Source: Thermoanaerobaculia bacterium (GTDB taxonomy: Bacteria; Acidobacteriota; Thermoanaerobaculia; Multivoradales; J023). From it: 64,000 bases of DNA. Where the stretch lies: the NCBI GenBank assembly GCA_030431255.1, contig JAUIJL010000025.1, forward strand, positions 62,001 to 126,000. Direction: 5' to 3'. The position numbers and the translations under genes were made by a program. Positions 1 through 64,000 of this stretch are shown here, in pieces (position 1 is the stretch's first letter; every line of letters begins with the position of its first letter). The notes below the pieces were generated by a model. It saw only the letters and a list, made by a program, of their open reading frames with translations, ran no database searches and had not been told where the DNA came from.

Positions 1-1
1 T

Positions 2-829
2 CGTCCCGCCCTCTTCCTGGCTAACCACCAAGTGGGCGTGGAGTCGTTGCTCTTCTCCACCCTCGCCTCCGCCTTGATCGGCAAGCCCACGATCACCCTG
101 GCCAAAGACGAGCACCGTACGAGCTGGCTCGGTCGGCTGATCAAACATTGCTTCTCGTATCCAGGCATCATCGATCCCGAGCTGATCACCTTCTTCGAGC
201 GCGACAATCCTCGCTCCCTTCCCCTGCTGATCCGCGAGCTGGGCAAACGTATGGGAGACGGCGAGCGCGCGGTCATGGTGCACAGCGAAGGCACCCGTTC
301 CCTGACCTGCCGCAAACCGGTCGAGCTGCTGAGCGGCTCGTTCATCGACATGGCAATGAAAAACGGCGCGCCGATCGTGCCGGTGCGATTCACCGGCGGC
401 CTGCCCGTCGAGCCCCTGGAAGCACGGATCGAATTCCCCCTCGGCCATGGTCGCCAGGACTATTGGTTCGGCCGTCCCATCCTGCCCGAGGAGCTCGAGC
501 CGCTGAAGTATCGGGATCGTCGGACCTTCGTGCTCAAGGCGATGAACCAAACGGGTCCGGATCAAACCCAGGAGATCCCCTACCCCGGTCGAGCGGAATT
601 CGCCGCCGAGGTCGACGAGTGGGTCGAGACCACCGGGGCGTCCCCCGAGCACGCCGCGATCTTCAAGACCCTCCAGGAGTTGGAGAACCCGGGCCCGGAG
701 ACCCGGCGTCTACTGGAAGGGGCCCAGGTCGGCGAGCTACGCCTAGACGGCGGCGAGCTGGGTCAGTGGACGGCGGAGCTGGCGCGTCGGCTGTTCGGTG
801 AGCGGGGTCCGTCGGTGGTGGTCGGGTAG
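2..829 (+). CDS. PlsC-like phospholipid acyltransferase, 5' end outside the window
   Basis: This reading frame is open from the window edge, so the N-terminus is missing. The visible part starts with FLANHQVGVES, which fits block I of the glycerolphosphate acyltransferase family (NHxxxxD/E; the acidic residue here is Glu). About 90 residues later HSEGTRS matches block III (EGTRS), the glycerol-phosphate binding signature. Members transfer an acyl chain from acyl-ACP or acyl-CoA to lysophosphatidate or a related lipid at the inner membrane. The C-terminal roughly 100 residues are charged and match nothing I recognise. The gene ends just before a repeat cluster. The family call is firm; the exact acceptor lipid cannot be told from this fragment. 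Confidence 0.8.
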   Translation, partial: RPALFLANHQVGVESLLFSTLASALIGKPTITLAKDEHRTSWLGRLIKHCFSYPGIIDPELITFFERDNPRSLPLLIRELGKRMGDGERAVMVHSEGTRSLTCRKPVELLSGSFIDMAMKNGAPIVPVRFTGGLPVEPLEARIEFPLGHGRQDYWFGRPILPEELEPLKYRDRRTFVLKAMNQTGPDQTQEIPYPGRAEFAAEVDEWVETTGASPEHAAIFKTLQELENPGPETRRLLEGAQVGELRLDGGELGQWTAELARRLFGERGPSVVVG

Positions 830-835
830 CTCTTT

Positions 836-987
836 GGGGGCATTCACTTGATACGTGCCCCTTTCGGAGATGTCCACTTGATACCTGCCCCTTCGGCGAT
901 TCCCATCTAGGGCATTCACTTGATACGTGCCCCTGTGGATACGTGCCCTTTGTGAATATCCCGGATGTCCACCTGATACCCGTCGGA
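836..987. repeat. Cluster A of a dispersed REP-like repeat, upstream of the RAYT gene
   Basis: Three to four copies of a unit of about 23 nt with the core TCACTTGATAC or TCCACCTGATACC (reverse strand GTATCAAGTGA or GGTATCAGGTGG). In the best copies the core is flanked by GGGCA on one side and TGCCC on the other, so the unit can fold into a short stem-loop. The same core, with different but still largely complementary flanks (GGATA/TATCC), recurs at 5336-5483 and 13029-13241. The cluster ends about 180 bp before a REP-associated tyrosine transposase gene. Confidence 0.75.
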
Positions 988-1073
988 TTTCCACACTGTG
1001 CTGATTTCTTCAAGAAAGTTGTCTCTACAGCAGAATTCGCGCAGCCTTTTGCGTCTTTAGTATCTTGTAGACG

Positions 1074-1091
1074 AAGCTCCTAACGGAGCTT
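1074..1091. promoter_or_regulatory. Small inverted repeat in the RAYT leader
   Basis: AAGCTCC and GGAGCTT form a perfect 7-bp inverted repeat around TAAC. It lies about 80 bp before the transposase start in an AT-richer leader (988-1168) that otherwise shows nothing I can identify. IS200/IS605-type elements carry hairpins at their ends, so it could be an element end or a transcript hairpin. No T-run follows. Confidence 0.35.
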
Positions 1092-1168
1092 TCCCAGGCG
1101 ATTGACTTTTTTCAAATAAATTCTCCCAGCTGCAGAATTACCGAGGGTTTTTACGTCCTTAGGTAATC

Positions 1169-2107
1169 ATGGGATATCCATTGAGAATTTTCAGCCACCC
1201 TCAACCGGTAACGGTCGAGATTACCCGCAACACCTTCCAACATCGCGCTCTGATGCGACCGGACCCTCGCCTCAACGAACGGATCATTGGTGCCCTGGCT
1301 CGAGCGCAACAGCGCTTTGACGTCAAGCTCCACGGCTTCATCTTCCTCTCAACCCACGCCCATCTCATCGCCACCTTCGCCGACGTGCGGGATATGGCCG
1401 GGTTCATGCGCCTTTTCAGCCACAAGGTCTCGGTCGAAATCGGCAAGCTCTATGAATGGACCGGCTCTGTCTTTCCGACTCGCTACCAAGCCATCGAGCT
1501 CTCCCAAGAGCCCGAAGTCGAGTGGGATCGTCTCATGTACTTGACCCGAAATTCGTGTAAGGAAGGTCTCGTCGACTCGCCGCTGGCGTGGCCTGGGGCC
1601 ACCTCTGCCAAGGCCCTCACCACCGGAGAGACCCTGCGCGGAGTATGGATCGACCGCACCGGTTTGTATAAGGCCCGAGGCCGGGGGCGCCAGGTCACCG
1701 AAGAGGACTTCACCGAGGAATTGGAGCTGCGGCTCGAGCCTCTGCCGTCGCTCGCACATTTGTCCAAAGCCGACTACCGAGACCTGATGCGAAGCATGAT
1801 CGATGAGGTAGAAGAAGAAACCGGTGCAATGCATCGCCAGGCCGGAACAAAACCCTTGGGCGTAGCCGCTATCCTCAATCGTCGCCCTGCTGAACGTCTG
1901 GGGCAGATTCCACGCTCCCCACGCCCTTGGTTTCATGCCAGGCGTCTCGAGATCAAACAAGCTATCCGAGAAGCCCTCGTACAGATTGTTTCGGCTTATC
2001 GAGAGGCTTCCCGCAGGCTTCGCAACGGTGACGTTAAGGTACGTTTTCCAGAAGGGGTCTTCCCACCGCCGCTGCCGTTCAGCCAGGTCTCAGAAACGAC
2101 CTGTTGA
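1169..2107 (+). CDS. REP-associated tyrosine transposase (RAYT, Y1 HUH family)
   Basis: This 312-residue protein has the hallmarks of Y1 transposases: a HUH motif in STHAHLIATF (residues about 61-70) and a later helix with a candidate catalytic tyrosine in MYLTRNSCKEGLVDSP followed by WPGATS, which corresponds to the family pattern YxxxNPxxAGLV..P..WPWSS. The C-terminal half, ending in FPEGVFPPPLPF, resembles the extension of larger RAYT-like proteins. Such enzymes nick single-stranded DNA at short hairpins (REP sequences) and are single-copy rather than classical insertion sequences. No terminal inverted repeats or target duplication were found. A REP-like repeat cluster lies directly upstream, with two more clusters within 12 kb, as expected if this enzyme recognises that repeat. 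The ribosome binding site is weak. Confidence 0.85.
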   Translation: MGYPLRIFSHPQPVTVEITRNTFQHRALMRPDPRLNERIIGALARAQQRFDVKLHGFIFLSTHAHLIATFADVRDMAGFMRLFSHKVSVEIGKLYEWTGSVFPTRYQAIELSQEPEVEWDRLMYLTRNSCKEGLVDSPLAWPGATSAKALTTGETLRGVWIDRTGLYKARGRGRQVTEEDFTEELELRLEPLPSLAHLSKADYRDLMRSMIDEVEEETGAMHRQAGTKPLGVAAILNRRPAERLGQIPRSPRPWFHARRLEIKQAIREALVQIVSAYREASRRLRNGDVKVRFPEGVFPPPLPFSQVSETTC

Positions 2108-2455
2108 CCATCCCCCGGTAGCTGCAACCGTTGGGTAACCGCAGCGCACCCGAGCCTCACGCCTCACATGATTGGAAGGAAGTCCCCGCCGAGCGGGTAA
2201 GGGGAGCTGTGTCCAAAAAGTCTCGGCGTCCATCTCTAGCGGCCATTCTGTGGTTGGATCGCCCGACCGAAACGATGTCAGAAAACATTCACCTGAGGGA
2301 TATGCCAAGGATTCTCAAAAAATCTTGACGGGTTCGATCCAGCCATCTCGCCGATCTGGATAAGACGATCAAACTGGCCTCTTTCGACCGAGGCTCAGGG
2401 GGTTTGAGCCCCTCCACCGACGGAGATGATCGAGATCTGAACCAAGGAGAATCCT
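2108..2455 (+). other. Intergenic leader of the secreted protein gene
   Basis: No convincing gene. A TTGACG box at about 2326 could be a -35 element but has no good partner. GGCTCA (2392-2397) and TGAGCC (2405-2410) can form a small hairpin about 45 bp before the next start. A stretch at 2286-2305 (CATTCACCTGA followed by GATATGCC) resembles a decayed copy of the dispersed repeat. Confidence 0.35.
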
Positions 2456-3484
2456 ATGTCCCAATCTACCAAGCTCGCTCTAAGTGCTTCAGGCGCTCTC
2501 TTCGCCGCGGCCTTGCTGCTGGCTCCCGGGTTTTCGCAGGCGCAGCCTCCATCCAAACCCATCGCCAAACCTCAGGGATATGCCGAAGGCATCTACGCGG
2601 GCTATTCCGTCGCCACCGGCAACAAATTGCTCTTCGAGGTGGAGACCCTCGAGCAGGGTCGCCTCGACGCTCTCCGTGGCCTCACCTTCGGCGAAGTGAT
2701 CACAGCGCCCGAGCACCGTTTCGAAAGCGCGGACTCCGGCCTGGAGATCACCTCTTTGGGTCTCGTCCAGAAAGCCGCCGCGGACTACGGCACCCACGAC
2801 CTTGAATTCACCACCGAGGATCTCGCCAAGGCCGGCTACCCGACGTCCCAGGGTGTCTATCGCAAGCTCCAAGTAGCGAGCGCCATCGACGATCATCTTC
2901 TCGACCATCAAGCCCTCGAGCTGTGTTGGCCGAAACAGGGGCATTGCGTGTTGGTCGATCCCGCGGTGATCTTCATCGACTCGATCGTCAATAATCACCG
3001 GCGCTTGGCAGCCGAGGGCTTCGGCTTGAAAGTATTCGAAAGCCACGACGCCCAGAAAGCCGGCTGTGGCTTGGCCAGCAATCCGAGCATCACCAACCGC
3101 AACCACTATTGGGGTTCCTACACGGTTCAGTACACGAATGTGTTCGGCGGCGTCTTGGTGGAAAAGAACCTCGGCTCCCAACAGTCGGGAATGCGCTGCA
3201 ACTCCAGCTGCCAGCCCGCTCCCTACGGCTACAGCAACTCCTCCAGCTGCTGGGGCACCGGCGGCTGGACTTGCGCCTGCGACAATAAATTCGGCTACGG
3301 CTCCACCGGTTCCTCCGGCAAGTGGATCTCCGAAACCCGTTGCACCCATCGTTGGGTCCAATCCGCCAAAGCCTCCGGCTCGGTCCACAACCAAGGTTCC
3401 TTGAGCGTGGACATCACCTGGACCCTGGGTGGCGGCGTGGACGCCAACGGCGGCCAGATCTCGGACACCTGCGGCTACTTCTGA
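2456..3484 (+). CDS. Secreted Cys-rich protein of unknown function
   Basis: A 342-residue protein with a typical Sec signal peptide (KLALSASGALFAAALLLAPGFSQA, cleavage expected after about residue 30). A strong ribosome binding site (AAGGAG) lies 7 nt before the ATG. The middle part is a mixed alpha/beta region; the last 140 residues are rich in Cys, Gly, Ser, Trp and Tyr (CNSSCQPAPYGYSNSSSCW, GGWTCACDNKFGYGS, SDTCGYF), suggesting a disulfide-bonded extracellular domain. I do not recognise the family. It is a single-gene unit closed by a good terminator at 3505-3537. Confidence 0.8.
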   Translation: MSQSTKLALSASGALFAAALLLAPGFSQAQPPSKPIAKPQGYAEGIYAGYSVATGNKLLFEVETLEQGRLDALRGLTFGEVITAPEHRFESADSGLEITSLGLVQKAAADYGTHDLEFTTEDLAKAGYPTSQGVYRKLQVASAIDDHLLDHQALELCWPKQGHCVLVDPAVIFIDSIVNNHRRLAAEGFGLKVFESHDAQKAGCGLASNPSITNRNHYWGSYTVQYTNVFGGVLVEKNLGSQQSGMRCNSSCQPAPYGYSNSSSCWGTGGWTCACDNKFGYGSTGSSGKWISETRCTHRWVQSAKASGSVHNQGSLSVDITWTLGGGVDANGGQISDTCGYF

Positions 3485-3504
3485 TCCCAACCCCGCCTTT
3501 TTTG

Positions 3505-3537
3505 AACGACCCGTCGACTCCCATCGGCGGGTCGTTT
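3505..3537 (+). terminator. Intrinsic terminator after the secreted protein gene
   Basis: A perfect 9-bp stem, AACGACCCG (3505-3513) with CGGGTCGTT (3528-3536), loop of 14 nt, ending in a short T-tract. Confidence 0.75.
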
Positions 3538-3567
3538 CCGTTTTCGACGCTTGTTTTCGAGACCTAG

Positions 3568-5325
3568 ATGGACCGTCCAGCTAAGATCAGCTCCGTGAAA
3601 AGGAACACTCTTTACGACTCAGTGAGAGAATCCAGGGAGAAGCGCCTTCAGGTTCTGGCGCTCACAGCCTTGCTGTTGGTTTTCTCATCCCCCACACTTT
3701 GCCAACCCACGGACTCCGATCCACCCAATATCGTGCTCTTCTTTGTCGACGATTTGGGCTACGGGCACCTCGGATCCTACGGCCAAGCTCTGATCAAGAC
3801 CCCCCGCCTGGACGAAATGGCGGCCCGTGGCCTGCGCATGACCCATTTTTATTCCGGAGACTCCTGGTGTCCTGCATCGCGCAACACATTGATGTCTGGG
3901 AAGCACTCCGGGCACACCCAGCTCCGAGGCGTCGGCACCCTAGAGGAAGAGGATCCAGAAACCGCACCACTCTATCTACCCGGTTGGTTGCGGCGTGCTG
4001 GTTACGCCACCGGCCTCTTCGGCAAGTGGGGTCTGGGATCCTACTCGGTGCCCCCCGACGGCGATCGGCCGGTGGCCACCAGCGGGCGTCCGACCCACTT
4101 GGGTTTCGACGAATTTCTCGGATTTATGACCCACCGCGACGCCCACACCTTCACCTTGCCACCCTTTGCCCAAAAACCCGGTGACTACCGCATACACGAT
4201 CGTCTTTGGAAGTCCGTCGACGGCGAGACCGTGGAGGATCCGAGGTCGAGGATCCCATACCTACCGGATGTGCTGCTCGACGCCGCTCTAGAATTTATCG
4301 ATCGACACCAAGAACGGCCATTCTTCCTCTACCTGCCGTCCGCCCTTCCCCATGCGGAATACTTCTTACCGAAGGACGATCCGGCTTGGGCCCACTACCT
4401 CGATGAGCAGGGGAGAAGCGTTTTTCCGGAAACGGAGTGGTCCGGGAATCCGGCCTTCCGGCGGCCCGTTCCCTTTCCCAAAGCGACGTTTGCCGCCATG
4501 GTGACTCGACTGGACACAGAAGTCGGCCGAGCTCTCGATCACCTCGAGCACAAGGGTCTGGCCGAAAAAACCCTGGTTCTGTTTATCAGCGACAACGGTC
4601 CAGCAGGGGACGCCGGTTTGGAAAGCCCGCAATTCTTCAACGGCTCCGGTGGCCTAAGAGGTCTCAAGACCTCCCTCTACGAAGGTGGAATCCGGGTACC
4701 CATGATCGCCTATTGGCCAGGAACCATTCCCGCGGGCGTCTCTTCGGAGCCGGCTGCCCTATGGGACCTCCTGCCGACACTCTTGGAGCTCGCCGACGCC
4801 CCAGGCCCTTCTCACCTCGATGGCCGCTCGATGGTCAAGCTGATGGTGGACCAACAGGAAGCGCCTCAGGTGGATGTGATGTCGGAAGAAGCAGGAAAGG
4901 CCGATATTCCACAGCAGGCCGACATCAACAACACAGTCGAGGCAAAAATGGAAGAACCCGCGCCTCTACACGACAGGAGCTCGCTACTGTATTGGGAAAC
5001 TTTCAATTGGAACCACCGGAGCCAAGCCATCCGGTTGGGCAAGTGGAAAGCAATTCGCCCGGAGATCAAAGGCCACTATGACCGCGTCGAGCTCTACGAC
5101 TTGGAGAGTGATCCGGAAGAAATCATCGACTACAGCCCCCTCCGCAGCCACTGTGGCAAGTTGGTTCAGTTGAAGAAGCTCATGAATGCATCCCATGAAA
5201 AGCCGCCTCCTCAACCGCGCGGCTCCTTCGAGGTGCCCGAATTAGTGCTCGACTGCGCTCACCTCTTCTCCGATGGCTTCGAGTCGGGCAATGAGCTCGG
5301 TTGGTCCTCGGTCGAGCAGCCGTGA
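3568..5325 (+). CDS. Exported sulfatase (formylglycine-dependent, alkaline-phosphatase superfamily)
   Basis: A 585-residue sulfatase. The N-terminus carries an export signal (LQVLALTALLLVFSSPTLCQ). The fold starts at PPNIVLFFVDDLGYGHLGSY, with the metal-binding DD pair. The maturation motif is CPASR in DSWCPASRNTLMSGKHSGH: the Cys would be converted to formylglycine, with Ala where most S1 sulfatases have Pro. FISDNGPAGDAG and GGLRGLKTSLYEGGIRVPMI are the usual downstream motifs. The substrate (sugar sulfate or other sulfate ester) cannot be read from sequence. The C-terminus ends FSDGFESGNELGWSSVEQP, a tail motif also found in the broken gene at 26041-26606. No sulfatase-modifying enzyme is in the window. 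A GTG at 3595 is an alternative start. Confidence 0.9.
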   Translation: MDRPAKISSVKRNTLYDSVRESREKRLQVLALTALLLVFSSPTLCQPTDSDPPNIVLFFVDDLGYGHLGSYGQALIKTPRLDEMAARGLRMTHFYSGDSWCPASRNTLMSGKHSGHTQLRGVGTLEEEDPETAPLYLPGWLRRAGYATGLFGKWGLGSYSVPPDGDRPVATSGRPTHLGFDEFLGFMTHRDAHTFTLPPFAQKPGDYRIHDRLWKSVDGETVEDPRSRIPYLPDVLLDAALEFIDRHQERPFFLYLPSALPHAEYFLPKDDPAWAHYLDEQGRSVFPETEWSGNPAFRRPVPFPKATFAAMVTRLDTEVGRALDHLEHKGLAEKTLVLFISDNGPAGDAGLESPQFFNGSGGLRGLKTSLYEGGIRVPMIAYWPGTIPAGVSSEPAALWDLLPTLLELADAPGPSHLDGRSMVKLMVDQQEAPQVDVMSEEAGKADIPQQADINNTVEAKMEEPAPLHDRSSLLYWETFNWNHRSQAIRLGKWKAIRPEIKGHYDRVELYDLESDPEEIIDYSPLRSHCGKLVQLKKLMNASHEKPPPQPRGSFEVPELVLDCAHLFSDGFESGNELGWSSVEQP

Positions 5326-5335
5326 GCGGTCCGAC

Positions 5336-5483
5336 TATCTCAGGTATCAGGTGACTATCCCCGGATAGGTATCAGGTGAATATCCTCAGATAGATATCAG
5401 CTGAATATCCCGTGCAGGTATCAGGTGACTATCCTCTGTTGGGTGACTATCCTCTGTTGGACAGGTCTCAGGTGACTATCCCC
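5336..5483. repeat. Cluster B of the dispersed REP-like repeat
   Basis: Five to six units in direct orientation, core GGTATCAGGTGA followed by ATATCC or CTATCC. One unit has flanks GGATA and TATCC, a perfect 5-bp stem; other units are decayed (GATATCAGCTGA, GGTCTCAGGTGA). The cluster sits between the sulfatase and the convergent SSS symporter. The symporter stop codon (reverse complement of TCA at 5468-5470) and its last three codons lie inside a repeat unit, so the repeat has taken over the end of that gene. Confidence 0.8.
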
Positions 5484-7009
5484 CTGCCCCTCATCCTCCG
5501 CGACGCGACCACCGTCACATAGTTCGCCACCACGCCGATGGTACCCGCGTGCAGGCCCGCCACTTGAGACCAACCCACCAGATACAACCCCAACGCCACC
5601 GACAAACCGACCCCCAAACCCCGTAGGACGTCCTTGCCCGAAAAAGCCCCCGGCTCTCCGCGCTCGTGCAGGGTTCCCAGCACAAACGCCGGAGACAGCT
5701 GAATCAAGATTTCGAATTTGATCTCCAGCAGGCGCCACAGCGTGAAACGGGGCGAAAGCGCCACCGCACCCAGGATCAGCAAGGCCGCGACGCTGAGCAC
5801 CGGAGCCAGCCGTAACAAGGCGGCTTCTCGCTCCTCAGCGCTCTCCTCGCGCCTGCGGGGTGCGAAGAAATCCTTCGTCAGGATCGACGTCAACGAAAGC
5901 AAAGCCGAGTCCGCCGTCGACATGATCGCCGCCACCACCGCCATCATCACCAAGACCACCGGCAGGGTCGCCAAGGGTTGGATTTCCACCAAATGGGCCA
6001 ACACCTTGAAGGTCACCTTGTCGGATTCCACCTTTTCCAGGCCGGGGAATAAAACGATGCCCGCCGCGCCGATGAACACCACCGTGGTGATGGCGAACAG
6101 CGGAATCCAAGCCATACAAGCCAGAGCCCGCCTCAGCTCCCCGAGACGACGCGCGGCGTAGATTCGCTGGATCGCCTGGGGATAGAGGGGGGCTCCCAAA
6201 CCCAAAAGCAACAAGGTGCTGAGCCAGCCGGCACAGGCCCGCAGATCCGGGCTTGCGGCCTTGGCCGGAGCCAGCTCGGAGATTTGCGCCACCACCTGAG
6301 CCGGGGTGCCGACCTCGACCGTCAGCAGCACCAACACCAGGGATAAACCCAGGGCGAGGATGACCCCCTGCACCGCGTCGGTCCACGCCACGGCCCTCAT
6401 ACCCCCGAGCAGCTCGTAGATCAGAATCACCGTGGCCCCACCGACCACCCCCACCCAATACGGGACCGCGCCGGCGGTCAAACCCGAAAATGCATGGCCC
6501 ATGGCCATCAGCTGGGCGAGCAGAAAGTTGCAAAGGGTCACGGCAAAAATCGTCGAGGCAAGGTCGCACAGACCACGATGCCCGAATCGATCCGCCAAGA
6601 AATCCGAAGGCGTCAAATACCGACGCTTCCTTGCGCGACGGAAGAGCTGGGGGGCAAAGAGCAGATATCCGCTGACGATGCTGGTCATGAACGTCACGCT
6701 CATGATGTAGGACAAGCCGGACCGATAGGTTTTGCCGGGAAAAGCCGACATGGAGTTGCCGCTGTATTGGGTCGCGAAGAGGGTCAGCAGCAGCACAAGA
6801 AATCCGAGGTTCCTGCCGGCGAGGAAGAATTCCGCCAGATTGCGATGGACCATAGCCCGTCTGCCCAAGCCGCCCAAGACCAGCAATAGGATCACGTAAG
6901 CCATACAGGCCAGGATGACCCACCGGGCTTGGTCGAAACCTTGGGCTTGGCCGAGACCTTGGGTTGGGCCGATTTCTTGGGCCAGGCCGAGCCACGCGGT
7001 AGGGTTCAA
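5468..7009 (-). CDS. Sodium:solute symporter (SSS family)
   Basis: A 513-residue integral membrane protein of about 13 helices. The segment NLAEFFLAGRNLGFLVLLLT, then YSGNSMSAFPGKTYRSG, and later LLGGMRAVAWTDAVQGVI are typical of SSS (SLC5-like) transporters, which couple Na+ to uptake of sugars, carboxylates or amino acids. The substrate is unknown. The start is a TTG whose TTGA overlaps the stop of the small membrane gene upstream, so the two are translationally coupled. The first 30 residues (LGLAQEIGPTQGLGQAQGFD) come from an 18-nt imperfect tandem repeat and precede the first helix. The last residues come from a copy of the dispersed repeat. Confidence 0.88.
   Translation of the reverse strand: MNPTAWLGLAQEIGPTQGLGQAQGFDQARWVILACMAYVILLLVLGGLGRRAMVHRNLAEFFLAGRNLGFLVLLLTLFATQYSGNSMSAFPGKTYRSGLSYIMSVTFMTSIVSGYLLFAPQLFRRARKRRYLTPSDFLADRFGHRGLCDLASTIFAVTLCNFLLAQLMAMGHAFSGLTAGAVPYWVGVVGGATVILIYELLGGMRAVAWTDAVQGVILALGLSLVLVLLTVEVGTPAQVVAQISELAPAKAASPDLRACAGWLSTLLLLGLGAPLYPQAIQRIYAARRLGELRRALACMAWIPLFAITTVVFIGAAGIVLFPGLEKVESDKVTFKVLAHLVEIQPLATLPVVLVMMAVVAAIMSTADSALLSLTSILTKDFFAPRRREESAEEREAALLRLAPVLSVAALLILGAVALSPRFTLWRLLEIKFEILIQLSPAFVLGTLHERGEPGAFSGKDVLRGLGVGLSVALGLYLVGWSQVAGLHAGTIGVVANYVTVVASRRMRGRGIVT
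6928..6993 (-). repeat. 18-nt imperfect tandem repeat at the 5' end of the symporter gene
   Basis: Three full units (6928-6945, 6946-6963, 6964-6981) plus a partial one, of the type CTTGGCCGAGACCTTGGG, encode a Gly/Gln-rich N-terminal tail before the first transmembrane helix. The unit length keeps the reading frame. Confidence 0.75.
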
Positions 7010-7260
7010 GCTTCTCCCTCCACGCGCCCTTCGGCATCCTCGATCCGGTCCGACTCCTCATCATCGCGCCAAAGGCGAAGCAGGCCCCAGCTGGTGACGG
7101 CCGAAAGGGCGACGGTGAACCCCAGGCTCCAAACCAACCACATGGGAAGCCCTAAGAACCAAGAGGGCCGAGCGCCTACAAAGGGCAAGGGCACGGTGCC
7201 GAGGGCTATGCATGCCACCAGCATGAGAAAACGTGGGTGTTTTCGCGGCTCGTCGAACAT
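7006..7260 (-). CDS. Small two-helix membrane protein, partner of the SSS symporter
   Basis: An 84-residue protein with two hydrophobic segments (FLMLVACIALGTVPLPFV and WLVWSLGFTVALSAVTSWGL) and an acidic C-terminal tail. Small two-helix proteins such as DUF3311 and YhdT-type members commonly precede SSS transporters, and the size and position fit, although the match is by pattern only. Its stop overlaps the TTG start of the symporter, which suggests a fixed stoichiometry. Its role is unknown; an accessory subunit or assembly factor is the simplest idea. Confidence 0.7.
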   Translation of the reverse strand: MFDEPRKHPRFLMLVACIALGTVPLPFVGARPSWFLGLPMWLVWSLGFTVALSAVTSWGLLRLWRDDEESDRIEDAEGRVEGEA

Positions 7261-7322
7261 GGTGAAAAACTACCACAAGCGGCGAGCTCCGCCACTCTCT
7301 TGCCCAACCGCCGGCCGAGACC

Positions 7323-9932
7323 TCAGTCGGCCTCTCCCGGTGCTGCGCGCTCACTGACCTGCACCCGCCAGCTGACCCTGAACCGGTCCTGCTTGCGCAC
7401 GAAGCAGAGATCCGTCCAACCGAATAGGTGGGCCAATCGTTCGAGCATACGCCGACCACCGTATGGCTCTAGATCTTCGAGGTCCCGATCCAACGCGGAG
7501 CCCACGAGGTTCTCCACCACCCAGCAGAGCTCGCGACGGACGGGATCCAGGTTGACGGAAACTTGTGGACACGTCCCCGGCTTGCCGTGACGCATGGCGT
7601 TGACCAACACCTCCTCCAAGAAAAGACCCACCCCACCGCGAACCGGGCTGGTGAACAAATAACCGCCCGGCCAAGCGAACCGGAGCTCGAAGACGTTGGG
7701 ACGGATCTCATTCGGCACCGCGGAATCGTCGGGGTCGGCCGGCCCGACCGGCCGAGACAAGACACCGTTATTCCAATGCAACCTCGACCTCAGCTCAGGC
7801 TCGGTGGCCACCCATGCGAATACCTGTTGAAAATGCTCTAGGGTGGCGTGTACCTGCTCAGCTTCCGCTGTGGTTTCTTGGGGCAAGGGAGGAGCGTCGG
7901 ACCAATGGTCCAGGAGCCAACCCGTGACCGCTAGTCGGCGCTCGATGTAGGACGCTAGCCAACGGACGAACGCCGACTCTCCCACCCGTTCCCTGCTTTC
8001 TCGCGCACTTTCCCCCCTTTGCAAGCGGTACGAAAGCACGCGCACGAGGGTATCGACTCCATGGGCCAACAAACCCGCCAAACGACGCCGCTCATCGTCC
8101 CGGCAGCGTCGCTCCAGGTCTTCGGCGAAAATCGCCAGATCCGCTTCCGGCTCGAGGGGAAAGAAGAGACCGAGTCGATGTCGCTCGTCCGCTTGCAAGG
8201 TTTCAATCGGTGCCGCCACCGCCACCGAACGCACCACCGCGTGACGCACCTCCTCATCACCGCCTTCACGCTTCAGCATCAAGGGCACGCCGTAGGCCCT
8301 GCGGGTTTCCACACCGGACCGCTGCATGCGCTCGTAGTGCTCTCGAGCTCTTCCGGAAGGCACCAAATCCCCCACCCGTCGACCCGGCTTCAGGCCGAGG
8401 GCTTCCGCGGCTTCATTGCCGTAGACCACCGCGTCGCTGTTGGGGTCCACCACGGTCAACGGCACCCGCATGCTGTTGAGCAGATTTTCCTTCTCGTGCA
8501 GCTCATTCTCGGCCTTGAGCTGAGCGCTTTCCGCCCGTCGTCGGTTGAGCTCCACGCCGGCGATGAGGCTCGAGCCGAGGATCAACAACAACGTCGCCGC
8601 TGCCCACGGCAAGGACGTGGGCAGCTCCGGAAAAAGCACCACCAACCATCTGGAATGGGAGACCTGAAATAGGGCCAAGGCACCTTCACCGTCCACCACC
8701 TCGTGAAATAGGGACCCGGCGCCGGCGAAATAATCGCTGCGCTGCTCGTGATCCGCCAGCTCGGAAAGGGCCCGCCAAAGCGGAAGCTCCACCTCGGAAC
8801 GCTGGGGGGACAAGGCCCGCTGCAAGGTGGTCCAAGGCTGCCATCCCCGCGGCGACCCTGGAGCCTCGAGCTCCACCAAATGAGCCATCTGCGGTCCTTC
8901 GATGCCCGCCGTCAGAAGGCGCCAGTCGATGTCGAAAGCCAGATCGATCGCCGCGACCCCCAAGAAACCCGTGGCCGGGTCGACCACCGGTCGGGTGACC
9001 GTGCTGACCAAGCCGTAACCCGCCAGATCCAGATAGAGGCCGGAATAGAAGACCTGCTGCTCCGGGCGCTCGAAATCGAAGCGGAAGAAAAACTCGTTGG
9101 AGACATAGCTGGGCATGCGGGGATGCTTGCGGAATTCTTGGCCTTCCCGCCGTAAGGTCTCCAATCTCGCGGCTTCCGATCCGTCGGCAGGCATGGGGAC
9201 GGATAAGAAGCTGCCGTCTTCGCCGACCCCGTAAATCCGCACCAATCGGAGCTTGTGCCCTCCCACCTCGATGCCCAGTGGCTGCCGCTCGAATCCCTCG
9301 GCAACCCGGGTCAAATAGGGCGCCGCTTGGCGCAGGAAGAGGTTCGACGGGCTTTCCGGCTGCGCATCAATGGCCGTGTCGAGGCCCCGGCGACGGGTCA
9401 TCACCAAAGCTCGCTCTGTGCCTCCCGATGGCTGGTAGCTGAGGAACCGCTGGCTTCGAAAGTGAAAACCGTCTTCGGTCTCGTTGGGTCCCTGGAGACC
9501 TCTGGCCACGGCCTCATCCACGCTCAGCAGCTCCAGCTCGTCCGCCGCGCAGGGCTCGGGCGGTGCGATGCTCATGGCGGCTTGGACCCGGTTCAGCAGC
9601 TCGGGAACCGAGTCGTGCGAAACCGACACCAACTGCTCATAGGCAGCCTGTTGGGACGCCTCCAGCTGTCGACCGTAACGTTTGATTTGCACATCGAGCC
9701 ACGCCACCGCACCCGGCGTGCCCGTAGGACGTGTGGGTGTCGCCACCTGCACCAAATCGAAAACAGCCCGTCCCCGGCTTCGATCGATGGAAGACTGCCA
9801 GGCCTCTCGGGCGGAGCCCCAGGTGAGGGCGGCCAAGGCCACGAAAAGCAACAATCCCGCGTAGAGCCATAGGGCCCGTCGGCTCGGCGGATGGCTGCGT
9901 CTCGAAGGCGAAGGTCGATATGATGAGCTCAT
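7323..9932 (-). CDS. Large membrane sensor histidine kinase (Cache-like, PAS, HATPase)
   Basis: An 869-residue protein. A first helix (ALWLYAGLLLFVALAALTWG) is followed by about 350 residues predicted outside the membrane, with a Cache-like stretch (GYGLVSTVTRPVVDPATGFLGVAAIDLAF). A second helix near residue 455 leads to a PAS-like domain (MRVPLTVVDPNSDAVVYGNE). Next comes a helical region with AHGVDTLVRVLSYRLQRG where the dimerisation domain should be, and finally a GHKL ATPase domain with an N-box (FLEEVLVNAMRHGKP). The phospho-acceptor His is probably in LAGLLAHGVD but the H-box is atypical. No receiver domain is fused. It is divergent from the 9931 gene, and the two start codons overlap in CATG. 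The signal and the partner regulator are unknown. Confidence 0.75.
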   Translation of the reverse strand: MSSSYRPSPSRRSHPPSRRALWLYAGLLLFVALAALTWGSAREAWQSSIDRSRGRAVFDLVQVATPTRPTGTPGAVAWLDVQIKRYGRQLEASQQAAYEQLVSVSHDSVPELLNRVQAAMSIAPPEPCAADELELLSVDEAVARGLQGPNETEDGFHFRSQRFLSYQPSGGTERALVMTRRRGLDTAIDAQPESPSNLFLRQAAPYLTRVAEGFERQPLGIEVGGHKLRLVRIYGVGEDGSFLSVPMPADGSEAARLETLRREGQEFRKHPRMPSYVSNEFFFRFDFERPEQQVFYSGLYLDLAGYGLVSTVTRPVVDPATGFLGVAAIDLAFDIDWRLLTAGIEGPQMAHLVELEAPGSPRGWQPWTTLQRALSPQRSEVELPLWRALSELADHEQRSDYFAGAGSLFHEVVDGEGALALFQVSHSRWLVVLFPELPTSLPWAAATLLLILGSSLIAGVELNRRRAESAQLKAENELHEKENLLNSMRVPLTVVDPNSDAVVYGNEAAEALGLKPGRRVGDLVPSGRAREHYERMQRSGVETRRAYGVPLMLKREGGDEEVRHAVVRSVAVAAPIETLQADERHRLGLFFPLEPEADLAIFAEDLERRCRDDERRRLAGLLAHGVDTLVRVLSYRLQRGESARESRERVGESAFVRWLASYIERRLAVTGWLLDHWSDAPPLPQETTAEAEQVHATLEHFQQVFAWVATEPELRSRLHWNNGVLSRPVGPADPDDSAVPNEIRPNVFELRFAWPGGYLFTSPVRGGVGLFLEEVLVNAMRHGKPGTCPQVSVNLDPVRRELCWVVENLVGSALDRDLEDLEPYGGRRMLERLAHLFGWTDLCFVRKQDRFRVSWRVQVSERAAPGEAD

Positions 9933-10980
9933 GTCATGGTTCTGTGAGCAACCGCCGAAACGACGGCCGATCCTATTGGTGGAAGATCACCTCTACCATA
10001 TCGAAGAAGCGCTGAGCCTCTTAGAGCAATCGGCCCCGCGATTGCTGCCGCTGCTCACCATCGCTTGCCTCGATCGGCCCGGACCGGATACCGACCGCAG
10101 CCTTAAAGATTGGCTGCAACGCTTTCCCGAGACGCGATTCGTCGCCGCGACCCAAGAAATCAAAGATCCGCGGCTCGACCCCTTGGATCCAATCGTTTTC
10201 GGTCGCCAGCACGAGCTGACCAAGGCCCTCGCCCTCCAGCTCCGCCCCGGCGGTTTGCTGCTCCAGGACGTGCAGCTCGAGACCTTGACATTCATCCCCC
10301 GCGACCGCTGGTGGGATTCCATCCACCTGGCGGCTTCGATCCGCGGGCTCTTCGCCGATCGCGCGCCCTGTTGCCGATTTCTTTCCAACAAAAAAGGCTA
10401 CGAGGCGACGTTCGGTGTCGACCTGCTGGAAGCGGGTTTCGACCCCCGCGATGTGATCGACAAACGGCTGGCGGAAAAGCTCCTGATCCCCACCATCCTC
10501 ACGTTCTTGGACCGCCGGCTTCCGTTGGAGCTGCGCTCGGCCGAAGGCGGAAGATCCGCCACTTCCGTGGTGGGCCTCGAGCCGCAAGACCGAGCCGAGG
10601 TGGAGGGCTGTGTGGATCTCATCCTGTGGGACCTCCCCGGCCGCCCCGAGCTCGGCGGCCGATTGGTGCCCCGACGAGGCCGCTCCTCACGCCTAAAGCT
10701 CAAACCCGGATGCCACGAGCTCATGACCTGGCGAGGCCTGCTCGACGACCTGCTGCACCTCGGTCCGGGCATTCCGGTGCTAGAGGTCGGCCGAAGAGCT
10801 GCCCCCGAGCTCGCCGGCCGCGCTGAGATCACCAATTGCGCGGCCCGCCACATCCACCTGGTGCGGTCGCGCCTCAGCCAGGCCGACGCGGTGCAAACCG
10901 TGGATCATGCCTATCGCTTGGATCGCCGTTTGTCGGTCGCCCGCGCCTTCGATCCCTCCCAGCCTCCGCTGACCTCCTGA
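9931..10980 (+). CDS. Unknown protein divergent from the sensor kinase
   Basis: A 349-residue soluble protein with no recognised family. Its N-terminus (RRPILLVEDHLYHIEEAL) looks like the first strand and acidic pocket of a response-regulator receiver. A segment LRPGGLLLQDVQLETLTFIP recalls the post-motif region of class I methyltransferases. No helix-turn-helix is evident. Being divergent from a large histidine kinase it may be the kinase partner, but that is inference. The ATG overlaps the kinase ATG on the other strand, with no clear ribosome binding site, so leaderless translation or an internal start is possible. Confidence 0.6.
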   Translation: MSWFCEQPPKRRPILLVEDHLYHIEEALSLLEQSAPRLLPLLTIACLDRPGPDTDRSLKDWLQRFPETRFVAATQEIKDPRLDPLDPIVFGRQHELTKALALQLRPGGLLLQDVQLETLTFIPRDRWWDSIHLAASIRGLFADRAPCCRFLSNKKGYEATFGVDLLEAGFDPRDVIDKRLAEKLLIPTILTFLDRRLPLELRSAEGGRSATSVVGLEPQDRAEVEGCVDLILWDLPGRPELGGRLVPRRGRSSRLKLKPGCHELMTWRGLLDDLLHLGPGIPVLEVGRRAAPELAGRAEITNCAARHIHLVRSRLSQADAVQTVDHAYRLDRRLSVARAFDPSQPPLTS

Positions 10981-11106
10981 ATCGACCCGCGCTGCTCGGA
11001 GGTCGCGGAATAGCCCGCCCCCTCCCCTTCTCCCTACCCTGGACCCGGCTACCAAGGGCCGACACGGGGTCGGTCGAGCCTTTCCGACCGATCGACGGGA
11101 GACATC

Positions 11107-12780
11107 ATGCAAGCTTTTCTCGACGTGCTCAGCGCGGCCATTGCGGCCATCAACGGTGTGCTTTGGCATCCGGCCATTCTCTACGTGCTGCTGGCCGTGG
11201 GCATTTTGTTCACGATCTGGAGCCGATTCAGCCAAGTCCGAGCCGTCACCCACGGCGGCGCGGCCGTTCTGGGGACCTTTGACGATCCCGACGACCCCGG
11301 CGCCATCAGCCACTTTCAGGCCCTTTCGGCCGCTCTCTCCGCCACCGTCGGCCTCGGCAACATCGGTGGAGTCGCCCTCGCCGTGGCTCTCGGTGGGCCG
11401 GGATCGGTATTCTGGATGTGGGTGGTCGGCGTGCTCGGCATGGCGCTCAAAACCACCGAGGTCACCCTTTCCATGATCTACCGACGGACCGACGATCCCG
11501 ACAACCCGCACGGAGGTCCCATGTGGGTGGTTCGGCACGGCCTCGCCGAGCAATCCCCGCGGCTCATCGGTCTCGGCAAGACCCTCGGAGGTCTTTTCTG
11601 CTTTACCCTCCTGGTGTCGGCGGTCACCGGCGGCAATATGTTCCAAGCCTGGAACGTCGGCAACATTATGCAGGAATTCTTCGGGATTCCGTCGTTTTGG
11701 GTCGGATGCGTCTTAGCGGTGCTGGTGGCGCTGGTCATCCTCGGAGGCATTCATCGGATCGGCGCCGTGGCCGGGACTCTGGTGCCGTTTATGTGCGCGG
11801 CGTATTTGATCGCCGGCTTTTACGTCATCTTCAGCCGAATCGATCAAGTGCCGGCGGTTTTCGCCATGATCTTCGCCAACGCCTTCAGCGCCACCCAGGC
11901 CCAAGGGGCGTTTATCGGCGGGACCGCGGGATTCGCTTTCGCCACAGGCCTGCAACGGGCCTTTTTCTCCAGCGAGGCAGGCCAAGGCTCATCCCCCATC
12001 GCCCACAGCGCGGCGCGCACCCACGAGCCGGCCCGCGAGGGCTTGGTCGCGGGCCTCGAGCCGCTGATCGACACCCTGGTGATCTGCACCATGACCGCCC
12101 TGGTGATCTTCCTCAGCGGTGCCTGGAACCGGCCGGCCGACCAGACCTTTCTCAGCCCGCCGGCCCTGGTACAAACCGACGACGGTAGTTGGACGCTGGA
12201 AGGTGGCCGCCTGGTCAATCGGTCGGATCGCCCCTGGATCGCCGGCGATACCCTGCAAGCCCACTTGCTCGACGGGGACAGGCCGATCGCGGTCAACGGT
12301 CTGCTTCTCGCCGACGAGAACGGGTTAGAGATTTCCTGGAGCACGGTGCGGGCATCCACCAGGCCGATGCTCAAAGACGGGCTCTTCGTCGGTTATACGG
12401 GAGCCAGCTTCACCGCCCTCGCCTTCGACCGCGTGCACCCCGGCTTGGGCAAATGGTTGGTGACCGTCGCGACGTGGCTCTTCGCCCTCTCGACCCTGAT
12501 TTCTTGGAGCTACTACGGCGAGCAAGGGGTGATCTATCTGCTCGGTGAGTCGTGGGTGACCCGCTACCGAATCCTCTTCTGCGTCGCCATCATCGTCGCT
12601 TGCTCCGGCATCGTGCGGACCGTGCAAGAGCTCAATCAGCTGACCTTATTGGGCACCGGTTTCATGCTCTGGGCCAACATCCCCATCACCGTCTATTTCG
12701 CGCGAAAAGCCATGGACACCCAGGAGGACTACCGCCGACGATCAGCGGCCGGCCTCCGCAGGGATCGTCCCGCGCGATGA
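11107..12780 (+). CDS. Sodium:alanine/glycine symporter family protein (AGCS)
   Basis: A 557-residue membrane protein. The segments AISHFQALSAALSATVGLGN, NIGGVALAVALGGPGSVFWM and TAGFAFATGLQRAFFSSEAG are the conserved AGCS motifs; members import alanine, glycine or related amino acids with Na+. The family is usually 440-500 residues. Here, between the helix ending VIFLSGAW and the helix starting near KWLVTVATWLFALSTLISWS, there is an extra hydrophilic loop of about 90 residues (roughly residues 340-430) including QTDDGSWTLEGGRLVNRS. This loop should lie outside the membrane. The ribosome binding site is GGGAGA. It appears to be transcribed alone. Confidence 0.88.
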   Translation: MQAFLDVLSAAIAAINGVLWHPAILYVLLAVGILFTIWSRFSQVRAVTHGGAAVLGTFDDPDDPGAISHFQALSAALSATVGLGNIGGVALAVALGGPGSVFWMWVVGVLGMALKTTEVTLSMIYRRTDDPDNPHGGPMWVVRHGLAEQSPRLIGLGKTLGGLFCFTLLVSAVTGGNMFQAWNVGNIMQEFFGIPSFWVGCVLAVLVALVILGGIHRIGAVAGTLVPFMCAAYLIAGFYVIFSRIDQVPAVFAMIFANAFSATQAQGAFIGGTAGFAFATGLQRAFFSSEAGQGSSPIAHSAARTHEPAREGLVAGLEPLIDTLVICTMTALVIFLSGAWNRPADQTFLSPPALVQTDDGSWTLEGGRLVNRSDRPWIAGDTLQAHLLDGDRPIAVNGLLLADENGLEISWSTVRASTRPMLKDGLFVGYTGASFTALAFDRVHPGLGKWLVTVATWLFALSTLISWSYYGEQGVIYLLGESWVTRYRILFCVAIIVACSGIVRTVQELNQLTLLGTGFMLWANIPITVYFARKAMDTQEDYRRRSAAGLRRDRPAR

Positions 12781-12814
12781 CCCCAGGCCCGTGATCGGGC
12801 TAAAATACGAGGAT

Positions 12815-12890
12815 CGAAGCCATCGCTACCGTGGTATTCCATCGATACCGAGGTATTTCCTCGATATCGTTGCATCGATACCGTTGCATC
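12815..12890. repeat. Short imperfect repeats with hairpin between AGCS and EcsC-like genes
   Basis: Related copies of CATCGATACCGAGGTATTT follow each other. One part folds well: CGATAcCGAGG (12843-12853) pairs with CCTCGaTATCG (12859-12869) around TATTT, with a single mismatch. No T-run follows on either strand, so a terminator is unlikely. The sequence differs from the RAYT-linked repeat. Confidence 0.5.
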
Positions 12891-12935
12891 CGGTCCTCGT
12901 TTCACGCCCCAGCAACCCTGAGAGCAACCGCGCAC

Positions 12936-13952
12936 ATGCTCAACTATCGGCTCGTCCTCGTCCTCTTAACGCTCTTGTCGGCAATCCCCCTATGGGTCTC
13001 AGCCGCCGAGATCGGACCTTCGTCAAAGTCGGATAGTCACCAGTCGGATAGTCACCTGATACCTGCCCTGGATACTCACCTGATACCTGACCGAGCGCTC
13101 CGGGATACCCACCTGATACCTATCCGGGATACTCAATCGACACTTGCTCAGGCGCTCCGGGATACCCACCTGATACCTATCCGGGATACTCAACTGACAC
13201 TTGCTCAGGCGCTCCGGGATACTCACCTGATACCTATCCGGACGCGATTGGCGGAGGCGTCCTCTCCGTCTGCTACCGCCACCAACACCGACCCGTTCGG
13301 CGACCTGATCTCCGCCTTGGGCTCATTGCTCAAGTGGTTCTTGATCCTCTGCTTCTTGGCCTTCTTGCTCTTCCTATTGGTCGTCGCGTTGGTCTTGTGG
13401 AAGGCCAAGCAGCTGGTGGCCAATGCCGTGAAATCGGACCCCGTGGCTCTTTCCAAGCTCGTGGACCGGCTGCGGCGCAAGCACCCCGAGCTCGACGACC
13501 GAGCCCTGTGTCGGAAGATCATCCTCCGGCAGTCGAATCGAGCGGGTCTGGTGGGATTCATCACCGGGGTCGGCGGCCTACCGACCCTGCCCTTGGCCTT
13601 GCCCATCGACATCGCGGCGACGATTCGCATCCAGGCCAATATGGTCCACATGCTGCGCCTGGTCAAAGACGTGCACGAGGACGAGGTGCCGGAGGCCGGG
13701 CTTTGGCTGGCCACCACCGGCGGCATTGAGCTGGCCACCGCCGGCAGCACCGCCCTGCGGGAGGTAGTGGTTAAAATCATCTCCAAATCGCTGCTCAAAT
13801 TCTTGCCGCTGATCGGTGGCGTCATCGGTTTCGGCCTCAATTGGGCCTCGACCCAAACCATGGGACGCCTCGGCCTGAAATATATGGACCGGTCCAAGAT
13901 CGCTCCTCCTGCTCCGGTGGCAGTCGACCGGGACCTGGACGCAGATGGATAG
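12936..13952 (+). CDS. EcsC-family protein with repeat-derived insert after its signal peptide
   Basis: Taking the ATG at 12936, the 338-residue product starts with a good signal peptide (LNYRLVLVLLTLLSAIPLWVSAA). The frame extends upstream to 12831, but that part encodes an unlikely Arg-rich leader. Residues about 30-105 are encoded by copies of the dispersed repeat, giving iterations of DTHLIPIRDTQ and LAQALR. A hydrophobic helix (WFLILCFLAFLLFLLVVALV) follows, then the EcsC-like domain: GFITGVGGLPTLPLALPIDI, AATIRIQANMVHMLRLVKDV. EcsC proteins are poorly understood and are often membrane-associated. The insert looks acquired and keeps the frame. Confidence 0.7.
   Translation: MLNYRLVLVLLTLLSAIPLWVSAAEIGPSSKSDSHQSDSHLIPALDTHLIPDRALRDTHLIPIRDTQSTLAQALRDTHLIPIRDTQLTLAQALRDTHLIPIRTRLAEASSPSATATNTDPFGDLISALGSLLKWFLILCFLAFLLFLLVVALVLWKAKQLVANAVKSDPVALSKLVDRLRRKHPELDDRALCRKIILRQSNRAGLVGFITGVGGLPTLPLALPIDIAATIRIQANMVHMLRLVKDVHEDEVPEAGLWLATTGGIELATAGSTALREVVVKIISKSLLKFLPLIGGVIGFGLNWASTQTMGRLGLKYMDRSKIAPPAPVAVDRDLDADG
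13029..13241. repeat. Cluster C of the dispersed REP-like repeat, inside coding sequence
   Basis: Copies of the core TCACCTGATACC with flanks such as GGATA and TATCC. Part has expanded into a 57-nt tandem repeat (13095-13151, 13152-13208, partial from 13209) made of one good repeat unit plus a diverged one and the linker GCTCAGGCGCTCC. As 57 is divisible by three, each round adds 19 residues to the EcsC-like protein. Confidence 0.85.
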
Positions 13953-14047
13953 GATTCTGAGACGAGCCGTCGACCACAACACCGTTCGAGGGCATATGCT
14001 CTGAATCTCATTCCACGTCTCCGTCACGTCTGCCGGCTCGACACCCC

Positions 14048-14692
14048 ATGTCTTCTCCCCCGAGCTCCATCGATCCCAAACCCATTCACCGTGTCCTCAG
14101 GGCATGGCGCGACGGTGAGCATCGCGAATCCAACTTTCGCGTCTTAGTTGAGCTCTACTATCGTCCGCTACACGGTTTCTTCCAAAAACGGGGCCTGGAG
14201 CCTGAAGACAGTCGAGATCTAACCCAAGAGACGTTCGTTCGGATCTATAAGGGCATGGACACCTTTCGACACGAATCCGAATTCGAGACTTGGCTCTTTG
14301 CCGTGGCCGGAAACGTCTTCTTGCAGCATCTTCGTCACGGCCGGACCCTGAAACGGGGCGCAGGCGAAACAGCTCTCAGCCTCAGCCATCCCGGGCTCGA
14401 AGACCGACTGCAAGAGCGCGCCCACGATCCGGGCCCCGTCGCCGAAGATCCGCCACAAGACCCCCTCGACCGAGCCATTCGCAGTCAACGGCTGGATCTC
14501 CTGCGCAAGGCGGTCGAGGATCTGCCGCCGAAAATGCGCGCCGTGCTCAAGCTGTCCGTGTACCAAGAACGCAGCCGTCGGGATATCGCCGAAGCCCTCG
14601 GATTGTCGACGGAAACCGTCAAAGCGCATCTTTTTCAAGCCCGGAAACGGCTGGCCGAAGCCCTGTCCGACTCTCCGGAGGAAAACCCTTGA
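14048..14692 (+). CDS. ECF-type RNA polymerase sigma factor (CHAT operon 1)
   Basis: A 214-residue sigma-70 family factor. Region 2 runs from LVELYYRPLHGFFQKRGL through DSRDLTQETFVRIYKGMDTF to FETWLFAVAGNVFLQHLRHG; region 4 is LPPKMRAVLKLSVYQERS with the helix-turn-helix RRDIAEALGLSTETVKAHLF. A linker of about 45 residues separates them. It would direct RNA polymerase to the promoters of its regulon, probably including its own operon. Its stop overlaps the TTG start of the downstream anti-sigma gene, and two more coupled genes follow. Confidence 0.92.
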   Translation: MSSPPSSIDPKPIHRVLRAWRDGEHRESNFRVLVELYYRPLHGFFQKRGLEPEDSRDLTQETFVRIYKGMDTFRHESEFETWLFAVAGNVFLQHLRHGRTLKRGAGETALSLSHPGLEDRLQERAHDPGPVAEDPPQDPLDRAIRSQRLDLLRKAVEDLPPKMRAVLKLSVYQERSRRDIAEALGLSTETVKAHLFQARKRLAEALSDSPEENP

Positions 14693-15687
14693 GCGACCGA
14701 CCGAAGCCCGATCCCCGTCCGGACGACCTCGACGCGGAGCTGCGCGAGCTATTCGCCGCCGAGCAACCCGGACCGGAGCCGACAGCGGACGAGCTCGCGG
14801 CCTGGCTCTCGGGGGAGCTGAGCTCGGACCAAGAGGATCGGCTGATGGACCGCATCGCCGACTGCCCGGATGCCATGGACACGGTGTTGGCCATGCGTCG
14901 GCAGCTCGAGGAGGTGTCGGCCCAGCCTGAAACCCCATCCCTCGACCCCGACACCAGCCGAGCCGTCGACTCGGTGATGGCCGCTGTGTCCGCCCTGCCC
15001 GAACGACCGCCGACCCCCGAGCACGCAGCCTGGACCCATGATCCGAAGGGGACGGGTCGAAAGACTGAGCGGTGGAAGACGGCGGGCCGAGTCGTGCCCT
15101 GGGCCGCGGCGGCGGTCCTGACGATCGCCGTAGCCATGCAGAGCGCCCGGATCGATCGACTCACCACCCGTCTCGAGTCGGCATCTCCTTCATCCGTGGT
15201 GGCCTCGACACCGGTCGAACCGGTGGGAAAGATGCTTACGGAAACGAAACCTACGGATCCGGAACCTACCCACACAGGGGTCGAGGTCGGCGTTCAGGTG
15301 GTCGAGCTCTTTGCCTCTTCGCGCTTGCGCGCTCCGATCGACCCGTCGGGCGGCACCTTCTCGGGTGGCGTCACCGACCCCGCGACCAGCAATGGGGCGT
15401 CGCCCCTCGAACGGGTGGACGTCAGCTCCACCCGCTCCGTGGTGTTGATTCTGACCCCCCAGGATCCAACTCCGGGTCGCGTCTACGGGGTCGCGATCTC
15501 GTCCTCGGATCAACAGATGCTGTGGCAAGGAGAAACCACGGCCGACGACACCGGGGTGGTCGTGATCCGTCTGCCCGCCGGCTTCGCGAGCCCCGGTCCG
15601 GCCCGGCTCGAGCTGACCGATCCGTCGCAGCGCGTTGAGGAATTCGGCCTGCGATTCGTCGCCGAGCAAACCGCAGAATCCCCATGA
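14689..15687 (+). CDS. Membrane-anchored anti-sigma factor candidate (CHAT operon 1)
   Basis: I take the TTG at 14689 as start, preceded by GGAGGA and overlapping the sigma stop; the open frame upstream lies inside the sigma gene. The 332-residue product has a cytoplasmic part with ELAAWLSGELSSDQEDRLMD and DCPDAMDTVLAMRRQLEE, which resembles a zinc-finger anti-sigma domain without its metal ligands. One transmembrane helix follows (VVPWAAAAVLTIAVAM), then a short coiled segment and a periplasmic domain of about 170 residues rich in beta strands. Placement right after the sigma gene and this topology support an anti-sigma role. Its stop overlaps the CHAT gene start. Confidence 0.75.
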   Translation: MSDRPKPDPRPDDLDAELRELFAAEQPGPEPTADELAAWLSGELSSDQEDRLMDRIADCPDAMDTVLAMRRQLEEVSAQPETPSLDPDTSRAVDSVMAAVSALPERPPTPEHAAWTHDPKGTGRKTERWKTAGRVVPWAAAAVLTIAVAMQSARIDRLTTRLESASPSSVVASTPVEPVGKMLTETKPTDPEPTHTGVEVGVQVVELFASSRLRAPIDPSGGTFSGGVTDPATSNGASPLERVDVSSTRSVVLILTPQDPTPGRVYGVAISSSDQQMLWQGETTADDTGVVVIRLPAGFASPGPARLELTDPSQRVEEFGLRFVAEQTAESP

Positions 15688-18245
15688 GGACTTCCGCCCG
15701 AGCATACGTTCTGATCTGTTGCATGTGGTCCTCGGCCCTTGGAGCGGACCCCGTTCCGGAAGACCCCAGCGTCTATTTCGAGCGGGGTCGAGCGCTTCTG
15801 GAGAGCCGGCGAGCGGACCAAGCCGAGATCGCGATGCACGAGCTCCAGCGCGCTCTCGAAGGTTTCGAGGCCGCGGAAGGACGAGATGCCGAGCGGGCGG
15901 AAACCCTCTACGCCTTGGCTCTGGCCGCGGAGCTCGCCGGGGATCCGGTCGCCGCGCTCGAGCTCAATCAGCGGGCGATCCGAATCTTCGAACGGCTCGC
16001 CGATCCCTTCGGGGTAGCGGCCGCCCACGACCACCGGGCCTCGCTGCTGATCCATCAGGGCCGGCTCGAGCCCGCCCAATCCCATTTTCGCCGAGCCCTC
16101 GAAGCTCGTCGTCGGATCGGCGATCCCTCCGCCATCGCCACTTCCTTGCACAATCTGGCGTCCCTAGAGCTGGAAGCGGGGCGCGGCGGAGCAGCCCTCG
16201 ACCTTTTTCAGCAGAGTCTCGACCTGCGAGACGGCCTCGGAGAGCCCGAGGCGCGGGCCGCCGGTCTCAACAACTTGGGGCTGCTGTGGTTGCATTTGGG
16301 CCGGAACGACTCGGGACGCCGATTCTTGGAATCCGCCCTGGAGCAACATCGCCGGACCGGCGACCGCCTGTCCGAAGCGGGAACCCTCAACAATCTGGCC
16401 TGGACGGCCTGGCAAGATCGACGCTGGCCCGAAGCCCGGGATCGGCTGATTGCGGCCCTGGAGATCTACAGCGCTTTCGGGCACCGCGCGGGCATCGCCA
16501 GGATCCTGGGCAATCTCGGCTTGGTGGACCTGGAGCAGGGGGATCTGCCGAGCGCGAGACGTCGCATAGAAGCCGCCATCGCCGAAGCCCGTGACCAAGG
16601 GTTTCAGCGCATCGAGGCTTCCCATCTCGCCTCCCTGGGGCGCTGGCAGCTGATGGCCGACACCCCCGAGCAGGCCATCGCCACCTTGGGACGGGCGGCC
16701 GCTCGACAACGGGAATTGAACGATCCCGAGTCCTTGAGCATCTCCCTCTTCGATTTGGCCCAAGCTCACCGGCGCCGGGGCGAGCTCACAGCCGCGCTTG
16801 CCGCCCTCGACGAATCGATCGAAGCCATGGAATCCATGGGTTCCCGTCTCGGTGGCGGCGATATGCGCGCCTACTTCCTCGCCCCGCGACGGCGCCTCTA
16901 CGATTTGCGCATCGACTTGCTGATGCAACAGCGGAAGTGGTCCGAAGCCCTGCTCACCAGCGAGCGCGCCCGAGCCCGGGGACTGCTGGACCTGTTGGCC
17001 TTCGAGCCTCGAGAGACCGCTCGACGGCTCACCTCAGAATCCGCCGAGCCCCTGAGCCTGAAACGAGCCCGTGATCTGATCGACGATCGGACTGCCGCCC
17101 TGATCTTGCACCTGGGAGAAGAAAAGGCCTGGGCTTGGGTGATGACGCAGGAAGAGCTATCGGCCTTCGAGCTCGGCTCGGCCGGCACCCTCGACCAGTT
17201 GGCCGCCGACACCCGCGCCGCCGTGGCCGACAGCCGTCGCCGGCTGGCCCGAGGATTGGCCCAAAGGTCCCTCGAGAAATTGGCCGACGCCTTGGCCGAT
17301 CCCCTCGCTCGCATGAAGCAGCGCCGTTGGCTGATCGTTCCTGACGGTGCCCTGCACGGCACCCCTTTTGCCGCCTTGCCCCTCTCGGACGGCCGATCGG
17401 CGATCAGCCGTCACGATGTGGTGACCCTGCCGTCGTTGACGGTCTTGGCCCGTTTGCGGGACCGCCGGCATACCGATTTGCAAGAGCCGCAGACCTCAGG
17501 CGTCGGCGACTCGGCCGGGGAGCTGGCGGTGCTGGCGGATCCGGTGTTCCATCGCCGCGATACCCGCTTTCAAGCCGTCGGCTCAGCATCGGACCTGGGC
17601 TCTGATTCCAGCCGGGGCACCCAAACGCCCACATTGTCGTCATTCGGCCCGGCGCTGCTCGAGCTCCCCCGCCTGCCCTTCAGCGCCGTCGAGGCCGAGC
17701 GAATTTCCCGATACTTCCCACCGGATCGGGTCGAGGTCCACACCGGTTTCAATGCCACGGCCGAGCTGGTCACCGGCGGTGCGCTCAAGGCCTACCGTCG
17801 GCTACATTTTGCTACCCACGCCATTGTCGACGATCAACATCCTGAGCGCTCGGGGCTGGCCCTATCGGCGATCGATGCCCGAGGACGTCCTGTCGGCAAA
17901 GGTTTCCTGCGTCTGGCCGACATTTTCGAGCTGCGTCTCGACGCTGAGCTGGTGACCCTCAGCGCTTGCCGATCGGCCCTCGGCAAACCCCTGCGGGGAG
18001 AAGGCCTGCTGGGATTGAGCCGCGGTTTCTTTTCCGCCGGTGCCCGCCGGCTGGTGGCGGGGCTCTGGGATGTAGACGATCGAGCCGCCGTCGAGCTGAT
18101 GGCGAGCTTCTACCAACTCTCCGCCGAGGACGGCCTCGATCCCGCCGCCGCCCTCGCCGAAGCCCAACGGCGTTTGCGCGACGACCCTCGATGGAGCGCG
18201 CCCTTCTATTGGGCGGGTTTCGTGTTGCTGGGGGACTGGCGATGA
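15684..18245 (+). CDS. Exported TPR-CHAT (caspase-like) protein (CHAT operon 1)
   Basis: An 853-residue protein. A short signal peptide (AYVLICCMWSSALGADP) suggests periplasmic or outer-membrane location. Residues about 30-430 are tetratricopeptide repeats (for example RAAGLNNLGLLWLHLGRNDS). The C-terminal 300 residues form a CHAT domain, a clan CD peptidase fold, with the expected catalytic dyad: His in RLHFATHAIVDD and Cys in LVTLSACRSALGKPLRGEG. The closing block GARRLVAGLWDVDDRAAVEL is typical. CHAT enzymes are proteases such as separase relatives, Craspase and gasdermin-linked proteases; the substrate is unknown. Four-base overlaps couple it to the anti-sigma and VWFA genes. A paralogous operon lies at 47456-51818. 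Confidence 0.88.
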   Translation: MRTSARAYVLICCMWSSALGADPVPEDPSVYFERGRALLESRRADQAEIAMHELQRALEGFEAAEGRDAERAETLYALALAAELAGDPVAALELNQRAIRIFERLADPFGVAAAHDHRASLLIHQGRLEPAQSHFRRALEARRRIGDPSAIATSLHNLASLELEAGRGGAALDLFQQSLDLRDGLGEPEARAAGLNNLGLLWLHLGRNDSGRRFLESALEQHRRTGDRLSEAGTLNNLAWTAWQDRRWPEARDRLIAALEIYSAFGHRAGIARILGNLGLVDLEQGDLPSARRRIEAAIAEARDQGFQRIEASHLASLGRWQLMADTPEQAIATLGRAAARQRELNDPESLSISLFDLAQAHRRRGELTAALAALDESIEAMESMGSRLGGGDMRAYFLAPRRRLYDLRIDLLMQQRKWSEALLTSERARARGLLDLLAFEPRETARRLTSESAEPLSLKRARDLIDDRTAALILHLGEEKAWAWVMTQEELSAFELGSAGTLDQLAADTRAAVADSRRRLARGLAQRSLEKLADALADPLARMKQRRWLIVPDGALHGTPFAALPLSDGRSAISRHDVVTLPSLTVLARLRDRRHTDLQEPQTSGVGDSAGELAVLADPVFHRRDTRFQAVGSASDLGSDSSRGTQTPTLSSFGPALLELPRLPFSAVEAERISRYFPPDRVEVHTGFNATAELVTGGALKAYRRLHFATHAIVDDQHPERSGLALSAIDARGRPVGKGFLRLADIFELRLDAELVTLSACRSALGKPLRGEGLLGLSRGFFSAGARRLVAGLWDVDDRAAVELMASFYQLSAEDGLDPAAALAEAQRRLRDDPRWSAPFYWAGFVLLGDWR

Positions 18246-19774
18246 CATCGAAATTTCGAGGTCGACGCGGACCGACCGCCCTGGCGATGCTGTGGATCCT
18301 GGCTGTGCTCTTCTCGACGTCGGCCGGCTCACTGTCTTCCCAGGGTCCTGAGGGTTCCCAGGGGCCCGAGGATTCCCAGGGTCCTGAGGGTTCCCAGGGC
18401 CCTGAGGGAACCCAGGGTCCTGAGAGGTCCGGGCTTCCGGAGAGCCGATGGCTCGAGGTCTCCGTGCTCGACCGCCAAGGCTCTCCGCTGGAAGGCCTAG
18501 GTGCCGAGGATTTCGTGGTCTTCGAAGACGGCGAAATCCGCCCCGCGACCCTCGCCGCAGAGCCGCCCAGCGCCCGACATCTGCTTTTCGTCGTCGACCT
18601 GCCCACCAGCCCGCCCGCGGACCGCCACCTCGCCTTGCCCACCATGCGCCGCTTCTTGCTTCGCCGCGCCGGCAAAGGGGATCGCGTCACCATCATGACT
18701 TTGAATCGGGGCAAAGCTTCCGAGCAGATCGAGATCTTATGCCGACCGACCGATCGCGCCGGGGAGATCGAGGCCGCGGTCGAGCGTCTCACCGCGATCC
18801 GAGAAGCGTCCTTCCAAGCCCGGCGTCACCGTCGCACCGATATTCGCCGCGAGGTTCGCGATGCCTATTTGGCCCTGGAGCAGGCCTTCGACGTGATCGC
18901 GGGAGACGGCGTCGGCACCACGGTGCTCTACCTCGGACGAAGCCTGAGCGCCGGCATCGGGGAGAGCAGCTTCTCGGACACCCTAGCGGTGGGCACCGTG
19001 CCGCCGGACTCCGAGGCCTCGGACTTCATCGGCTCGATTCAATATTTGGTCTCCATGCCCCGGTCCGGCCCCCTGGAATCCAAAGCCAGAGGCGAGGGGG
19101 ACCGGCTGTTGTCCGCGGCGTTGCGGGCTCAGGCTAAGGTCTTCCCGCTGATCGCCGGCGAGCCTGGACCGGGATTGGGCTCGGAGCTGTGGTTGGCCAC
19201 CGAAACCGGCGGCAGGCCGCTGGCCCTGCGGCGTATGGAATCCGAGCTGGCCAAGCTCGATCGCGAGCTCGACAACACCTATTTTCTCTCCTTCGAGCCC
19301 AGCGCCCCGGACGATGACCGATTCCACCGGCTACAAGTGCAAACGGTAGAGCCCTCCGAGCCCAAGCTCCACCTGAGCCATCTGCGCGGATACCACGCGG
19401 AAGACGAGCGCCGTCAGTTGGCGGCCCGAGCTCGGGCCGCATGGCAGCTCGGGCTGACCGACAATGCCCTCGGGCTCAAAGCCCGTCTGGTGCAGGCCGA
19501 GAGCGGAAATGTCGAGGCCTTGGAGCTGGAGCTTGCCGCACCCGCACCTTCCGGCACGTTGACCCTCGGCTTGGCAGTGCCCACGGAAAAAGGCTTGGTC
19601 ACCCAATTTCAGGTCCTGCCGTTCGCCGTCGATCCTCAATTCCGCGAAGAGATCCTGCGACTGCGCATCCCCCTCCGCTTACCCCCTGACTTTCAAGGTC
19701 TGGGTTTGGCCCTGCGCGACGACGATGGCGGTCGCGTCAGCGTCTTGCGGCTCGACACCGAGCTCGACCCCTAA
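18242..19774 (+). CDS. VWFA-related domain protein with collagen-like N-terminal repeat
   Basis: The ATG at 18242 overlaps the CHAT stop (ATGA) and gives a 510-residue protein with an export signal (LAMLWILAVLFSTSAGS). Right behind it are five six-residue repeats (SQGPEG type). The following region WLEVSVLDRQGSPLEGLGAE, DFVVFEDGEIRPATL, then RHLLFVVDLPTSP matches the acidobacterial 'VWFA-related' family: an N-terminal beta domain and a von Willebrand A fold. The metal-site motif is incomplete (DLPTS instead of DxSxS), so metal-dependent adhesion may be lost. A C-terminal beta-rich region of about 120 residues follows. It is the last gene of the sigma/anti-sigma/CHAT operon; I infer a surface or periplasmic partner of the CHAT protein. 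Confidence 0.8.
   Translation: MTSKFRGRRGPTALAMLWILAVLFSTSAGSLSSQGPEGSQGPEDSQGPEGSQGPEGTQGPERSGLPESRWLEVSVLDRQGSPLEGLGAEDFVVFEDGEIRPATLAAEPPSARHLLFVVDLPTSPPADRHLALPTMRRFLLRRAGKGDRVTIMTLNRGKASEQIEILCRPTDRAGEIEAAVERLTAIREASFQARRHRRTDIRREVRDAYLALEQAFDVIAGDGVGTTVLYLGRSLSAGIGESSFSDTLAVGTVPPDSEASDFIGSIQYLVSMPRSGPLESKARGEGDRLLSAALRAQAKVFPLIAGEPGPGLGSELWLATETGGRPLALRRMESELAKLDRELDNTYFLSFEPSAPDDDRFHRLQVQTVEPSEPKLHLSHLRGYHAEDERRQLAARARAAWQLGLTDNALGLKARLVQAESGNVEALELELAAPAPSGTLTLGLAVPTEKGLVTQFQVLPFAVDPQFREEILRLRIPLRLPPDFQGLGLALRDDDGGRVSVLRLDTELDP
18338..18427 (+). repeat. 18-nt tandem repeat (5 units) in the VWFA-related gene
   Basis: Five in-frame units of the type TCCCAGGGTCCTGAGGGT encode SQGPEG, SQGPED, SQGPEG, SQGPEG and TQGPER, directly after the signal peptide. 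Confidence 0.9.
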
Positions 19775-19803
19775 CCCCCTTCCACTTCGATCGGATCTAA
19801 CTC

Positions 19804-19834
19804 CTTGAGCACGGAGATGCGCTCCGTGCTCAAG
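19804..19834 (+). promoter_or_regulatory. Perfect 13-bp hairpin directly before a ribosome binding site
   Basis: CTTGAGCACGGAG (19804-19816) pairs perfectly with CTCCGTGCTCAAG (19822-19834) around a 5-nt loop. The ribosome binding site AAAGGAG of the barrel gene begins one base later. There is no T-run, so it is not a standard intrinsic terminator; a 5' UTR stabiliser, a translational control element or a protein-binding hairpin fits better. Confidence 0.65.
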
Positions 19835-19848
19835 CAAAGGAGCGATCC

Positions 19849-20577
19849 ATGTCCCAAAGCTTCCCCAACGTCCCTGTCTTTTCAAATCGGTCGGTCCCAA
19901 ATCGGTCGGTCCCAAATCGGTCGTGGCCTCTGATGATGTGGGCCCTGATCCTCGTTGCCGCTCTGGGTATCGCGGAGCCGGCGACCGCGGAATCCGGTGT
20001 CGAAATCACTCCCATGATCGGCTACCGAACGGGAGGCACTGAGGTCAGCACCGGCATCTTCTGCATCGCAGTCGACGAATTCACCTCTCCGTGCCCGCAC
20101 ACCGCCGAATCCCAGGACGGAACCTCCCTCGGATTGATCGCCGACTTCGCCCTCAACGATCGATGGTCGTTCGAGGTGGTGCTCAATCGGCAGGAAGCGG
20201 ACCTCAACGCCGAGCTGATCGTCTGTGAAGTCTGCGACTTCTTGGTCATCGATCCGGTCCTCGACGATCTGGAGATCACCACCCTGCACGTCGGCGTGCA
20301 ACGGCGGTGGCGCCAAGGTCGCGTTCAACCCTTCGTCGCCATCGGGGCGGGTATCTCGCGCTTGTCGACGGACCACTTCCGATTCGGCCTGATCCAAATC
20401 GACGAGCAGCGTCCGTCCGTCAGCTTGGCCGGCGGCATTCAGCTGCCGATCAACGATTGGCTCGGAGTCCGTTTCGAAGCCCGCGGTTATTGGATCGACC
20501 TACCGACCGACGAATTCCCTTTTCTCGAAGATCTCGAGCAAAGCGAGCTGGCCGGTGGCCTGACCTTCCGCTGGTAG
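19849..20577 (+). CDS. Outer-membrane beta-barrel protein (OprF/OmpX-like size)
   Basis: A 242-residue protein with a strong ribosome binding site (AAAGGAG). After an odd N-terminal stretch made by a 15-nt tandem repeat (NRSVP units) comes a signal peptide (MMWALILVAALGIAEPATAES) and then alternating amphipathic strands ending in LAGGLTFRW, the terminal aromatic residue expected of an outer-membrane barrel. An ATG at 19932 would give a normal signal peptide without the repeat, but it lacks a ribosome binding site. Four Cys in two loop-like pairs (CIAVDEFTSPC, CEVC) are unusual. Function unknown; it may form a pore or bind surface ligands. Confidence 0.72.
   Translation: MSQSFPNVPVFSNRSVPNRSVPNRSWPLMMWALILVAALGIAEPATAESGVEITPMIGYRTGGTEVSTGIFCIAVDEFTSPCPHTAESQDGTSLGLIADFALNDRWSFEVVLNRQEADLNAELIVCEVCDFLVIDPVLDDLEITTLHVGVQRRWRQGRVQPFVAIGAGISRLSTDHFRFGLIQIDEQRPSVSLAGGIQLPINDWLGVRFEARGYWIDLPTDEFPFLEDLEQSELAGGLTFRW
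19885..19923 (+). repeat. 15-nt tandem repeat at the 5' end of the barrel gene
   Basis: AATCGGTCGGTCCCA occurs twice exactly (19885-19899, 19900-19914) and then partially. It encodes NRSVP units upstream of the hydrophobic signal sequence and keeps the frame. Confidence 0.85.
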
Positions 20578-20742
20578 CACATCCCAACAGGACCGACGGT
20601 GTGCCCACCCAGGCTCGGAAGCTCCCGCCCCGCTTCCCGTCCGGCACCGGCCCGCCTCCGAAATCCACACCTCCTGGAAGCGCTCCTCTACCGAGGACTT
20701 ATGCTTCTGGTACAGTCCAGCCATCATTTCCAGGAGCTTTGC

Positions 20743-22089
20743 ATGCCATTCGAATCAGCGACCTATCGGACCTTTGCGTGCCACCTCGCCCCGGCGATTT
20801 TGATCCTGCTCGCCTCCGCGCTGTCTCTCGCCGCGCCCGCCCACGCCGAGACGCCGGCCCAGGCCTTTGTCGGCGGCAAGATTTTGACGATCTCCGGCCC
20901 GCCGATCGAGAACGGCGTGCTGATCATTCGCGGCAAGGTGATCGAAGCCGTCGGCCCCGCGGACCAAATTTCGATTCCCGCGGACGCCGAGGTCCACTCG
21001 GTCGAAGGCAAGATCCTGATGCCCGGGCTGGTCGATACCCACAGCCACATCGGCAGCCCCTACGCCGCCGACCGCTCGGCACCCATCCAGCCGGCCGTCC
21101 GCAGCCTCGATTCCATCAACGTCCGCGACAAGGGATTCCAGCGGGCGCGCTCCGGGGGGTTGACCACCCTCAATTTGATGTCCGGCTCCGGCCATCTGAT
21201 GGGTGGCCAAACGCTTTACGTCAAGTTGCGGGACGCCAACACCATCGACGATTTCCTGATCGCCACCGACGATGGCTTCGCCGGCGGCATGAAAATGGCC
21301 AACGGCACCAACTCCCGCTGGGATCCGCCCTTTCCCGGCACCCGCGCGAAGTCCGCGGCTTTGGTCCGTGAGCAATTCGTCAAGGCCCAGGAATACCAGC
21401 GGAAAATGGCCGCGGACGATCCTGAAAAACGTCCGGACCGGGATTTGGCCATGGAAGCCCTGGTGGAGATTCTCGAAGGCAAGCGCAAAGTCCACCACCA
21501 CACCCACCGCCACGACGACATCCTGACCGTGCTCCGATTAAAAGAGGAATTTGGTTTCGAAGTGGTGCTGCACCACGTGTCGGAAGCGTGGAAAGTGGCC
21601 GATGAAATCGCCGCCGCCGGGGTCGCCTCCTCCCTGATCATGATCGACAGCCCCGGCGGCAAGCTCGAGGCCGTTCACGTGGCGTTCGAAAACGGCAAAG
21701 CCTTGGAAGAGGCCGGTGCCTCGGTCGCCTTCCACACCGACGACCTGATCAACGATTCCCGCCTTTTCCTACGCTCGGCCGCTTTGGCGGTGCGCGCGGG
21801 CATGAGCCGTGAGGGCGCCCTGCGCTCCCTGACCCTCGCCGGGGCCGAGATGCTCGACCTGGAGGATCGCATCGGCTCCTTGGAATCCGGCAAAGACGCC
21901 GACTTCATCATCCTTTCCGGGGATCCCTTCTCCGTTTACACGAAGGTGGAGCAAACCTGGGTCGAAGGCCAAAAGCTCTTCGATCTCACCGACCCCGAGC
22001 ATCGACTGATCGCCGTCGGCGGCTGGGGCGCGGGCTCACCGGGCCACGCCCACATCGCTTGTCTCGACCACGAGGAGGTGGACCGATGA
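20743..22089 (+). CDS. Exported amidohydrolase (metal ligands intact)
   Basis: The ATG at 20743 has CAGGAG upstream; the frame is open further back but without an initiation site. The 448-residue product has a signal peptide (LAPAILILLASALSLAAPAHA) and the imidazolonepropionase-like amidohydrolase fold: GKILMPGLVDTHSHIG gives the HxH metal pair, KVHHHTHRHDD and FEVVLHHVSEAW the next His ligands, and VAFHTDDL the final Asp region. SLESGKDADFIILSGDP is the typical C-terminal signature. Such exported members hydrolyse cyclic amides or dipeptides, but the substrate is unknown. It overlaps its homologue downstream by ATGA, so the two are co-translated. Confidence 0.85.
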   Translation: MPFESATYRTFACHLAPAILILLASALSLAAPAHAETPAQAFVGGKILTISGPPIENGVLIIRGKVIEAVGPADQISIPADAEVHSVEGKILMPGLVDTHSHIGSPYAADRSAPIQPAVRSLDSINVRDKGFQRARSGGLTTLNLMSGSGHLMGGQTLYVKLRDANTIDDFLIATDDGFAGGMKMANGTNSRWDPPFPGTRAKSAALVREQFVKAQEYQRKMAADDPEKRPDRDLAMEALVEILEGKRKVHHHTHRHDDILTVLRLKEEFGFEVVLHHVSEAWKVADEIAAAGVASSLIMIDSPGGKLEAVHVAFENGKALEEAGASVAFHTDDLINDSRLFLRSAALAVRAGMSREGALRSLTLAGAEMLDLEDRIGSLESGKDADFIILSGDPFSVYTKVEQTWVEGQKLFDLTDPEHRLIAVGGWGAGSPGHAHIACLDHEEVDR

Positions 22090-23414
22090 TCTTCTCCCAT
22101 GTTGTTTGGTGCCGCGCCAAAGCGGGTCCATCCGGATCGACGGCCCGCGCCGGTCTCTCGGCCGACCTCTTGACCTGCCTCCTGACCTGCGGGCTCTTGA
22201 TCGGCTCCCTCGCTGCTTCGGCCTCGGCCGCTGAAGGATCCGAGCTCTCGGGCAGCATCGCCGTGCGCGGCCAAAAGGTCTACACCATGGCCGGAGAGGT
22301 GTTGGAAAACGGTGTGGTGTGGATTCGCGACGGCAAAATCGCCGCCGTGGGCACCGCCGAAGAGGTCGAGCTGCCCGCCGACATCGAGGTGATCGAGGCG
22401 GCGGTGGTGACCCCGGGCCTGATCGACGCCCACACCACGGTCGGTATCTCCGGCTACTTCAATCAGGACCACGACCAGGACCAGCTGGAGGGCTCATCGC
22501 CCGTGCAACCGGAGCTGCGAGCCATCGATGCCTACAACGCCCGGGAACGGCTGGTGGAGTGGGTGCGCGATTTCGGCGTCACCACCATCCACACCGGCCA
22601 CGGTCCAGGAGCGGTGATTTCCGGCCAAACCCTGATCGCCAAAACCCGTGGGGACAACGTGGCGGAGGCGGTCTTGGTGGAGACGGCGATGATCGCCGCC
22701 ACCCTGGGCGAAGGAGCCGAGGGTAGTGACAACGGTCCCAAGGGCTGGCCGGGCACCCGCGCCAAAGCCGCCGCCCTGCTGCGCGGCCAATTGGTGGAGG
22801 CCCAGGCCTACGTCCAGAAGCTCGAGCAAGCGGAGCCCGACCAAGCTCCGGGTCGCGATCTTCGGCTCGAAGCCCTGGCCGCGGTGCTGCGGGGTGAGCT
22901 GCCGCTGATGGTGACCGTGGAACGGCACCAAGACATCATGACCGCCCTGCGCATCCGCGACGAATTCGACATCCCCATGGTGCTCGACAGCGCGGCAGAG
23001 GCCTACACCATGATCGATGAAATCAAGGCGTCCGGATTGCCCGTCCTGGTGCATCCCGCCATGAAGCGACCGCGCGGAGAAACCGAAAACCTGACCCTTG
23101 AAAACGCCGCCCGTCTGGCGGACGCCGGCATTCCCATCGCCTTGCAGTCGGGCTTTGAAGCCTACGTGCCCAAAACCCGGGTCTTGACCTTCGAGGCCGC
23201 GATCGCCGCCGCCAACGGTTTGGGCTTCGAGCGCACCCTGTCCGCCATCACCATCGACGCCGCCGAGATCCTCGGCATCGCCGACCGGGTCGGATCCATC
23301 GAGGTCGGCAAGGACGGCGACCTCGCGCTCTACGACGGCGATCCCTTCGAATACACCAGCCATTGCCTCGGCGTGGTGATCGACGGGATTCGCTTCGGCG
23401 AGCAAGCCCGCTGA
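22086..23414 (+). CDS. Amidohydrolase homologue lacking metal ligands (probable pseudoenzyme)
   Basis: The ATG at 22086 overlaps the stop of the preceding amidohydrolase. The 442-residue product has an N-terminal export region and the same fold, with GSIEVGKDGDLALYDGDPFE at the end. The HxH motif, however, reads DAHTTVG, so the second His is lost. The next ligand regions read LMVTVERHQD, IPMVLDSAAEAY and IALQSGFEAYV instead of His-rich stretches. Zinc binding is therefore unlikely. A regulatory or structural subunit of a heteromer with the active neighbour is the simplest reading. The operon ends with a strong terminator at 23539-23566. Confidence 0.82.
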   Translation: MIFSHVVWCRAKAGPSGSTARAGLSADLLTCLLTCGLLIGSLAASASAAEGSELSGSIAVRGQKVYTMAGEVLENGVVWIRDGKIAAVGTAEEVELPADIEVIEAAVVTPGLIDAHTTVGISGYFNQDHDQDQLEGSSPVQPELRAIDAYNARERLVEWVRDFGVTTIHTGHGPGAVISGQTLIAKTRGDNVAEAVLVETAMIAATLGEGAEGSDNGPKGWPGTRAKAAALLRGQLVEAQAYVQKLEQAEPDQAPGRDLRLEALAAVLRGELPLMVTVERHQDIMTALRIRDEFDIPMVLDSAAEAYTMIDEIKASGLPVLVHPAMKRPRGETENLTLENAARLADAGIPIALQSGFEAYVPKTRVLTFEAAIAAANGLGFERTLSAITIDAAEILGIADRVGSIEVGKDGDLALYDGDPFEYTSHCLGVVIDGIRFGEQAR

Positions 23415-23538
23415 AGAAGAGTTGAACGCGGTAGGACGGTGCCGAGGGCGACCTGAGCTCTTTGGTTCACCCACGACTCCCATCGGCTCACTTCCGGCCC
23501 TGGGATCTCCTGGCCAATTTCTCAGAAACCTGTAAATG

Positions 23539-23566
23539 CGCCCAATAAATGGGCGTTTTCTTTTTT
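23539..23566 (+). terminator. Intrinsic terminator after the amidohydrolase pair
   Basis: CGCCCA (23539-23544) and TGGGCG (23550-23555) around ATAAA, followed by TTTTCTTTTTT. Confidence 0.9.
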
Positions 23567-23670
23567 CAGGCAGACCTCAGGTGAATCTGGAACGACCCTT
23601 GCTCTAGATCCAGGCAGGCGGACCGAGCTCCAACGCTCGCGCCGATGTTCTCGCCCATTTACCTGAGGAG

Positions 23671-26007
23671 ATGCCCATGTCGTTCGCCAGCCCCAATCGA
23701 TCTCACCACGCCTTGGCCACGGACCGTTCCAAACCGACAGGTCGACTCAAAAAGCTGTGGATCTACGCGATCTTGCTCGCCCTGCTCTGCGTGGGCACCG
23801 CTACCGCCCAAACCGGCGATCGAGTCGGTATCAACAAGAATTTCGTCGATCCTCCCACCGCTGAGAAGCGACAGATCCAGCACAATAACTTCTTTTTGTA
23901 CGCCGACTCCGAGGAGGCCCACTCCCACAGCGATGACGACACCTCCATCGGCACGATCCTCGACCTTCAAACCCACGATTACGCCACGAGGCAACGCCCG
24001 GCCGGGCTGACCTACGACGTCTACAGCGGCATCGGCTTCGGTTTGGCCACCAGCATGATGGTGGTCGGCCCTCGGCTCGATGCCGACGGCTATCGACGGG
24101 TGGTGATCATCGACACCCTCGAGGACTACGGCGCGGGTCAAGAGATGGCGAGTCTCTATCTCGACCTCTACAACCAAAAATACCTGGACCGCACCGGTGG
24201 GCCGTCATTGGCTCCCAAGGACAAGCTGCCCCTGGACACGGTGATCTACACCCACAACCACATCGACCACACCGGCGGAGTGCTGGGCTACCTCGACGCC
24301 GCCGACAAAGAGGCGTGCCCCGCCCAGGATCCGAATATCCGCGGCCTCGGTGGCGACTACTTGGCCCGACGTAATTGCGTGGAAATCATCTCCCAGGAAA
24401 AGGTGGTCGACGCGGTGGTCAACACGTCGAGCATGTCGGGTCGTATGATCCAAGCCCGCTCCGCCTACATGTATGGTTTGACCCTCAAAAACGAGCTCTC
24501 TCCGGCGCCACCCATCCTCGCGGAGCCCTACGGCCAAGCCATCACCAACGGTATCGGTCCGTATCTCAGCCGGGGCACGGCGGGTTTTCGCATCCCGTCG
24601 CGCACGTTCGCCGAGGAGATGTGGCTGACCGCCGCCGGCGTGCGCATGCGCATCATCTACGTGCCGAGCGAGACCAACGACGAGCTCGCGGTTTTCGTGC
24701 CGGACGCCCTCAACGGTGCCGACGCGGAAGCTTTGCCGTCGGCCGAGAGCGGCCTGCTCTTCTCCGCCGAGGTCATCCAAGGACCCGCTTTTCCCAACCT
24801 CTACAGTCTGCGCGGCACCCAATACCGCAGCCCCGCCAACTGGTACGCCAGCGTCGACAAGCTACGGGAATTCGACTCCTGGTGCATGGTGCCCAGCCAC
24901 GGTCCGCCGGTTTGCGGTCGAGACAACATTCAGTTGCTCCTGCGCAACTTCCGCGACGCCGTGCAATTCACCCACGATCAAACCCTGCGTTACCTAAATA
25001 AAGGTTATACACCCGATGAGCTGGTGGGGCTGGTGAAAGTACCCGACGAGGTGACCCGCGAGCTGGGCGAGAAATTGGTACCGTGGCCGAATGCCACCCC
25101 GGACAGCCGAGGTCTGGTGCATCCCGAGGATTACCTGCTGCCGTTCTACGGCTCGGTCCCACAGAGCGTGCGCGAGACCTATTTCGGCTACCTCGGATGG
25201 TACGACGGCGATCCCGTCCACCTCTCGCCCACACCACCCCAGGAAGCAGCGGTCCGCATGGCGTCCTTGATCAGCAGCGGCAAATCCTTGGCAGACGCCA
25301 CCCGAGACGCCTTGGACGCCGGTGAATATCAATGGGCCGCCGAGCTGGCGACGATCTCGATCCGAGCGGATCGCAACGATTTGAACGCCCGCAAGCTCAA
25401 ATCCCAGGCCTTCCGCGAGCTCGGCGCCCGAGCGTTGAACCCAAATTGGAGCGATTGGTTCTTCACCTCCGCCGCCGAGCTTTACACCGAGAATATGGAT
25501 CCCAAGGAGTGCTTCCAGCCGTTCTTACCCGTCGGCTTAGTCTCCCCCGTGACCCAAGCCGCGGTGCCCCTCGAAGCGTGGGTCAACAGCTGGACCTGGA
25601 AAGTGAAGGGCGAGCAGAGCAAAAACGAAACCGGCGATGCGGTCTTCGGCTTCTGGTTCGAGCCCACCACCCAAGACTTCGGCGTCACGGGTTATTTGCT
25701 GCGCTTGCGCCACGGCATCGTGGAGGTGACCCAATGGCAAGGCACCCAGGCGGATTTCTTGGCGGAGACCCAATCCGCCGTAGGTATGAGCGAGGCGGCC
25801 CTCGATCAGCTGATCTTCGATCGCGCCCAATGCGTCACCGCACGCAACACCCAACAGAAGACCGGAGCCTGCGAAACCTTCGTCGAGGCCATGAAATCCG
25901 ACGGCATTCAGCTCATGAAGGGAAATTGGTCGACCGTCGAGAGCTTCTTCTCCAACTTCGACGACCTGCCCACCTGCGCGGCGCCGGTGACCGTGCCTAG
26001 GCACTGA
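23671..26007 (+). CDS. Exported alkylsulfatase of the SdsA1 type (metallo-beta-lactamase fold)
   Basis: A 778-residue protein with signal peptide (LWIYAILLALLCVGTATAQ). The metallo-beta-lactamase motif is THNHIDHTGG, matching the alkylsulfatase THxHxDHxGG. Further family features are the NELAVFVPDALNGADAE-type segment, SWCMVPSHGPPVCGRDNIQL and, after residue 500, the dimerisation domain with ALDAGEYQWAAELATISI. The C-terminal roughly 150 residues fit the sterol-carrier-like domain that shields the active site. Members (SdsA1 of Pseudomonas, about 650 residues) hydrolyse primary alkyl sulfates to alcohol and sulfate. This one is longer, with an extra Cys-containing N-terminal insert (about 200-260). 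It sits alone; the 3' end is overlapped antisense only by read-through of a broken gene. Confidence 0.88.
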   Translation: MPMSFASPNRSHHALATDRSKPTGRLKKLWIYAILLALLCVGTATAQTGDRVGINKNFVDPPTAEKRQIQHNNFFLYADSEEAHSHSDDDTSIGTILDLQTHDYATRQRPAGLTYDVYSGIGFGLATSMMVVGPRLDADGYRRVVIIDTLEDYGAGQEMASLYLDLYNQKYLDRTGGPSLAPKDKLPLDTVIYTHNHIDHTGGVLGYLDAADKEACPAQDPNIRGLGGDYLARRNCVEIISQEKVVDAVVNTSSMSGRMIQARSAYMYGLTLKNELSPAPPILAEPYGQAITNGIGPYLSRGTAGFRIPSRTFAEEMWLTAAGVRMRIIYVPSETNDELAVFVPDALNGADAEALPSAESGLLFSAEVIQGPAFPNLYSLRGTQYRSPANWYASVDKLREFDSWCMVPSHGPPVCGRDNIQLLLRNFRDAVQFTHDQTLRYLNKGYTPDELVGLVKVPDEVTRELGEKLVPWPNATPDSRGLVHPEDYLLPFYGSVPQSVRETYFGYLGWYDGDPVHLSPTPPQEAAVRMASLISSGKSLADATRDALDAGEYQWAAELATISIRADRNDLNARKLKSQAFRELGARALNPNWSDWFFTSAAELYTENMDPKECFQPFLPVGLVSPVTQAAVPLEAWVNSWTWKVKGEQSKNETGDAVFGFWFEPTTQDFGVTGYLLRLRHGIVEVTQWQGTQADFLAETQSAVGMSEAALDQLIFDRAQCVTARNTQQKTGACETFVEAMKSDGIQLMKGNWSTVESFFSNFDDLPTCAAPVTVPRH

Positions 26008-26040
26008 TGGATTGCGGGGCCTCGTTCTGAAGAGACCGGA

Positions 26041-26606
26041 TCAGGGGACGGTCCACGTCCAAGCCGTGACGTCTCTCCCGACTCGAAGCCGTCGTCAAAG
26101 ATCGCGTTCAGGTCGACCAAGCTGCCTTCCACCTCGTTATTGCAGCCCGCGCAGTCGTCGGAGCTCCAGGCGACGATAAAGCGGTCATCTCCAGCTGGAG
26201 CCATATCGACGTAATACTGATCACCGGCGGCGATCTCATTGACTTGGAATTCACCGCCGACCGCTTGGCCATCACTGCCGAATCGTCGGCCCTGGATAGC
26301 GAAACCCTCTGCAGGCGATGCGGTCTCACTCTCCCAAACCGCGACGAAACCGTCGCTCGAGGCGGAGATCGTGGGATGCCTTTGCCTGCCGAGGGTAGTG
26401 ATGTTGACCATCAGCTCGTCGGTGCGCGGGCTGCCATCGGAGTGAAAGACCCTGAAGACCACCGCGTCGTCGCTGCCGTCGATGAGCTGGCTCTGCCACA
26501 CCAGCGCGAAGCTGCCGCTACTTGGTAGGTTGGAATCGGTTCCAACCTCAGCTCCGCCTGCTCCGCCTCCTGGGGCTTTCACCTGCTGAATCGACACCGA
26601 CTTCAA
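26041..26606 (-). pseudogene. Remnant of a secreted repeat protein with a DGFESG tail
   Basis: The frame begins at a TTG without signal peptide or ribosome binding site and encodes two to three beta-strand repeats (FALVWQSQLIDGSDD, DGFVAVWESETAS, DRFIVAWSSDDCAG). Then comes NAIFDDGFESGETS. Here the frame runs on into unrelated sequence antisense to the alkylsulfatase. Removing two bases at about 26060 restores ETSAWTWTVP and a stop at 26041-26043, a normal end for this tail motif. So it is both 5'-truncated and frameshifted. Its 5' end overlaps the ArsR operator by three bases. Confidence 0.7.
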
Positions 26607-26631
26607 TAGTTAGGCATTGAACTAACTATTG
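26604..26631 (+). promoter_or_regulatory. Palindromic operator of the ArsR-family regulator
   Basis: CAATAGTTAG (26604-26613) and CTAACTATTG (26622-26631) form a perfect 10-bp inverted repeat with an 8-nt spacer, 20 bp before the arsR-like start. Size and place fit the imperfect 12-2-12 type sites of ArsR repressors, so autoregulation is likely. Confidence 0.8.
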
Positions 26632-26651
26632 AAAACCGCCATACTTCTCTC

Positions 26652-26984
26652 ATGGAAGCCGTCGCCACACTCGACTCGGTATTTCAGGCCTTGGCCAACC
26701 CGACCCGCCGCGCGGTCGTCGAGCGATTGAAGCACGGGCCCACCACTGTCAGCGTGCTCGCCGAGCCTTTCGACATGGCATTGCCGTCGTTCCTTCAGCA
26801 CCTGCGAATGCTTGAAAACAACGGTCTGGTGGAATCGCGCAAGAAAGGTCGCGTGCGCACCGTGCGCCTGATGCCCGACCGGCTCGAGCACGCAGCTCGG
26901 TGGCTGGCCGACCAACAGCAAATCTCGGAAACGCGCCTGGATCAGCTCGACGAGCTGCTGGAAACCTTGGAGGAAAACGCATGA
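26652..26984 (+). CDS. ArsR-family transcriptional regulator
   Basis: A 110-residue winged-helix protein: LDSVFQALANPTRRAVVERL, then the recognition region TTVSVLAEPFDMALPSFLQH LRMLENNGLV. It lacks the CVC metal-binding motif of metal-sensing members and belongs to the type found with SRPBCC/AHSA1 proteins. It overlaps the AHSA1 gene by ATGA and is preceded by a palindromic operator, so it most likely represses its own operon. The ligand is unknown. Confidence 0.9.
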   Translation: MEAVATLDSVFQALANPTRRAVVERLKHGPTTVSVLAEPFDMALPSFLQHLRMLENNGLVESRKKGRVRTVRLMPDRLEHAARWLADQQQISETRLDQLDELLETLEENA

Positions 26985-27469
26985 GCAACGGATTGGAATT
27001 TACCGTCGACCCCGCGCTCGACCTCGTGCTCGAACGGGTGGTCGACGCCCGACTTGAGCTCGTCTGGCAAGCATGGACACGCCCAGAGCTGATCAAACGC
27101 TGGTTCACTCCCGCCCCGTGGAAAACCGTCGATTGCAGCATCGACCTGCGCCCCGGCGGTGTGTTCAGCACCACCATGTGCTCTCCCGAGGGCGAGGTGC
27201 AACCGGCGAGCGCCGGCTGCTACCTGGAAATCGTCGAACACCGGCGCTTGGTGTGGACCGACGCTCTCCTTCCCGGCTATCGACCGGCCGGCAGCTCTTT
27301 CATGACCGCGGCGATCTTGCTCGAGCCGAAAGGTAGCGGGACCCTCTACAAGGCGATCTGCATGCATTCCGATCCGGAATCCCGCAAGCAACACGAAGAT
27401 ATGGGCTTCCACATGGGATGGGGCAAAGCCCTCGACCAGCTGGTGGAGCTGACCAGAGAGCTCGGCTGA
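26981..27469 (+). CDS. SRPBCC (AHSA1/START-like) protein
   Basis: Start at 26981, coupled to the ArsR gene and preceded by GGAGGA. The 162-residue product shows the family pattern: LVLERVVDARLELVWQAWTR PELIKRWF, DCSIDLRPGGVFSTTM, and a final helix GFHMGWGKALDQLVELTREL. The fold has a hydrophobic cavity for small ligands; with the regulator it forms a common two-gene unit of unknown physiological role. A terminator follows at 27532-27556. Confidence 0.9.
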   Translation: MSNGLEFTVDPALDLVLERVVDARLELVWQAWTRPELIKRWFTPAPWKTVDCSIDLRPGGVFSTTMCSPEGEVQPASAGCYLEIVEHRRLVWTDALLPGYRPAGSSFMTAAILLEPKGSGTLYKAICMHSDPESRKQHEDMGFHMGWGKALDQLVELTRELG

Positions 27470-27531
27470 GCCTTACGGCAAGGTCCATCGACAAAAGCGG
27501 AAGCAGGAGCGTGGGCTCACTGATGGGGCGC

Positions 27532-27556
27532 GGGCACGAAGCCGTGCCCTATTTTA
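27532..27556 (+). terminator. Terminator of the ArsR/AHSA1 operon
   Basis: GGGCACG (27532-27538) and CGTGCCC (27543-27549) around AAGC, followed by TATTTTAT. Confidence 0.7.
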
Positions 27557-27624
27557 TGGCCAAACCGTCCGCCGACCGCTCAGCTGAAGCGGCTTCGACG
27601 CGAGCCCGCTCCCTTGGAAACCGC

Positions 27625-28065
27625 TCAGTCGCTCTCGACCTCGTCATCGGCTTCAATCAGCTCCATCCTTCCCAAGGGAGCGATCTCCAAAGCATCCTCC
27701 GAATCCTTCGAGACGATGTCGAGGCACGGACCGTAGGACGAAAGGCTCATGGTCTCCAGCCAGGTGTCGAAGCTCTGGCCGAAGGTAATCTCCGAAGTGT
27801 CGAAGGTACCCTCCGATAGATCGGCAGCAGGCTGCGCGTTAGAGGTGCAGCTCCAATACTTGGCGCAGGTCATGTAACAGGGATTCGGATAGGCGGGACA
27901 GCTGCCGTCACCCTGGTAGTAAGTGCACCTGGCAGTGGGCGAGGTCCCGTAACAGCTGTTCCGACAGTTGGGAAAGATGGCATCGGCCGGACCAGCGAGG
28001 GCCAGGACTCCGGCCACGGCGAGCGGCGCGATCCAAAGTGCGGCGAATCGGTTAGAAAACTTCAT
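27625..28065 (-). CDS. Small secreted Cys-rich protein
   Basis: A 146-residue protein with a clear signal peptide (LWIAPLAVAGVLALAGPADA) and GAGGA before the ATG. The first half of the mature protein has eight Cys in 50 residues (NCRNSCYG, CTYYQGDGSCPAYPNPCYMTC, YWSCTS), suggesting a small disulfide-bonded domain. The acidic tail ends in EADDEVESD. No family recognised. Monocistronic. Confidence 0.78.
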   Translation of the reverse strand: MKFSNRFAALWIAPLAVAGVLALAGPADAIFPNCRNSCYGTSPTARCTYYQGDGSCPAYPNPCYMTCAKYWSCTSNAQPAADLSEGTFDTSEITFGQSFDTWLETMSLSSYGPCLDIVSKDSEDALEIAPLGRMELIEADDEVESD

Positions 28066-28317
28066 GACCCAATCCTCACGAGAGTTGGCTCCCCAGGGAG
28101 CCGTGGTAGTCGATCACCAGGGCACGGAACGATCACCGACGGGATCCACCGGCGGCTCGAGCACGGCCCTGGAGTTGAGTCTTGGATCGTAGGAGAGAAG
28201 TCAAAAGAAGTCAAAGACCTTGTCAATCAATCCCATCTTAGCTAAATCGCTTGTCGCGCAATCTACTCAAGACAGCAGCCGATCAACACCCACTCTCACG
28301 GGCACGTCGGCCTGAAT

Positions 28318-29124
28318 TCAGAATTCGACCTCCAACAACCTGTGCTTGCTGACGAATCCGGCGCGGGCGATGGCCTTTTGGGCGGCGATGTTGTCGACCG
28401 TGGTGGAGCAGATTGGGGTGAGCTCGCGTGGGTAGCAGCTTTTCTTGAGCACGGTCAGCACATGGCCGGCCACTCCTCGACCCCGGTGGTCCTTCATCGT
28501 GATGACGCCTAGGTCGGCATAGGGTTCTTGGCTGTCGCTGACCCGTATCTCGCCCGTTCCTAGTATCTGGTCGTCCAGGCAGAGGGCGAAGAGCTCTCGA
28601 CGACGGATCAGGCGATCGAGGTAGCCGCGGAGCCAATCCCCGAGCTCTTGGCCCAGGGCTTCTTCTTGCAGGCGGGCGATATCTTCCAGCTCTGCCAGCT
28701 CTATGGGACGAAGGATCGAGCTCTCGGCGTCGGCAAATGAATCGGAGGTGTCGGTGCTTTTGGCGTGGTCTGCGTAGAGCAACGTCTGCGCTCGCAGGCT
28801 TTTTTGGTGGTCTAAGGAAAAGGCCAGGAAGAGTGGGTCACCGGTGCCGACCACCGCGCCTTGGACTTCGTCCAGGGCCACGATCCGAGCGAAGATCCCG
28901 GCTGCCCTGGGCTCAATCTCGGGCTCGACGAAGAATTGCAGCAGGCGGCCTTGGTCGTTGAAGCAGAAATAGCCCGCTCGCTGACCCTCGAATCGGATCT
29001 CCCGATGCTCGGCTTGCTCAGCGAAGGCTTCCCACATGCCGTCTAGGGGCACGATCAAGGCGTCGAGGTAGGACCGCCGCATATCGGCGAGGGCTTCTAA
29101 AGATTGGGGATGTATTTCGATCAT
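28318..29124 (-). CDS. GNAT-family N-acetyltransferase
   Basis: A 268-residue protein. The C-terminal 120 residues show the GNAT core: FALCLDDQILGTGEIRVSD, then the acetyl-CoA binding loop DLGVITMKDHRGRGVAGHVL (R/Q-x-x-G-x-G/A pattern) and DNIAAQKAIARAGFVSKHRL. The N-terminal half looks like a second, degenerate GNAT-like domain with YFCFNDQGRLLQFFVEP. The acceptor is unknown. The preceding 250 bp (28066-28317) hold nothing I recognise. Confidence 0.8.
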   Translation of the reverse strand: MIEIHPQSLEALADMRRSYLDALIVPLDGMWEAFAEQAEHREIRFEGQRAGYFCFNDQGRLLQFFVEPEIEPRAAGIFARIVALDEVQGAVVGTGDPLFLAFSLDHQKSLRAQTLLYADHAKSTDTSDSFADAESSILRPIELAELEDIARLQEEALGQELGDWLRGYLDRLIRRRELFALCLDDQILGTGEIRVSDSQEPYADLGVITMKDHRGRGVAGHVLTVLKKSCYPRELTPICSTTVDNIAAQKAIARAGFVSKHRLLEVEF

Positions 29125-29176
29125 GGGCGGGCGAGCTTATCAGGCTCGGCCTGACCCGGACGGCTTGTTACGCAAG

Positions 29177-29203
29177 ACGCAAGAAAGCCGGGCAAGCCCG
29201 GCT
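29177..29203 (-). terminator. Terminator of the Gly/Asp-rich protein gene
   Basis: AGCCGGGC (29186-29193) and GCCCGGCT (29196-29203) form an 8-bp stem; read on the minus strand it is followed by TTTCTTGCG. Confidence 0.75.
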
Positions 29204-29237
29204 CTTCGAGACGAATGGAGATGGTCAGTTGGCTAGA

Positions 29238-29594
29238 TCAGCCTTCGCCCCAGCCGCCGTCGCCCACGCCGCCACCGTCACCCTCGCCGCCGCCGTCACC
29301 CTCGCCGCCGCCGTCACCACCGCCATCACCAGGGCCGCATTCCACGCAGCCATCACCGCCGTCACCGCCGCCGTCGTTTTCGTCGCCGGGCCCCTCACAA
29401 CTACCGAGGGTATCGCCGTGATTCAAGTGAGCGGGCACGGCGGGAGCACCGACGATGATGACGTGGGCGTTGCCGGGGTTGCCCGGGGGAACGTGGCAGA
29501 TCGCAACCTTCTCTTGCCCACCGGCAAACGTGGCGGGTACGAAGAGAGCGGAGAGGAGAAGGAGGATGAAGAGGCTGGAAAGGAAGCGGTTCAT
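29238..29594 (-). CDS. Secreted protein with ICHVPPGN motif and acidic Gly-rich tail
   Basis: A 118-residue protein with signal peptide (LFILLLLSALFVPATFAGG). The short mature domain VAICHVPPGNPGNAHVIIVG, AVPAHLNHGDTLGSC is a small conserved extracellular motif with His, Cys and Asp residues that I have seen in secreted proteins of several phyla, function unknown. The tail is low-complexity Gly/Asp/Glu (GDGGGEGD repeats, 12-18 nt at DNA level), which could bind Ca2+ or serve as a spacer. Confidence 0.78.
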   Translation of the reverse strand: MNRFLSSLFILLLLSALFVPATFAGGQEKVAICHVPPGNPGNAHVIIVGAPAVPAHLNHGDTLGSCEGPGDENDGGGDGGDGCVECGPGDGGGDGGGEGDGGGEGDGGGVGDGGWGEG

Positions 29595-30151
29595 GATGAA
29601 TTCCTTTACGAAGAGGTTAAGTCAGGGTCCGACGAGAGAGGGCTCGAAACAGTTATCGGGTCCAGTTGTTTCGCTCCATGGACAAATAGTAGAGAGCATA
29701 GATAACAGTCAACATTACGTGAAAGAAGACTTTTCGAACCATCGTTCAAAACAGCTATCGAAGCTCATTCCTTTACTGCCCAACTTCTGTCTTCAAACAC
29801 TTTGTGGAAGGCAACCTTATTCGAACGACGGGTCGGAAGGTAAACGGCATTGGCTCGGCGGGGGCGGCGAGCCGACCGCCCCGCCACGAGCTCAGCACCG
29901 GATCCACAAACGGCTCGGCGTGATCGACTAATTTCTTGAAGCCCATCAGGCATCGGATAGGCCACGATCCTCCCTTGATTGGCCATTAAGCTTTCGAAAG
30001 AGCAGTCTAGGAAGTCCTTTTCTATCAGCTGTTTAGCAATAGCTCTTCGGCTATATCGCGACCGCCGGCCAGCCGCTCTATTGGGTATCTGTTGTCCGTG
30101 TTGAGCGCCGATTCGGCGTTACTTCCATTCCTCGACTCAAGGAGTCATGCT
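29595..30151 (+). other. Long intergenic region before the M4 peptidase gene
   Basis: No convincing gene or RNA recognised. It is less GC-rich than its surroundings in parts (29640-29830, 29980-30060) and should carry the divergent promoters for the genes at 29594 (minus) and 30152 (plus), but I could not pick convincing -35/-10 boxes. Confidence 0.4.
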
Positions 30152-31795
30152 GTGAAGAAATTATCCACTCTCTTACTCGCTGCCGCCCTCGTCCCGACCA
30201 TGGCACTGGCCGCCGGGCACAACAAATCCGCCGCAGACTTGCCCACCTTCGTCAAAAGCGACAACTTCGGATTCATCCACGCTTCCACCGCCAAAGCCGA
30301 TCGTGAGCAGGTCGGATTGTCGGCGGTGAATTTCCTGGAAGACCTCGTCACGCGGGGCGACTTCCAAGCCATGGGCGGCGAGTCGTTCGAGGTGCGCAAG
30401 GTCTCCTACGACGACCTCGGCCAAGTGCACGTCCGCACCCGTCAGCTGATCCACGGTCTCGAGGTGGTCAACGCCGATCTCATCGTGCACGCGGACGCGG
30501 CCTCGGGTCGCGTGGAGGCGGTCAACGGCCTTTTCGCGCCGAATCGAGACCTCGCGCTGATGCCGATGGCCAAGACCGCGCCGCCGCGTCACGCGTTCGA
30601 GCTGCAACGCCTTGGGCTCTCCGGTGACACGGTGGGCTTCCCGAGCCTGAAGTACTTCTTCGACACCCAATCCGGCCGCACCCATCTGGTGTGGGAGATC
30701 CGCCTCATCGGTGATGAGAACGGCATGCCCTTCGACAATTTCGTCTACGTCGACGCCGCTGACCGTTCCGTGGTGGGCGTGTCACCGCAATTCCACACCG
30801 CCAAGGTGTGGCGGACCTACGACGCCGAAAACAACTCCTATACCTCGTCGTTCATGCCCGGCACACTCCTCTGTTCCGGCAGCCAAAACTGTGGCGACAG
30901 CGCCGCCCAAGCAGCCCACGACGGCGCGTCCGACGTGTACGACTACTACTTCAACACCTTCGGCCGCGACAGCCTGAACGACGCCGGCATGGCGATGATC
31001 TCCAGCGTGCATGTGCTCAGCAATTGGAACAACGCGGCTTGGTACAACAACCAGATGATCTACGGCGATGGCGACGGCTCGACCTTCAGCAACCTCGCCC
31101 TCGGCTTCGACGTCATCGGTCACGAGCTGACCCACGGCGTGACCGATTTCGAGTCCGACCTGGTGTACGCCAACGAGTCGGGAGCGCTCAACGAAGCTTG
31201 GTCCGATATTTTCGGCGCGGCGGCCGAGGCCTACCGCGACGGCAACATCAACAGCGGCACCTGGCTGATCGGCGAGGACGTCTACACGCCGGGCACCAAC
31301 GGTGATGCCCTGCGCTACATGGACGATCCGACCCTCGACGGCTATTCCACCGATTACTACCCAGAGCGCCTCTACGCCGGCCGTTGCCGCCCGACCAACA
31401 GCAACGACCAATGCGGCGTGCACGGCAACTCGGGCATCGCCAACCTGGCCTTCTACCTGCTGGTCGAGGGCGGCAGCCATCCGCGGGGCAAAACCAGCGA
31501 GGTGGTGACCGGCGTCGGCATCTCCACCGCCGAGCAAGTGTTCTACCGGGCGCAAACCACTTACCTCACCAGCGGCTCGGAATTCAGCGACGCGCGCGCC
31601 GCCACCGAGCAAGCGGCTGCCGATCTCTTCGGCCAATCCGTGGTGGACTCCGTGGGCTCCGCTTGGTGCGCCGTGGGTGTGGGCTCGTGCGGTGGCACCG
31701 GCAGCTGCTCGGCAGTAGGCGCCTCGTGCTCCGCCGACAGCGATTGCTGCTCGGGCTCGTGCAAAGGACGTCCGGGCAATCAGACCTGTAAGTGA
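30152..31795 (+). CDS. Secreted M4 (thermolysin-like) metallopeptidase
   Basis: Start chosen as GTG at 30152, 7 nt after AAGGAG and directly before a signal peptide (KKLSTLLLAAALVPTMALAA). The 547-residue precursor has an FTP/PepSY propeptide (VRKVSYDDLGQVHVRTRQLI HGLEVVNADL), then the catalytic domain with HELTH in DVIGHELTHGVTDFES and the third zinc ligand in NESGALNEAWSDIFG. The downstream active-site His is in CGVHGNSGIANLAFYLL. The last 30 residues (SCSAVGASCSADSDCCSGSC) form a small Cys-rich module not typical of thermolysin. It is an extracellular protease with its own terminator. Confidence 0.93.
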   Translation: MKKLSTLLLAAALVPTMALAAGHNKSAADLPTFVKSDNFGFIHASTAKADREQVGLSAVNFLEDLVTRGDFQAMGGESFEVRKVSYDDLGQVHVRTRQLIHGLEVVNADLIVHADAASGRVEAVNGLFAPNRDLALMPMAKTAPPRHAFELQRLGLSGDTVGFPSLKYFFDTQSGRTHLVWEIRLIGDENGMPFDNFVYVDAADRSVVGVSPQFHTAKVWRTYDAENNSYTSSFMPGTLLCSGSQNCGDSAAQAAHDGASDVYDYYFNTFGRDSLNDAGMAMISSVHVLSNWNNAAWYNNQMIYGDGDGSTFSNLALGFDVIGHELTHGVTDFESDLVYANESGALNEAWSDIFGAAAEAYRDGNINSGTWLIGEDVYTPGTNGDALRYMDDPTLDGYSTDYYPERLYAGRCRPTNSNDQCGVHGNSGIANLAFYLLVEGGSHPRGKTSEVVTGVGISTAEQVFYRAQTTYLTSGSEFSDARAATEQAAADLFGQSVVDSVGSAWCAVGVGSCGGTGSCSAVGASCSADSDCCSGSCKGRPGNQTCK

Positions 31796-31828
31796 GACCT
31801 GCGAGAGACTGAGTCGTTCCGACTCGAA

Positions 31829-31855
31829 AAGGCCCTGCTTCGGCAGGGCCTTCTT
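31829..31855 (+). terminator. Intrinsic terminator after the M4 peptidase
   Basis: AAGGCCCTGC (31829-31838) and GCAGGGCCTT (31843-31852) around a TTCG tetraloop, followed by CTTT. Confidence 0.92.
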
Positions 31856-31899
31856 TGGATGAGGCCGTTTACAAGACCTCCTTACAAGCGGGCCCCCTT

Positions 31900-32103
31900 T
31901 CAAGACACTACGCTTCTCCTAGCCAGCTCGAACGCCCCGCAAATGCCTGCGAGATCCCCCAGCCCGGGGGGCACGAGATACGACTCTGCTGGTTTCGGGA
32001 TCGGTGGTCCCGATCCGCTCGCGCGCTCGGAGGTCGTCCGGCCTGGTTCCACCGCGCAGATCCATTTGGTGCCGCCGGCTTCGATACCGCCATAGAGGGT
32101 CAT
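31900..32103 (-). pseudogene. Internally deleted, frameshifted ROK kinase copy (mini-ROK)
   Basis: The 67-codon frame contains the first 18 residues of the ROK kinase at 36177-37070 (MTLYGGIEAGGTKWICAV) and its last 28 or so (AESYLV, GICGAFELARR). The piece between is the start-proximal sequence read in a shifted frame after a one-base loss (GGTTCCAC against GGTTCCCAC). About 690 bp of the middle, including the sugar and zinc sites, is gone. Its ATG overlaps the stop of the kinase-TPR gene (ATGA). It cannot be an active kinase. Confidence 0.85.
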
Positions 32104-35100
32104 TCCAGGACCTCCGATTCCGCGGCCTCCAGCACCATGCGACGGATCTCCCGCTGGTCGGCGGAGACGATATCTTGCTCAGGGGTCTCGGCGAGCCATT
32201 GGAGCCGGCCGAGCCACTGACGCGCGGCCACCGAGTCTTGCTCATCCCTAGCGATTTCGAGCAGACGGTGGGCCGCCAGAGTGGTCAGCACGTGCTGTGG
32301 GCCCAATTTTGCTTCCAACAATTCCCAAGCCGCGCCGGCGAGCTCTTTTGCCCTCTCTACGTCACCCAGCTTCCACAGGGCGCCGGCCAAATGAGTCTTA
32401 ATTTTCTGGGTAGATGGAAAGTCGGGAACCAGGACCTTCTGGTGAATTGCGAGAGCCTGTTCCAAAATCGGTTTGGCCCGGGCCCATTCGCCGCCTCGCC
32501 ACACGATTTCCCCGAGGTTGCCGATCGCGTCCATGGCGTGTCTGTTCTCGTCTCCGAAGGTCTTCTTCGCGGTCGACAAGACGTCGGCCTGAATCCTCTC
32601 CGCTTCTTTCAGCTCACCTTGCCTCGCCATCACCATCGCCAAGCCTGAGCGCGAGTAGAGAACCAGCTCGTGGGCAGGTCCTAAAGCCTGCTCCATGGCC
32701 CCCAAGCTCTGCTCGAGGAGCTCGCGGGCTTGGGGGTAATTCCCGAGGTGCATGAGGTCGTCCGCCAAATTTCTCATGGTCAGAAGCGTGTAGGGATGCC
32801 CAGCCCCCAACAACCGGGTGCGCAGCTCCAGGGTCTGTCGCCGGAGCCGCTCGGCCTCGGCATATTCACCCAGGTCGGCATGGCTGTTGGCCAAATTGCC
32901 CATGGCCCAAAGGGTGTCGGGATGCTCCGGCCCGAGCACTCGCGTCCGCACCTCCAGATTCCTGGTGTTGAGCTGCTCGGCTTCCGCATATTCGCCCAAG
33001 TTGGAGTGGGTGTTGGCCAGAAGACCCAGGGTCCAAAGGGTGTCGGGATGCTCCGGACCGAGCACTCGCGTCCGCACCTGCAGAGCCTGCTCTCCCAATC
33101 GCTGTGCCTCGGCGTATTCTCCCAAGGCGAAGTAGCTATTCGCGAGATTTCCCATGGTCCAGAGGGTGTCGGGATGCTCGGACCCGAGCATTCGTGTCCG
33201 CAGCTCCAAGGTTTGCTCGTAGAGCTGCTTGGCCTCACCATGCTTGCCCAAGGCGGACAGGCTGTTGGCCAGGCTTCCCATGGTCGCCAGCGTGTCGGGA
33301 TGCTCGGCTCCCAGCACTCGCTCCTGGGCTTCCAGAGTCTGGTGCCGGAGTCGTTCGGCTTCCTCGTACTCCCCCAGGGCCGCATGTCCATAGGCCAAAG
33401 TCCCCATGGCCAAGAGGGTGTCGGGGTGCTCGGACCCGAGCGCCCAGCGACGTCCCTCCAAGACCTGCTCGGCGATCTCTTTGCTTCGAGCGTAATCTCC
33501 TTTTTCGTGGAAAGCCCGGCTCAGATCGTGTCGGGTCGTGAGCGTGTCGGGATGCCTGGCGCCGAGCCGATCCTCTCGCACGGCCAGGGCTCGCTCGAGC
33601 AGCGATTGGGCTTTTTCGAAGAGCCCCAACGAGAGATAGATCTTGCCGTAGGTCGACATCAAGCGGGCTTGCACCAAAGGCTCCGCGTCGAGCTCGGCTT
33701 CGACCCTTTCCGCTCCGCGATCGAGCAGCTCACGGGCGGTGATGGTTTGCCCTCGTTTCTCCCCGGGTTGCTCCGAGCTGAAAGGATCTGTGATCTCGAA
33801 AAGATCGACCATGAAGTCGAGCACCCTCTCCGTGGTCTCCCGGGCACGGCGTTCCTCGCGTCCGGCGTTCAGAGCCCAAACGGCCAAAACGGAGACCAAA
33901 ACCAGCGCCATGGAAGCAGTGACCGCCACGGCCCGATAGATAGCGCGTCGACGTCGGGACGCCTCTCGGCTACGCCTTTCGAGCTCGGCGGCCCGATGCT
34001 CCTCTCGACGCGTTTCGAGCGATCGCAGACGCTGCGCCACATCGACGGCGCTGGGCGGGCGACGCTCGGGTGAGCCGTCGACAAAGGCGGCTATATCCTC
34101 CGCCAGCAGCTCATCTCCGATATCCCGTTTCCAACCCTGGGCCAGCACCCGCCTGAAATCTCCGGCGGCCACCTGGTAGAGCACCACTCCCAAGGCGTAA
34201 ATATCCGCCTGAAGGGTGGGAGCGCGGCCTTCGAGCAGCTCCGGAGCCATGTAGAGCGGGGTGCCGCTTTGGCTCGAAGTGCTTTCGCCGCGGCTGCGAC
34301 CACTGATGCCCAAAGCGGTGATGCCGGCCTCCGCCAACCGCTTTTTATCTGTGACTTGGCCAATTCCGAAGTCCGCCAGCTGAGCTTGAATCCTGCCGCC
34401 GGATCTCTTTTGGATCAGGATATTCGAGGGTTTGATGTCTTTGTGCAGAACGCCCACGGAATGGGCGGCGGCCAGGGCGTCCGCCACCTGCGCGACGATC
34501 TCCAAACGGGTAGCGAGCGGCACCTTCTCCAAACCGCCTTCCGCCTCGGACCATTGCTTGAGATCGCCGGCTCGGGTGTATTCGGACTCAATGAAATACG
34601 GTGCCTTATCGAGATTCCAATCGAGTATTCGATTGATGTCGGGGCGATCCCCCAGCTCCTCTTTGAGCAATCGGAACACGGTGATTTCCCGTTGCAGCGC
34701 CCGCAGACGCTCGGCGTCGAAGCAGAATTTGAACGATCGCAGCTCGTCGGTTTTGGTGTGTCGAGCCAACCACGCCTCGCCGAATCCTCCTTCCCCGAGT
34801 CGTTCCTCCACTTGCCAGTGGGGACGCGCCGGTACGGTGAGGCCGGGCGCCGGGCGCCAGCCCTCGACGCGCGGTTGTTTCACCAACCGATGCACTTTCT
34901 CCGATTCGAGCGGCGCCCGGAGGGGCGCTCGCCCTTCCCGACCGACCTCATAAACGTCCACCGGATCCGCCACCCCGTGGAGGTCCCAGGTTCCGTGATC
35001 GAGCCAAACCAAGTCTTCCGACCCGTCCAGGCCTACCGCGGATCGCCGAGCCAAATTGAAGGCGGCGGCGCTGAGCAACGTCTGCCCGCCCTCACCGATG

Positions 35101-35681
35101 GACATCAGGCGGGCCGCCACCACCTTGGCCAGGCCGTCCACCTCGATGGGTTTGGCCCCGCGGCGGACGTCCTCCAGCGGATTCTCCCGCAACCACACCT
35201 CACCGAAGTGAATCCCAGTTCGAGCCTTGAGCTCGCGGCCTTCCTCATTTGAAAGGCCGGCAAGCTCCTCGTGGTAATCCAGGGCAAAGCTCAGCGCCTG
35301 GATCGGTCGCTCGAAAAGCAGCAGAAAACCGTCGGTTTTATCGATCTCGCGCCCCCCGTGGCGCGCCAAGAGATCTCGGGCCACGCGATCGTGCCGCGCC
35401 CCCAGCTCCGCCGCACGCCGATCACCGAGGGTCTCCACCAATGCGGTGCTGCCCACCAGATCGCAAATCAGCAACGCGCGCAGCACCTCGCCCTGCTCCT
35501 CGGAGCCGGCAGCGACCGGAGCCTTGGAATCGCCCGGGGCTCCGGCATCGTCGCCGGTCTGCTGAACCTCCCGCGGCTCTTCCACCTGCGCGTCGGCGAA
35601 AGGCTCTAAAGCGGTCCCGCACCTGAAGCAGTGGGTGACTTCTTCCGGCCAGGACGTGGAGCATTTGGGGCAAGTGAGCAA
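32100..35681 (-). CDS. Zinc-ribbon / nucleotide cyclase / Ser-Thr kinase / TPR protein
   Basis: I prefer the TTG at 35681 (GAGGAAAG upstream, product LTCPKCSTSWP...), giving 1193 residues; the frame is open to 35753. In order: a zinc ribbon (CPKC, then CFRCG); a class III adenylate/guanylate cyclase domain (LRALLICDLVGSTALVE and EIDKTDGFLLLF); a protein kinase domain with LGEGGFGEAWLA, the catalytic loop VLHKDIKPSNIL and DFG; one transmembrane helix (VAVTASMALVLVSVLAVWAL); and about twelve kinesin-light-chain type TPRs of 42 residues (LGPEHPDTLWTMGNLAN). The cyclase and kinase are cytoplasmic and the TPR part extracytoplasmic. It lies between mini-ROK and mini-CHAT. Confidence 0.88.
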   Translation of the reverse strand: MLTCPKCSTSWPEEVTHCFRCGTALEPFADAQVEEPREVQQTGDDAGAPGDSKAPVAAGSEEQGEVLRALLICDLVGSTALVETLGDRRAAELGARHDRVARDLLARHGGREIDKTDGFLLLFERPIQALSFALDYHEELAGLSNEEGRELKARTGIHFGEVWLRENPLEDVRRGAKPIEVDGLAKVVAARLMSIGEGGQTLLSAAAFNLARRSAVGLDGSEDLVWLDHGTWDLHGVADPVDVYEVGREGRAPLRAPLESEKVHRLVKQPRVEGWRPAPGLTVPARPHWQVEERLGEGGFGEAWLARHTKTDELRSFKFCFDAERLRALQREITVFRLLKEELGDRPDINRILDWNLDKAPYFIESEYTRAGDLKQWSEAEGGLEKVPLATRLEIVAQVADALAAAHSVGVLHKDIKPSNILIQKRSGGRIQAQLADFGIGQVTDKKRLAEAGITALGISGRSRGESTSSQSGTPLYMAPELLEGRAPTLQADIYALGVVLYQVAAGDFRRVLAQGWKRDIGDELLAEDIAAFVDGSPERRPPSAVDVAQRLRSLETRREEHRAAELERRSREASRRRRAIYRAVAVTASMALVLVSVLAVWALNAGREERRARETTERVLDFMVDLFEITDPFSSEQPGEKRGQTITARELLDRGAERVEAELDAEPLVQARLMSTYGKIYLSLGLFEKAQSLLERALAVREDRLGARHPDTLTTRHDLSRAFHEKGDYARSKEIAEQVLEGRRWALGSEHPDTLLAMGTLAYGHAALGEYEEAERLRHQTLEAQERVLGAEHPDTLATMGSLANSLSALGKHGEAKQLYEQTLELRTRMLGSEHPDTLWTMGNLANSYFALGEYAEAQRLGEQALQVRTRVLGPEHPDTLWTLGLLANTHSNLGEYAEAEQLNTRNLEVRTRVLGPEHPDTLWAMGNLANSHADLGEYAEAERLRRQTLELRTRLLGAGHPYTLLTMRNLADDLMHLGNYPQARELLEQSLGAMEQALGPAHELVLYSRSGLAMVMARQGELKEAERIQADVLSTAKKTFGDENRHAMDAIGNLGEIVWRGGEWARAKPILEQALAIHQKVLVPDFPSTQKIKTHLAGALWKLGDVERAKELAGAAWELLEAKLGPQHVLTTLAAHRLLEIARDEQDSVAARQWLGRLQWLAETPEQDIVSADQREIRRMVLEAAESEVLE

Positions 35682-35764
35682 TGTTCTTTCCTCTTCGAGC
35701 CGAGATCCATGGCCAGAGCAGCGGACATCCGCTACCCAGCGGCCCTGCGTCATGGCGTCGGCGC

Positions 35765-35785
35765 GGGCGGGCGCAAGCCCCGCCC
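35765..35785. repeat. Single REP-like GC-rich hairpin
   Basis: GGGCGGG (35765-35771) and CCCGCCC (35779-35785) around CGCAAGC, followed by CTACGGC. The pattern resembles GTAG-footed REP elements. Only one copy was seen in this window. Confidence 0.5.
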
Positions 35786-35886
35786 CTACGGCCGGGCAAC
35801 GACTTTTCCGAGCTCCAGCGCGATGAATTCCAGTTTTTTGCCGCGCTATTTCTCGAAAGAGCGAGGGTCAGCTCATGAGCTCCATT

Positions 35887-36142
35887 CTAGCCCGGACCTT
35901 CACATCAAACCTTCACTGATGAACGGTGCCCAGAAATATGGATGGGTTTCGAGGCCTTTTCGGCGACGATCCAGGAGGACCTCGCGGGAGGCCCGACGGG
36001 AGGCGTGTCCCCACTCACCTCGGGCCATCAGCTCCCGGCCCATGCCCCTTAGATCCAGATCTTGGACCGCGACCGACGGTGCGTCGTCGGAGGTCTGGGC
36101 CAGCCAGGCCGAGAAGCTGTCGAGTCGATCGATTTTTTGCAT
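35887..36142 (-). pseudogene. Decayed copy of the TPR-CHAT gene 3' end (mini-CHAT)
   Basis: Bases 35887-36006 repeat 47443-47562 with two differences, including the 3' end of the CHAT gene and its downstream 13 bp. Directly beyond, 36005-36025 matches 47889-47909 exactly (21 nt), so about 330 bp of the CHAT gene is deleted and the frame is shifted. The apparent product (80 residues) ends with the authentic THPYFWAPFISEGLM, preceded by unrelated residues, and lacks the catalytic His and Cys. Confidence 0.8.
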
Positions 36143-36176
36143 GTGCGTTAGTAGATCATCACTTTCTTATCCGCCA

Positions 36177-37070
36177 CTAGCTCCCGCCCACCTTCCTAGC
36201 CAGCTCGAACGCTCCGCAGATACCGGCGGAGTCGCCGAGCTCAGGGGCCACCAAATAGGATTCGGCTCCCGATTCGATGATCGGCGATTGGACGTAACCG
36301 CCCAGGCCTTCGACCAGCTGGTGGCGGATTTTTTCGATCAATCCTGGCGCTTTGCTCACCCCCCCACCGAAGATCAGGCGTTCGGGAGAAAGAGCGAGAG
36401 TCAAGTTGGCGGCGGCGGTGCCCAAATAGTAGGCCTCCAGCTCCCAAGCCCGATGATCCGCCGGCAGAGTCTCGGCTGGGCGGCCCCAGCGTGCGGCGAT
36501 GGCCGGTCCGGAGGCCAGACCTTCCAGACAGGCTCCGTGGTACAGGCAGATGCCGGCGAAATCGTCTTCCGGGTGTTTGGGCAACATGAGGTGTCCCATC
36601 TCGGGATGGATCAGGCCATGGACGGGCTCACCACGGATGACTGCGCCGCCGCCGATGCCGGTGCCCACGGTGACGTAGGCCACGGAGCCGAGGCCCCGGC
36701 CGGCGCCCCATCGCAGCTCTCCTAGGGCCGCGCCGTTGACGTCCGTATCGAAACCCACCGGCACGCCCAGCTGTCGCGACAGGCGACCCGCGACGTCGGT
36801 GTGTGCCCAGCCGGGTTTCGGCGTGCTGGTGATAAAACCCCAGGTCGGCGAATCCGGCGACAAGTCCACGGGACCGAACGACGCCACCCCCAAAGCGACC
36901 AACGGACCGTGCTCCCCCGCCTGCCGACGGAAGAAATTCACCACCGTAGCTAGAGTCGTTTCAGGATCGGTGGTGTCGATCCGCTCGTGGGCTCGGAGGT
37001 CGTCCGGCCCGGTTCCCACCGCGCAGATCCATTTGGTGCCTCCGGCTTCGATACCGCCGTAGAGGGTCAT
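36177..37070 (-). CDS. ROK-family sugar kinase, probable fructokinase
   Basis: A 297-residue protein. The N-terminal phosphate loop is GIEAGGTKWICAVG. The ROK signature is complete: GTGIGGGAVIRGEPVHGLIH PEMGHL, followed by the zinc site with the His of PEMGHL, GICLYHGACLEGLASGPA. This CxxHxxC arrangement is characteristic of ROK fructokinases. It would phosphorylate the fructose released by the amylosucrase encoded 61 bp upstream. It is the last gene of the receptor-symporter-amylosucrase operon. Confidence 0.9.
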   Translation of the reverse strand: MTLYGGIEAGGTKWICAVGTGPDDLRAHERIDTTDPETTLATVVNFFRRQAGEHGPLVALGVASFGPVDLSPDSPTWGFITSTPKPGWAHTDVAGRLSRQLGVPVGFDTDVNGAALGELRWGAGRGLGSVAYVTVGTGIGGGAVIRGEPVHGLIHPEMGHLMLPKHPEDDFAGICLYHGACLEGLASGPAIAARWGRPAETLPADHRAWELEAYYLGTAAANLTLALSPERLIFGGGVSKAPGLIEKIRHQLVEGLGGYVQSPIIESGAESYLVAPELGDSAGICGAFELARKVGGS

Positions 37071-37131
37071 ATCGCGTGCTCCGTTTTAGTCTCGCCGTCC
37101 TCGGGATCTTTTGGGGCTGGTCGACTCGCGA

Positions 37132-39051
37132 TCAGCTCAACCAAACCTGATCATAGGGCCCCAGCAGGAGCTCGGCGTCCAGATCGAGCCCTCGGTTCTG
37201 CAGATGGTCGTGGAGGCGATCCCCCAGCCCAAGCTCTCTCAAACGATACGCCGGGACGCTCTGATTTTCCTCGGAAAAATTCGCCAACACCAGGATGCGT
37301 CCGCGGGCGCTTTCCCGCAGCAGCCCGAAGACCCGATCGTTTTGGGTCCACACCGCTCGAGCCGAGGCGCTGCTGTGGAAAGCGTCGCAACGGGCGCGGG
37401 CTTCCGCCAGCCGCTTCACGGAAAGAAAGATTTTACCGGTCACGGTACCCGGGTCGTCGCGACGCTCCGCCGCTTGCCAGTCCATGGGCGGCCGATGCAC
37501 CCAACGCCCGTCGTCCGCCAGCTCAGAATCTTCCAAATAGGAAAAATCATTTCGCAATCCTAGCTCGTCGCCCATGTAGATCTGTGGGATGCCCGGAAAG
37601 GCGAAGATCACGCCGTAAAGTAGTTGAATCCGACGGATAGCCATGTCCACGTGGCCTTCGTCACCGCTTTCGAGGGCGGTTTCCAATCCCACCAACGACG
37701 CCAAAGCCCCGTTGATCCGCCGATCCCCCGTGCGCGGATTGTGTTGAAACACCGTGCCGCGGGAGAACGATCCAGAATAATCACCAAGGTAGAAATCCGA
37801 CAGAAACTTACGGTGCAACGCGGCGTCGAGGCCTACGGCGGCGGCGTCTTCGTCGGTGACCGCCCAGCCGATGTCATCGTGACAACGCAAGTAGGTAATC
37901 CAGGCGGCGTCGTGGGGGATGGTCGGCATTTGTTGCAGGGTGTGGGTGAGCAAGGCCACCCGCCGCTCCGCCAAGCTGCTCCACAGCATCACCATCAGCA
38001 CATTGTGGTAGGCGAGCTCGCATTCCCGACCCGCCGCCGCACCCCGGCCCAGGTAGGGCACCAGCTCCGGCGGCGGCACGATGGCTTCAGCCTTGTGCAG
38101 CAGCGCCGGCGCCGCCAAGCGGGAGAGGGCGCGAAGGGCTTGTAGCAAGAGATGGACCTCCGGCTGATTCTGGCATTGGGTGCCCAGACGCTTCCACATG
38201 AACGCCACCGCATCGAGACGCAGCACCTCGATGCCCCGGTTGGCTAGGAAACAAATATTACCCAACATCTCACCGAAGACTGCCGGATTGGTGTAATCGA
38301 GGTCCCATTGATACTCGTGGAAGGTGGTCCAAACCCAACGCTCGATCTCCGGCTGCCAGGTGAAATTCCCGGGAGCGAAATCGGGGAAGATCTCGAGCAA
38401 GCTCTGCTCGTAGCGATCAGGCAAGGTGCGATCCCGAAACATGTAGTAGTAGGCTTGGTAGGTGGGATCACCGGCCAAAGCACGACGAGCCCAGGCATGC
38501 TCCCGGGCGGTGTGGTTGCACACCAAATCGATGCACAGGCTGATGCCGTTACAGCGCAGCTCCCCAGCCAAATGCTCCAAGTCGTCCATGGTGCCCAAAC
38601 GCGGGGCCACCCGACGATAATCGCGCACGGCATACCCCCCGTCGCTCTCACCTTTTCGGGGCTCGAGGAGAGGCATCAGGTGCAAATACCGGACCCCGAG
38701 CTCTCGCAAATAGGGAATCCGCTGCTCCACTCCCTTGAGATCGCCGGCGAAGCGATCCGTATAACACACGTAGGCCAGCATCTCGCTGGTGAGGAACCAA
38801 TCCGGACGGGCGTATCGCTTGGCGTCGAGGCGCCGGAGCTCCGGCGATCGGTGGGCGTAGGCATGGCCGGCCACCCGCACGAGACGACCCAGCCACGCCT
38901 CAAAATCGCCCCGCTGCCCGTAGAGACCCTCCAATGGCCGTAAGACGTCGGGCCACAGGACATCCAGGCGGTCCATGAACGTATGCCGCTGCTCGACCGA
39001 CAGGCCGTCGAGCTCGACGGAAAGAGTTTGCTCCAAGTCTTTGCTCTTCAT
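37132..39051 (-). CDS. Amylosucrase (GH13)
   Basis: A 639-residue protein without signal peptide, close in length to the Neisseria polysaccharea enzyme (636). All GH13 motifs are present: CIDLVCNHT (region I), IEVLRLDAVAFMWKRLG (region II, nucleophile Asp), LLHKAEAIV (region III, acid/base Glu) and YLRCHDDIGW (region IV). The amylosucrase-specific PYLRELGVRYLHLMPLL, GDYSGSFSRGTVFQHNP and FPGIPQIYMGDELG are present too. The enzyme transfers glucose from sucrose to an alpha-1,4-glucan and releases fructose, in the cytoplasm. The gap to the symporter gene is 16 bp. Confidence 0.94.
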   Translation of the reverse strand: MKSKDLEQTLSVELDGLSVEQRHTFMDRLDVLWPDVLRPLEGLYGQRGDFEAWLGRLVRVAGHAYAHRSPELRRLDAKRYARPDWFLTSEMLAYVCYTDRFAGDLKGVEQRIPYLRELGVRYLHLMPLLEPRKGESDGGYAVRDYRRVAPRLGTMDDLEHLAGELRCNGISLCIDLVCNHTAREHAWARRALAGDPTYQAYYYMFRDRTLPDRYEQSLLEIFPDFAPGNFTWQPEIERWVWTTFHEYQWDLDYTNPAVFGEMLGNICFLANRGIEVLRLDAVAFMWKRLGTQCQNQPEVHLLLQALRALSRLAAPALLHKAEAIVPPPELVPYLGRGAAAGRECELAYHNVLMVMLWSSLAERRVALLTHTLQQMPTIPHDAAWITYLRCHDDIGWAVTDEDAAAVGLDAALHRKFLSDFYLGDYSGSFSRGTVFQHNPRTGDRRINGALASLVGLETALESGDEGHVDMAIRRIQLLYGVIFAFPGIPQIYMGDELGLRNDFSYLEDSELADDGRWVHRPPMDWQAAERRDDPGTVTGKIFLSVKRLAEARARCDAFHSSASARAVWTQNDRVFGLLRESARGRILVLANFSEENQSVPAYRLRELGLGDRLHDHLQNRGLDLDAELLLGPYDQVWLS

Positions 39052-39067
39052 GGTGCGAGTGGCGTCC

Positions 39068-40642
39068 TTACCAGAACATGCCGACGATGCCTGCGGTCAA
39101 CCCCAAGAGCAGCACCGAGAGAATCCGGTAATTCTGATACCAGGCCACCCCCTGAAGCTCCTCGGTCTCCCGACGCCATACCGCCGGCGACCAGGTGTAG
39201 GCCTCCAGCACCTTCGGGTCGGAAACCGGGGTCAGCAGGCTGACGACCACCCCCACCACCAGGCACAGCAGCAACAACAGGGGCGCGATGAGCAGGAAGT
39301 GCAGCTCGGGACGCACGATTAAAAGCCCCACCGCCCCCACCAAGCCGGCCATCAACGCCGCAAAGGCACCGTCGGCGGTGGCGCGCCGCCACAGCACGCC
39401 CATTAAAAATACCGCCACGATCGGTGGGGCGATGTAGGCCAAGGCGTTTTGCAGATAGCCGAAGAGAGAGCCGAAACGCTCGATTTGAGGCGCCCAGGCC
39501 GCCGCCGCCAACATGAATATGAAGGTCACCCAGCGGCCCACCTTCATCAGTTGCTCACCGGTCAGCTCTGGGCGATAGCGGGCGACGAAATCCATGGTCA
39601 CCAGGGTCGAGGCAGAGCTCAAGGTGGAGTCGATGGACGACATCAAGGCCGCGATCATGCCTGCTAGCACCAAGCCCAAAAGACCCACGGGCAAGAGGTC
39701 GAAGAGCAAGGTGGGAAAGACCAAGTCGGGCTGTTCGAGATCGGGATAGAGGGCGCGCGCCATGGTTCCCGGCAACACCATGAAGAAAATCACCGGTAGC
39801 TTTAGAAGCGCGGCGAAAAGCACCCCCCAACGTCCGTGTTGCACGCTCTTCGCCGCTAGAACCCGCTGCACCATGAACTGATTGGTACACCAAAAATAGA
39901 AGCCCAAAAGCGGCACGCCGAAGACCATTCCGAGCCACGGCATGAAGGGATCGCCCATGGGTCGCACCAGGCTCAGCATGTCCGGAGAGGTGACGGCGGT
40001 GACCGCGTCCCACGAGCCGACCTTTTTGAACGCCAGGAAGGTCACCATCACCGAGCCGATCAAAATCAGCACGGTCTGCACCGCGTCGGTGTAAATGACC
40101 GCCGCCAAGCCCCCAGCGATGGTGTAGACGCCGGCCAAAATCGCCAACACGGTGATGGTCACCCACAGCGGCACGTCCGGAAAGACCATTTTGAGCACCA
40201 AACCACCGGCGAAAAGGCTGCCGGCGGTGTCGATGACGATATTTCCAACCAAGGTGAGTATCGAGAAATAGGTGCGGGAGCGGCCATCGAAGCGCCGTTC
40301 CAAGAGCTCGGGCATGGTGTAGACCTTGGAGCTCAGGTAGAGGGGCAAGAAGAAGATCGCGAAGATCACCAGCACCACCGACGCCATCCACTCATAGTTG
40401 TAAACGGAGATGCCGGTGGAATAGGCGGAGCCGGAGAGCCCCACCAAGGTGGTGCTGGAGATATTGGACGCGAAGAGTGAGACGCCCACCAGGGGCCAAA
40501 TCATCGAACGGCCTGCGAGGAAATAATCCTCCGCATCGTGACGGGTGGCCGCCAATCGCAGCCCCAGCCACATGACGAACGCGATATAAACGACGATCAC
40601 GCCGAGATCGATCGGCGAAAGCGTGAAGGTAGGCACGAGCAT
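39068..40642 (-). CDS. Sodium/sugar symporter (SSS, SGLT-like)
   Basis: A 524-residue protein with about 14 helices. DAEDYFLAGRSMIWPLVGVS, LFASNISSTTLVGLSGSAYS and GGLAAVIYTDAVQTVLILIG match the sodium:glucose branch of the SSS family; DSTLSSASTLVTMDFVARYR contains the conserved Na2-site Ser/Ser/Asp region. Its place between the TonB-dependent receptor and the amylosucrase points to sucrose as substrate, which is inference. The gene differs clearly from the SSS gene at 5468. Confidence 0.9.
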   Translation of the reverse strand: MLVPTFTLSPIDLGVIVVYIAFVMWLGLRLAATRHDAEDYFLAGRSMIWPLVGVSLFASNISSTTLVGLSGSAYSTGISVYNYEWMASVVLVIFAIFFLPLYLSSKVYTMPELLERRFDGRSRTYFSILTLVGNIVIDTAGSLFAGGLVLKMVFPDVPLWVTITVLAILAGVYTIAGGLAAVIYTDAVQTVLILIGSVMVTFLAFKKVGSWDAVTAVTSPDMLSLVRPMGDPFMPWLGMVFGVPLLGFYFWCTNQFMVQRVLAAKSVQHGRWGVLFAALLKLPVIFFMVLPGTMARALYPDLEQPDLVFPTLLFDLLPVGLLGLVLAGMIAALMSSIDSTLSSASTLVTMDFVARYRPELTGEQLMKVGRWVTFIFMLAAAAWAPQIERFGSLFGYLQNALAYIAPPIVAVFLMGVLWRRATADGAFAALMAGLVGAVGLLIVRPELHFLLIAPLLLLLCLVVGVVVSLLTPVSDPKVLEAYTWSPAVWRRETEELQGVAWYQNYRILSVLLLGLTAGIVGMFW

Positions 40643-40660
40643 CTTCCCCTAAAGTCAGAG

Positions 40661-40689
40661 ATCACGGGCCTTGAATAAGTGCCCGTGAT
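40661..40689 (-). promoter_or_regulatory. Intercistronic hairpin between receptor and symporter genes
   Basis: ATCACGGGC (40661-40669) and GCCCGTGAT (40681-40689) form a perfect 9-bp stem with an 11-nt loop. No T-run follows on the minus strand, so it may protect the receptor mRNA 3' end or partly attenuate expression of the downstream genes. Confidence 0.6.
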
Positions 40690-40702
40690 GTGGAGACAGT
40701 GA

Positions 40703-43366
40703 TCAGAATTGGTAACGCAACGACACGCCCGCTGAGCGACCGGGGATCGACCGCGCCCGGATGATGTTCACTTGGTTGTCGATGATCGCCCCCTCTTCCG
40801 ACTCGGTGATGCCGAATTCGTCGAAGAGGTTGTTGACGTTGGCGAGCAGGGTCAAGCTTCCGGTGAGCGCCACGTCGGCGAAGAGGTTCACCTGCTCGAA
40901 ACCGGGCATCTTCAATTGGTTGTTGTCCTGGGCATAAGAATCCGTGGTACCGACGATGTTCAAGCCCAAGCCGAATTTCGAATGACGAAATTCCGGGGTC
41001 AGCTGGAAGACCATATCCGCTTGACGCCGAGGTGTGTTGCCGACGTTCGCTGGACTGATCTCGTCGGAGGCGATCTCGGCGTCGGTGAAGGTCACTCCGC
41101 CGCGGATGTTGAAGGCGCCCCGCTGGTAAGCGGCTTCGATCTCGATGCCCTGAGCCTCGTAGACACGATCCAGGAATCGTTGGCTGGTGGCCTCGAAGTT
41201 CTGTTCTTCGGTTTCCGCTTGGAAGAGGGTCACGAATAGGCTCATATTGTCGCTACGCCACTTGATGCCCAGCTCGAATTGATCCACCTCGTCCACTGCG
41301 TCCTCTTCGCGCACCGAGCCGTCGGGGCCCACCAAGCCGAAGAGCAAACGATCGGCGTTGGCGCGGCCGCCACTGCTGAGGCGGGCGAAACCCGCGAAAT
41401 CGTCGTTGAAGAGATAGTTGGCACCCACCGAATAGGAAGTGTACGACCAATCATAATTGACCGGCGCCGCGCGACCGTTGTCGATCAAAGAGACGCTCTC
41501 CTCCACCGCCGAGATCACTCCGTCTCCGTCGACGTCGAAGTCGGAGACCTGCAATGTGCCGGCGTAGGTTCCGAAGGCGTCGCCGCTGTCGAAACGGACG
41601 CTGGCGTCGAGGCTCAGCTTGCCGCTGTCGTAAGCCAGGGACACATAAGGCGCGTCGATATCGTATTCCGTGTCGTAGCTGCGCTGACAGCAATTGCCCC
41701 AGAAGGGCACACCGTAGGCGTAGAGGCCGTTGACCGAGCGGAGCGAGCCGTCGGCGGCGACCACATCGAGCAGGGCCGCGTTGTCACCTTGAAGCTCCAT
41801 CAGATAAGAATTCCACACCCAATCCATGTTGATGGTCTGGCGGGATTTGTAATAGCCGAGCTTCAGGTGCACCTGCGCGTCGTCACCCACATCGAAGGAC
41901 TTGGTGAGCTGCAGGTCGTTGGCCACGTTGCCGAAATCGTTGATCTCGGTATTGAAGACGTGGGTGCGGATCACAGTGCCGCCATAACCGGCCCCGGCGC
42001 TCACACCGTTGGCGTAGATCAAGCTGGAGCCGGCCCCGCCGATGGACGCCGCCACCGACGCCGCGTCAGTCACCTCCGCCGGGAACGGCGACACAAACCG
42101 GCCGCTGTTGTCGGCCACGCGGAAACGATCTGTCAACGTCCATCCGCCTTTGAGGTCGAAGGAAAACTCAGCACCGATGGCCGTGGTTTTCGGACGCATG
42201 CCGTCGGTGATGTCGGTCACCCGGTAGTTGTTGTTGCCGTCGAGCCCCACATCCCGCAGGAAGTAGACGCTGTGGGGGGTGTCGGTACCCGGGTCGAAAG
42301 TCGAAAAACCACCTAAGCTCGGGGAGCTGTTGGTGCCGGTGACTCGCACGGGCATGGGCAAATAACCGATCGCCCGATCGTCGAGCACCTTGACGTAGAA
42401 TCTGGCGTAGCCGTTCTCGAAGTAGCGGGTGATGTTGGCCTTCAGCTGACCGCCGTCCTCGGCCGTATAACCCGCCTCGCGCACCCCTTCCCCGCTGCGA
42501 TAGAAGCCGGCCACGTGGTAGCTCCAATTCTCACCAGCCGAGCCACCGTAAGCGAATTCGAAGCGGGTGCTGTCGTAATCGAGCCCGCTCGTGATGCCCA
42601 CTCTGCCGCCGGGGGTGGTGCCCGTGCGGCTGACGAAGTTGATCACACCGCCCGGGGAGTTGCTCGCCAGGGTCGAAGCCGAGCCGCCGCGAACCGCTTC
42701 GATGCGCTCGATGGAGAGGTCGTGGCGCAGGAAGATGTCGGCGTTGCCGAAAGCGATGTCGCCGAATTCCATCACCGGTAGACCGTCTTCCTGCAATTGC
42801 AGGAATTTGGCGCCACCCGCCGCCACCGGCAAACCGCGCACGGCGATGTTGGCGTTGCCCTCACCGCCGGTAGACTCGGAGCGAATGCCCGGCACGTTGC
42901 GGAAGATTTCCGCCGTGGAACGTGGTGCGGACTCTTGAATCGTCTCCGCGTCCACGGTGCTGACGGAGATCGAGGACTCCAGCTTGGACGCCTGATTGAC
43001 ATTAGCGGTCACCACCACCGTGTCGAAATTGAGCACGTCCAGCTCGAGGGTGAAGTCCACCATCGCGGCGCCGTCGGCGGAGACCTGGGCCGGTTTCGAA
43101 TCCGAGCGGAAACCGTTCATAGTCACATCCACCACGTAGTCGCCGGCATCCACACTGGCGAAGGCGTATTTGCCGTCGGCCTCGGTGACCGCAAAAAGAG
43201 ACGTTCCTTGCACCAAAACGGTGGCTCCGGGCAAGGGCGAGCCCCCCAGATCCGTCACCGTGCCGCCCAGCTCACCGGCCCAGGCCGTGAGCGGGAGACA
43301 GGCTGCGAGCAAAACGATCGAGACTAGACGGCAAGCTTGCCGCGGGCAAAAGCTGGAAGACGACAT
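40703..43366 (-). CDS. TonB-dependent outer-membrane receptor, candidate sucrose receptor
   Basis: Start set at 43366, after GGAGG and directly before the signal peptide (LVSIVLLAACLPLTAWAGEL); the frame is open to 43420. The 887-residue protein has a carboxypeptidase-regulatory-like domain (LGGTVTDLGGSPLPGATVLV), a TonB-box-like DTVVVTANV, a plug domain (STAEIFRNVPGIRSESTGGE, GGSASTLASNSPGGVINFVS) and a 22-strand barrel ending in GVSLRYQF. Such receptors import large or scarce sugars with TonB energy. It leads an operon with a Na+/sugar symporter, amylosucrase and fructokinase, so sucrose is the likely ligand. Confidence 0.9.
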   Translation of the reverse strand: MSSSSFCPRQACRLVSIVLLAACLPLTAWAGELGGTVTDLGGSPLPGATVLVQGTSLFAVTEADGKYAFASVDAGDYVVDVTMNGFRSDSKPAQVSADGAAMVDFTLELDVLNFDTVVVTANVNQASKLESSISVSTVDAETIQESAPRSTAEIFRNVPGIRSESTGGEGNANIAVRGLPVAAGGAKFLQLQEDGLPVMEFGDIAFGNADIFLRHDLSIERIEAVRGGSASTLASNSPGGVINFVSRTGTTPGGRVGITSGLDYDSTRFEFAYGGSAGENWSYHVAGFYRSGEGVREAGYTAEDGGQLKANITRYFENGYARFYVKVLDDRAIGYLPMPVRVTGTNSSPSLGGFSTFDPGTDTPHSVYFLRDVGLDGNNNYRVTDITDGMRPKTTAIGAEFSFDLKGGWTLTDRFRVADNSGRFVSPFPAEVTDAASVAASIGGAGSSLIYANGVSAGAGYGGTVIRTHVFNTEINDFGNVANDLQLTKSFDVGDDAQVHLKLGYYKSRQTINMDWVWNSYLMELQGDNAALLDVVAADGSLRSVNGLYAYGVPFWGNCCQRSYDTEYDIDAPYVSLAYDSGKLSLDASVRFDSGDAFGTYAGTLQVSDFDVDGDGVISAVEESVSLIDNGRAAPVNYDWSYTSYSVGANYLFNDDFAGFARLSSGGRANADRLLFGLVGPDGSVREEDAVDEVDQFELGIKWRSDNMSLFVTLFQAETEEQNFEATSQRFLDRVYEAQGIEIEAAYQRGAFNIRGGVTFTDAEIASDEISPANVGNTPRRQADMVFQLTPEFRHSKFGLGLNIVGTTDSYAQDNNQLKMPGFEQVNLFADVALTGSLTLLANVNNLFDEFGITESEEGAIIDNQVNIIRARSIPGRSAGVSLRYQF

Positions 43367-43476
43367 AGTGACCTCCGCAGGGGTCGGTGCTCGGCCCCGT
43401 GTGGTTTGGGTGCTGAGCACCGTGTGGACCGAGAAGGCCGTGGGGATCGGAAAGGGCCTTCCCTGAGATGTTCGGT

Positions 43477-43500
43477 GTTCGGTCGTCTGGAGGACCGAAC
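43477..43500 (-). promoter_or_regulatory. Hairpin in the receptor 5' leader
   Basis: GTTCGGTC (43477-43484) and GACCGAAC (43493-43500), a perfect 8-bp inverted repeat with 8-nt loop about 110 bp before the receptor start. It could be a leader hairpin or an operator half. Confidence 0.45.
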
Positions 43501-43644
43501 CGGCTCGTTGATGGGAAAATTCTCAACAACCGACCGGATAACGGTCAACGAGAAAGAACAAATTGCCGCTGTAGGACGCCAGAATCTCGATTGCCGCTCG
43601 AAATCCTCAACAAACTTAGAGAAAACCGAGGAGATACTCGATAA

Positions 43645-43668
43645 AATCTAAACAGAGTTGTTTAGATT
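43645..43668 (+). promoter_or_regulatory. Perfect dyad, candidate operator of the MerR-GH13 regulator
   Basis: AATCTAAACA (43645-43654) and TGTTTAGATT (43659-43668) with a 4-nt spacer, 46 bp before the TTG start of the MerR-GH13 gene and within the divergent promoter region. MerR-family dimers bind dyads of about this size, so this is the best candidate site for autoregulation and control of the receptor operon. Confidence 0.65.
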
Positions 43669-43714
43669 CCTATTCTGAACCCTTCTGTTTAATTTTCACC
43701 GATCGGAAACAACC

Positions 43715-46700
43715 TTGCCCACCGACCGTTCCACCCGCCTTCCCATACGCGTCGTCGCCGAACGGACTGGTCTTGAGCCGTATCTCATCCGGACTTGGGA
43801 GAAGCGCTACGGGGCAATCACTCCCCAGCGCACCGTAGGCCGTCATCGCACCTTCGACGAGAATGACGTAGAGCGCTTGATCTTGCTCCGCCGGGTGGTG
43901 GAAAGCGGCCATCGCATCTCGCGGGTGGCCCATTTGGACGACGGCGCCTTGCGGCGGCGGCTGGAGCAGACCGAAGATCCGCCTCTCAGCGATCCCGGCT
44001 CGACGGGAATCGCCCCGGTCACCCGAGCGACAACCACCCAAACTACCGTATCGGTGCCAAACCCACGGCCTGGGGTAACGGCACCCATCCCGCCGTCGCC
44101 AATCGTCCAACCGACACCATTGCTGGACGAGCCGTCGCACCACGAGCCGTCCCTGCCCGGCATCGAGGCCTGCCTCTCCGCCGCCCGGCGGCTCGACGCC
44201 CCAGCCCTCAACTCAGCGCTCGAACGGGATTTAGTGGAGGTCGGCCCCCAACGGGTATTGGCCCGCTTGGTCGAGCCGCTGATCCAACGCCTGCGCGGGG
44301 CCGTACGGCGTGGAGACCTACGACCCATGCACGCCCAAATGGCCGAGGTGGTGTTGCGCTCCTTCGTCGACAGCCTGATGAGGCGCCGCCGTATCCCCGA
44401 AGTCGCTCCTCCCTTGGTAGTGGTCACCCTGCCGGGAGCCGGCCTCGACCTCACCGCCCATCTGGCGTCCGCGGCCGCCGTGCACGCGGGTTGGCAGGTG
44501 GTGCTTTTAGGCAGCGGTCTGGCGGTGGAAGAAGTGGCAGCGGCGGCTCGCCAGGTCGAGGCCCGGGCCTTGGCCTTGGTGCTCGACCGAGCCGAGCCCC
44601 ACCTGGGAGAGGAGCTGTTGCGCCTCCGCCGCCTGCTCACGGCACCCGTGACGATCCTCGCCCAAGGCCCCGCCGTCCACGCCTACCAAGAATATTTGCG
44701 CGCGGCGGAGATGATCGCCATCGACTCCTCTGAGCACTTAGGACGCCTGCTTACAGAGCTTTCGAGCTCGCCGGCCACGCGCCCGATGGCCTGGGCACCG
44801 CGCCGGGCAGACGAACGCTTCGATGCGGCCTCGCCCGCGCCCGCGCCATCGCTCGAGGGCCTCGCTCGGCCGTCCCGCTCCACCGCCCGCCGTGAGCTGC
44901 CCTTGTGTCGGCAAGCCCGGGAACGGCTACCCCTCGACGACCAGCTGATCGGCCCCGGTGGGGGCCTGCGCATCGACGACCTCCACCGTCTGCGCTTGGC
45001 ATTGCTGAGCCTCAACGAGCATCGGCCGCCCGAAATCGCCTTGCGGACCGGACGCCTCGCCGCCCTGGGACTGCTCGACAGCTTCGCCGGCCGCCAGATC
45101 GACGCCTATCGTCGATCCCAACGCCGGCGATCGGGCCAAGACGTCATGGAGCTCGCCGCCCAGGCCCTACAAGAACGACACGGACAAGAGCGTCTTTCCG
45201 CCGTCTTCCGCGCCCTCGACCTCGCCTTTCCCCGCCCCCACGCCGGGGCCGAGCCCAACGCCGAGCGATTGCAACGGCTGTGGCGCATTTGGCTCTTGGC
45301 CACCAATCCAGCGGCGAGCGTGGAGCGAGACCTCTTCGATTCCGGAGAGCTGGACCGGGTGGGCTACGGCCCTATCGTACAAAGCCTCGAAGGATTCTTC
45401 CGCCGCCGGCCCGCCGTTGAGCTCGACGGCAACTACCTCTTCGAGCTGGTGAGGCGCCCCATTCGCCGGGGCCGCGAGTCTCTGGAGCGCCAGCTCGAGG
45501 CCCTGCGCGACGCGGTTCAACGCTTGGAGCAAGAGCGGGTCGACGCCGTGCTCGTGGGTCTCGATTTATTACATGAGGAAAGCGGTGATCTGAAGGGACA
45601 ACCTCTGAGCCCGCCACCACCAGTGGAAGCGTTGGACTTCGCCGACGTCGCGCGGTCGGACTTCGCTTTCCGGGAAGAACCAGCGTGGATGCGCGAGGCG
45701 GTGGTCATTGCCAAACACGTTCACGTGTGGCTTGGACAGCTCTCCGAGCTGCACGGTCGTCGTATTCGCCGCCTGGACGAAATCCCCGACGCCACCTTGG
45801 ACCTCTTGAGGTCCAGAGGCTTCAACGTGTTGTGGATGATCGGCATGTGGCGCCGCAGCCCGGCTTCGAGACGCATCAAACATCTCACCGGCCACGCCCA
45901 AGCCATCTCCTCCGCCTACGCTGTCGATTGCTACGCGGTGGCCGATGATCTCGGAGGTGAGACAGCCCTCGAAAGCCTGCGGAGCCGCTGTGCCGAGCGT
46001 GGGCTTCGCTTAGCATGCGACGTGGTGCCCAACCACATGGGGCTCGATAGCGAGCAGCTTTCGACGCGACCCGAGGACTTCCTCTCCCTCGAACGCTGCC
46101 CATTCCCCGACTACTCCTTCGACGGCCCCGATCTTTCACCCGAGGATCCGACCATGACCGTGCACCTGGAAGACGGCTATTACGATCAAAGCCGCGCGGC
46201 GATCGTATTCCGGCGTACGGATCGCGAATCCGGCGAGGTGCGCTACATTTACCACGGCAATGACGGCTCCGGCCTGCCGTGGAACGACACCGCCCAGCTC
46301 GACTACCTTTCCCCGGACGTGCAAGAGCGATTCCTCGATCAATTGGTGGCCCTAGCTCGACGCTTCTCCGTCATCCGCCTCGACGCGGCCATGGCGCTCG
46401 TCAAACAGCACATCCAACGGCTGTGGCACCCACGACCGGGCCAAGGCGGAGCCGTACCCTCGCGGGCCCAACACGGCGTGGACGCGGAGACCTTCGACCT
46501 CCGCTTGCCGGAAGAGCTGTGGCGGCTCGCGGTGGAGCGGCTCGATCAAGAAGCGCCGGAAACCCTGCTTTTAGCCGAAGGCTTCTGGTTGATGGAAACC
46601 TATTTCCTCTCCACCTTGGGTATGCATCGGGTGTACCACAGCGCCTTTTCGCACATGTTGCGCGAAGAGCGAAATGAGCCCTTCCGTCGGAGCCTGGAGA

Positions 46701-47389
46701 ACATTCTGGCGTTCGAGCCGCGCCTGCTTGAACGCTTCGTGTGTTTCTTGACCAGCCCCGACGAGCCGTCGGCCGCCGCCCAGCTAGGTAAAGGCGACAA
46801 ATACTTCGCCCTTTGCATCATGCTCGCTACTTTGCCGGGAGTTCCGCTCTTCGGACACGGCCAAGTGGACGGCCTGCTGGAGCAATACGGCATGGACTAC
46901 CGCCACGCCCACTACCTGGAAGCCCCCGACCCCGCCTTCGTCGCCCGCCACGAGCGGGAGATCGCCCCCTTGTTGCAGCATCGTCGTTTGTTCGGCAACG
47001 CCAAGGCCTTCGAGCTCGTTGACGTGCACCTCCGGGACGACGGCCCCGTGTGCCAAGACGTCTTCGCCTTCGCAATCCACGACCCCGACTCCGCCGGAAG
47101 CCTCGATCGAGCCTTGATCTTGGTGCACAACCGCCGAGCCGTTGTCCGCGGCACCCTTCGCCTCACCGCGCCCCGTCGCACCCACGACGACGACCGCCCC
47201 CAGCGCCGAAACCTTGCCCAGGCCTTAGGCCTCGACCCCTCCCGTGCCGAGCATTGGACCTTGATCGATACCGCCAAAGAAAAGAGCCTAACCGTCAGCT
47301 GCCACGAGCTGGAAAACGGTCTGCCTTTGGAGCTCGGACCCTACGAAGCAAAGGTATTCACCGAGTTTGTGGCCGAGGACGTGCCTTGA
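43715..47389 (+). CDS. MerR regulator / CarH-like domain fused to GH13 alpha-amylase-family enzyme
   Basis: One uninterrupted frame of 1224 residues, start TTG. Residues 8-85 are a MerR-type winged helix (IRVVAERTGLEPYLIRTWEK RYG, then GRHRTFDENDVERLILLRRV). Residues about 145-350 follow the CarH/LitR plan: a four-helix cap, then a Rossmann-like domain (PPLVVVTLPGAGLDLTAHL, GWQVVLLGSGLAVEEVAAAA). The cobalamin-ligating His (ExHxxG in CarH) is replaced: GAGLDLT. Residues about 400-660 match the N-terminal region of a large GH13 group, and 690-1224 are the catalytic barrel: RLACDVVPNHMGLD, SVIRLDAAMALVKQH (Asp nucleophile), TLLLAEGFWLME (Glu), CFLTSPDEPSA (region IV, DE instead of HD). No signal peptide. 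Divergent from the sucrose operon; a DNA-binding, glucan-sensing regulator is inferred. Confidence 0.85.
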   Translation: MPTDRSTRLPIRVVAERTGLEPYLIRTWEKRYGAITPQRTVGRHRTFDENDVERLILLRRVVESGHRISRVAHLDDGALRRRLEQTEDPPLSDPGSTGIAPVTRATTTQTTVSVPNPRPGVTAPIPPSPIVQPTPLLDEPSHHEPSLPGIEACLSAARRLDAPALNSALERDLVEVGPQRVLARLVEPLIQRLRGAVRRGDLRPMHAQMAEVVLRSFVDSLMRRRRIPEVAPPLVVVTLPGAGLDLTAHLASAAAVHAGWQVVLLGSGLAVEEVAAAARQVEARALALVLDRAEPHLGEELLRLRRLLTAPVTILAQGPAVHAYQEYLRAAEMIAIDSSEHLGRLLTELSSSPATRPMAWAPRRADERFDAASPAPAPSLEGLARPSRSTARRELPLCRQARERLPLDDQLIGPGGGLRIDDLHRLRLALLSLNEHRPPEIALRTGRLAALGLLDSFAGRQIDAYRRSQRRRSGQDVMELAAQALQERHGQERLSAVFRALDLAFPRPHAGAEPNAERLQRLWRIWLLATNPAASVERDLFDSGELDRVGYGPIVQSLEGFFRRRPAVELDGNYLFELVRRPIRRGRESLERQLEALRDAVQRLEQERVDAVLVGLDLLHEESGDLKGQPLSPPPPVEALDFADVARSDFAFREEPAWMREAVVIAKHVHVWLGQLSELHGRRIRRLDEIPDATLDLLRSRGFNVLWMIGMWRRSPASRRIKHLTGHAQAISSAYAVDCYAVADDLGGETALESLRSRCAERGLRLACDVVPNHMGLDSEQLSTRPEDFLSLERCPFPDYSFDGPDLSPEDPTMTVHLEDGYYDQSRAAIVFRRTDRESGEVRYIYHGNDGSGLPWNDTAQLDYLSPDVQERFLDQLVALARRFSVIRLDAAMALVKQHIQRLWHPRPGQGGAVPSRAQHGVDAETFDLRLPEELWRLAVERLDQEAPETLLLAEGFWLMETYFLSTLGMHRVYHSAFSHMLREERNEPFRRSLENILAFEPRLLERFVCFLTSPDEPSAAAQLGKGDKYFALCIMLATLPGVPLFGHGQVDGLLEQYGMDYRHAHYLEAPDPAFVARHEREIAPLLQHRRLFGNAKAFELVDVHLRDDGPVCQDVFAFAIHDPDSAGSLDRALILVHNRRAVVRGTLRLTAPRRTHDDDRPQRRNLAQALGLDPSRAEHWTLIDTAKEKSLTVSCHELENGLPLELGPYEAKVFTEFVAEDVP

Positions 47390-47442
47390 CAACAGCCGGA
47401 GCCAGGTCGGGCAAAAGCTTGACGCGGCTCATAATCCCCATG

Positions 47443-47562
47443 CTAGCCCGGACCTTCACATCAAACCTTCACTGATGAACGGTGCCCAGAAATATGGATG
47501 GGTTTCAAGGCCTTTTCGGCGACGATCCAGGAGGACCTCGCGGGAGGCGCGACGGGAGGCGT
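47443..47562. repeat. Source copy of the 120-bp duplication found at 35887-36006
   Basis: Same sequence as 35887-36006 apart from two bases. It covers the last 36 codons of the TPR-CHAT gene and 13 bp behind it. Confidence 0.9.
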
Positions 47563-50386
47563 CGGGCAGATCGAGGCCGATGTCGAAAAGGCTTCGGTAG
47601 AAGACGGTCATCCACTGCTCGGCCACCGCGTCGTCCACCGGCCACAGGCTCGACAACAAGCGCTTGGCTCCGGCCACCCGGAATGCCCGGCGCAGGCCCA
47701 AGACTCCCTCGCCGGGCACCGCTCGACCCAGGGCCGTGTCACAGGCGGAGAGCACCACCAGCTGCGCGCGGGAAAGGTCGAGGGCAGCGATTTCCTCGGC
47801 GGTCAGGATGCCGTCGTCTTCGGCGGACGCGGCTCGATGCCGACGGTTGGCACCCGCCATGACCAGCCCGGACCGCAAAAACGGCTCGGTGTCCCCACTC
47901 ACCTCGGGCAAACATTCCTGGCCGAGCAAGAACCCGTGGGTCGCCAAATGCAAATATCGACTCTCGGGCGCCGACGCTCGAAACGCTGCTTCACCGGCAT
48001 CGGAGCCGGACAGCTCGGTGACCCGTAGCCCGCCCCCCTCAAAGCTGCGGGCCAGCTCCGCAACCCGTCGCGCTTCCGAAGCCGAGCCGTCCAGGGCGGC
48101 GAAGCGACGATCCCTGAGCGCTGAGCACGCACCCGTCGACGCGGTGGGATTCGCCTCGAAGCGAGCGCTCGACACTTCCGCCGCATCCTCCCCCAATCCA
48201 GCCGGCGCGTCGAAGTCCACGCCACCGACCGTCAACAAGGCGTTGGGCCCCTGGACGGGAGCACTTTCGATCGACACTATTTCCCGTTCCGTGGTCACGA
48301 TGTGGGTGGCCGGTCCGTGCTCCACCCAATAGCTGCCGTCTTCCATCACCAGGGCGTTCCACTGCACCCGATGAAGCTCGGAATCCGGCACGATCACCAC
48401 CCTGGCGGGCTCCCCGAGCTCGGCGGCGACGGGATCCCAAATCGCGGATCGCAGCCGTCGGGCGGCTTGTTGGTATCGGCTTTCGGAATGGCGGGCGATC
48501 CAGGTGAGATATGTCTCGACGCGCCGGTCGATCAAGTCGGCCGGCCCCAGTGGCACGGCCGCCACACCCATCGTGTCCACGGCGCCGGCCGGTCGCACAA
48601 AGGCCATATACGAAGGCACGCCAGGGCGGTCGGGCTCGCTCGACGATAGGTGGTGATAGCGCACGAAGGCGACCAAAGCGTCGCCCTTGGGAATCTTTCG
48701 CAACACTTCCTCCAGACCCGTGCGCCGCCGTTCCAAACCGCGACGGAAGACCCGGCTCGACTCCGCCAAGGCGCTTTCCGCCGCGTCTCGCCGATTCATC
48801 GCTTCCGCCAGGTGGCGGGGATTGCCCAGACGATCCACCACTTGCACGTAGAGCGTGGCCAGCCTGCGGCGCGCTTCGACGAGCTCGCGGATCTGTTCCT
48901 GGATCAAGGGATGGCTCTCTTTCGACATCTGCCGACGGGACAACACCTCTTCGAGCACCAAGGCCCGCGATCGGATCACGCCGTCCCAGGCTCGACGGGC
49001 GTTGCCGCCACCCTCGGACGTCAGGGTGAGGACCGTATCGAGACCCCGCGATCGATCCAAGCTGACGTAAATCGCCTGCTTCTCCGCCAGCACGTCGACG
49101 CTGGTCACCAGGGCCGTTCGGGCCCGGCTCTCCGCCTGCAAAGCCAAGTCGAAAGCCTCCTGATCGTGCCCCGCCTCAAAGAGCAATCGGGCGGTTTCCG
49201 CCAGGTTCCGAGCGACCTCGGGGTGCTCCCGAAACGGCCCCTGATCATGCACGGCAATCGCTTTTTGATAGTGGTCGAGGGCGTCCGTCGGTCGCCCGGA
49301 GCGACGGTAGAGATCCCCCAATCGTCGGTGCACCACCGCCGTTCGGTAGGCGTTCGGTCCGAGGCTCGCCTGCAGATTGTCGAGGGCGGTCAATAGCTGT
49401 AGCTCGGCTTCCTCGGTCTGCCCGGACTCCGTCAAGACCCGACCCAACGACGCCCGGGCCAATCCCAAATAGAAGTGGTCTTGCCCCAAAAGCTCCGTCC
49501 ACAGGGCCACGACTCGGCGCAGGGATCGAATGGCCTCCTCATCCCGCCCGAGACGGCTCAGCAAAAAAGATCGGTTGTAGAGGTTACGGCCCAAGGCTCG
49601 ATGCTCCGGTCCGAAGAGCTGCTCATACAGTCGACCGGCCTGTTGAAACAAGGCCTCGCTGCGCCCATGGTCGCCGGTGACGACCGTCAACATGGCCAAG
49701 CTGCTCAGCACCTCTGCCACCAAGGCACGCTCGGTCGTATAGCCCTCGGCGGCCAAGATCTGCTCGAAGCTTCCCAGCTCTGCTTCCAACACGCGAAGAG
49801 CTTCTTCGTAGGCCTCTTTCGCCCGTCCCAGATCTCCGGCCTCAAACAGTAGGATCGCCGAGTAGTTGCGGGTTCGAGCCGCGGCGATCCGATCGCCTTC
49901 GCGCTCTTGCAGCTCATAGATCCGCTGATAAAGCTGCTCCGTTTCCGGCGCGTCCCGCCAGGAATGACTCAGACAAGCCAGCTCCAAAAGCACCTTGGCC
50001 AGGGCGGGATGGTACGGCCCCAACGCTTTCTCTTGCAGGGCGATCAGCTCCAGGAGGCGAGCTCGATCCGTCGGCTCGACATCTCGCCCCGCGCTGTGCA
50101 GGGCGTGGGCCAAGACCTCGACCACGGCACCCGCCAAAACCAAATCTTGCCCCGCCAGCTCCGCCGCCCGATGGAAAACCGGTCGCATCAAGGCCTCGGC
50201 TTCGTCGTATTTGCCTTCCGCCACCAGCCCCTTGGAACGTTCCAGCGCCTCGAGCACCAGCTCTCGACCCAGAGCCGCGTCCGCCGGCTCCGGCTCGGAA
50301 GGCTCAGCCGACACCGGACCGGCGATCGCGACGCCGAGACAAAACCACAGACAGACCGCGAGCATCTGCCATGGGCAACGGCTCAT
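47456..50386 (-). CDS. Exported TPR-CHAT (caspase-like) protein (CHAT operon 2)
   Basis: Start set at 50386, whose ATGA overlaps the stop of the preceding gene and which begins a signal peptide (MLAVCLWFCLGVAIAGPVSA); the open frame to 50500 has no initiation context. The 976-residue protein has about ten TPRs (residues 40-480), a helical linker (LEEVLSRRQMSKESHPLIQE), then the CHAT domain with catalytic His in RYLHLATHGFLLG and Cys in LVVLSACDTALGRAVPGEG, and GAKRLLSSLWPVDDAVAEQW. It is a likely periplasmic protease. The architecture mirrors the protein at 15684 but the sequences differ widely. A damaged copy of its 3' end lies at 35887-36142. Confidence 0.88.
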   Translation of the reverse strand: MSRCPWQMLAVCLWFCLGVAIAGPVSAEPSEPEPADAALGRELVLEALERSKGLVAEGKYDEAEALMRPVFHRAAELAGQDLVLAGAVVEVLAHALHSAGRDVEPTDRARLLELIALQEKALGPYHPALAKVLLELACLSHSWRDAPETEQLYQRIYELQEREGDRIAAARTRNYSAILLFEAGDLGRAKEAYEEALRVLEAELGSFEQILAAEGYTTERALVAEVLSSLAMLTVVTGDHGRSEALFQQAGRLYEQLFGPEHRALGRNLYNRSFLLSRLGRDEEAIRSLRRVVALWTELLGQDHFYLGLARASLGRVLTESGQTEEAELQLLTALDNLQASLGPNAYRTAVVHRRLGDLYRRSGRPTDALDHYQKAIAVHDQGPFREHPEVARNLAETARLLFEAGHDQEAFDLALQAESRARTALVTSVDVLAEKQAIYVSLDRSRGLDTVLTLTSEGGGNARRAWDGVIRSRALVLEEVLSRRQMSKESHPLIQEQIRELVEARRRLATLYVQVVDRLGNPRHLAEAMNRRDAAESALAESSRVFRRGLERRRTGLEEVLRKIPKGDALVAFVRYHHLSSSEPDRPGVPSYMAFVRPAGAVDTMGVAAVPLGPADLIDRRVETYLTWIARHSESRYQQAARRLRSAIWDPVAAELGEPARVVIVPDSELHRVQWNALVMEDGSYWVEHGPATHIVTTEREIVSIESAPVQGPNALLTVGGVDFDAPAGLGEDAAEVSSARFEANPTASTGACSALRDRRFAALDGSASEARRVAELARSFEGGGLRVTELSGSDAGEAAFRASAPESRYLHLATHGFLLGQECLPEVSGDTEPFLRSGLVMAGANRRHRAASAEDDGILTAEEIAALDLSRAQLVVLSACDTALGRAVPGEGVLGLRRAFRVAGAKRLLSSLWPVDDAVAEQWMTVFYRSLFDIGLDLPDASRRASREVLLDRRRKGLETHPYFWAPFISEGLM

Positions 50387-51153
50387 TCCGCGGGCTCCGG
50401 CACCCGGAATTCCAGGATCAGCAGCGGCTCCGAGCCGGCCGCCGAATGCCCCAGGGTCAATCCGTATGAACCGGGAAGCAACACATCCTGGTCGAGCCAC
50501 ACGGGCAGGCCGTCACTTCGCTCCAAGGAAGCCTTCCACGCTTGTGGAGCGATGGTTTGATCGACCACCGTCAGCCCTTCGCCGGCGCCGAGCCGCTTCA
50601 GCCGAATCCGAGCTCCCGATTGTAGGGCGACCCGCACCTCGCCGGGCACGTCCACCATCAAGACGGTCGGACCAGAGCTCGACGGGCTGACGATCGCCTC
50701 CGGCTCGTCGGCGCCTCGCGCCCCTTGCCGCCCCGGGCTCAACCACTCGAGCGCCGCCACGCCGCCCGACTCCGGCGACTGGTCGGGATCGCCGCTCCAC
50801 AGCCAAGAAAGGGGCAGGATCAAGATGCCGAGCAAGAAGCCCGCGGCCAGGGCGCGCCCATGCCGAAAACCCGAGCTCTTACCCCTCATCCCGAAGAATT
50901 CAGGGGTCGGCTCAAAGGAATCCTCGTAGAGTCTTTCGATTGGACCGTCCAAAGTTTCGAATCGCCTCGGCAGGTCGTCCGCCACCCGATCGATGGTCGC
51001 CGCCAACACATCCAGGCCCGAAGCTTCCTCGGCGTCGCCCTCTCCTCGGTCCGCCCTTGGATCCAGGGGCGGCTCCGGGGGTGGATCGGGCTCACAAAGC
51101 TCGTTGCTTTGGTCCATTTGGGCTTTCTCTGGAGCTTCTGAGGAGCTCTTCAT
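50383..51153 (-). CDS. Membrane anti-sigma factor candidate (CHAT operon 2)
   Basis: A 256-residue protein with an acidic, Pro-rich cytoplasmic part of about 125 residues (LDVLAATIDRVADDLPRRFE), one transmembrane helix (ALAAGFLLGILILPLSWLW), and a periplasmic domain of about 110 residues with beta-strand pattern (TVLMVDVPGEVRVALQSGAR) ending in EPLLILEFRVPEPAE. There is no zinc-finger motif. Topology, size and position between a sigma factor and a TPR-CHAT gene match the protein at 14689. Start and stop overlap both neighbours by four bases. Confidence 0.65.
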   Translation of the reverse strand: MKSSSEAPEKAQMDQSNELCEPDPPPEPPLDPRADRGEGDAEEASGLDVLAATIDRVADDLPRRFETLDGPIERLYEDSFEPTPEFFGMRGKSSGFRHGRALAAGFLLGILILPLSWLWSGDPDQSPESGGVAALEWLSPGRQGARGADEPEAIVSPSSSGPTVLMVDVPGEVRVALQSGARIRLKRLGAGEGLTVVDQTIAPQAWKASLERSDGLPVWLDQDVLLPGSYGLTLGHSAAGSEPLLILEFRVPEPAE

Positions 51154-51818
51154 GACACCCTCCTTTTGTCGGCGGCCCGCTGACGCTGCCCCCGGCTTTC
51201 CGATCCATCCTCTGCCTCAGCGACCTCCGACTCGGCGGCCTCCGACCCAGCGGCCAGTTGTTGAGCGGCGATTTTCAGCTGAGCGCGGGCATCGCGGGCG
51301 ATCGACCTCACCGACGCCTCGGCGATGCCAAGAATATCCGCGGTTTCCCGCCCGGAAAACCCACCGAGCTCATAGAGCCCCACCACCTCGCGCTGGCGAG
51401 GGGTCAAGGCGTCGAGCAGCTTGACCAACGTCATCCGCGCGTCCACCGCTCCGTGAGGTCGGTCATCCTCCGACTCGGCCTGATCTCGAAATCGATCGAA
51501 GAACGACTGACGACGCCCCCTGCCCCGCCGCAAATTCAACACTCGCCCCCGGATACCCGAAGCCACCCAAGCGAGAAACGAGCCCTTGTCGGGATCGAAA
51601 TCCTTCAGGTGACGCCAAGCGGCCAACAACGCTTCCTGCACCAGATCAGGTGCGTCGTCGGGTGGGGCGCCGAAGGCCAGAGCCAAACGAATCAATCGCG
51701 GCTCCGACTCGAATAGGAGTCTTTCCAAGGCGCGGCGATCGCCGTCGCGGGCCGCGACGGCCAACGCATCCAACGAGCGGGCGTCGGTCGGCGGACCCGA
51801 AGAAGTGGAGTGAGGCAT
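51150..51818 (-). CDS. ECF-type sigma factor (CHAT operon 2)
   Basis: A 222-residue factor. Region 2: LLFESEPRLIRLALAFGAPP, DDAPDLVQEALLAAWRHLKD, FLAWVASGIRGRVLNLRRGR. Region 4: LDALTPRQREVVGLYELGGF, SGRETADILGIAEASVRSIA. A C-terminal Ala/Glu-rich tail of about 40 residues is additional. CAGGAG lies before the ATG. It heads the second sigma/anti-sigma/CHAT operon. Confidence 0.9.
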   Translation of the reverse strand: MPHSTSSGPPTDARSLDALAVAARDGDRRALERLLFESEPRLIRLALAFGAPPDDAPDLVQEALLAAWRHLKDFDPDKGSFLAWVASGIRGRVLNLRRGRGRRQSFFDRFRDQAESEDDRPHGAVDARMTLVKLLDALTPRQREVVGLYELGGFSGRETADILGIAEASVRSIARDARAQLKIAAQQLAAGSEAAESEVAEAEDGSESRGQRQRAADKRRVS

Positions 51819-52338
51819 CGTGATCTCCTGAAACTAAAAAAATGGAAACCGAGCGGATTTCGGCGAGGTAAAACGTCTGCAATCTAACGTCCAGACCTTG
51901 TGACAAAGTCGGTGCCAGTGATGGAAAGCCCGATTCTGGACGCGAGCTACACCCGAGAGAGGACGAAAGCACCCGAGCCCCGGATTCCGCAGCCCACGGG
52001 CACGCGCGTCGGCTCGATATGCTCGACCCTATAGACCACCTGCGAACGCCCAGAGCTCCCGAAACGCCGGCCCATCGGGCAGAAGACGTCACGAAGAAAA
52101 CTTCTCCCGGCCTCCGCACGTTTTCTGTCGCTGCGGTGTATACCCAAGTGAGAGGCGATGATTCGAAGCTTCGCAGGCGGGAATCCGGAACCCGAGCTCG
52201 CAGCAAAGACATTGCCGCTTAAACCTTAAATTGCGAATTCTCTCGACTCGTGATGTAACGAGCATGGGACAACTGCGCCCGGTCAAAGAAATCGCAACAT
52301 GTACATCAACATGCAGAAACTTTATTAAGGAATGCACT
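51819..52338. other. Intergenic region with divergent promoters
   Basis: 520 bp between the sigma factor (minus) and the secreted protein (plus). No gene recognised. GACGTT occurs twice about 15 bp apart near 51870-51890 on the minus strand, perhaps part of the sigma operon promoter. An AT-richer stretch at 52220-52335 should carry the plus-strand promoter; CATGT and ACATG flank 52300 as a weak dyad. Confidence 0.4.
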
Positions 52339-53196
52339 ATGACACCTTCTCTACCCATTCGGCGCCGCGCTATCCGTTCCCTCGCCTTTTTCAGTTGTTT
52401 GGCAGCCGTCGGTTTTGCCGCCCTGCCGACCCTGGCGAGCGACCTCGACGCCCAGATCCTCGACGCCCAGGCTCTCGACTCCAAAGCCGAGGCGCAGCCC
52501 GGCTGCTGCTTGACCGAAGCCGGTCACACCCTCGGTTTCGAGGCGTCGGAGCCCGGTCCGTTCCTGGACCTCAGCGGTGACACCGCTTTCCATTCCCTTT
52601 CGGACCTGCGTGCCGAGGGTGCCCATTGGGTGACCGTCGTCAACCCCTATGCCGATCGCTCGGTCACCGTCCAAGTGCGCGCCGTGACCGGCCAAGTGAA
52701 AGCCCGGTCGATTGCCGTGGAGCTGGCTCCCAGCGACTCCGCGTCCTTCGACCTCCAACCCGGCGCGGTTCAGCTGATGGCCACGTCAGAGAACGTTTTC
52801 CGGATCCAGGTGGAAGATTTGGACTATGGATCGATTCTCAACCCCGAGGTCAAAGCCGCGCGCCTCGGCCGCAAACCTCGCACCAGCCTGACCTCGGGTA
52901 CCGCCAAATCCACCGCCGTCTACTGCCAGGGCGATTGGACCCTCACCTGCAACTCGACCGGCTGCGCCGAGCTCGGCCCCTTCACCCACGAAGGTCGGGT
53001 GGAACGTTTCACCGTTTGGATCGACAACTTCCCCTACACCAGCTACAACGTGTACTGGAATCTCAACACGCCCACCGGCAACTACACCACCTCCAACCCC
53101 CAGGGCATGACCGCCACCTGGACTCCGGGTATCGGAGTGTGCCCCGTTTCGGTCACCAACTCCGCGGGTCACACCTACACCGTCACGACCCCGTAA
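52339..53196 (+). CDS. Secreted protein of unknown function
   Basis: Start at 52339 (AAGGA upstream); the frame upstream lacks initiation context. The 285-residue product has a signal peptide (LAFFSCLAAVGFAALPTLAS), a CC pair (PGCCLTEAGHTLGF), a beta domain (WVTVVNPYADRSVTVQVRAV) and a C-terminal beta domain with three Cys (CQGDWTLTCNSTGCAELGPF) and VCPVSVTNSAGHTYTVTTP. No family recognised. A terminator follows. Confidence 0.78.
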   Translation: MTPSLPIRRRAIRSLAFFSCLAAVGFAALPTLASDLDAQILDAQALDSKAEAQPGCCLTEAGHTLGFEASEPGPFLDLSGDTAFHSLSDLRAEGAHWVTVVNPYADRSVTVQVRAVTGQVKARSIAVELAPSDSASFDLQPGAVQLMATSENVFRIQVEDLDYGSILNPEVKAARLGRKPRTSLTSGTAKSTAVYCQGDWTLTCNSTGCAELGPFTHEGRVERFTVWIDNFPYTSYNVYWNLNTPTGNYTTSNPQGMTATWTPGIGVCPVSVTNSAGHTYTVTTP

Positions 53197-53237
53197 ACGA
53201 CCCCCGTCAGATCACGGCTCGACCCACGAGCACAGCT

Positions 53238-53265
53238 CGGCCGCCCCGATTCAGGGCGGCCGTTT
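53238..53265 (+). terminator. Intrinsic terminator after the secreted protein
   Basis: CGGCCGCCC (53238-53246) and GGGCGGCCG (53254-53262), followed by TTTCTG. Confidence 0.8.
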
Positions 53266-53295
53266 CTGCGTCTGACCGTTTTCCAATTAGCGAGC

Positions 53296-53595
53296 CTACC
53301 GTCGTGGTGCTTGGACGGCGATCTGGATCACCATGCCGATGATCGAGAAAATGAAGGAAAGAAGAACCAACAGGTCCATGTTGAGGTCGCCCGCTCCCGA
53401 AAAGTGGGCCACCAGCCAGGTGACGCCGAGCGCTAGGCCCAGCCCCACGACGATGCCCGTGATGTACAAGAGGTCCAAAAGCTCAAAAGTGACCACCAAG
53501 GCGTCGATCACGGTTTCTAGAACAGACCCAATCAATGGAAAGCTCCCAGCGATTCTCGATGGATTGCGTGCGCGCTCGGAAAGGTGATCGAGCAC
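53296..53595 (-). CDS. Small membrane protein
   Basis: A 99-residue protein with two or three hydrophobic segments (LLYITGIVVGLGLALGVTWL and LLVLLSFIFSIIGMVIQIAV) and a more polar N-terminus. The start is a GTG; a later start is possible. No family recognised. It is convergent with the secreted protein gene. Confidence 0.6.
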   Translation of the reverse strand: MLDHLSERARNPSRIAGSFPLIGSVLETVIDALVVTFELLDLLYITGIVVGLGLALGVTWLVAHFSGAGDLNMDLLVLLSFIFSIIGMVIQIAVQAPRR

Positions 53596-53777
53596 GGCGG
53601 GCTTTTCCTACTCTACGGATGAGTCGTCGCTCTATTCTGGCCCCGAAAGAGAAGGACGGCGAAGTTTTCGATGGAATTTCCGTGGGGCTTGCGTCCTTTT
53701 TCAGTCTCGGTCGTCTATGGGGTGAAGTGAGCGGAAAGAGCCGCTCGCTCGATCGCTAGCTCGAGAGGAGACATCCC

Positions 53778-54011
53778 ATGACCGACAAAAACCTCGATAC
53801 CTCCCGCGCCTTCGTGCTGCCCACGGCCAACGTCTACGAGCCTGGGACCCTAGCCCAATCCACGGATCCCGCCTCCGTCGCCGCGTCGACCGGCTGCTGT
53901 GAGCCGGCGACGGTGGCCGCGGGCTGCTGCGAGCCCACGGCTCAGCCTGTGGCGGAGGCCGGCTGCTGCGGATCGGCTCCGCAACCGGCCACGGCCGGGT
54001 CTTGTTGTTGA
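53778..54011 (+). CDS. Short CC-motif peptide, possible metal-binding or precursor peptide
   Basis: A 77-residue protein without signal peptide, with GAGAGGAG-like ribosome binding site GAGAGGAGAC before the ATG. The N-terminal 38 residues contain no Cys (LDTSRAFVLPTANVYEPGTL); the C-terminal half has eight Cys in four CC pairs at regular spacing: TGCCEPA, AGCCEPT, AGCCGSA, GSCC at the very end. This layout suits a thiol-rich metal chelator (metallothionein-like) or a ribosomally made precursor with leader and core. It is followed after 54 bp by a flavoprotein gene and then a SigZ-like sigma factor. Confidence 0.75.
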   Translation: MTDKNLDTSRAFVLPTANVYEPGTLAQSTDPASVAASTGCCEPATVAAGCCEPTAQPVAEAGCCGSAPQPATAGSCC

Positions 54012-54065
54012 GCGGTCACCACGCCGCGATTCCTGAACCCACTATTTTGCTTTTGGAGACTTGCC

Positions 54066-55343
54066 ATGTCTGAAATGAAAGACCTTCCGGTGGCGGTGAT
54101 CGGCAGCGGGCCGATCGGTTTGGCGGCGGCGGCGAATTTGGTCGACCGCGACCTCGAGCCCTTGATCTTTGAGGCCGGTCCCCGGATCGCCGCCGGCGTG
54201 CGGGATTGGGGCCACGTGAGGCTGTTCACGCCGTGGTCGTATCTCATGGATCCCGTGGGTCGTCGCTTGCTCGAAGCGAGCGGCGCATGGCGGACCCCCA
54301 ACGAGCAGGAGGTTCCCCTTGCCGACGAGCTGGTGGAGCAATTTCTCGAGCCCCTGGCCGGGCTCGAGAGCATCGCACCCCATGTGCGACTCCATCACCG
54401 GGTGACCGCCATCGCCCGCGACGGTCACGACCGCATGACCAACGGTCGGCGCGACGAATCGCCGTTCTTGATCGTGGCGCAAGCTCCCGACGGTCCCAAA
54501 CGCTACAGAGTCGCCCAGGTGATCGACGCCTCCGGCACCTGGACCAGCCCCAATCCCCTCGGTGCCGCCGGGTTGCCGGCCGACGGTGAGGAGGAGCATG
54601 GAGGCGCCATCCGCTACGGCATGCCCGACGTGCTCGGGCGCGAGCGAGCGCGTTACGCGGGCAAGCGCGTCCTGGTGGTGGGCTCGGGCCATTCCGCCAT
54701 CGGCACCGTGCTCAATCTGGTGGACTTGGCCACTCAGAAAACCGACCCGGACGAGCCGGAGACCCTCATCGCCTGGGCCGTGCGACGCAAGGATCCACGC
54801 AAGCTTTGGGGAGGCGGCGAGGCCGACGAGCTTTCCGAGCGCGGCCGGCTGGGCTCGCGGGTGGCCGCGGCAGTGGGCTCCGGCGCCGTGACCCTGCTGA
54901 CCGGATTGTCCATCGGCGCCCTGCGGCAGCGCGACGACGGCATCGAGGTGGTCGACATAAACGGCTCTCCTCAGCTCGTGGTCGATGAGATCATCGGCGC
55001 CACGGGCTCGAGACCGGATTTTTCCATGTTACGGGAGCTGCGCCTCGAGCTCGACACGGCCACGGAATCGGCCCGGAAAATCGGCCCTTTGATCGACCCC
55101 AACTTCCACAGCTGCGGCTCGGTGCCGCCCCACGGTGTGGACGAGCTCGCCCACCCGGAAAAAGGATTCTTCATCGTCGGCATGAAGAGCTACGGCCGCG
55201 CGCCGACCTTCTTGATGCGCACCGGTTTCGAGCAAGTCCGATCGATCGTCGCGGAGCTGGCGGGTGATGCCGATGCCGCCCGGAAGGTGGAGCTGGAGCT
55301 TCCCCAAACCGGTGTCTGCAATACGGACTTCGCCTTCGCTTGA
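54066..55343 (+). CDS. FAD/NAD(P)-dependent flavoprotein oxidoreductase
   Basis: A 425-residue protein with FAD-binding VAVIGSGPIGLAAAANLVDR, then a second dinucleotide fold GKRVLVVGSGHSAIGTVLNL and the ATGSRPDFS motif close to the end of the FAD domain. It resembles flavin monooxygenase-like proteins found in some arsenic operons, but the resemblance is by general pattern only. The C-terminus ends TGVCNTDFAFA with a single Cys. It is flanked by a CC-rich peptide gene and a sigma factor with Cys-rich tail, which hints at thiol or metal chemistry. Confidence 0.8.
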   Translation: MSEMKDLPVAVIGSGPIGLAAAANLVDRDLEPLIFEAGPRIAAGVRDWGHVRLFTPWSYLMDPVGRRLLEASGAWRTPNEQEVPLADELVEQFLEPLAGLESIAPHVRLHHRVTAIARDGHDRMTNGRRDESPFLIVAQAPDGPKRYRVAQVIDASGTWTSPNPLGAAGLPADGEEEHGGAIRYGMPDVLGRERARYAGKRVLVVGSGHSAIGTVLNLVDLATQKTDPDEPETLIAWAVRRKDPRKLWGGGEADELSERGRLGSRVAAAVGSGAVTLLTGLSIGALRQRDDGIEVVDINGSPQLVVDEIIGATGSRPDFSMLRELRLELDTATESARKIGPLIDPNFHSCGSVPPHGVDELAHPEKGFFIVGMKSYGRAPTFLMRTGFEQVRSIVAELAGDADAARKVELELPQTGVCNTDFAFA

Positions 55344-55377
55344 GCAGGTTGCGAATTCTTTCCCTAGAGCAAAGACT

Positions 55378-56070
55378 ATGACGACACGAAGGCTCCTAGA
55401 GACACAGCTTCAGAACCTCAACCCCATGAACCTCGCATCCACCGGATCCACTTTCAACAAACCCTCCATTTCCACCGAGCAAATTTGGCAGCTCCTGAGC
55501 TCCCGGCTGCGCGCTTTCCTGGTGTCCCGCTGCGGCGACGAGCAAGTGGCCGAGGACTTGCTGCAAGAGACCTTTATCCGCATCCATCAGCGGCTCGACA
55601 GCATCGACGATGCTCAGCGCATCACCCCATGGGTCTTTCAAATTGCCCGCAATTTGGTGATCGACCATTACCGGGCTCAGGCTCGGGCCGCGGCCGCCAT
55701 GGCCGAGGAGCTGCAAGCGTCCACCGACGATGCGTCGGAAAACCTGAACGAGCAAGTGATGGGCTGGCTGCCGGAAATGATCGCCGACCTGCCCGACACC
55801 TATCGCCAAGCCGTCGAGCTTTATGAGCTCCAGGACCTGCCCCAGCGGGAAATCGCCGACCGGCTCGGCATTTCGCTCTCCGGCGCCAAATCCCGGATTC
55901 AGCGCGGCCGCGCCCTCTTGAAGTCTCGGCTCTTCGAATGTTGCTCGTTCGAGCGCGACCGCCGAGGCAATCTCATCGGCTACTCCCGCAATCGCGCCGT
56001 CTCCTGCGATTGCGCGGACCGGGCACAGCCAGCGGACCCGGTTCCGAGCACCGGCGAAGACGGCTGCTGA
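55378..56070 (+). CDS. SigZ-like ECF sigma factor with Cys-rich C-terminus
   Basis: A 230-residue factor (an alternative ATG at 55426 would shorten it by 16). Region 2: LLSSRLRAFLVSRCGDEQVA EDLLQETFIRIHQRLDSI, WVFQIARNLVIDHYRAQ. Region 4: LPDTYRQAVELYELQDLPQR EIADRLGISLSGAKSRIQRG. The tail FECCSFERDRRGNLIGYSRN, VSCDCADRA, ending GC, has six Cys, as in the SigZ group, where the Cys tail is suspected to sense metal or redox state. It follows the flavoprotein by 34 bp. Confidence 0.85.
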   Translation: MTTRRLLETQLQNLNPMNLASTGSTFNKPSISTEQIWQLLSSRLRAFLVSRCGDEQVAEDLLQETFIRIHQRLDSIDDAQRITPWVFQIARNLVIDHYRAQARAAAAMAEELQASTDDASENLNEQVMGWLPEMIADLPDTYRQAVELYELQDLPQREIADRLGISLSGAKSRIQRGRALLKSRLFECCSFERDRRGNLIGYSRNRAVSCDCADRAQPADPVPSTGEDGC

Positions 56071-56183
56071 TCCGCCACTCGGCCTCTTTTCGGTCTTCTG
56101 AATCTCTGTAGACGGCATCTCGGCCCGGTGTTATATTTCCTACTATCACAATTTGCAGATAAGCAGATCCACAGGAGACAGCC

Positions 56184-57083
56184 ATGAGAGCCCTGTTCGT
56201 CGTCTTTTTCTTGTTCGTCTTTTCCTTGTGCGCCGTTGGGTCGACTCCTCCTCTGCAGGCGGATCAAGTCGTGGACCACGGCGACATCATCGTGACCGTG
56301 CACGACCAACCGATCGCAGATCTGAGCTCGCTCGTCCGCCCAGCGTTGCCGCGCAAAATCGACACGGCCGGAGATTGGTTGGTGCTGCCCCGCTTCGAGG
56401 TGGACACCCTGAATCCCAACGGTGTGACCACCCTTTTCGCCGTGCGCAACGTGACCGACGGCTCTCGCCAAGTGATCTTTCGCTACTACACCGACGGCGG
56501 TGGCTCCGTAGCCGAAACGGTGACCCTCGGCCCCAAGCAGGTGCGGTCGGTCAACCTCCGGGATGTGGCGGGTTTGACCCCGAATCCGGCGGGCATCGCC
56601 TCGGGTTATGTGGACATCATCGATTCCGACGCCATCCAGATTTTTCCCCAGTCGGTGATTCAAGGGGATTATTTCTTGGCCGACACCGCCAACAACTTCG
56701 CGTCCGGTGATCGGTTGGTGGACTACACCAATTTCGCCCAATTCGTGGATCTGTGCAGCAAATTCGAGCTCCGCTTCCTCAACGGCGGCGCGTTCAACGG
56801 TGGCACCGACATCACCGTCTTCACCGACGTCTTGCAAACCGGCTCGGAATTCGTTTACGCCGTCTACACCGAAGCCGGCACCCTAGTGCGAAGCGGCAGC
56901 GTGAACACCACCTATCGCAGCGCCAAATTCCCGGCCTCGTTCCTCGCTGACTCCACGGCTTTCGGCGTGATCGAAATCGTCTTCAACGGCACCTCCGGCC
57001 ACGCGTCCAGTGTCTTCAGCGCCCTGGGCAGGTTCTCCGTGGGGCTCAACGGCCTCTGCGAAGGTCAAGTGAACGAGCCATAA
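56184..57083 (+). CDS. Secreted protein of unknown function
   Basis: A 299-residue protein with AGGAGA before the ATG and a strong signal peptide (LFVVFFLFVFSLCAVGSTPP). The mature part is beta-rich: GDWLVLPRFEVDTLNPNGVT TLFAVRNVTD, IIDSDAIQIFPQSVIQGDYF, then a C-terminal domain FELRFLNGGAFNGGTDITVF. Two Cys (VDLCSKFE and GLCEG) could pair. The pattern of conserved 'ttlfaVrNvt' with 'D' resembles secreted proteins of unknown role in related genomes. Confidence 0.75.
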   Translation: MRALFVVFFLFVFSLCAVGSTPPLQADQVVDHGDIIVTVHDQPIADLSSLVRPALPRKIDTAGDWLVLPRFEVDTLNPNGVTTLFAVRNVTDGSRQVIFRYYTDGGGSVAETVTLGPKQVRSVNLRDVAGLTPNPAGIASGYVDIIDSDAIQIFPQSVIQGDYFLADTANNFASGDRLVDYTNFAQFVDLCSKFELRFLNGGAFNGGTDITVFTDVLQTGSEFVYAVYTEAGTLVRSGSVNTTYRSAKFPASFLADSTAFGVIEIVFNGTSGHASSVFSALGRFSVGLNGLCEGQVNEP

Positions 57084-57116
57084 GCCATCAGGACAGCGCC
57101 CGTGGTCGACTGCAAT

Positions 57117-58562
57117 TCATGGCACGCCGACACAACCGGCCCGCAGACGATCGACTTCATCGAAGCGTCCTTGCAGTGACCGGATCTGAATGAGATTGAG
57201 GCAGGTCGCTTCTTCGTCGAGGTAGGCCAGAACACGGGCGCCCGTGGAAGCCGGCTTCAGCGCCGCGATGTAATGGTCCGCGGCGCGCTCTAAGTCGCCG
57301 AGCAGGCCGTAGGCATCTCCCAAATAGGTGTGCCCCTCGCGGAAGGCAGGGTCTCGCTCCACCTCAGGGGTGAACAGCCGGATGTCATTCTCGAATCGAA
57401 GCCCACCCACACTCGTAGATACCACGGCCAACATGAGCCACGCCCCCAAGCCGGCCACAGCCCACCGCTTAAGGCCTGATTTCTCACGAAAGCAACGGCC
57501 GACGAGCGCCACGGCCACGCCGACCGCCGTCACCGCGAAATAGCTGTAGTGGGGAGAGCTGAAGCGAGGCCCGGGCAGTATCTGCAGGGCGGGAGCTAAA
57601 CCGACCGCCAGGAAAAGCAAGAGTAGACCCACCTCCCACTGCCGGCGAAGCCATAGAAACCAGCCGGCGACAACAGCAGCCGTCGCAAACAACGACACCG
57701 CCACGAGCGGATCCCACACGCCACGAACCCTGGTCGCATCGCTCAGCCCCGGCAGAAACGGGCTCATCAGCTCAAGCAGTCGCTCAGCGAGCACCGCGGC
57801 GCGGGTCCCGAAGTGCTCGCCGAGGCTTAGATCCGGCTGGGTCAGATGCCAACCCATGCCGACCGCTCGGCCCCTCAACAGGAGATAGACGCAGACGGTC
57901 ATGCTCAGCAGCACGAAGAATCCTCGATGCTCGCCGAGTCTATAGACCGGCAAGGTCCGTCCCTTTTGCAGCTCCCAAACCCCGGCAGCTCCCAGAAACC
58001 AGAAAAGCGCCGGCTCCTTCGACATACATCCCAACCCGAGCGCCACCGCGCACAGCACTTCGGTGAGCCGTGTGCTCGCCTCGTCCTTACGGCGGATGCG
58101 TGCATAGAGGGTCAGGCTGATGAGAACCCATAGGGTGACGAGGAGCTCGGGACGATAGGCGATCGCCCCGACCGGTAGCCATGACAAGGGATGCACCGCG
58201 ACGACCGCGGCGGCGACCACCGCCTCTCGAGACCCGAGGTCGAAATAGGAACGGCAGAAAGCCGGCACAGCAACCACCACCGCCGTGTGCAGGAGCAGGT
58301 TGGTCAGATGATGACCCGGGGCCCAAAGGCCGTAGATTCCATAATCCACCGCCTGGGATAGGGCCACAACAGGGCGATAGAAACCCGTCGCGGCAAAGGA
58401 TTCCGTGAAGAGCGCCCACGGCCGGCTCAAGGCTCGCAGCGCCCTACCCCACTCCAAATCACCATGGTCGAGCCACACGAAGCCGTTATCGACATAGGTG
58501 ACGTGGGTGGCGAGGGCGAGAAAAGCTACCCACGTCACCGGCTTTGAAACCGCGACGCTCAA
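57117..58562 (-). CDS. Multi-spanning membrane protein with C-terminal TPR (GT39/TMTC-like)
   Basis: A 481-residue protein with about ten helices. The first loop carries YVDNGFVWLDHGDLEWGRAL, where GT-C glycosyltransferases have their acidic motif, followed by GFYRPVVALSQAVDYGIYGL WAPGHHLTNLLLH, a pattern also seen in TMTC-type proteins. The last 100 residues contain a TPR-like pair (GHTYLGDAYGLLGDLERAAD HYIAALK). A polyprenyl-phosphate-sugar dependent glycosyltransferase is the best guess. It starts 6 bp after the metallophosphoesterase stop, so the two form an operon. Confidence 0.7.
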   Translation of the reverse strand: MSVAVSKPVTWVAFLALATHVTYVDNGFVWLDHGDLEWGRALRALSRPWALFTESFAATGFYRPVVALSQAVDYGIYGLWAPGHHLTNLLLHTAVVVAVPAFCRSYFDLGSREAVVAAAVVAVHPLSWLPVGAIAYRPELLVTLWVLISLTLYARIRRKDEASTRLTEVLCAVALGLGCMSKEPALFWFLGAAGVWELQKGRTLPVYRLGEHRGFFVLLSMTVCVYLLLRGRAVGMGWHLTQPDLSLGEHFGTRAAVLAERLLELMSPFLPGLSDATRVRGVWDPLVAVSLFATAAVVAGWFLWLRRQWEVGLLLLFLAVGLAPALQILPGPRFSSPHYSYFAVTAVGVAVALVGRCFREKSGLKRWAVAGLGAWLMLAVVSTSVGGLRFENDIRLFTPEVERDPAFREGHTYLGDAYGLLGDLERAADHYIAALKPASTGARVLAYLDEEATCLNLIQIRSLQGRFDEVDRLRAGCVGVP

Positions 58563-58568
58563 AACGGC

Positions 58569-59768
58569 TCAAGAGCCCCTGCAGGTCACGAGCTGCTCAG
58601 AGGGCTCGCAGATCGGCGGGCTGTCCTGGGTCATGGTGCAGCTGTCGAGCTTGTAGGGTTCATGCCCTTCTTTTTTGTAGTAATAGTCCAGCACCATCTC
58701 ATGATCTGAGACGGTGACCCTCAAGGCGCCGGGATGGTCGTTGTAGCAGGAGCTTTTCATGACCTTCGGATCGAAGAGATCGCAACACTTGCTGCTGCCG
58801 TCATGGGACTTACCAGGCTGATCCCGAGTGCTCTGCCCAGCAATGATGAACAAGCTTTGCTCACCGTTCACAGACACCAAATTTCGTTGGAAGTTGTGCT
58901 CATGACCAGCGAGCATGATGGTGTTTTTTTGAAAACCTTTTTTCAGGATGGCGTCGGCGATCTTTCTCACTTGCGGGCAAGACGGGCCATGATTCGAAGA
59001 TGAATTAAAGGCGGGCTCGTGGGAAAAAACAACATTCCACTTCGGCGGCTCCTCAGGCATTGGGGGTCGAGGCCCCCGACCCTTGAGCAGCGCTTCGATC
59101 TCCGCAATGTAGAGCGCCGTGTACTGATTTTTTGTCTTGAGAAGGCCCGGGCAATGCTTGGGTCCCCCATGCTGCTCGTCTTGGCAAATGCAATTGCTGT
59201 TGATGCCGATAAACCGAACATTGTATCGATCAAAATAATAGACCGTCAGCTTATTGCCTGTCACCTCGGGTCCGAGATGAAAGTGGTCGCGATAGGCGTT
59301 GTAGTGCTCATGGTTATTCTTGTCGAATTCGTGATTTCCGGGAACGGGAAAGAATCCGTTGGACTGGCCTTTTTGTGTCCACCGGCAAGGCTTGCCGTCC
59401 CAATCCTCGGCTCGATTGTTTTCACAGGAAGGGGCATGAGCCATGTAGCGACAGTAATATTTATCGGAGGTGTGTTTGTAGCCGACACATCGATGACTGA
59501 TGTAATTATTATCTCCTACCGTCAGGATAAGGTCGGGAGCCCAACCGTTCACCACCATATCCGCTACCCGCCGGGTATGGTCGTTGTCTTCCCCGTAATC
59601 CCCGACCACGGCAAACTCGAGCTGAGCGGCGGCGGCCGCCTTTTCATCCTCATTCTCACTCCAAGCTGAAGGAGCCGGTAAAAGCAGCACCGCGACCGCG
59701 AACGAGATCACCATGGCGAAAAACGTCACCAGAGAAGAAAGCGTTGGCAGGCTCGGAATCGTTCGCAT
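58569..59768 (-). CDS. Secreted metallophosphoesterase of foreign-looking composition
   Basis: A 399-residue protein with an N-terminal export signal (FFAMVISFAVAVLLLPAPSA). The calcineurin-like motifs are complete: FAVVGDYGED, LTVGDNNYI, PVPGNHEFD, VVFSHEPAF and MLAGHEHNFQ, as in purple-acid-phosphatase-like enzymes. Twelve or more Cys suggest disulfides. The gene is visibly richer in A/T and in Lys/Asn codons than its neighbours, which suggests acquisition. Substrate unknown; a phosphomonoester is likely. Confidence 0.85.
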   Translation of the reverse strand: MRTIPSLPTLSSLVTFFAMVISFAVAVLLLPAPSAWSENEDEKAAAAAQLEFAVVGDYGEDNDHTRRVADMVVNGWAPDLILTVGDNNYISHRCVGYKHTSDKYYCRYMAHAPSCENNRAEDWDGKPCRWTQKGQSNGFFPVPGNHEFDKNNHEHYNAYRDHFHLGPEVTGNKLTVYYFDRYNVRFIGINSNCICQDEQHGGPKHCPGLLKTKNQYTALYIAEIEALLKGRGPRPPMPEEPPKWNVVFSHEPAFNSSSNHGPSCPQVRKIADAILKKGFQKNTIMLAGHEHNFQRNLVSVNGEQSLFIIAGQSTRDQPGKSHDGSSKCCDLFDPKVMKSSCYNDHPGALRVTVSDHEMVLDYYYKKEGHEPYKLDSCTMTQDSPPICEPSEQLVTCRGS

Positions 59769-59854
59769 AGCGTCGTCTCCTCAAAAGGTCATGGCGGGAA
59801 ATCGAGCGGGCTGGGCCGACGGCGCACGCTGCTGCCGATCGAAGCTCCATGTCA

Positions 59855-62083
59855 TCAAAACGACCGCCCGATGAGCAGGTAGAGAGCGCTGTCGCCGCTC
59901 TCGGCGAAACCCGCGGCCAGGTATAAGGGGCCAAAGGCGGTATCGACCCCGATGGAAAGGCTGCCGGCGTAATGGAGATCACCCAGATCCACTTGATCTT
60001 GATCCAGCCAAAGGTTGCCGGCTTCGAGGGAGGCCCCCAAATAGACGCCGTTGCCGAGGCCCGTGGGCAAATCCATCAGACGAAAAAGGTAGAGCAAGGC
60101 CGCGGATCCGCCGTAGCGACCGGTGATGGTGCCTTGGGACACTCCTGAGAGACCGAAAAGATCCCCTAAATCGTGCACGGTAGGCGACTCGGACCCCAAG
60201 GCGCTGTAGAGATTCACCAAGCTCAGGATCGTGTGGCGACCGTGGGTGCCCGCCAGACCCAAGAAGGCGAAGAGCTGCTCGAAGTCTTGCTCGGCACCCA
60301 GCTGCTCACGGGAGGCCCGAACGTCAATCGCGGCGAAATAGCCATTGCGGGGAAAGTTGACGTTGTCGAATTGGTCGACTACGGCGTTGAATCGAAGGAC
60401 TCCGGTCTCGGCTTCCGCCTCACGGGGAAAATCCGTCGGCACGTCGGCGTCCAAACGCAGCTCGGAAGCCAGCTCCCCCCGGCTGACCCCTAAACGAAGC
60501 TCCGCAAAACGCCCGAGCTGAACCCCCAAATCCAACCCCAGCTCCACTGCGTCCACCCGATAGGGCACCGTGGCCCCTCCGCCCACCGCAAAGTCGATGG
60601 TCGAGGTGGATTGGCGCAGCCAGGCGGCGGCGAAGAACGTTTGCGCCAAGCTCAGGGGTTGGTAGAGCTCGGCGAAGAGCGCGGGATCCTCACCCAGCTG
60701 GGTCTGAATCTTGAGCTCGCCCCGCCGACGGTTCAGGCGGGTCATGGTGTAGCTAGACAAGAGATTGAAGAAGCTCTCGCCCTCGAGGTCGGCGAAAAGG
60801 CCGACACCAAAGCGCAAATAATTGGGTCCCCAGGGCTTGTCGATGGCCTCGATGATCAGGTCGAAACCTTCGTCGGAGGGCAGCAGCCGGAAATCGACCC
60901 GCTCGTAATCTCCGGTCTCGAATAAACGCTGCAGATCTCGACGGATAGCCTCCAAGTCCAGAGGGTCCCCGTGCTTCGTCTCGATCTGGCGGAAAAGGAA
61001 ATTCGGATCGGCGGTGGAGCTGGAGCTGAGCTGCACGGAGCTGATGCGCTCGCCCTCCAAGGACCTAGGACGCCGAAGCCGCCCCTGAAACGCCAGGTAG
61101 CTCTCCTCCGAGATGGAATAGTCACGCAGCTGGAGCTCGACCGATCGCGCCGCTTGCTCACCGAGCGGCACCATTTCAATGCCGCGATCGAATTGCGCGG
61201 AGCCGAATTCTTCGAGCAAGGGGTTGATCACCACATCCGCATCGGCCGCCTGCTCCTGCACATTTTGGTAACTCCCCAGCACCATTGCTTGGCCGGTGAT
61301 CGAGGAAATAGAATTGAGATCTTCCTTATCGGGCAAGGGCTGGCCGACGTCCACGGCGATGATCACATCGGCACCCATCTCCCGGGCCACGTCCACGGGC
61401 AGGTTGCGCACCAAGCTGCCGTCGACCAAAAGGCGGCCATCGATTTCGATCGGCGAAAAAATTCCCGGCAGCGACATGCTGGCCCGCATTGCCCGGCCGA
61501 GATCCCCGCGGCTCAACACCACGACCTTACCCGTCTCCAGGTCCGTGGCCACCGCGCGAAAGGGAATCGGGAATTGATCGAAGTCCTCGATGCCGACGGT
61601 TTGGAGCGCCATCAGCTGCAGGGCGAACCCGAGCTTCTGGCCGCTGACCAAGCCCGAGGGAATCTGGAAAGAGCCGTGGTTGAAACCGGCCTCGAATTGG
61701 GCCAGATAGTTCTGATCATCGACCTTCCGGCGGTACGGCAGATGTCTGCGGGGCGGTCGGTCGTCGAGCAAATCCCGCCAATCGGTTTCGGATAAGATGC
61801 GCTCCATCTCGGTCGGGGAGACGCCCGCGGAATAGAGCCCTCCGACGATGGCGCCCATGCTCGTGCCGGCCACGAAATCTACCGGGATCCGGAGCTCTTC
61901 GAGCACCTTCAGCACACCAACGTGGGCGATGCCCCTAGCGGCTCCACCGCTCAACACCAAACCGATTCGGGGACGGGGCTCCGGATCGGGCTCTGAGGCC
62001 CATACCGAGCCCGCCGCCACCGTCGACCAAGCCGTCAGCGCTATCAAAATCCCCGCCGACACGCGGGAGCTGAGCTTTTTCAT
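59855..62083 (-). CDS. Patatin-like phospholipase with POTRA and barrel (PlpD-like, type Vd)
   Basis: A 742-residue protein with signal peptide (VSAGILIALTAWSTVAAGSV). The patatin domain has the oxyanion loop SGGAARG, the nucleophile in GTSMG (GxSxG) and the catalytic Asp in IDGRLLVDGSLVRNLPVD. A POTRA-like segment (about 390-440) leads to a 16-strand barrel of about 330 residues ending in LYLLIGRSF. This is the PlpD layout, in which the barrel anchors or secretes the lipase. It acts on phospholipids at the cell surface. Confidence 0.9.
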   Translation of the reverse strand: MKKLSSRVSAGILIALTAWSTVAAGSVWASEPDPEPRPRIGLVLSGGAARGIAHVGVLKVLEELRIPVDFVAGTSMGAIVGGLYSAGVSPTEMERILSETDWRDLLDDRPPRRHLPYRRKVDDQNYLAQFEAGFNHGSFQIPSGLVSGQKLGFALQLMALQTVGIEDFDQFPIPFRAVATDLETGKVVVLSRGDLGRAMRASMSLPGIFSPIEIDGRLLVDGSLVRNLPVDVAREMGADVIIAVDVGQPLPDKEDLNSISSITGQAMVLGSYQNVQEQAADADVVINPLLEEFGSAQFDRGIEMVPLGEQAARSVELQLRDYSISEESYLAFQGRLRRPRSLEGERISSVQLSSSSTADPNFLFRQIETKHGDPLDLEAIRRDLQRLFETGDYERVDFRLLPSDEGFDLIIEAIDKPWGPNYLRFGVGLFADLEGESFFNLLSSYTMTRLNRRRGELKIQTQLGEDPALFAELYQPLSLAQTFFAAAWLRQSTSTIDFAVGGGATVPYRVDAVELGLDLGVQLGRFAELRLGVSRGELASELRLDADVPTDFPREAEAETGVLRFNAVVDQFDNVNFPRNGYFAAIDVRASREQLGAEQDFEQLFAFLGLAGTHGRHTILSLVNLYSALGSESPTVHDLGDLFGLSGVSQGTITGRYGGSAALLYLFRLMDLPTGLGNGVYLGASLEAGNLWLDQDQVDLGDLHYAGSLSIGVDTAFGPLYLAAGFAESGDSALYLLIGRSF

Positions 62084-62168
62084 GCGCCGATCTTAACCCG
62101 CAAGCGAGCGAGCCGGGACGATCCACTTGATGGTGCCGGGGAACCCGGAGCCTTGGTAAGCTCTCGCC

Positions 62169-63593
62169 ATGGATAAAGCTTGGTGTTTGCGGGAGGTAGG
62201 AGCCGAGGGTCGGCGCTTCCTACCGGGTCCCGGCGACAATGTGGTCGGCAGCGCTCCGAGCTGCGCTTTCCAGCTGGACCACCGGGGCATCTCCCGCCGC
62301 CATGCCGTCATCCAGGTCGATCCCGACGGTTGCCGAGTGTCGGATCTGGGCTCGAAGAACGGCACCCGAGTGAATGGCGAGGCCGTGGAGCACAGCCGGC
62401 TCCAGCTCGGTGACGAGATCGCTTTCGGCGCCACCGTCTGGCGCTTGGAAACCGTCGACCAGGAGAACCTGGAGCTGGCCGTATCCGTGGAACCGCCCAC
62501 AGGCCACGGCTCCCAGCGCACCCACCACGAGGAGACCCTACCCTTATCCCACGACGACCGCAGCGTGAGCCCACCGTGGCTGGGGGGCATGGTGGAGTGC
62601 GTGTCACCGGCCATGCGCGAGGTCTATCGGCAGATTGAGATCTTGCACCAGGGAGACGTCCCCCTCCTGATGCTCGGGGAGACCGGGGTCGGCAAGGAAC
62701 ATCTGGCCCGGGCCGTGCACGACGGCTCGGCTCGACACCAAGGCCCCTTCATCGCGATCAATTGTGCTGCGCTGCCGGCCGATCTGCTGGAAGCTGAGCT
62801 GTTCGGCATCGGTCGAGGGGTGGCGACGGGCGTGGCCGCGCGTCCGGGAAAGATCGTGCAAGCCTCGGGCGGAACGCTTTTTCTCGACGAGGTCGGAGAG
62901 CTGGCGCCGGACCTGCAGGCCAAGCTCCTGCGGGTCCTTCAGGAGTCCGAGGTCTCGCCGCTCGGTGAGACGGTCAGGCCGGTGGACGTCCGCTTCCTGG
63001 CGGCCACCAATCTCGATTTGCAGGCCCGAGCGTCCGCCGGCGAGTTCCGCTCCGACCTCTACTACCGCTTGGCGGGATACAGCCTCACCGTGCCCCCCTT
63101 GCGGGAGCGCCCCGAGGACATCCGGGTCTTGGCCGGATTCTTTCTGCGCAGATTCAGCCGCGAGGTCGGTAAATCCGTTCGCGGTTTGACGATCAAGGCC
63201 CTGGAGGTCTTGGAGCAACGGCCGTGGCCCGGCAATGTGCGCGAGCTGAGCAACGTGATCCGGCGGCTCGTTTATCGATCGGTGGACGGACAGGCCATCG
63301 ACTCCGACATGTTGCTCGGCAGCCACGAATCGCCGGAGCATCCTCTGGAGCAAATTGCGGATCGCCTGCCCCTCGGCTCCGTGCCCCTCGCCGACTACTT
63401 GGAAACCTTGGAAAGGCGTTTGGTGGAACGGGCGATGGCGCAGACGAACGGCAACCGATCACAGGCCGCCCGCCTGCTGGGGGTTTCCCGCAACGGTCTG
63501 CGCATCCGACTGCGGCGGCTGGCGGGCTCGTCGGACGAGCTCGTCTCCTCCGACGAGCTCACCGAGGACGGAGCCGGCACCGCCCGCTACTGA
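62169..63593 (+). CDS. FHA / AAA+ (NtrC-like) / Fis regulator with altered GAFTGA loop
   Basis: A 474-residue protein. Residues 22-95 are an FHA domain (VVGSAPSC, GISRRHAVI, DLGSKNGTRVNG) that should bind a phospho-Thr peptide. Residues about 145-385 are a sigma-54 activator type AAA+ domain: Walker A GETGVGKE, Walker B GGTLFLDEVGEL, arginine finger FRSDLYYRL, and PWPGNVRELSNVIRR. Residues 217-222 read GVATGV instead of GAFTGA, so the Phe that contacts sigma-54 is absent. The C-terminus has a Fis-type helix-turn-helix (NGNRSQAARLLGVSRNGLRI RLRR). The last residues contain a small SSDEL repeat. Confidence 0.9.
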   Translation: MDKAWCLREVGAEGRRFLPGPGDNVVGSAPSCAFQLDHRGISRRHAVIQVDPDGCRVSDLGSKNGTRVNGEAVEHSRLQLGDEIAFGATVWRLETVDQENLELAVSVEPPTGHGSQRTHHEETLPLSHDDRSVSPPWLGGMVECVSPAMREVYRQIEILHQGDVPLLMLGETGVGKEHLARAVHDGSARHQGPFIAINCAALPADLLEAELFGIGRGVATGVAARPGKIVQASGGTLFLDEVGELAPDLQAKLLRVLQESEVSPLGETVRPVDVRFLAATNLDLQARASAGEFRSDLYYRLAGYSLTVPPLRERPEDIRVLAGFFLRRFSREVGKSVRGLTIKALEVLEQRPWPGNVRELSNVIRRLVYRSVDGQAIDSDMLLGSHESPEHPLEQIADRLPLGSVPLADYLETLERRLVERAMAQTNGNRSQAARLLGVSRNGLRIRLRRLAGSSDELVSSDELTEDGAGTARY

Positions 63594-63619
63594 CAAACCG
63601 CGCGCTGACAAACCACCGG

Positions 63620-64000
63620 CTACGGACAATCCGTGGGAGCTCCCCCCGGATCGGTAGGTGGCGGATCGGGATCGACCGGAAATCTCACCACTTGACCACC
63701 GCTGGTGCAGGGGTCCGGCCGCGTCGGCGAGAGGGAGTGGGTGCGCAGATCGTAGGCCTCGACCGCCCGTACACCGGCCCCGACAAATCGGGCGACGGCC
63801 TGGCTCGCCTCGCCGAACCACAGCTCCGAAGCTTGGGGCTGATGGCCGTGCAGGATCTCCCACCAGCCGCTATCCGGACCGTAAACCCCCAAGGCGTCGG
63901 TGCCGTCCGACTGGGGAACGGCCAACGGCCAAAGCCGCTCGTCGGATAGGGAGGGGTAGATCCCTTGGTAGATCGACCCCTGGGCCGGATAGTGGCGGTC
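63620..64000 (-). CDS. C-terminal part of an unknown protein, 5' end outside the window
   Basis: On the minus strand a frame is open from the window edge to a stop at 63620-63622. The 126 visible residues include HYPAQGSIYQGIYPSLSDER, VYGPDSGWWEILHGHQPQAS, ELWFGEASQAVARFVGAGVR and a Pro-rich tail (PVDPDPPPTDPGGAPTDCP). No family recognised. It is convergent with the FHA regulator, 26 bp away, without an obvious terminator between. Confidence 0.65.
   Translation of the reverse strand, partial: DRHYPAQGSIYQGIYPSLSDERLWPLAVPQSDGTDALGVYGPDSGWWEILHGHQPQASELWFGEASQAVARFVGAGVRAVEAYDLRTHSLSPTRPDPCTSGGQVVRFPVDPDPPPTDPGGAPTDCP

Follow-up and report, generated by a model that had tools for sequence, protein, structure and literature searches.

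A 64,000-nucleotide stretch of bacterial DNA (the window) encodes, in one frame, a 1224-residue protein in which a MerR-type DNA-binding domain and a CarH-like part are joined to a GH13 fold of the alpha-amylase type. From comparison of sequences we favor, with a probability of about 0.58, the view that it is a local one-component regulator in which a GH13 protein of an alpha-glucan-active type, fused to a CarH-type MerR, took over sensing. A fuller version has about even odds: that a B12 light-sensing MerR scaffold, its cofactor site lost, was rewired by a whole GH13 protein whose pocket would serve the divergent operon as a sensor of sucrose or maltodextrin, and that duplicates met different fates (an active-site-intact sensor beside the operon, a dead-site copy elsewhere). 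ROK repressors, PutA, BirA and NadR are enzyme-derived one-component regulators that likewise join an enzyme fold to a DNA-binding domain, and we know of none built on a GH13 fold or on a CarH scaffold. A literature search, with most subscription papers outside its scope, found no description of a MerR-GH13 regulator or of any regulator fused to a glycosidase, and MerR, HTH and DNA-binding domain are not mentioned in the first 300,000 of the 445,374 characters of PMC11046441, a Chem Rev article about alpha-glucan enzymes.

The fused gene (43715..47389, + strand) has a TTG start and a stop-free frame, with coding-like codon-position GC through the junction of its two halves. Pfam, PDB matches and AF2 modeling agree with the order of parts proposed in an earlier note on this DNA – winged helix, CarH-like part, Rossmann domain and GH13 enzyme – and place DNA-binding and enzyme domains in a single chain. 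Pfam recognizes MerR_1 at residues 11-74 (E 3.9e-11), B12-binding at 234-337 (E 4.6e-4, under its cut-off) and Alpha-amylase at 695-780 (E 5.1e-5, just over its cut-off). All on the + strand, the MerR winged helix (residues 9-74; 43739..43936) is followed by a CarH-like helix bundle (about residues 150-225; 44162..44389), a CarH-like Rossmann domain (about 232-345; 44408..44749) and a linker (about 346-389; 44750..44881), directly after which stand-alone GH13 relatives start. Then come a helical domain shared with those relatives, N-terminal in the GH13 protein (about 399-625; 44909..45589), and the GH13 barrel with its C-terminal beta domain (about 644-1220; 45644..47374). In an AF2 model of residues 1-1200 the N-terminal part is of low confidence, and that model was set aside.

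The gene is divergent from a - strand operon, as the note had it, that opens with a TonB-dependent receptor (40703..43420) and continues with a sodium/solute symporter (SSF by Pfam/NCBIfam; 39068..40642), an amylosucrase (37132..39051; E 9.7e-216 to 7esh) and a ScrK-like ROK fructokinase (36177..37070; NF045550 270 bits, under the cut-off of 400). The comparison with Xanthomonas is also apt: in its sux locus TonB receptor, amylosucrase and transporter genes are controlled by the repressor SuxR, with sucrose as inducer (PMC1790865). Both loci place a regulator beside such genes, but SuxR is of LacI/GalR type whereas the regulator-like neighbor here is a MerR-GH13 fusion. Among 71 genomes of the order two others have amylosucrase, and neither has a window-type fusion within the stretch examined.

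Three further fused copies are known: a second in the window's own genome (G000) and one each in G018 and G031, congeners of a different genus. The G018 copy is divergent from genes for a GH13 amylase, MalK/UgpC-, MalE- and MalF-type proteins, a second permease and a glucodextranase-C protein (UgpC alone reaching its NCBIfam cut-off), and the G031 copy from a GH13 amylase. Alpha-glucoside genes are divergent and adjacent in three of the four fused copies, being of sucrose type in the window and of maltodextrin type in the relatives. This arrangement is not the rule around stand-alone GH13 relatives: among 90 neighboring proteins scanned, GH57 and DUF3536 are commonest (6/90 each), and the commonest 25 of 108 neighboring families include no sugar transporter family. 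Independent examples are few, and the sugar-gene context could be coincidence.

The GH13 half is predicted confidently as a complete fold. An AF2 model of residues 386-1224 (pLDDT 86, pTM 0.81) matches alpha-amylase 3dhu (Z 29.3, rmsd 3.1, 392 aligned) and GlgE (Z about 26.7) over about residues 644-1220, giving a (beta/alpha)8 barrel with a C-terminal beta domain; most listed PDB matches do not span the preceding helical domain. Catalytic D890, E955 and D1016 are kept in an alignment of conserved regions II-IV, and both the window and G018 fusions retain regions I-III and the triad, with region IV as in stand-alone relatives. A His-Asp pair in region IV is usual in GH13 enzymes though not universal. 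The window protein has P1015-D1016-E1017 there, and so do all members of a comparison set of 104 stand-alone GH13-like proteins from several phyla. The suggestion that SPDE signals reduced activity does not hold, and region-IV decay was rejected as a sign of a non-catalytic domain, since PDE is invariant across the family and the catalytic Asp is retained.

Identity to the stand-alone relatives reaches 51% (38-48% in a 41-row alignment over about residues 390-1218). Pfam assigns these proteins to the general Alpha-amylase family and no other, and in the two scanned against NCBIfam no curated family model reaches cut-off. The description of a full GH13 enzyme usually found alone is right as to the complete fold and the separateness of most relatives, but 28 of 31 stand-alone frames in the class (duplicate loci counted once; exceptions L053 and, both at contig ends, L019 and L024) continue for at least 130 codons past the point where the match stops, and the fusion has no such stretch. 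The window protein shares triad and PDE with the stand-alone proteins, which differ from it in lacking the MerR/B12 part and in having invariant residues next to the triad. The window GH13 matches 149/176 near-invariant positions, as against at least 95.5% for each of the 104 stand-alone rows (leave-one-out). The sites of M770 (next to D769) and F889 (next to D890) are invariant in 104/104 stand-alones and altered in 3/3 fusions; next to E955, two fusions and 0/104 stand-alones have A956G.

These features bear on the foremost alternative, a bifunctional trigger enzyme – PutA being a precedent of this type – in which a still-working glycoside hydrolase or transglycosylase would couple flux to DNA binding by turnover and not by mere binding. 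The retained triad, regions I-III and family-type region IV speak for it, as does the confidently predicted entire fold; the altered residues flanking the triad speak against it, together with the long terminal branches on which the fusions sit (1.03-1.95 versus a median of 0.36) and the loss of two of the three catalytic residues, D890 and D1016, from the other copy in the window's genome. We regard it as unlikely, at somewhat over one chance in five.

In the other half, winged helix, helix bundle and B12-type Rossmann domain follow the same order as in CarA and the AdoCbl-dependent MerR photoreceptors of CarH/LitR type, of which CarH responds to light by changing its oligomeric state and its binding to DNA. 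The CarH sequences of PDB entries 3whp and 5c8d align to residues 11-66 and 154-295, and profile A3 (the window protein and nine relatives) matches CarH of 3whp at E 2.1e-34; the NCBIfam CarH model gives 62 bits, far under its cut-off of 400. The recognition-helix motif of CarH/CarA, RxWERRY (PMC9304148), appears as RTWEKRY, with one conservative change. Unlike CarH, the window protein lacks Wx9EH, the motif contacting the adenosyl group (PMC9304148), with V197, A207 and Q208 replacing W, E and H, and the lower-axial-ligand motif D/ExHx2G, which reads GLDLT with L244 in place of His. The lower-ligand His is kept in 7/7 stand-alone MerR-B12 rows of the alignment and the whole of Wx9EH in 5/7. 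The window protein also differs from CarH in having about 840 additional GH13 residues, and in adjoining sugar genes as opposed to the carotenoid genes of the myxobacterial CarH/CarA cases (PMC9304148).

The G031 fusion keeps Wx9EH and the His, and the G018 fusion keeps W, E and the His; judged by this signature, most or all of which they retain, loss of B12 sensing is not common to all fusions. Their retention lends something to a second alternative, that the MerR half answers another signal (a partner protein or, for proteins of the G018/G031 type, light/B12) while GH13 is no more than a tethered enzyme, as does CarA, a B12-independent paralogue under antirepressor control in the CarA-CarS system (PMC9304148). 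This is less probable again: none of the four B12-contact residues survives in the window protein, and the placement of the fusions by alpha-glucoside genes would be left unexplained.

Only 3/148 genomes of the class carry a fusion, and the distribution is patchy because G001, the sole congener of the window genome examined, has no match. A search of 396 genomes of the phylum with a MerR-B12 profile at E 1e-25 recognized no fusion beyond the pair in the window's own genome; G018 and G031, not being among the matches listed, lie outside that sample. A 1532-codon frame at G223 was discarded as a fusion: it is open sequence extending upstream from a MerR-B12 gene and has no GH13 match. Candidates scored per genome numbered 5 in the phylum search, 4 in the class and at most 9 in the order, so rare fusions could escape. 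No MerR-B12 match lies beside GH13 relatives at the best 80 of at least 583 loci, of which 14 have less than 1.2 kb ahead of the match, leaving 66/80 able to show one. The fusions form a single clade from either half (support 94/95 and 92/68), and a single fusion event is therefore likely. The second own copy, about 14 bp after a PRK/uridine-kinase-family gene (by first possible start) and with no sugar genes adjoining, is probably a diverged regulator; with its dead site, it does not fit a sugar-sensor reading simply.

The rarity of the fusions, their absence from G001, their fast evolution and the dead site of the paralogue could be taken to mean a neutral by-product or decaying gene with no regulatory role at the neighboring operon, but long intact frames in two genera with coding composition throughout, the conserved triad and recognition-helix motif and the repeated divergent placement make this improbable. 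An assembly artefact joining two genes, conceivable for a multi-contig assembly (54 contigs), is refuted by the other fused copies, one more in this genome and a third and fourth in another genus (where the G031 copy ends at a contig edge just after the linker), and these copies equally answer the note's other stated ground for refutation, that homologues are always separate: most are, but four are fused.

For the regulator that we favor, candidate operators lie in the intergenic region 43421-43714. The dyad named in the note at 43645..43668, AATCTAAACA-N4-TGTTTAGATT, is real, with perfect 10-bp arms, and is a candidate operator or autoregulatory site; a search of the window's genome with its inner pattern (9-bp arms), allowing up to 3 mismatches, gave no other site. 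Three related 13-bp direct repeats at 43517, 43601 and 43643 (43517..43655; spacings 84 and 42) are weaker candidate operators and could be due to chance. For tandem 11-bp TnnACA repeats of the CarH type, the best triple in the window intergenic region does not outscore shuffled sequence (P 0.52 on the + strand, 0.94 on the - strand). Among 8 scans of this kind the + strand of L134 reached P 0.013, a value that was not counted. A TTGACA pair is conserved between the G018 and G031 intergenic regions and is only suggestive because it overlaps a likely -35.

We infer sensing, ligand and sign of control for the window protein as follows. The winged helix would bind the intergenic region, and the GH13 pocket would hold sucrose or a small alpha-glucoside made from sucrose. 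Through the CarH-like part, sugar binding would alter the oligomeric or DNA-binding state and so switch the divergent operon of TonB receptor, symporter, amylosucrase and fructokinase genes; the simplest such control would be derepression, as for the Xanthomonas repressor SuxR. In the genus of G018 and G031, maltose or maltodextrin would take the place of sucrose as ligand. The earlier note's one-protein product sensor survives in its sugar-sensing part, which the amylase and maltose-transport context of the relatives and the lost B12 signature favor; amylosucrase glucan is not favored as ligand, because the Xanthomonas inducer is sucrose and what the contexts share is alpha-glucoside and not this glucan.

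If this is correct, a cofactor photosensor would have become a carbohydrate sensor by enzyme capture inside one bacterial order, with the intermediates preserved: stand-alone halves, fusions whose B12 site is wholly or largely intact (G018, G031), the window fusion without it, and a dead-site duplicate. To our knowledge there is no earlier GH13-based transcription regulator, and the window protein would be the first. It would also be a scaffold, open to testing, on which to build biosensors for sucrose or maltodextrin.

The gene at 43715-47389 on the forward strand is an open frame without a stop encoding 1224 residues, and codon-position GC is still coding-like across the junction of its two halves. 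Profile searches find a MerR winged helix (residues 11-74); their match to B12-binding (234-337) is weak and that to Alpha-amylase (695-780) is partial. The NCBIfam CarH model scores 62 bits, far below its cut-off of 400, and the solved CarH structures 3whp and 5c8d are matched by phmmer at residues 11-66 and 154-295. An AF2 model of residues 386-1224, built from a 42-row alignment (mean pLDDT 86, pTM 0.81), resembles, over residues about 644-1220, the alpha-amylase 3dhu, with 392 residues aligned at an rmsd of 3.1 (Z 29.3), and also GlgE structures, at Z about 26.7. Preceding the barrel is a helical domain (residues about 399-625) common to stand-alone GH13 relatives, and as modelled the GH13 part is complete.

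The fusion is not an assembly artefact. The single frame described in the earlier note is real, because a second fused copy is present in the same genome (10.19 Mb in 54 contigs), a third in G018, from a different family within the same order, and a fourth, at a contig edge, in G031, from the genus of G018. The second copy lies on contig C49 (L034:9690-13322; 1254-codon frame, 39% identity over 298-1215), the third is a 1333-codon frame, and the fourth has the MerR-B12 part, the linker, and the first GH13-protein residues (RRQLFVSLEARRRYR) before its contig ends. Searches of relatives, order and class spanned 147, 72 and 148 genomes in overlapping sets; the class set has three carriers among its 148 genomes (the source genome, G018 and G031), and in the order search the congener G001 showed no match. 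The GH13 half has many stand-alone relatives, whose sequences begin near residue 390 of the window protein; among the best 80 of 583 named loci, from several phyla, none has a MerR-B12 hit, 14 of the 80 having less than 1.2 kb upstream.

These relatives of residues 390-1218 (loci L054-L133 plus class loci) form a widespread GH13-like family without a specific curated model, found in Chloroflexota, Spirochaetota, KSB1, Bacteroidota and our organism's own class, among others, and carrying the N-terminal helical domain. We scanned 90 of their 134 listed neighbours; those unscanned were the three belonging to the G018 fusion and others, mostly short. Among the 25 of 108 neighbour families listed, the most frequent are GH57 and DUF3536 (6 each) and thiolase (5), followed by GAPDH, AlkZ-related and NAD-epimerase types (4 each), nucleotidyl transferase (3) and, with two members, starch synthase; no transporter pattern appears among those 25. 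Such neighbours hint that some of the stand-alone genes are connected with glycogen or alpha-glucans.

Nine GH13-site residues (D769, N773, H774, R888, D890, E955, P1015, D1016 and E1017) show no variation across the 104 stand-alone rows, and all are present in the window protein. Since the last three form the 'PDE' that occupies region IV, in place of 'HD', throughout these rows, SPDE is a family trait and not a sign of the reduced activity that the earlier note had thought possible. Of 176 near-invariant positions the window protein keeps 149, the G018 copy 147 and the C49 copy 129, compared with at least 95.5% for each of the 104 stand-alones in a leave-one-out count. M770, F889 and V965, invariant in all 104, are changed in all three fusions, M770 flanking D769 and F889 flanking D890; A956G, next to E955, occurs in two fusions versus 0/104 stand-alones. 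Judged from these residues, the window protein retains the catalytic triad in an altered pocket; a rival reading takes the GH13 part as a working trigger enzyme, which the retained triad favours and the changes beside it disfavour. Because the C49 copy carries D890G and D1016G it should not, from known chemistry, work as a normal GH13 enzyme.

CarH proteins grip the adenosyl group by a Wx9EH motif, while the lower ligand comes from D/ExHx2G (PMC9304148). The lower-ligand His is present in 7/7 stand-alone MerR-B12 relatives in our alignment (A3), and the whole Wx9EH in 5/7. The window protein has V197, A207, Q208 and L244 at these places, and all four are changed in the C49 copy too (H, L, R and W); the G031 fusion retains all four, and the G018 fusion all except the His of Wx9EH. 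With the recognition-helix motif (RTWEKRY) kept and the B12 signature lost, the window protein is likely to bind DNA and is not likely to be a B12 photosensor. That the MerR half conveys a different signal is a second rival, favoured by the retained signature of the G031 copy and disfavoured by its loss here.

A branch with 94/95 support sets the MerR-B12 halves of all four fusions apart from the other rows of their tree (21 rows, those passing a length filter), and one with support 92/68 does the same for the GH13 halves of three (39 rows, including 8 from outside the class and excluding two fragments), the C49 copy being a long branch. The trees thus suggest one origin, neither supporting branch being beyond doubt. 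The window and G018 copies have 27 and 29 changes among the 176 near-invariant positions and share 12 changed positions (hypergeometric P 1.5e-4), 8 with the same replacement residue; shared descent would explain these as well as shared function. The third rival, a neutral by-product, has the repeated divergent placement of three of the copies against it.

The window gene is divergent from genes for a TonB receptor, SSF symporter, amylosucrase (matching 7esh, E 9.7e-216) and ScrK-like ROK fructokinase. This operon resembles the Xanthomonas sux locus, which comprises the TonB receptor SuxA, amylosucrase SuxB, transporter SuxC and LacI/GalR-type repressor SuxR, with sucrose as inducer (PMC1790865). 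The G018 fusion is divergent from genes for a GH13 amylase, MalK/UgpC-, MalE- and MalF-type proteins, a second permease and a glucodextranase-C protein, and the G031 fusion from a GH13 amylase, where a short contig ends the view. The C49 copy lies behind a PRK/uridine-kinase-family gene, at a gap of about 14 bp by first possible start, and is followed by AAA/HD and GMC-oxidoreductase genes, a neighbourhood that does not fit a sugar role. Further amylosucrases of the order occur in G043 (49% identity; L173:8297-10243) and G006 (split over frames; L174), with no fused regulator in either fetched stretch. Elsewhere in the window, 32103-35753 encodes a large protein that combines a Ser/Thr kinase domain with many TPRs (NF040586 FxSxx_TPR above cut-off); part of it resembles the putative peptide modification system cyclase TIGR04510, at 235 bits against a cut-off of 400. 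A CHAT-TPR protein at 47459-50500 is adjoined by ORFs 50386-51153 and 51153-51818, whose sequences suggest a membrane protein and an ECF-type sigma factor.

The intergenic dyad noted earlier at 43645-43668 is present, with perfect 10-bp arms, as a candidate site. With up to 3 mismatches allowed, its 9-bp-arm pattern occurs nowhere else in the source genome, which is compatible with, and no proof of, a single local target or autoregulation. Three related 13-bp repeats, spaced 84 and 42 bp apart, may reflect chance, and a scan of the window's intergenic region for CarH-like 11-bp repeats scored no better than shuffles. Preceding the amylase genes of G018 and G031 is a conserved block (L035:11580-11633; L134:1258-1312) in which TTGACA occurs twice at a spacing of 20 bp, with TATCAT 16 bp beyond one of the two (spacings by eye); it is a candidate promoter and operator.

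Enzyme-derived regulators, CarH-type regulators and GH13 enzymes are all known kinds, and we found no report of a CarH-type regulator and GH13 in one protein in the literature searched; only the combination therefore counts as new, on evidence that is good and purely genomic. The fusion, its recurrence, the context of three of its four copies, the window protein's lost B12 signature and its altered, triad-retaining pocket are established. In the reading that we prefer, the window protein would likely bind DNA at the intergenic region, and it is fairly likely that its GH13 part would act as the sensor; sucrose or a small alpha-glucoside would be a plausible ligand, and its binding would plausibly relieve repression, by analogy with SuxR.
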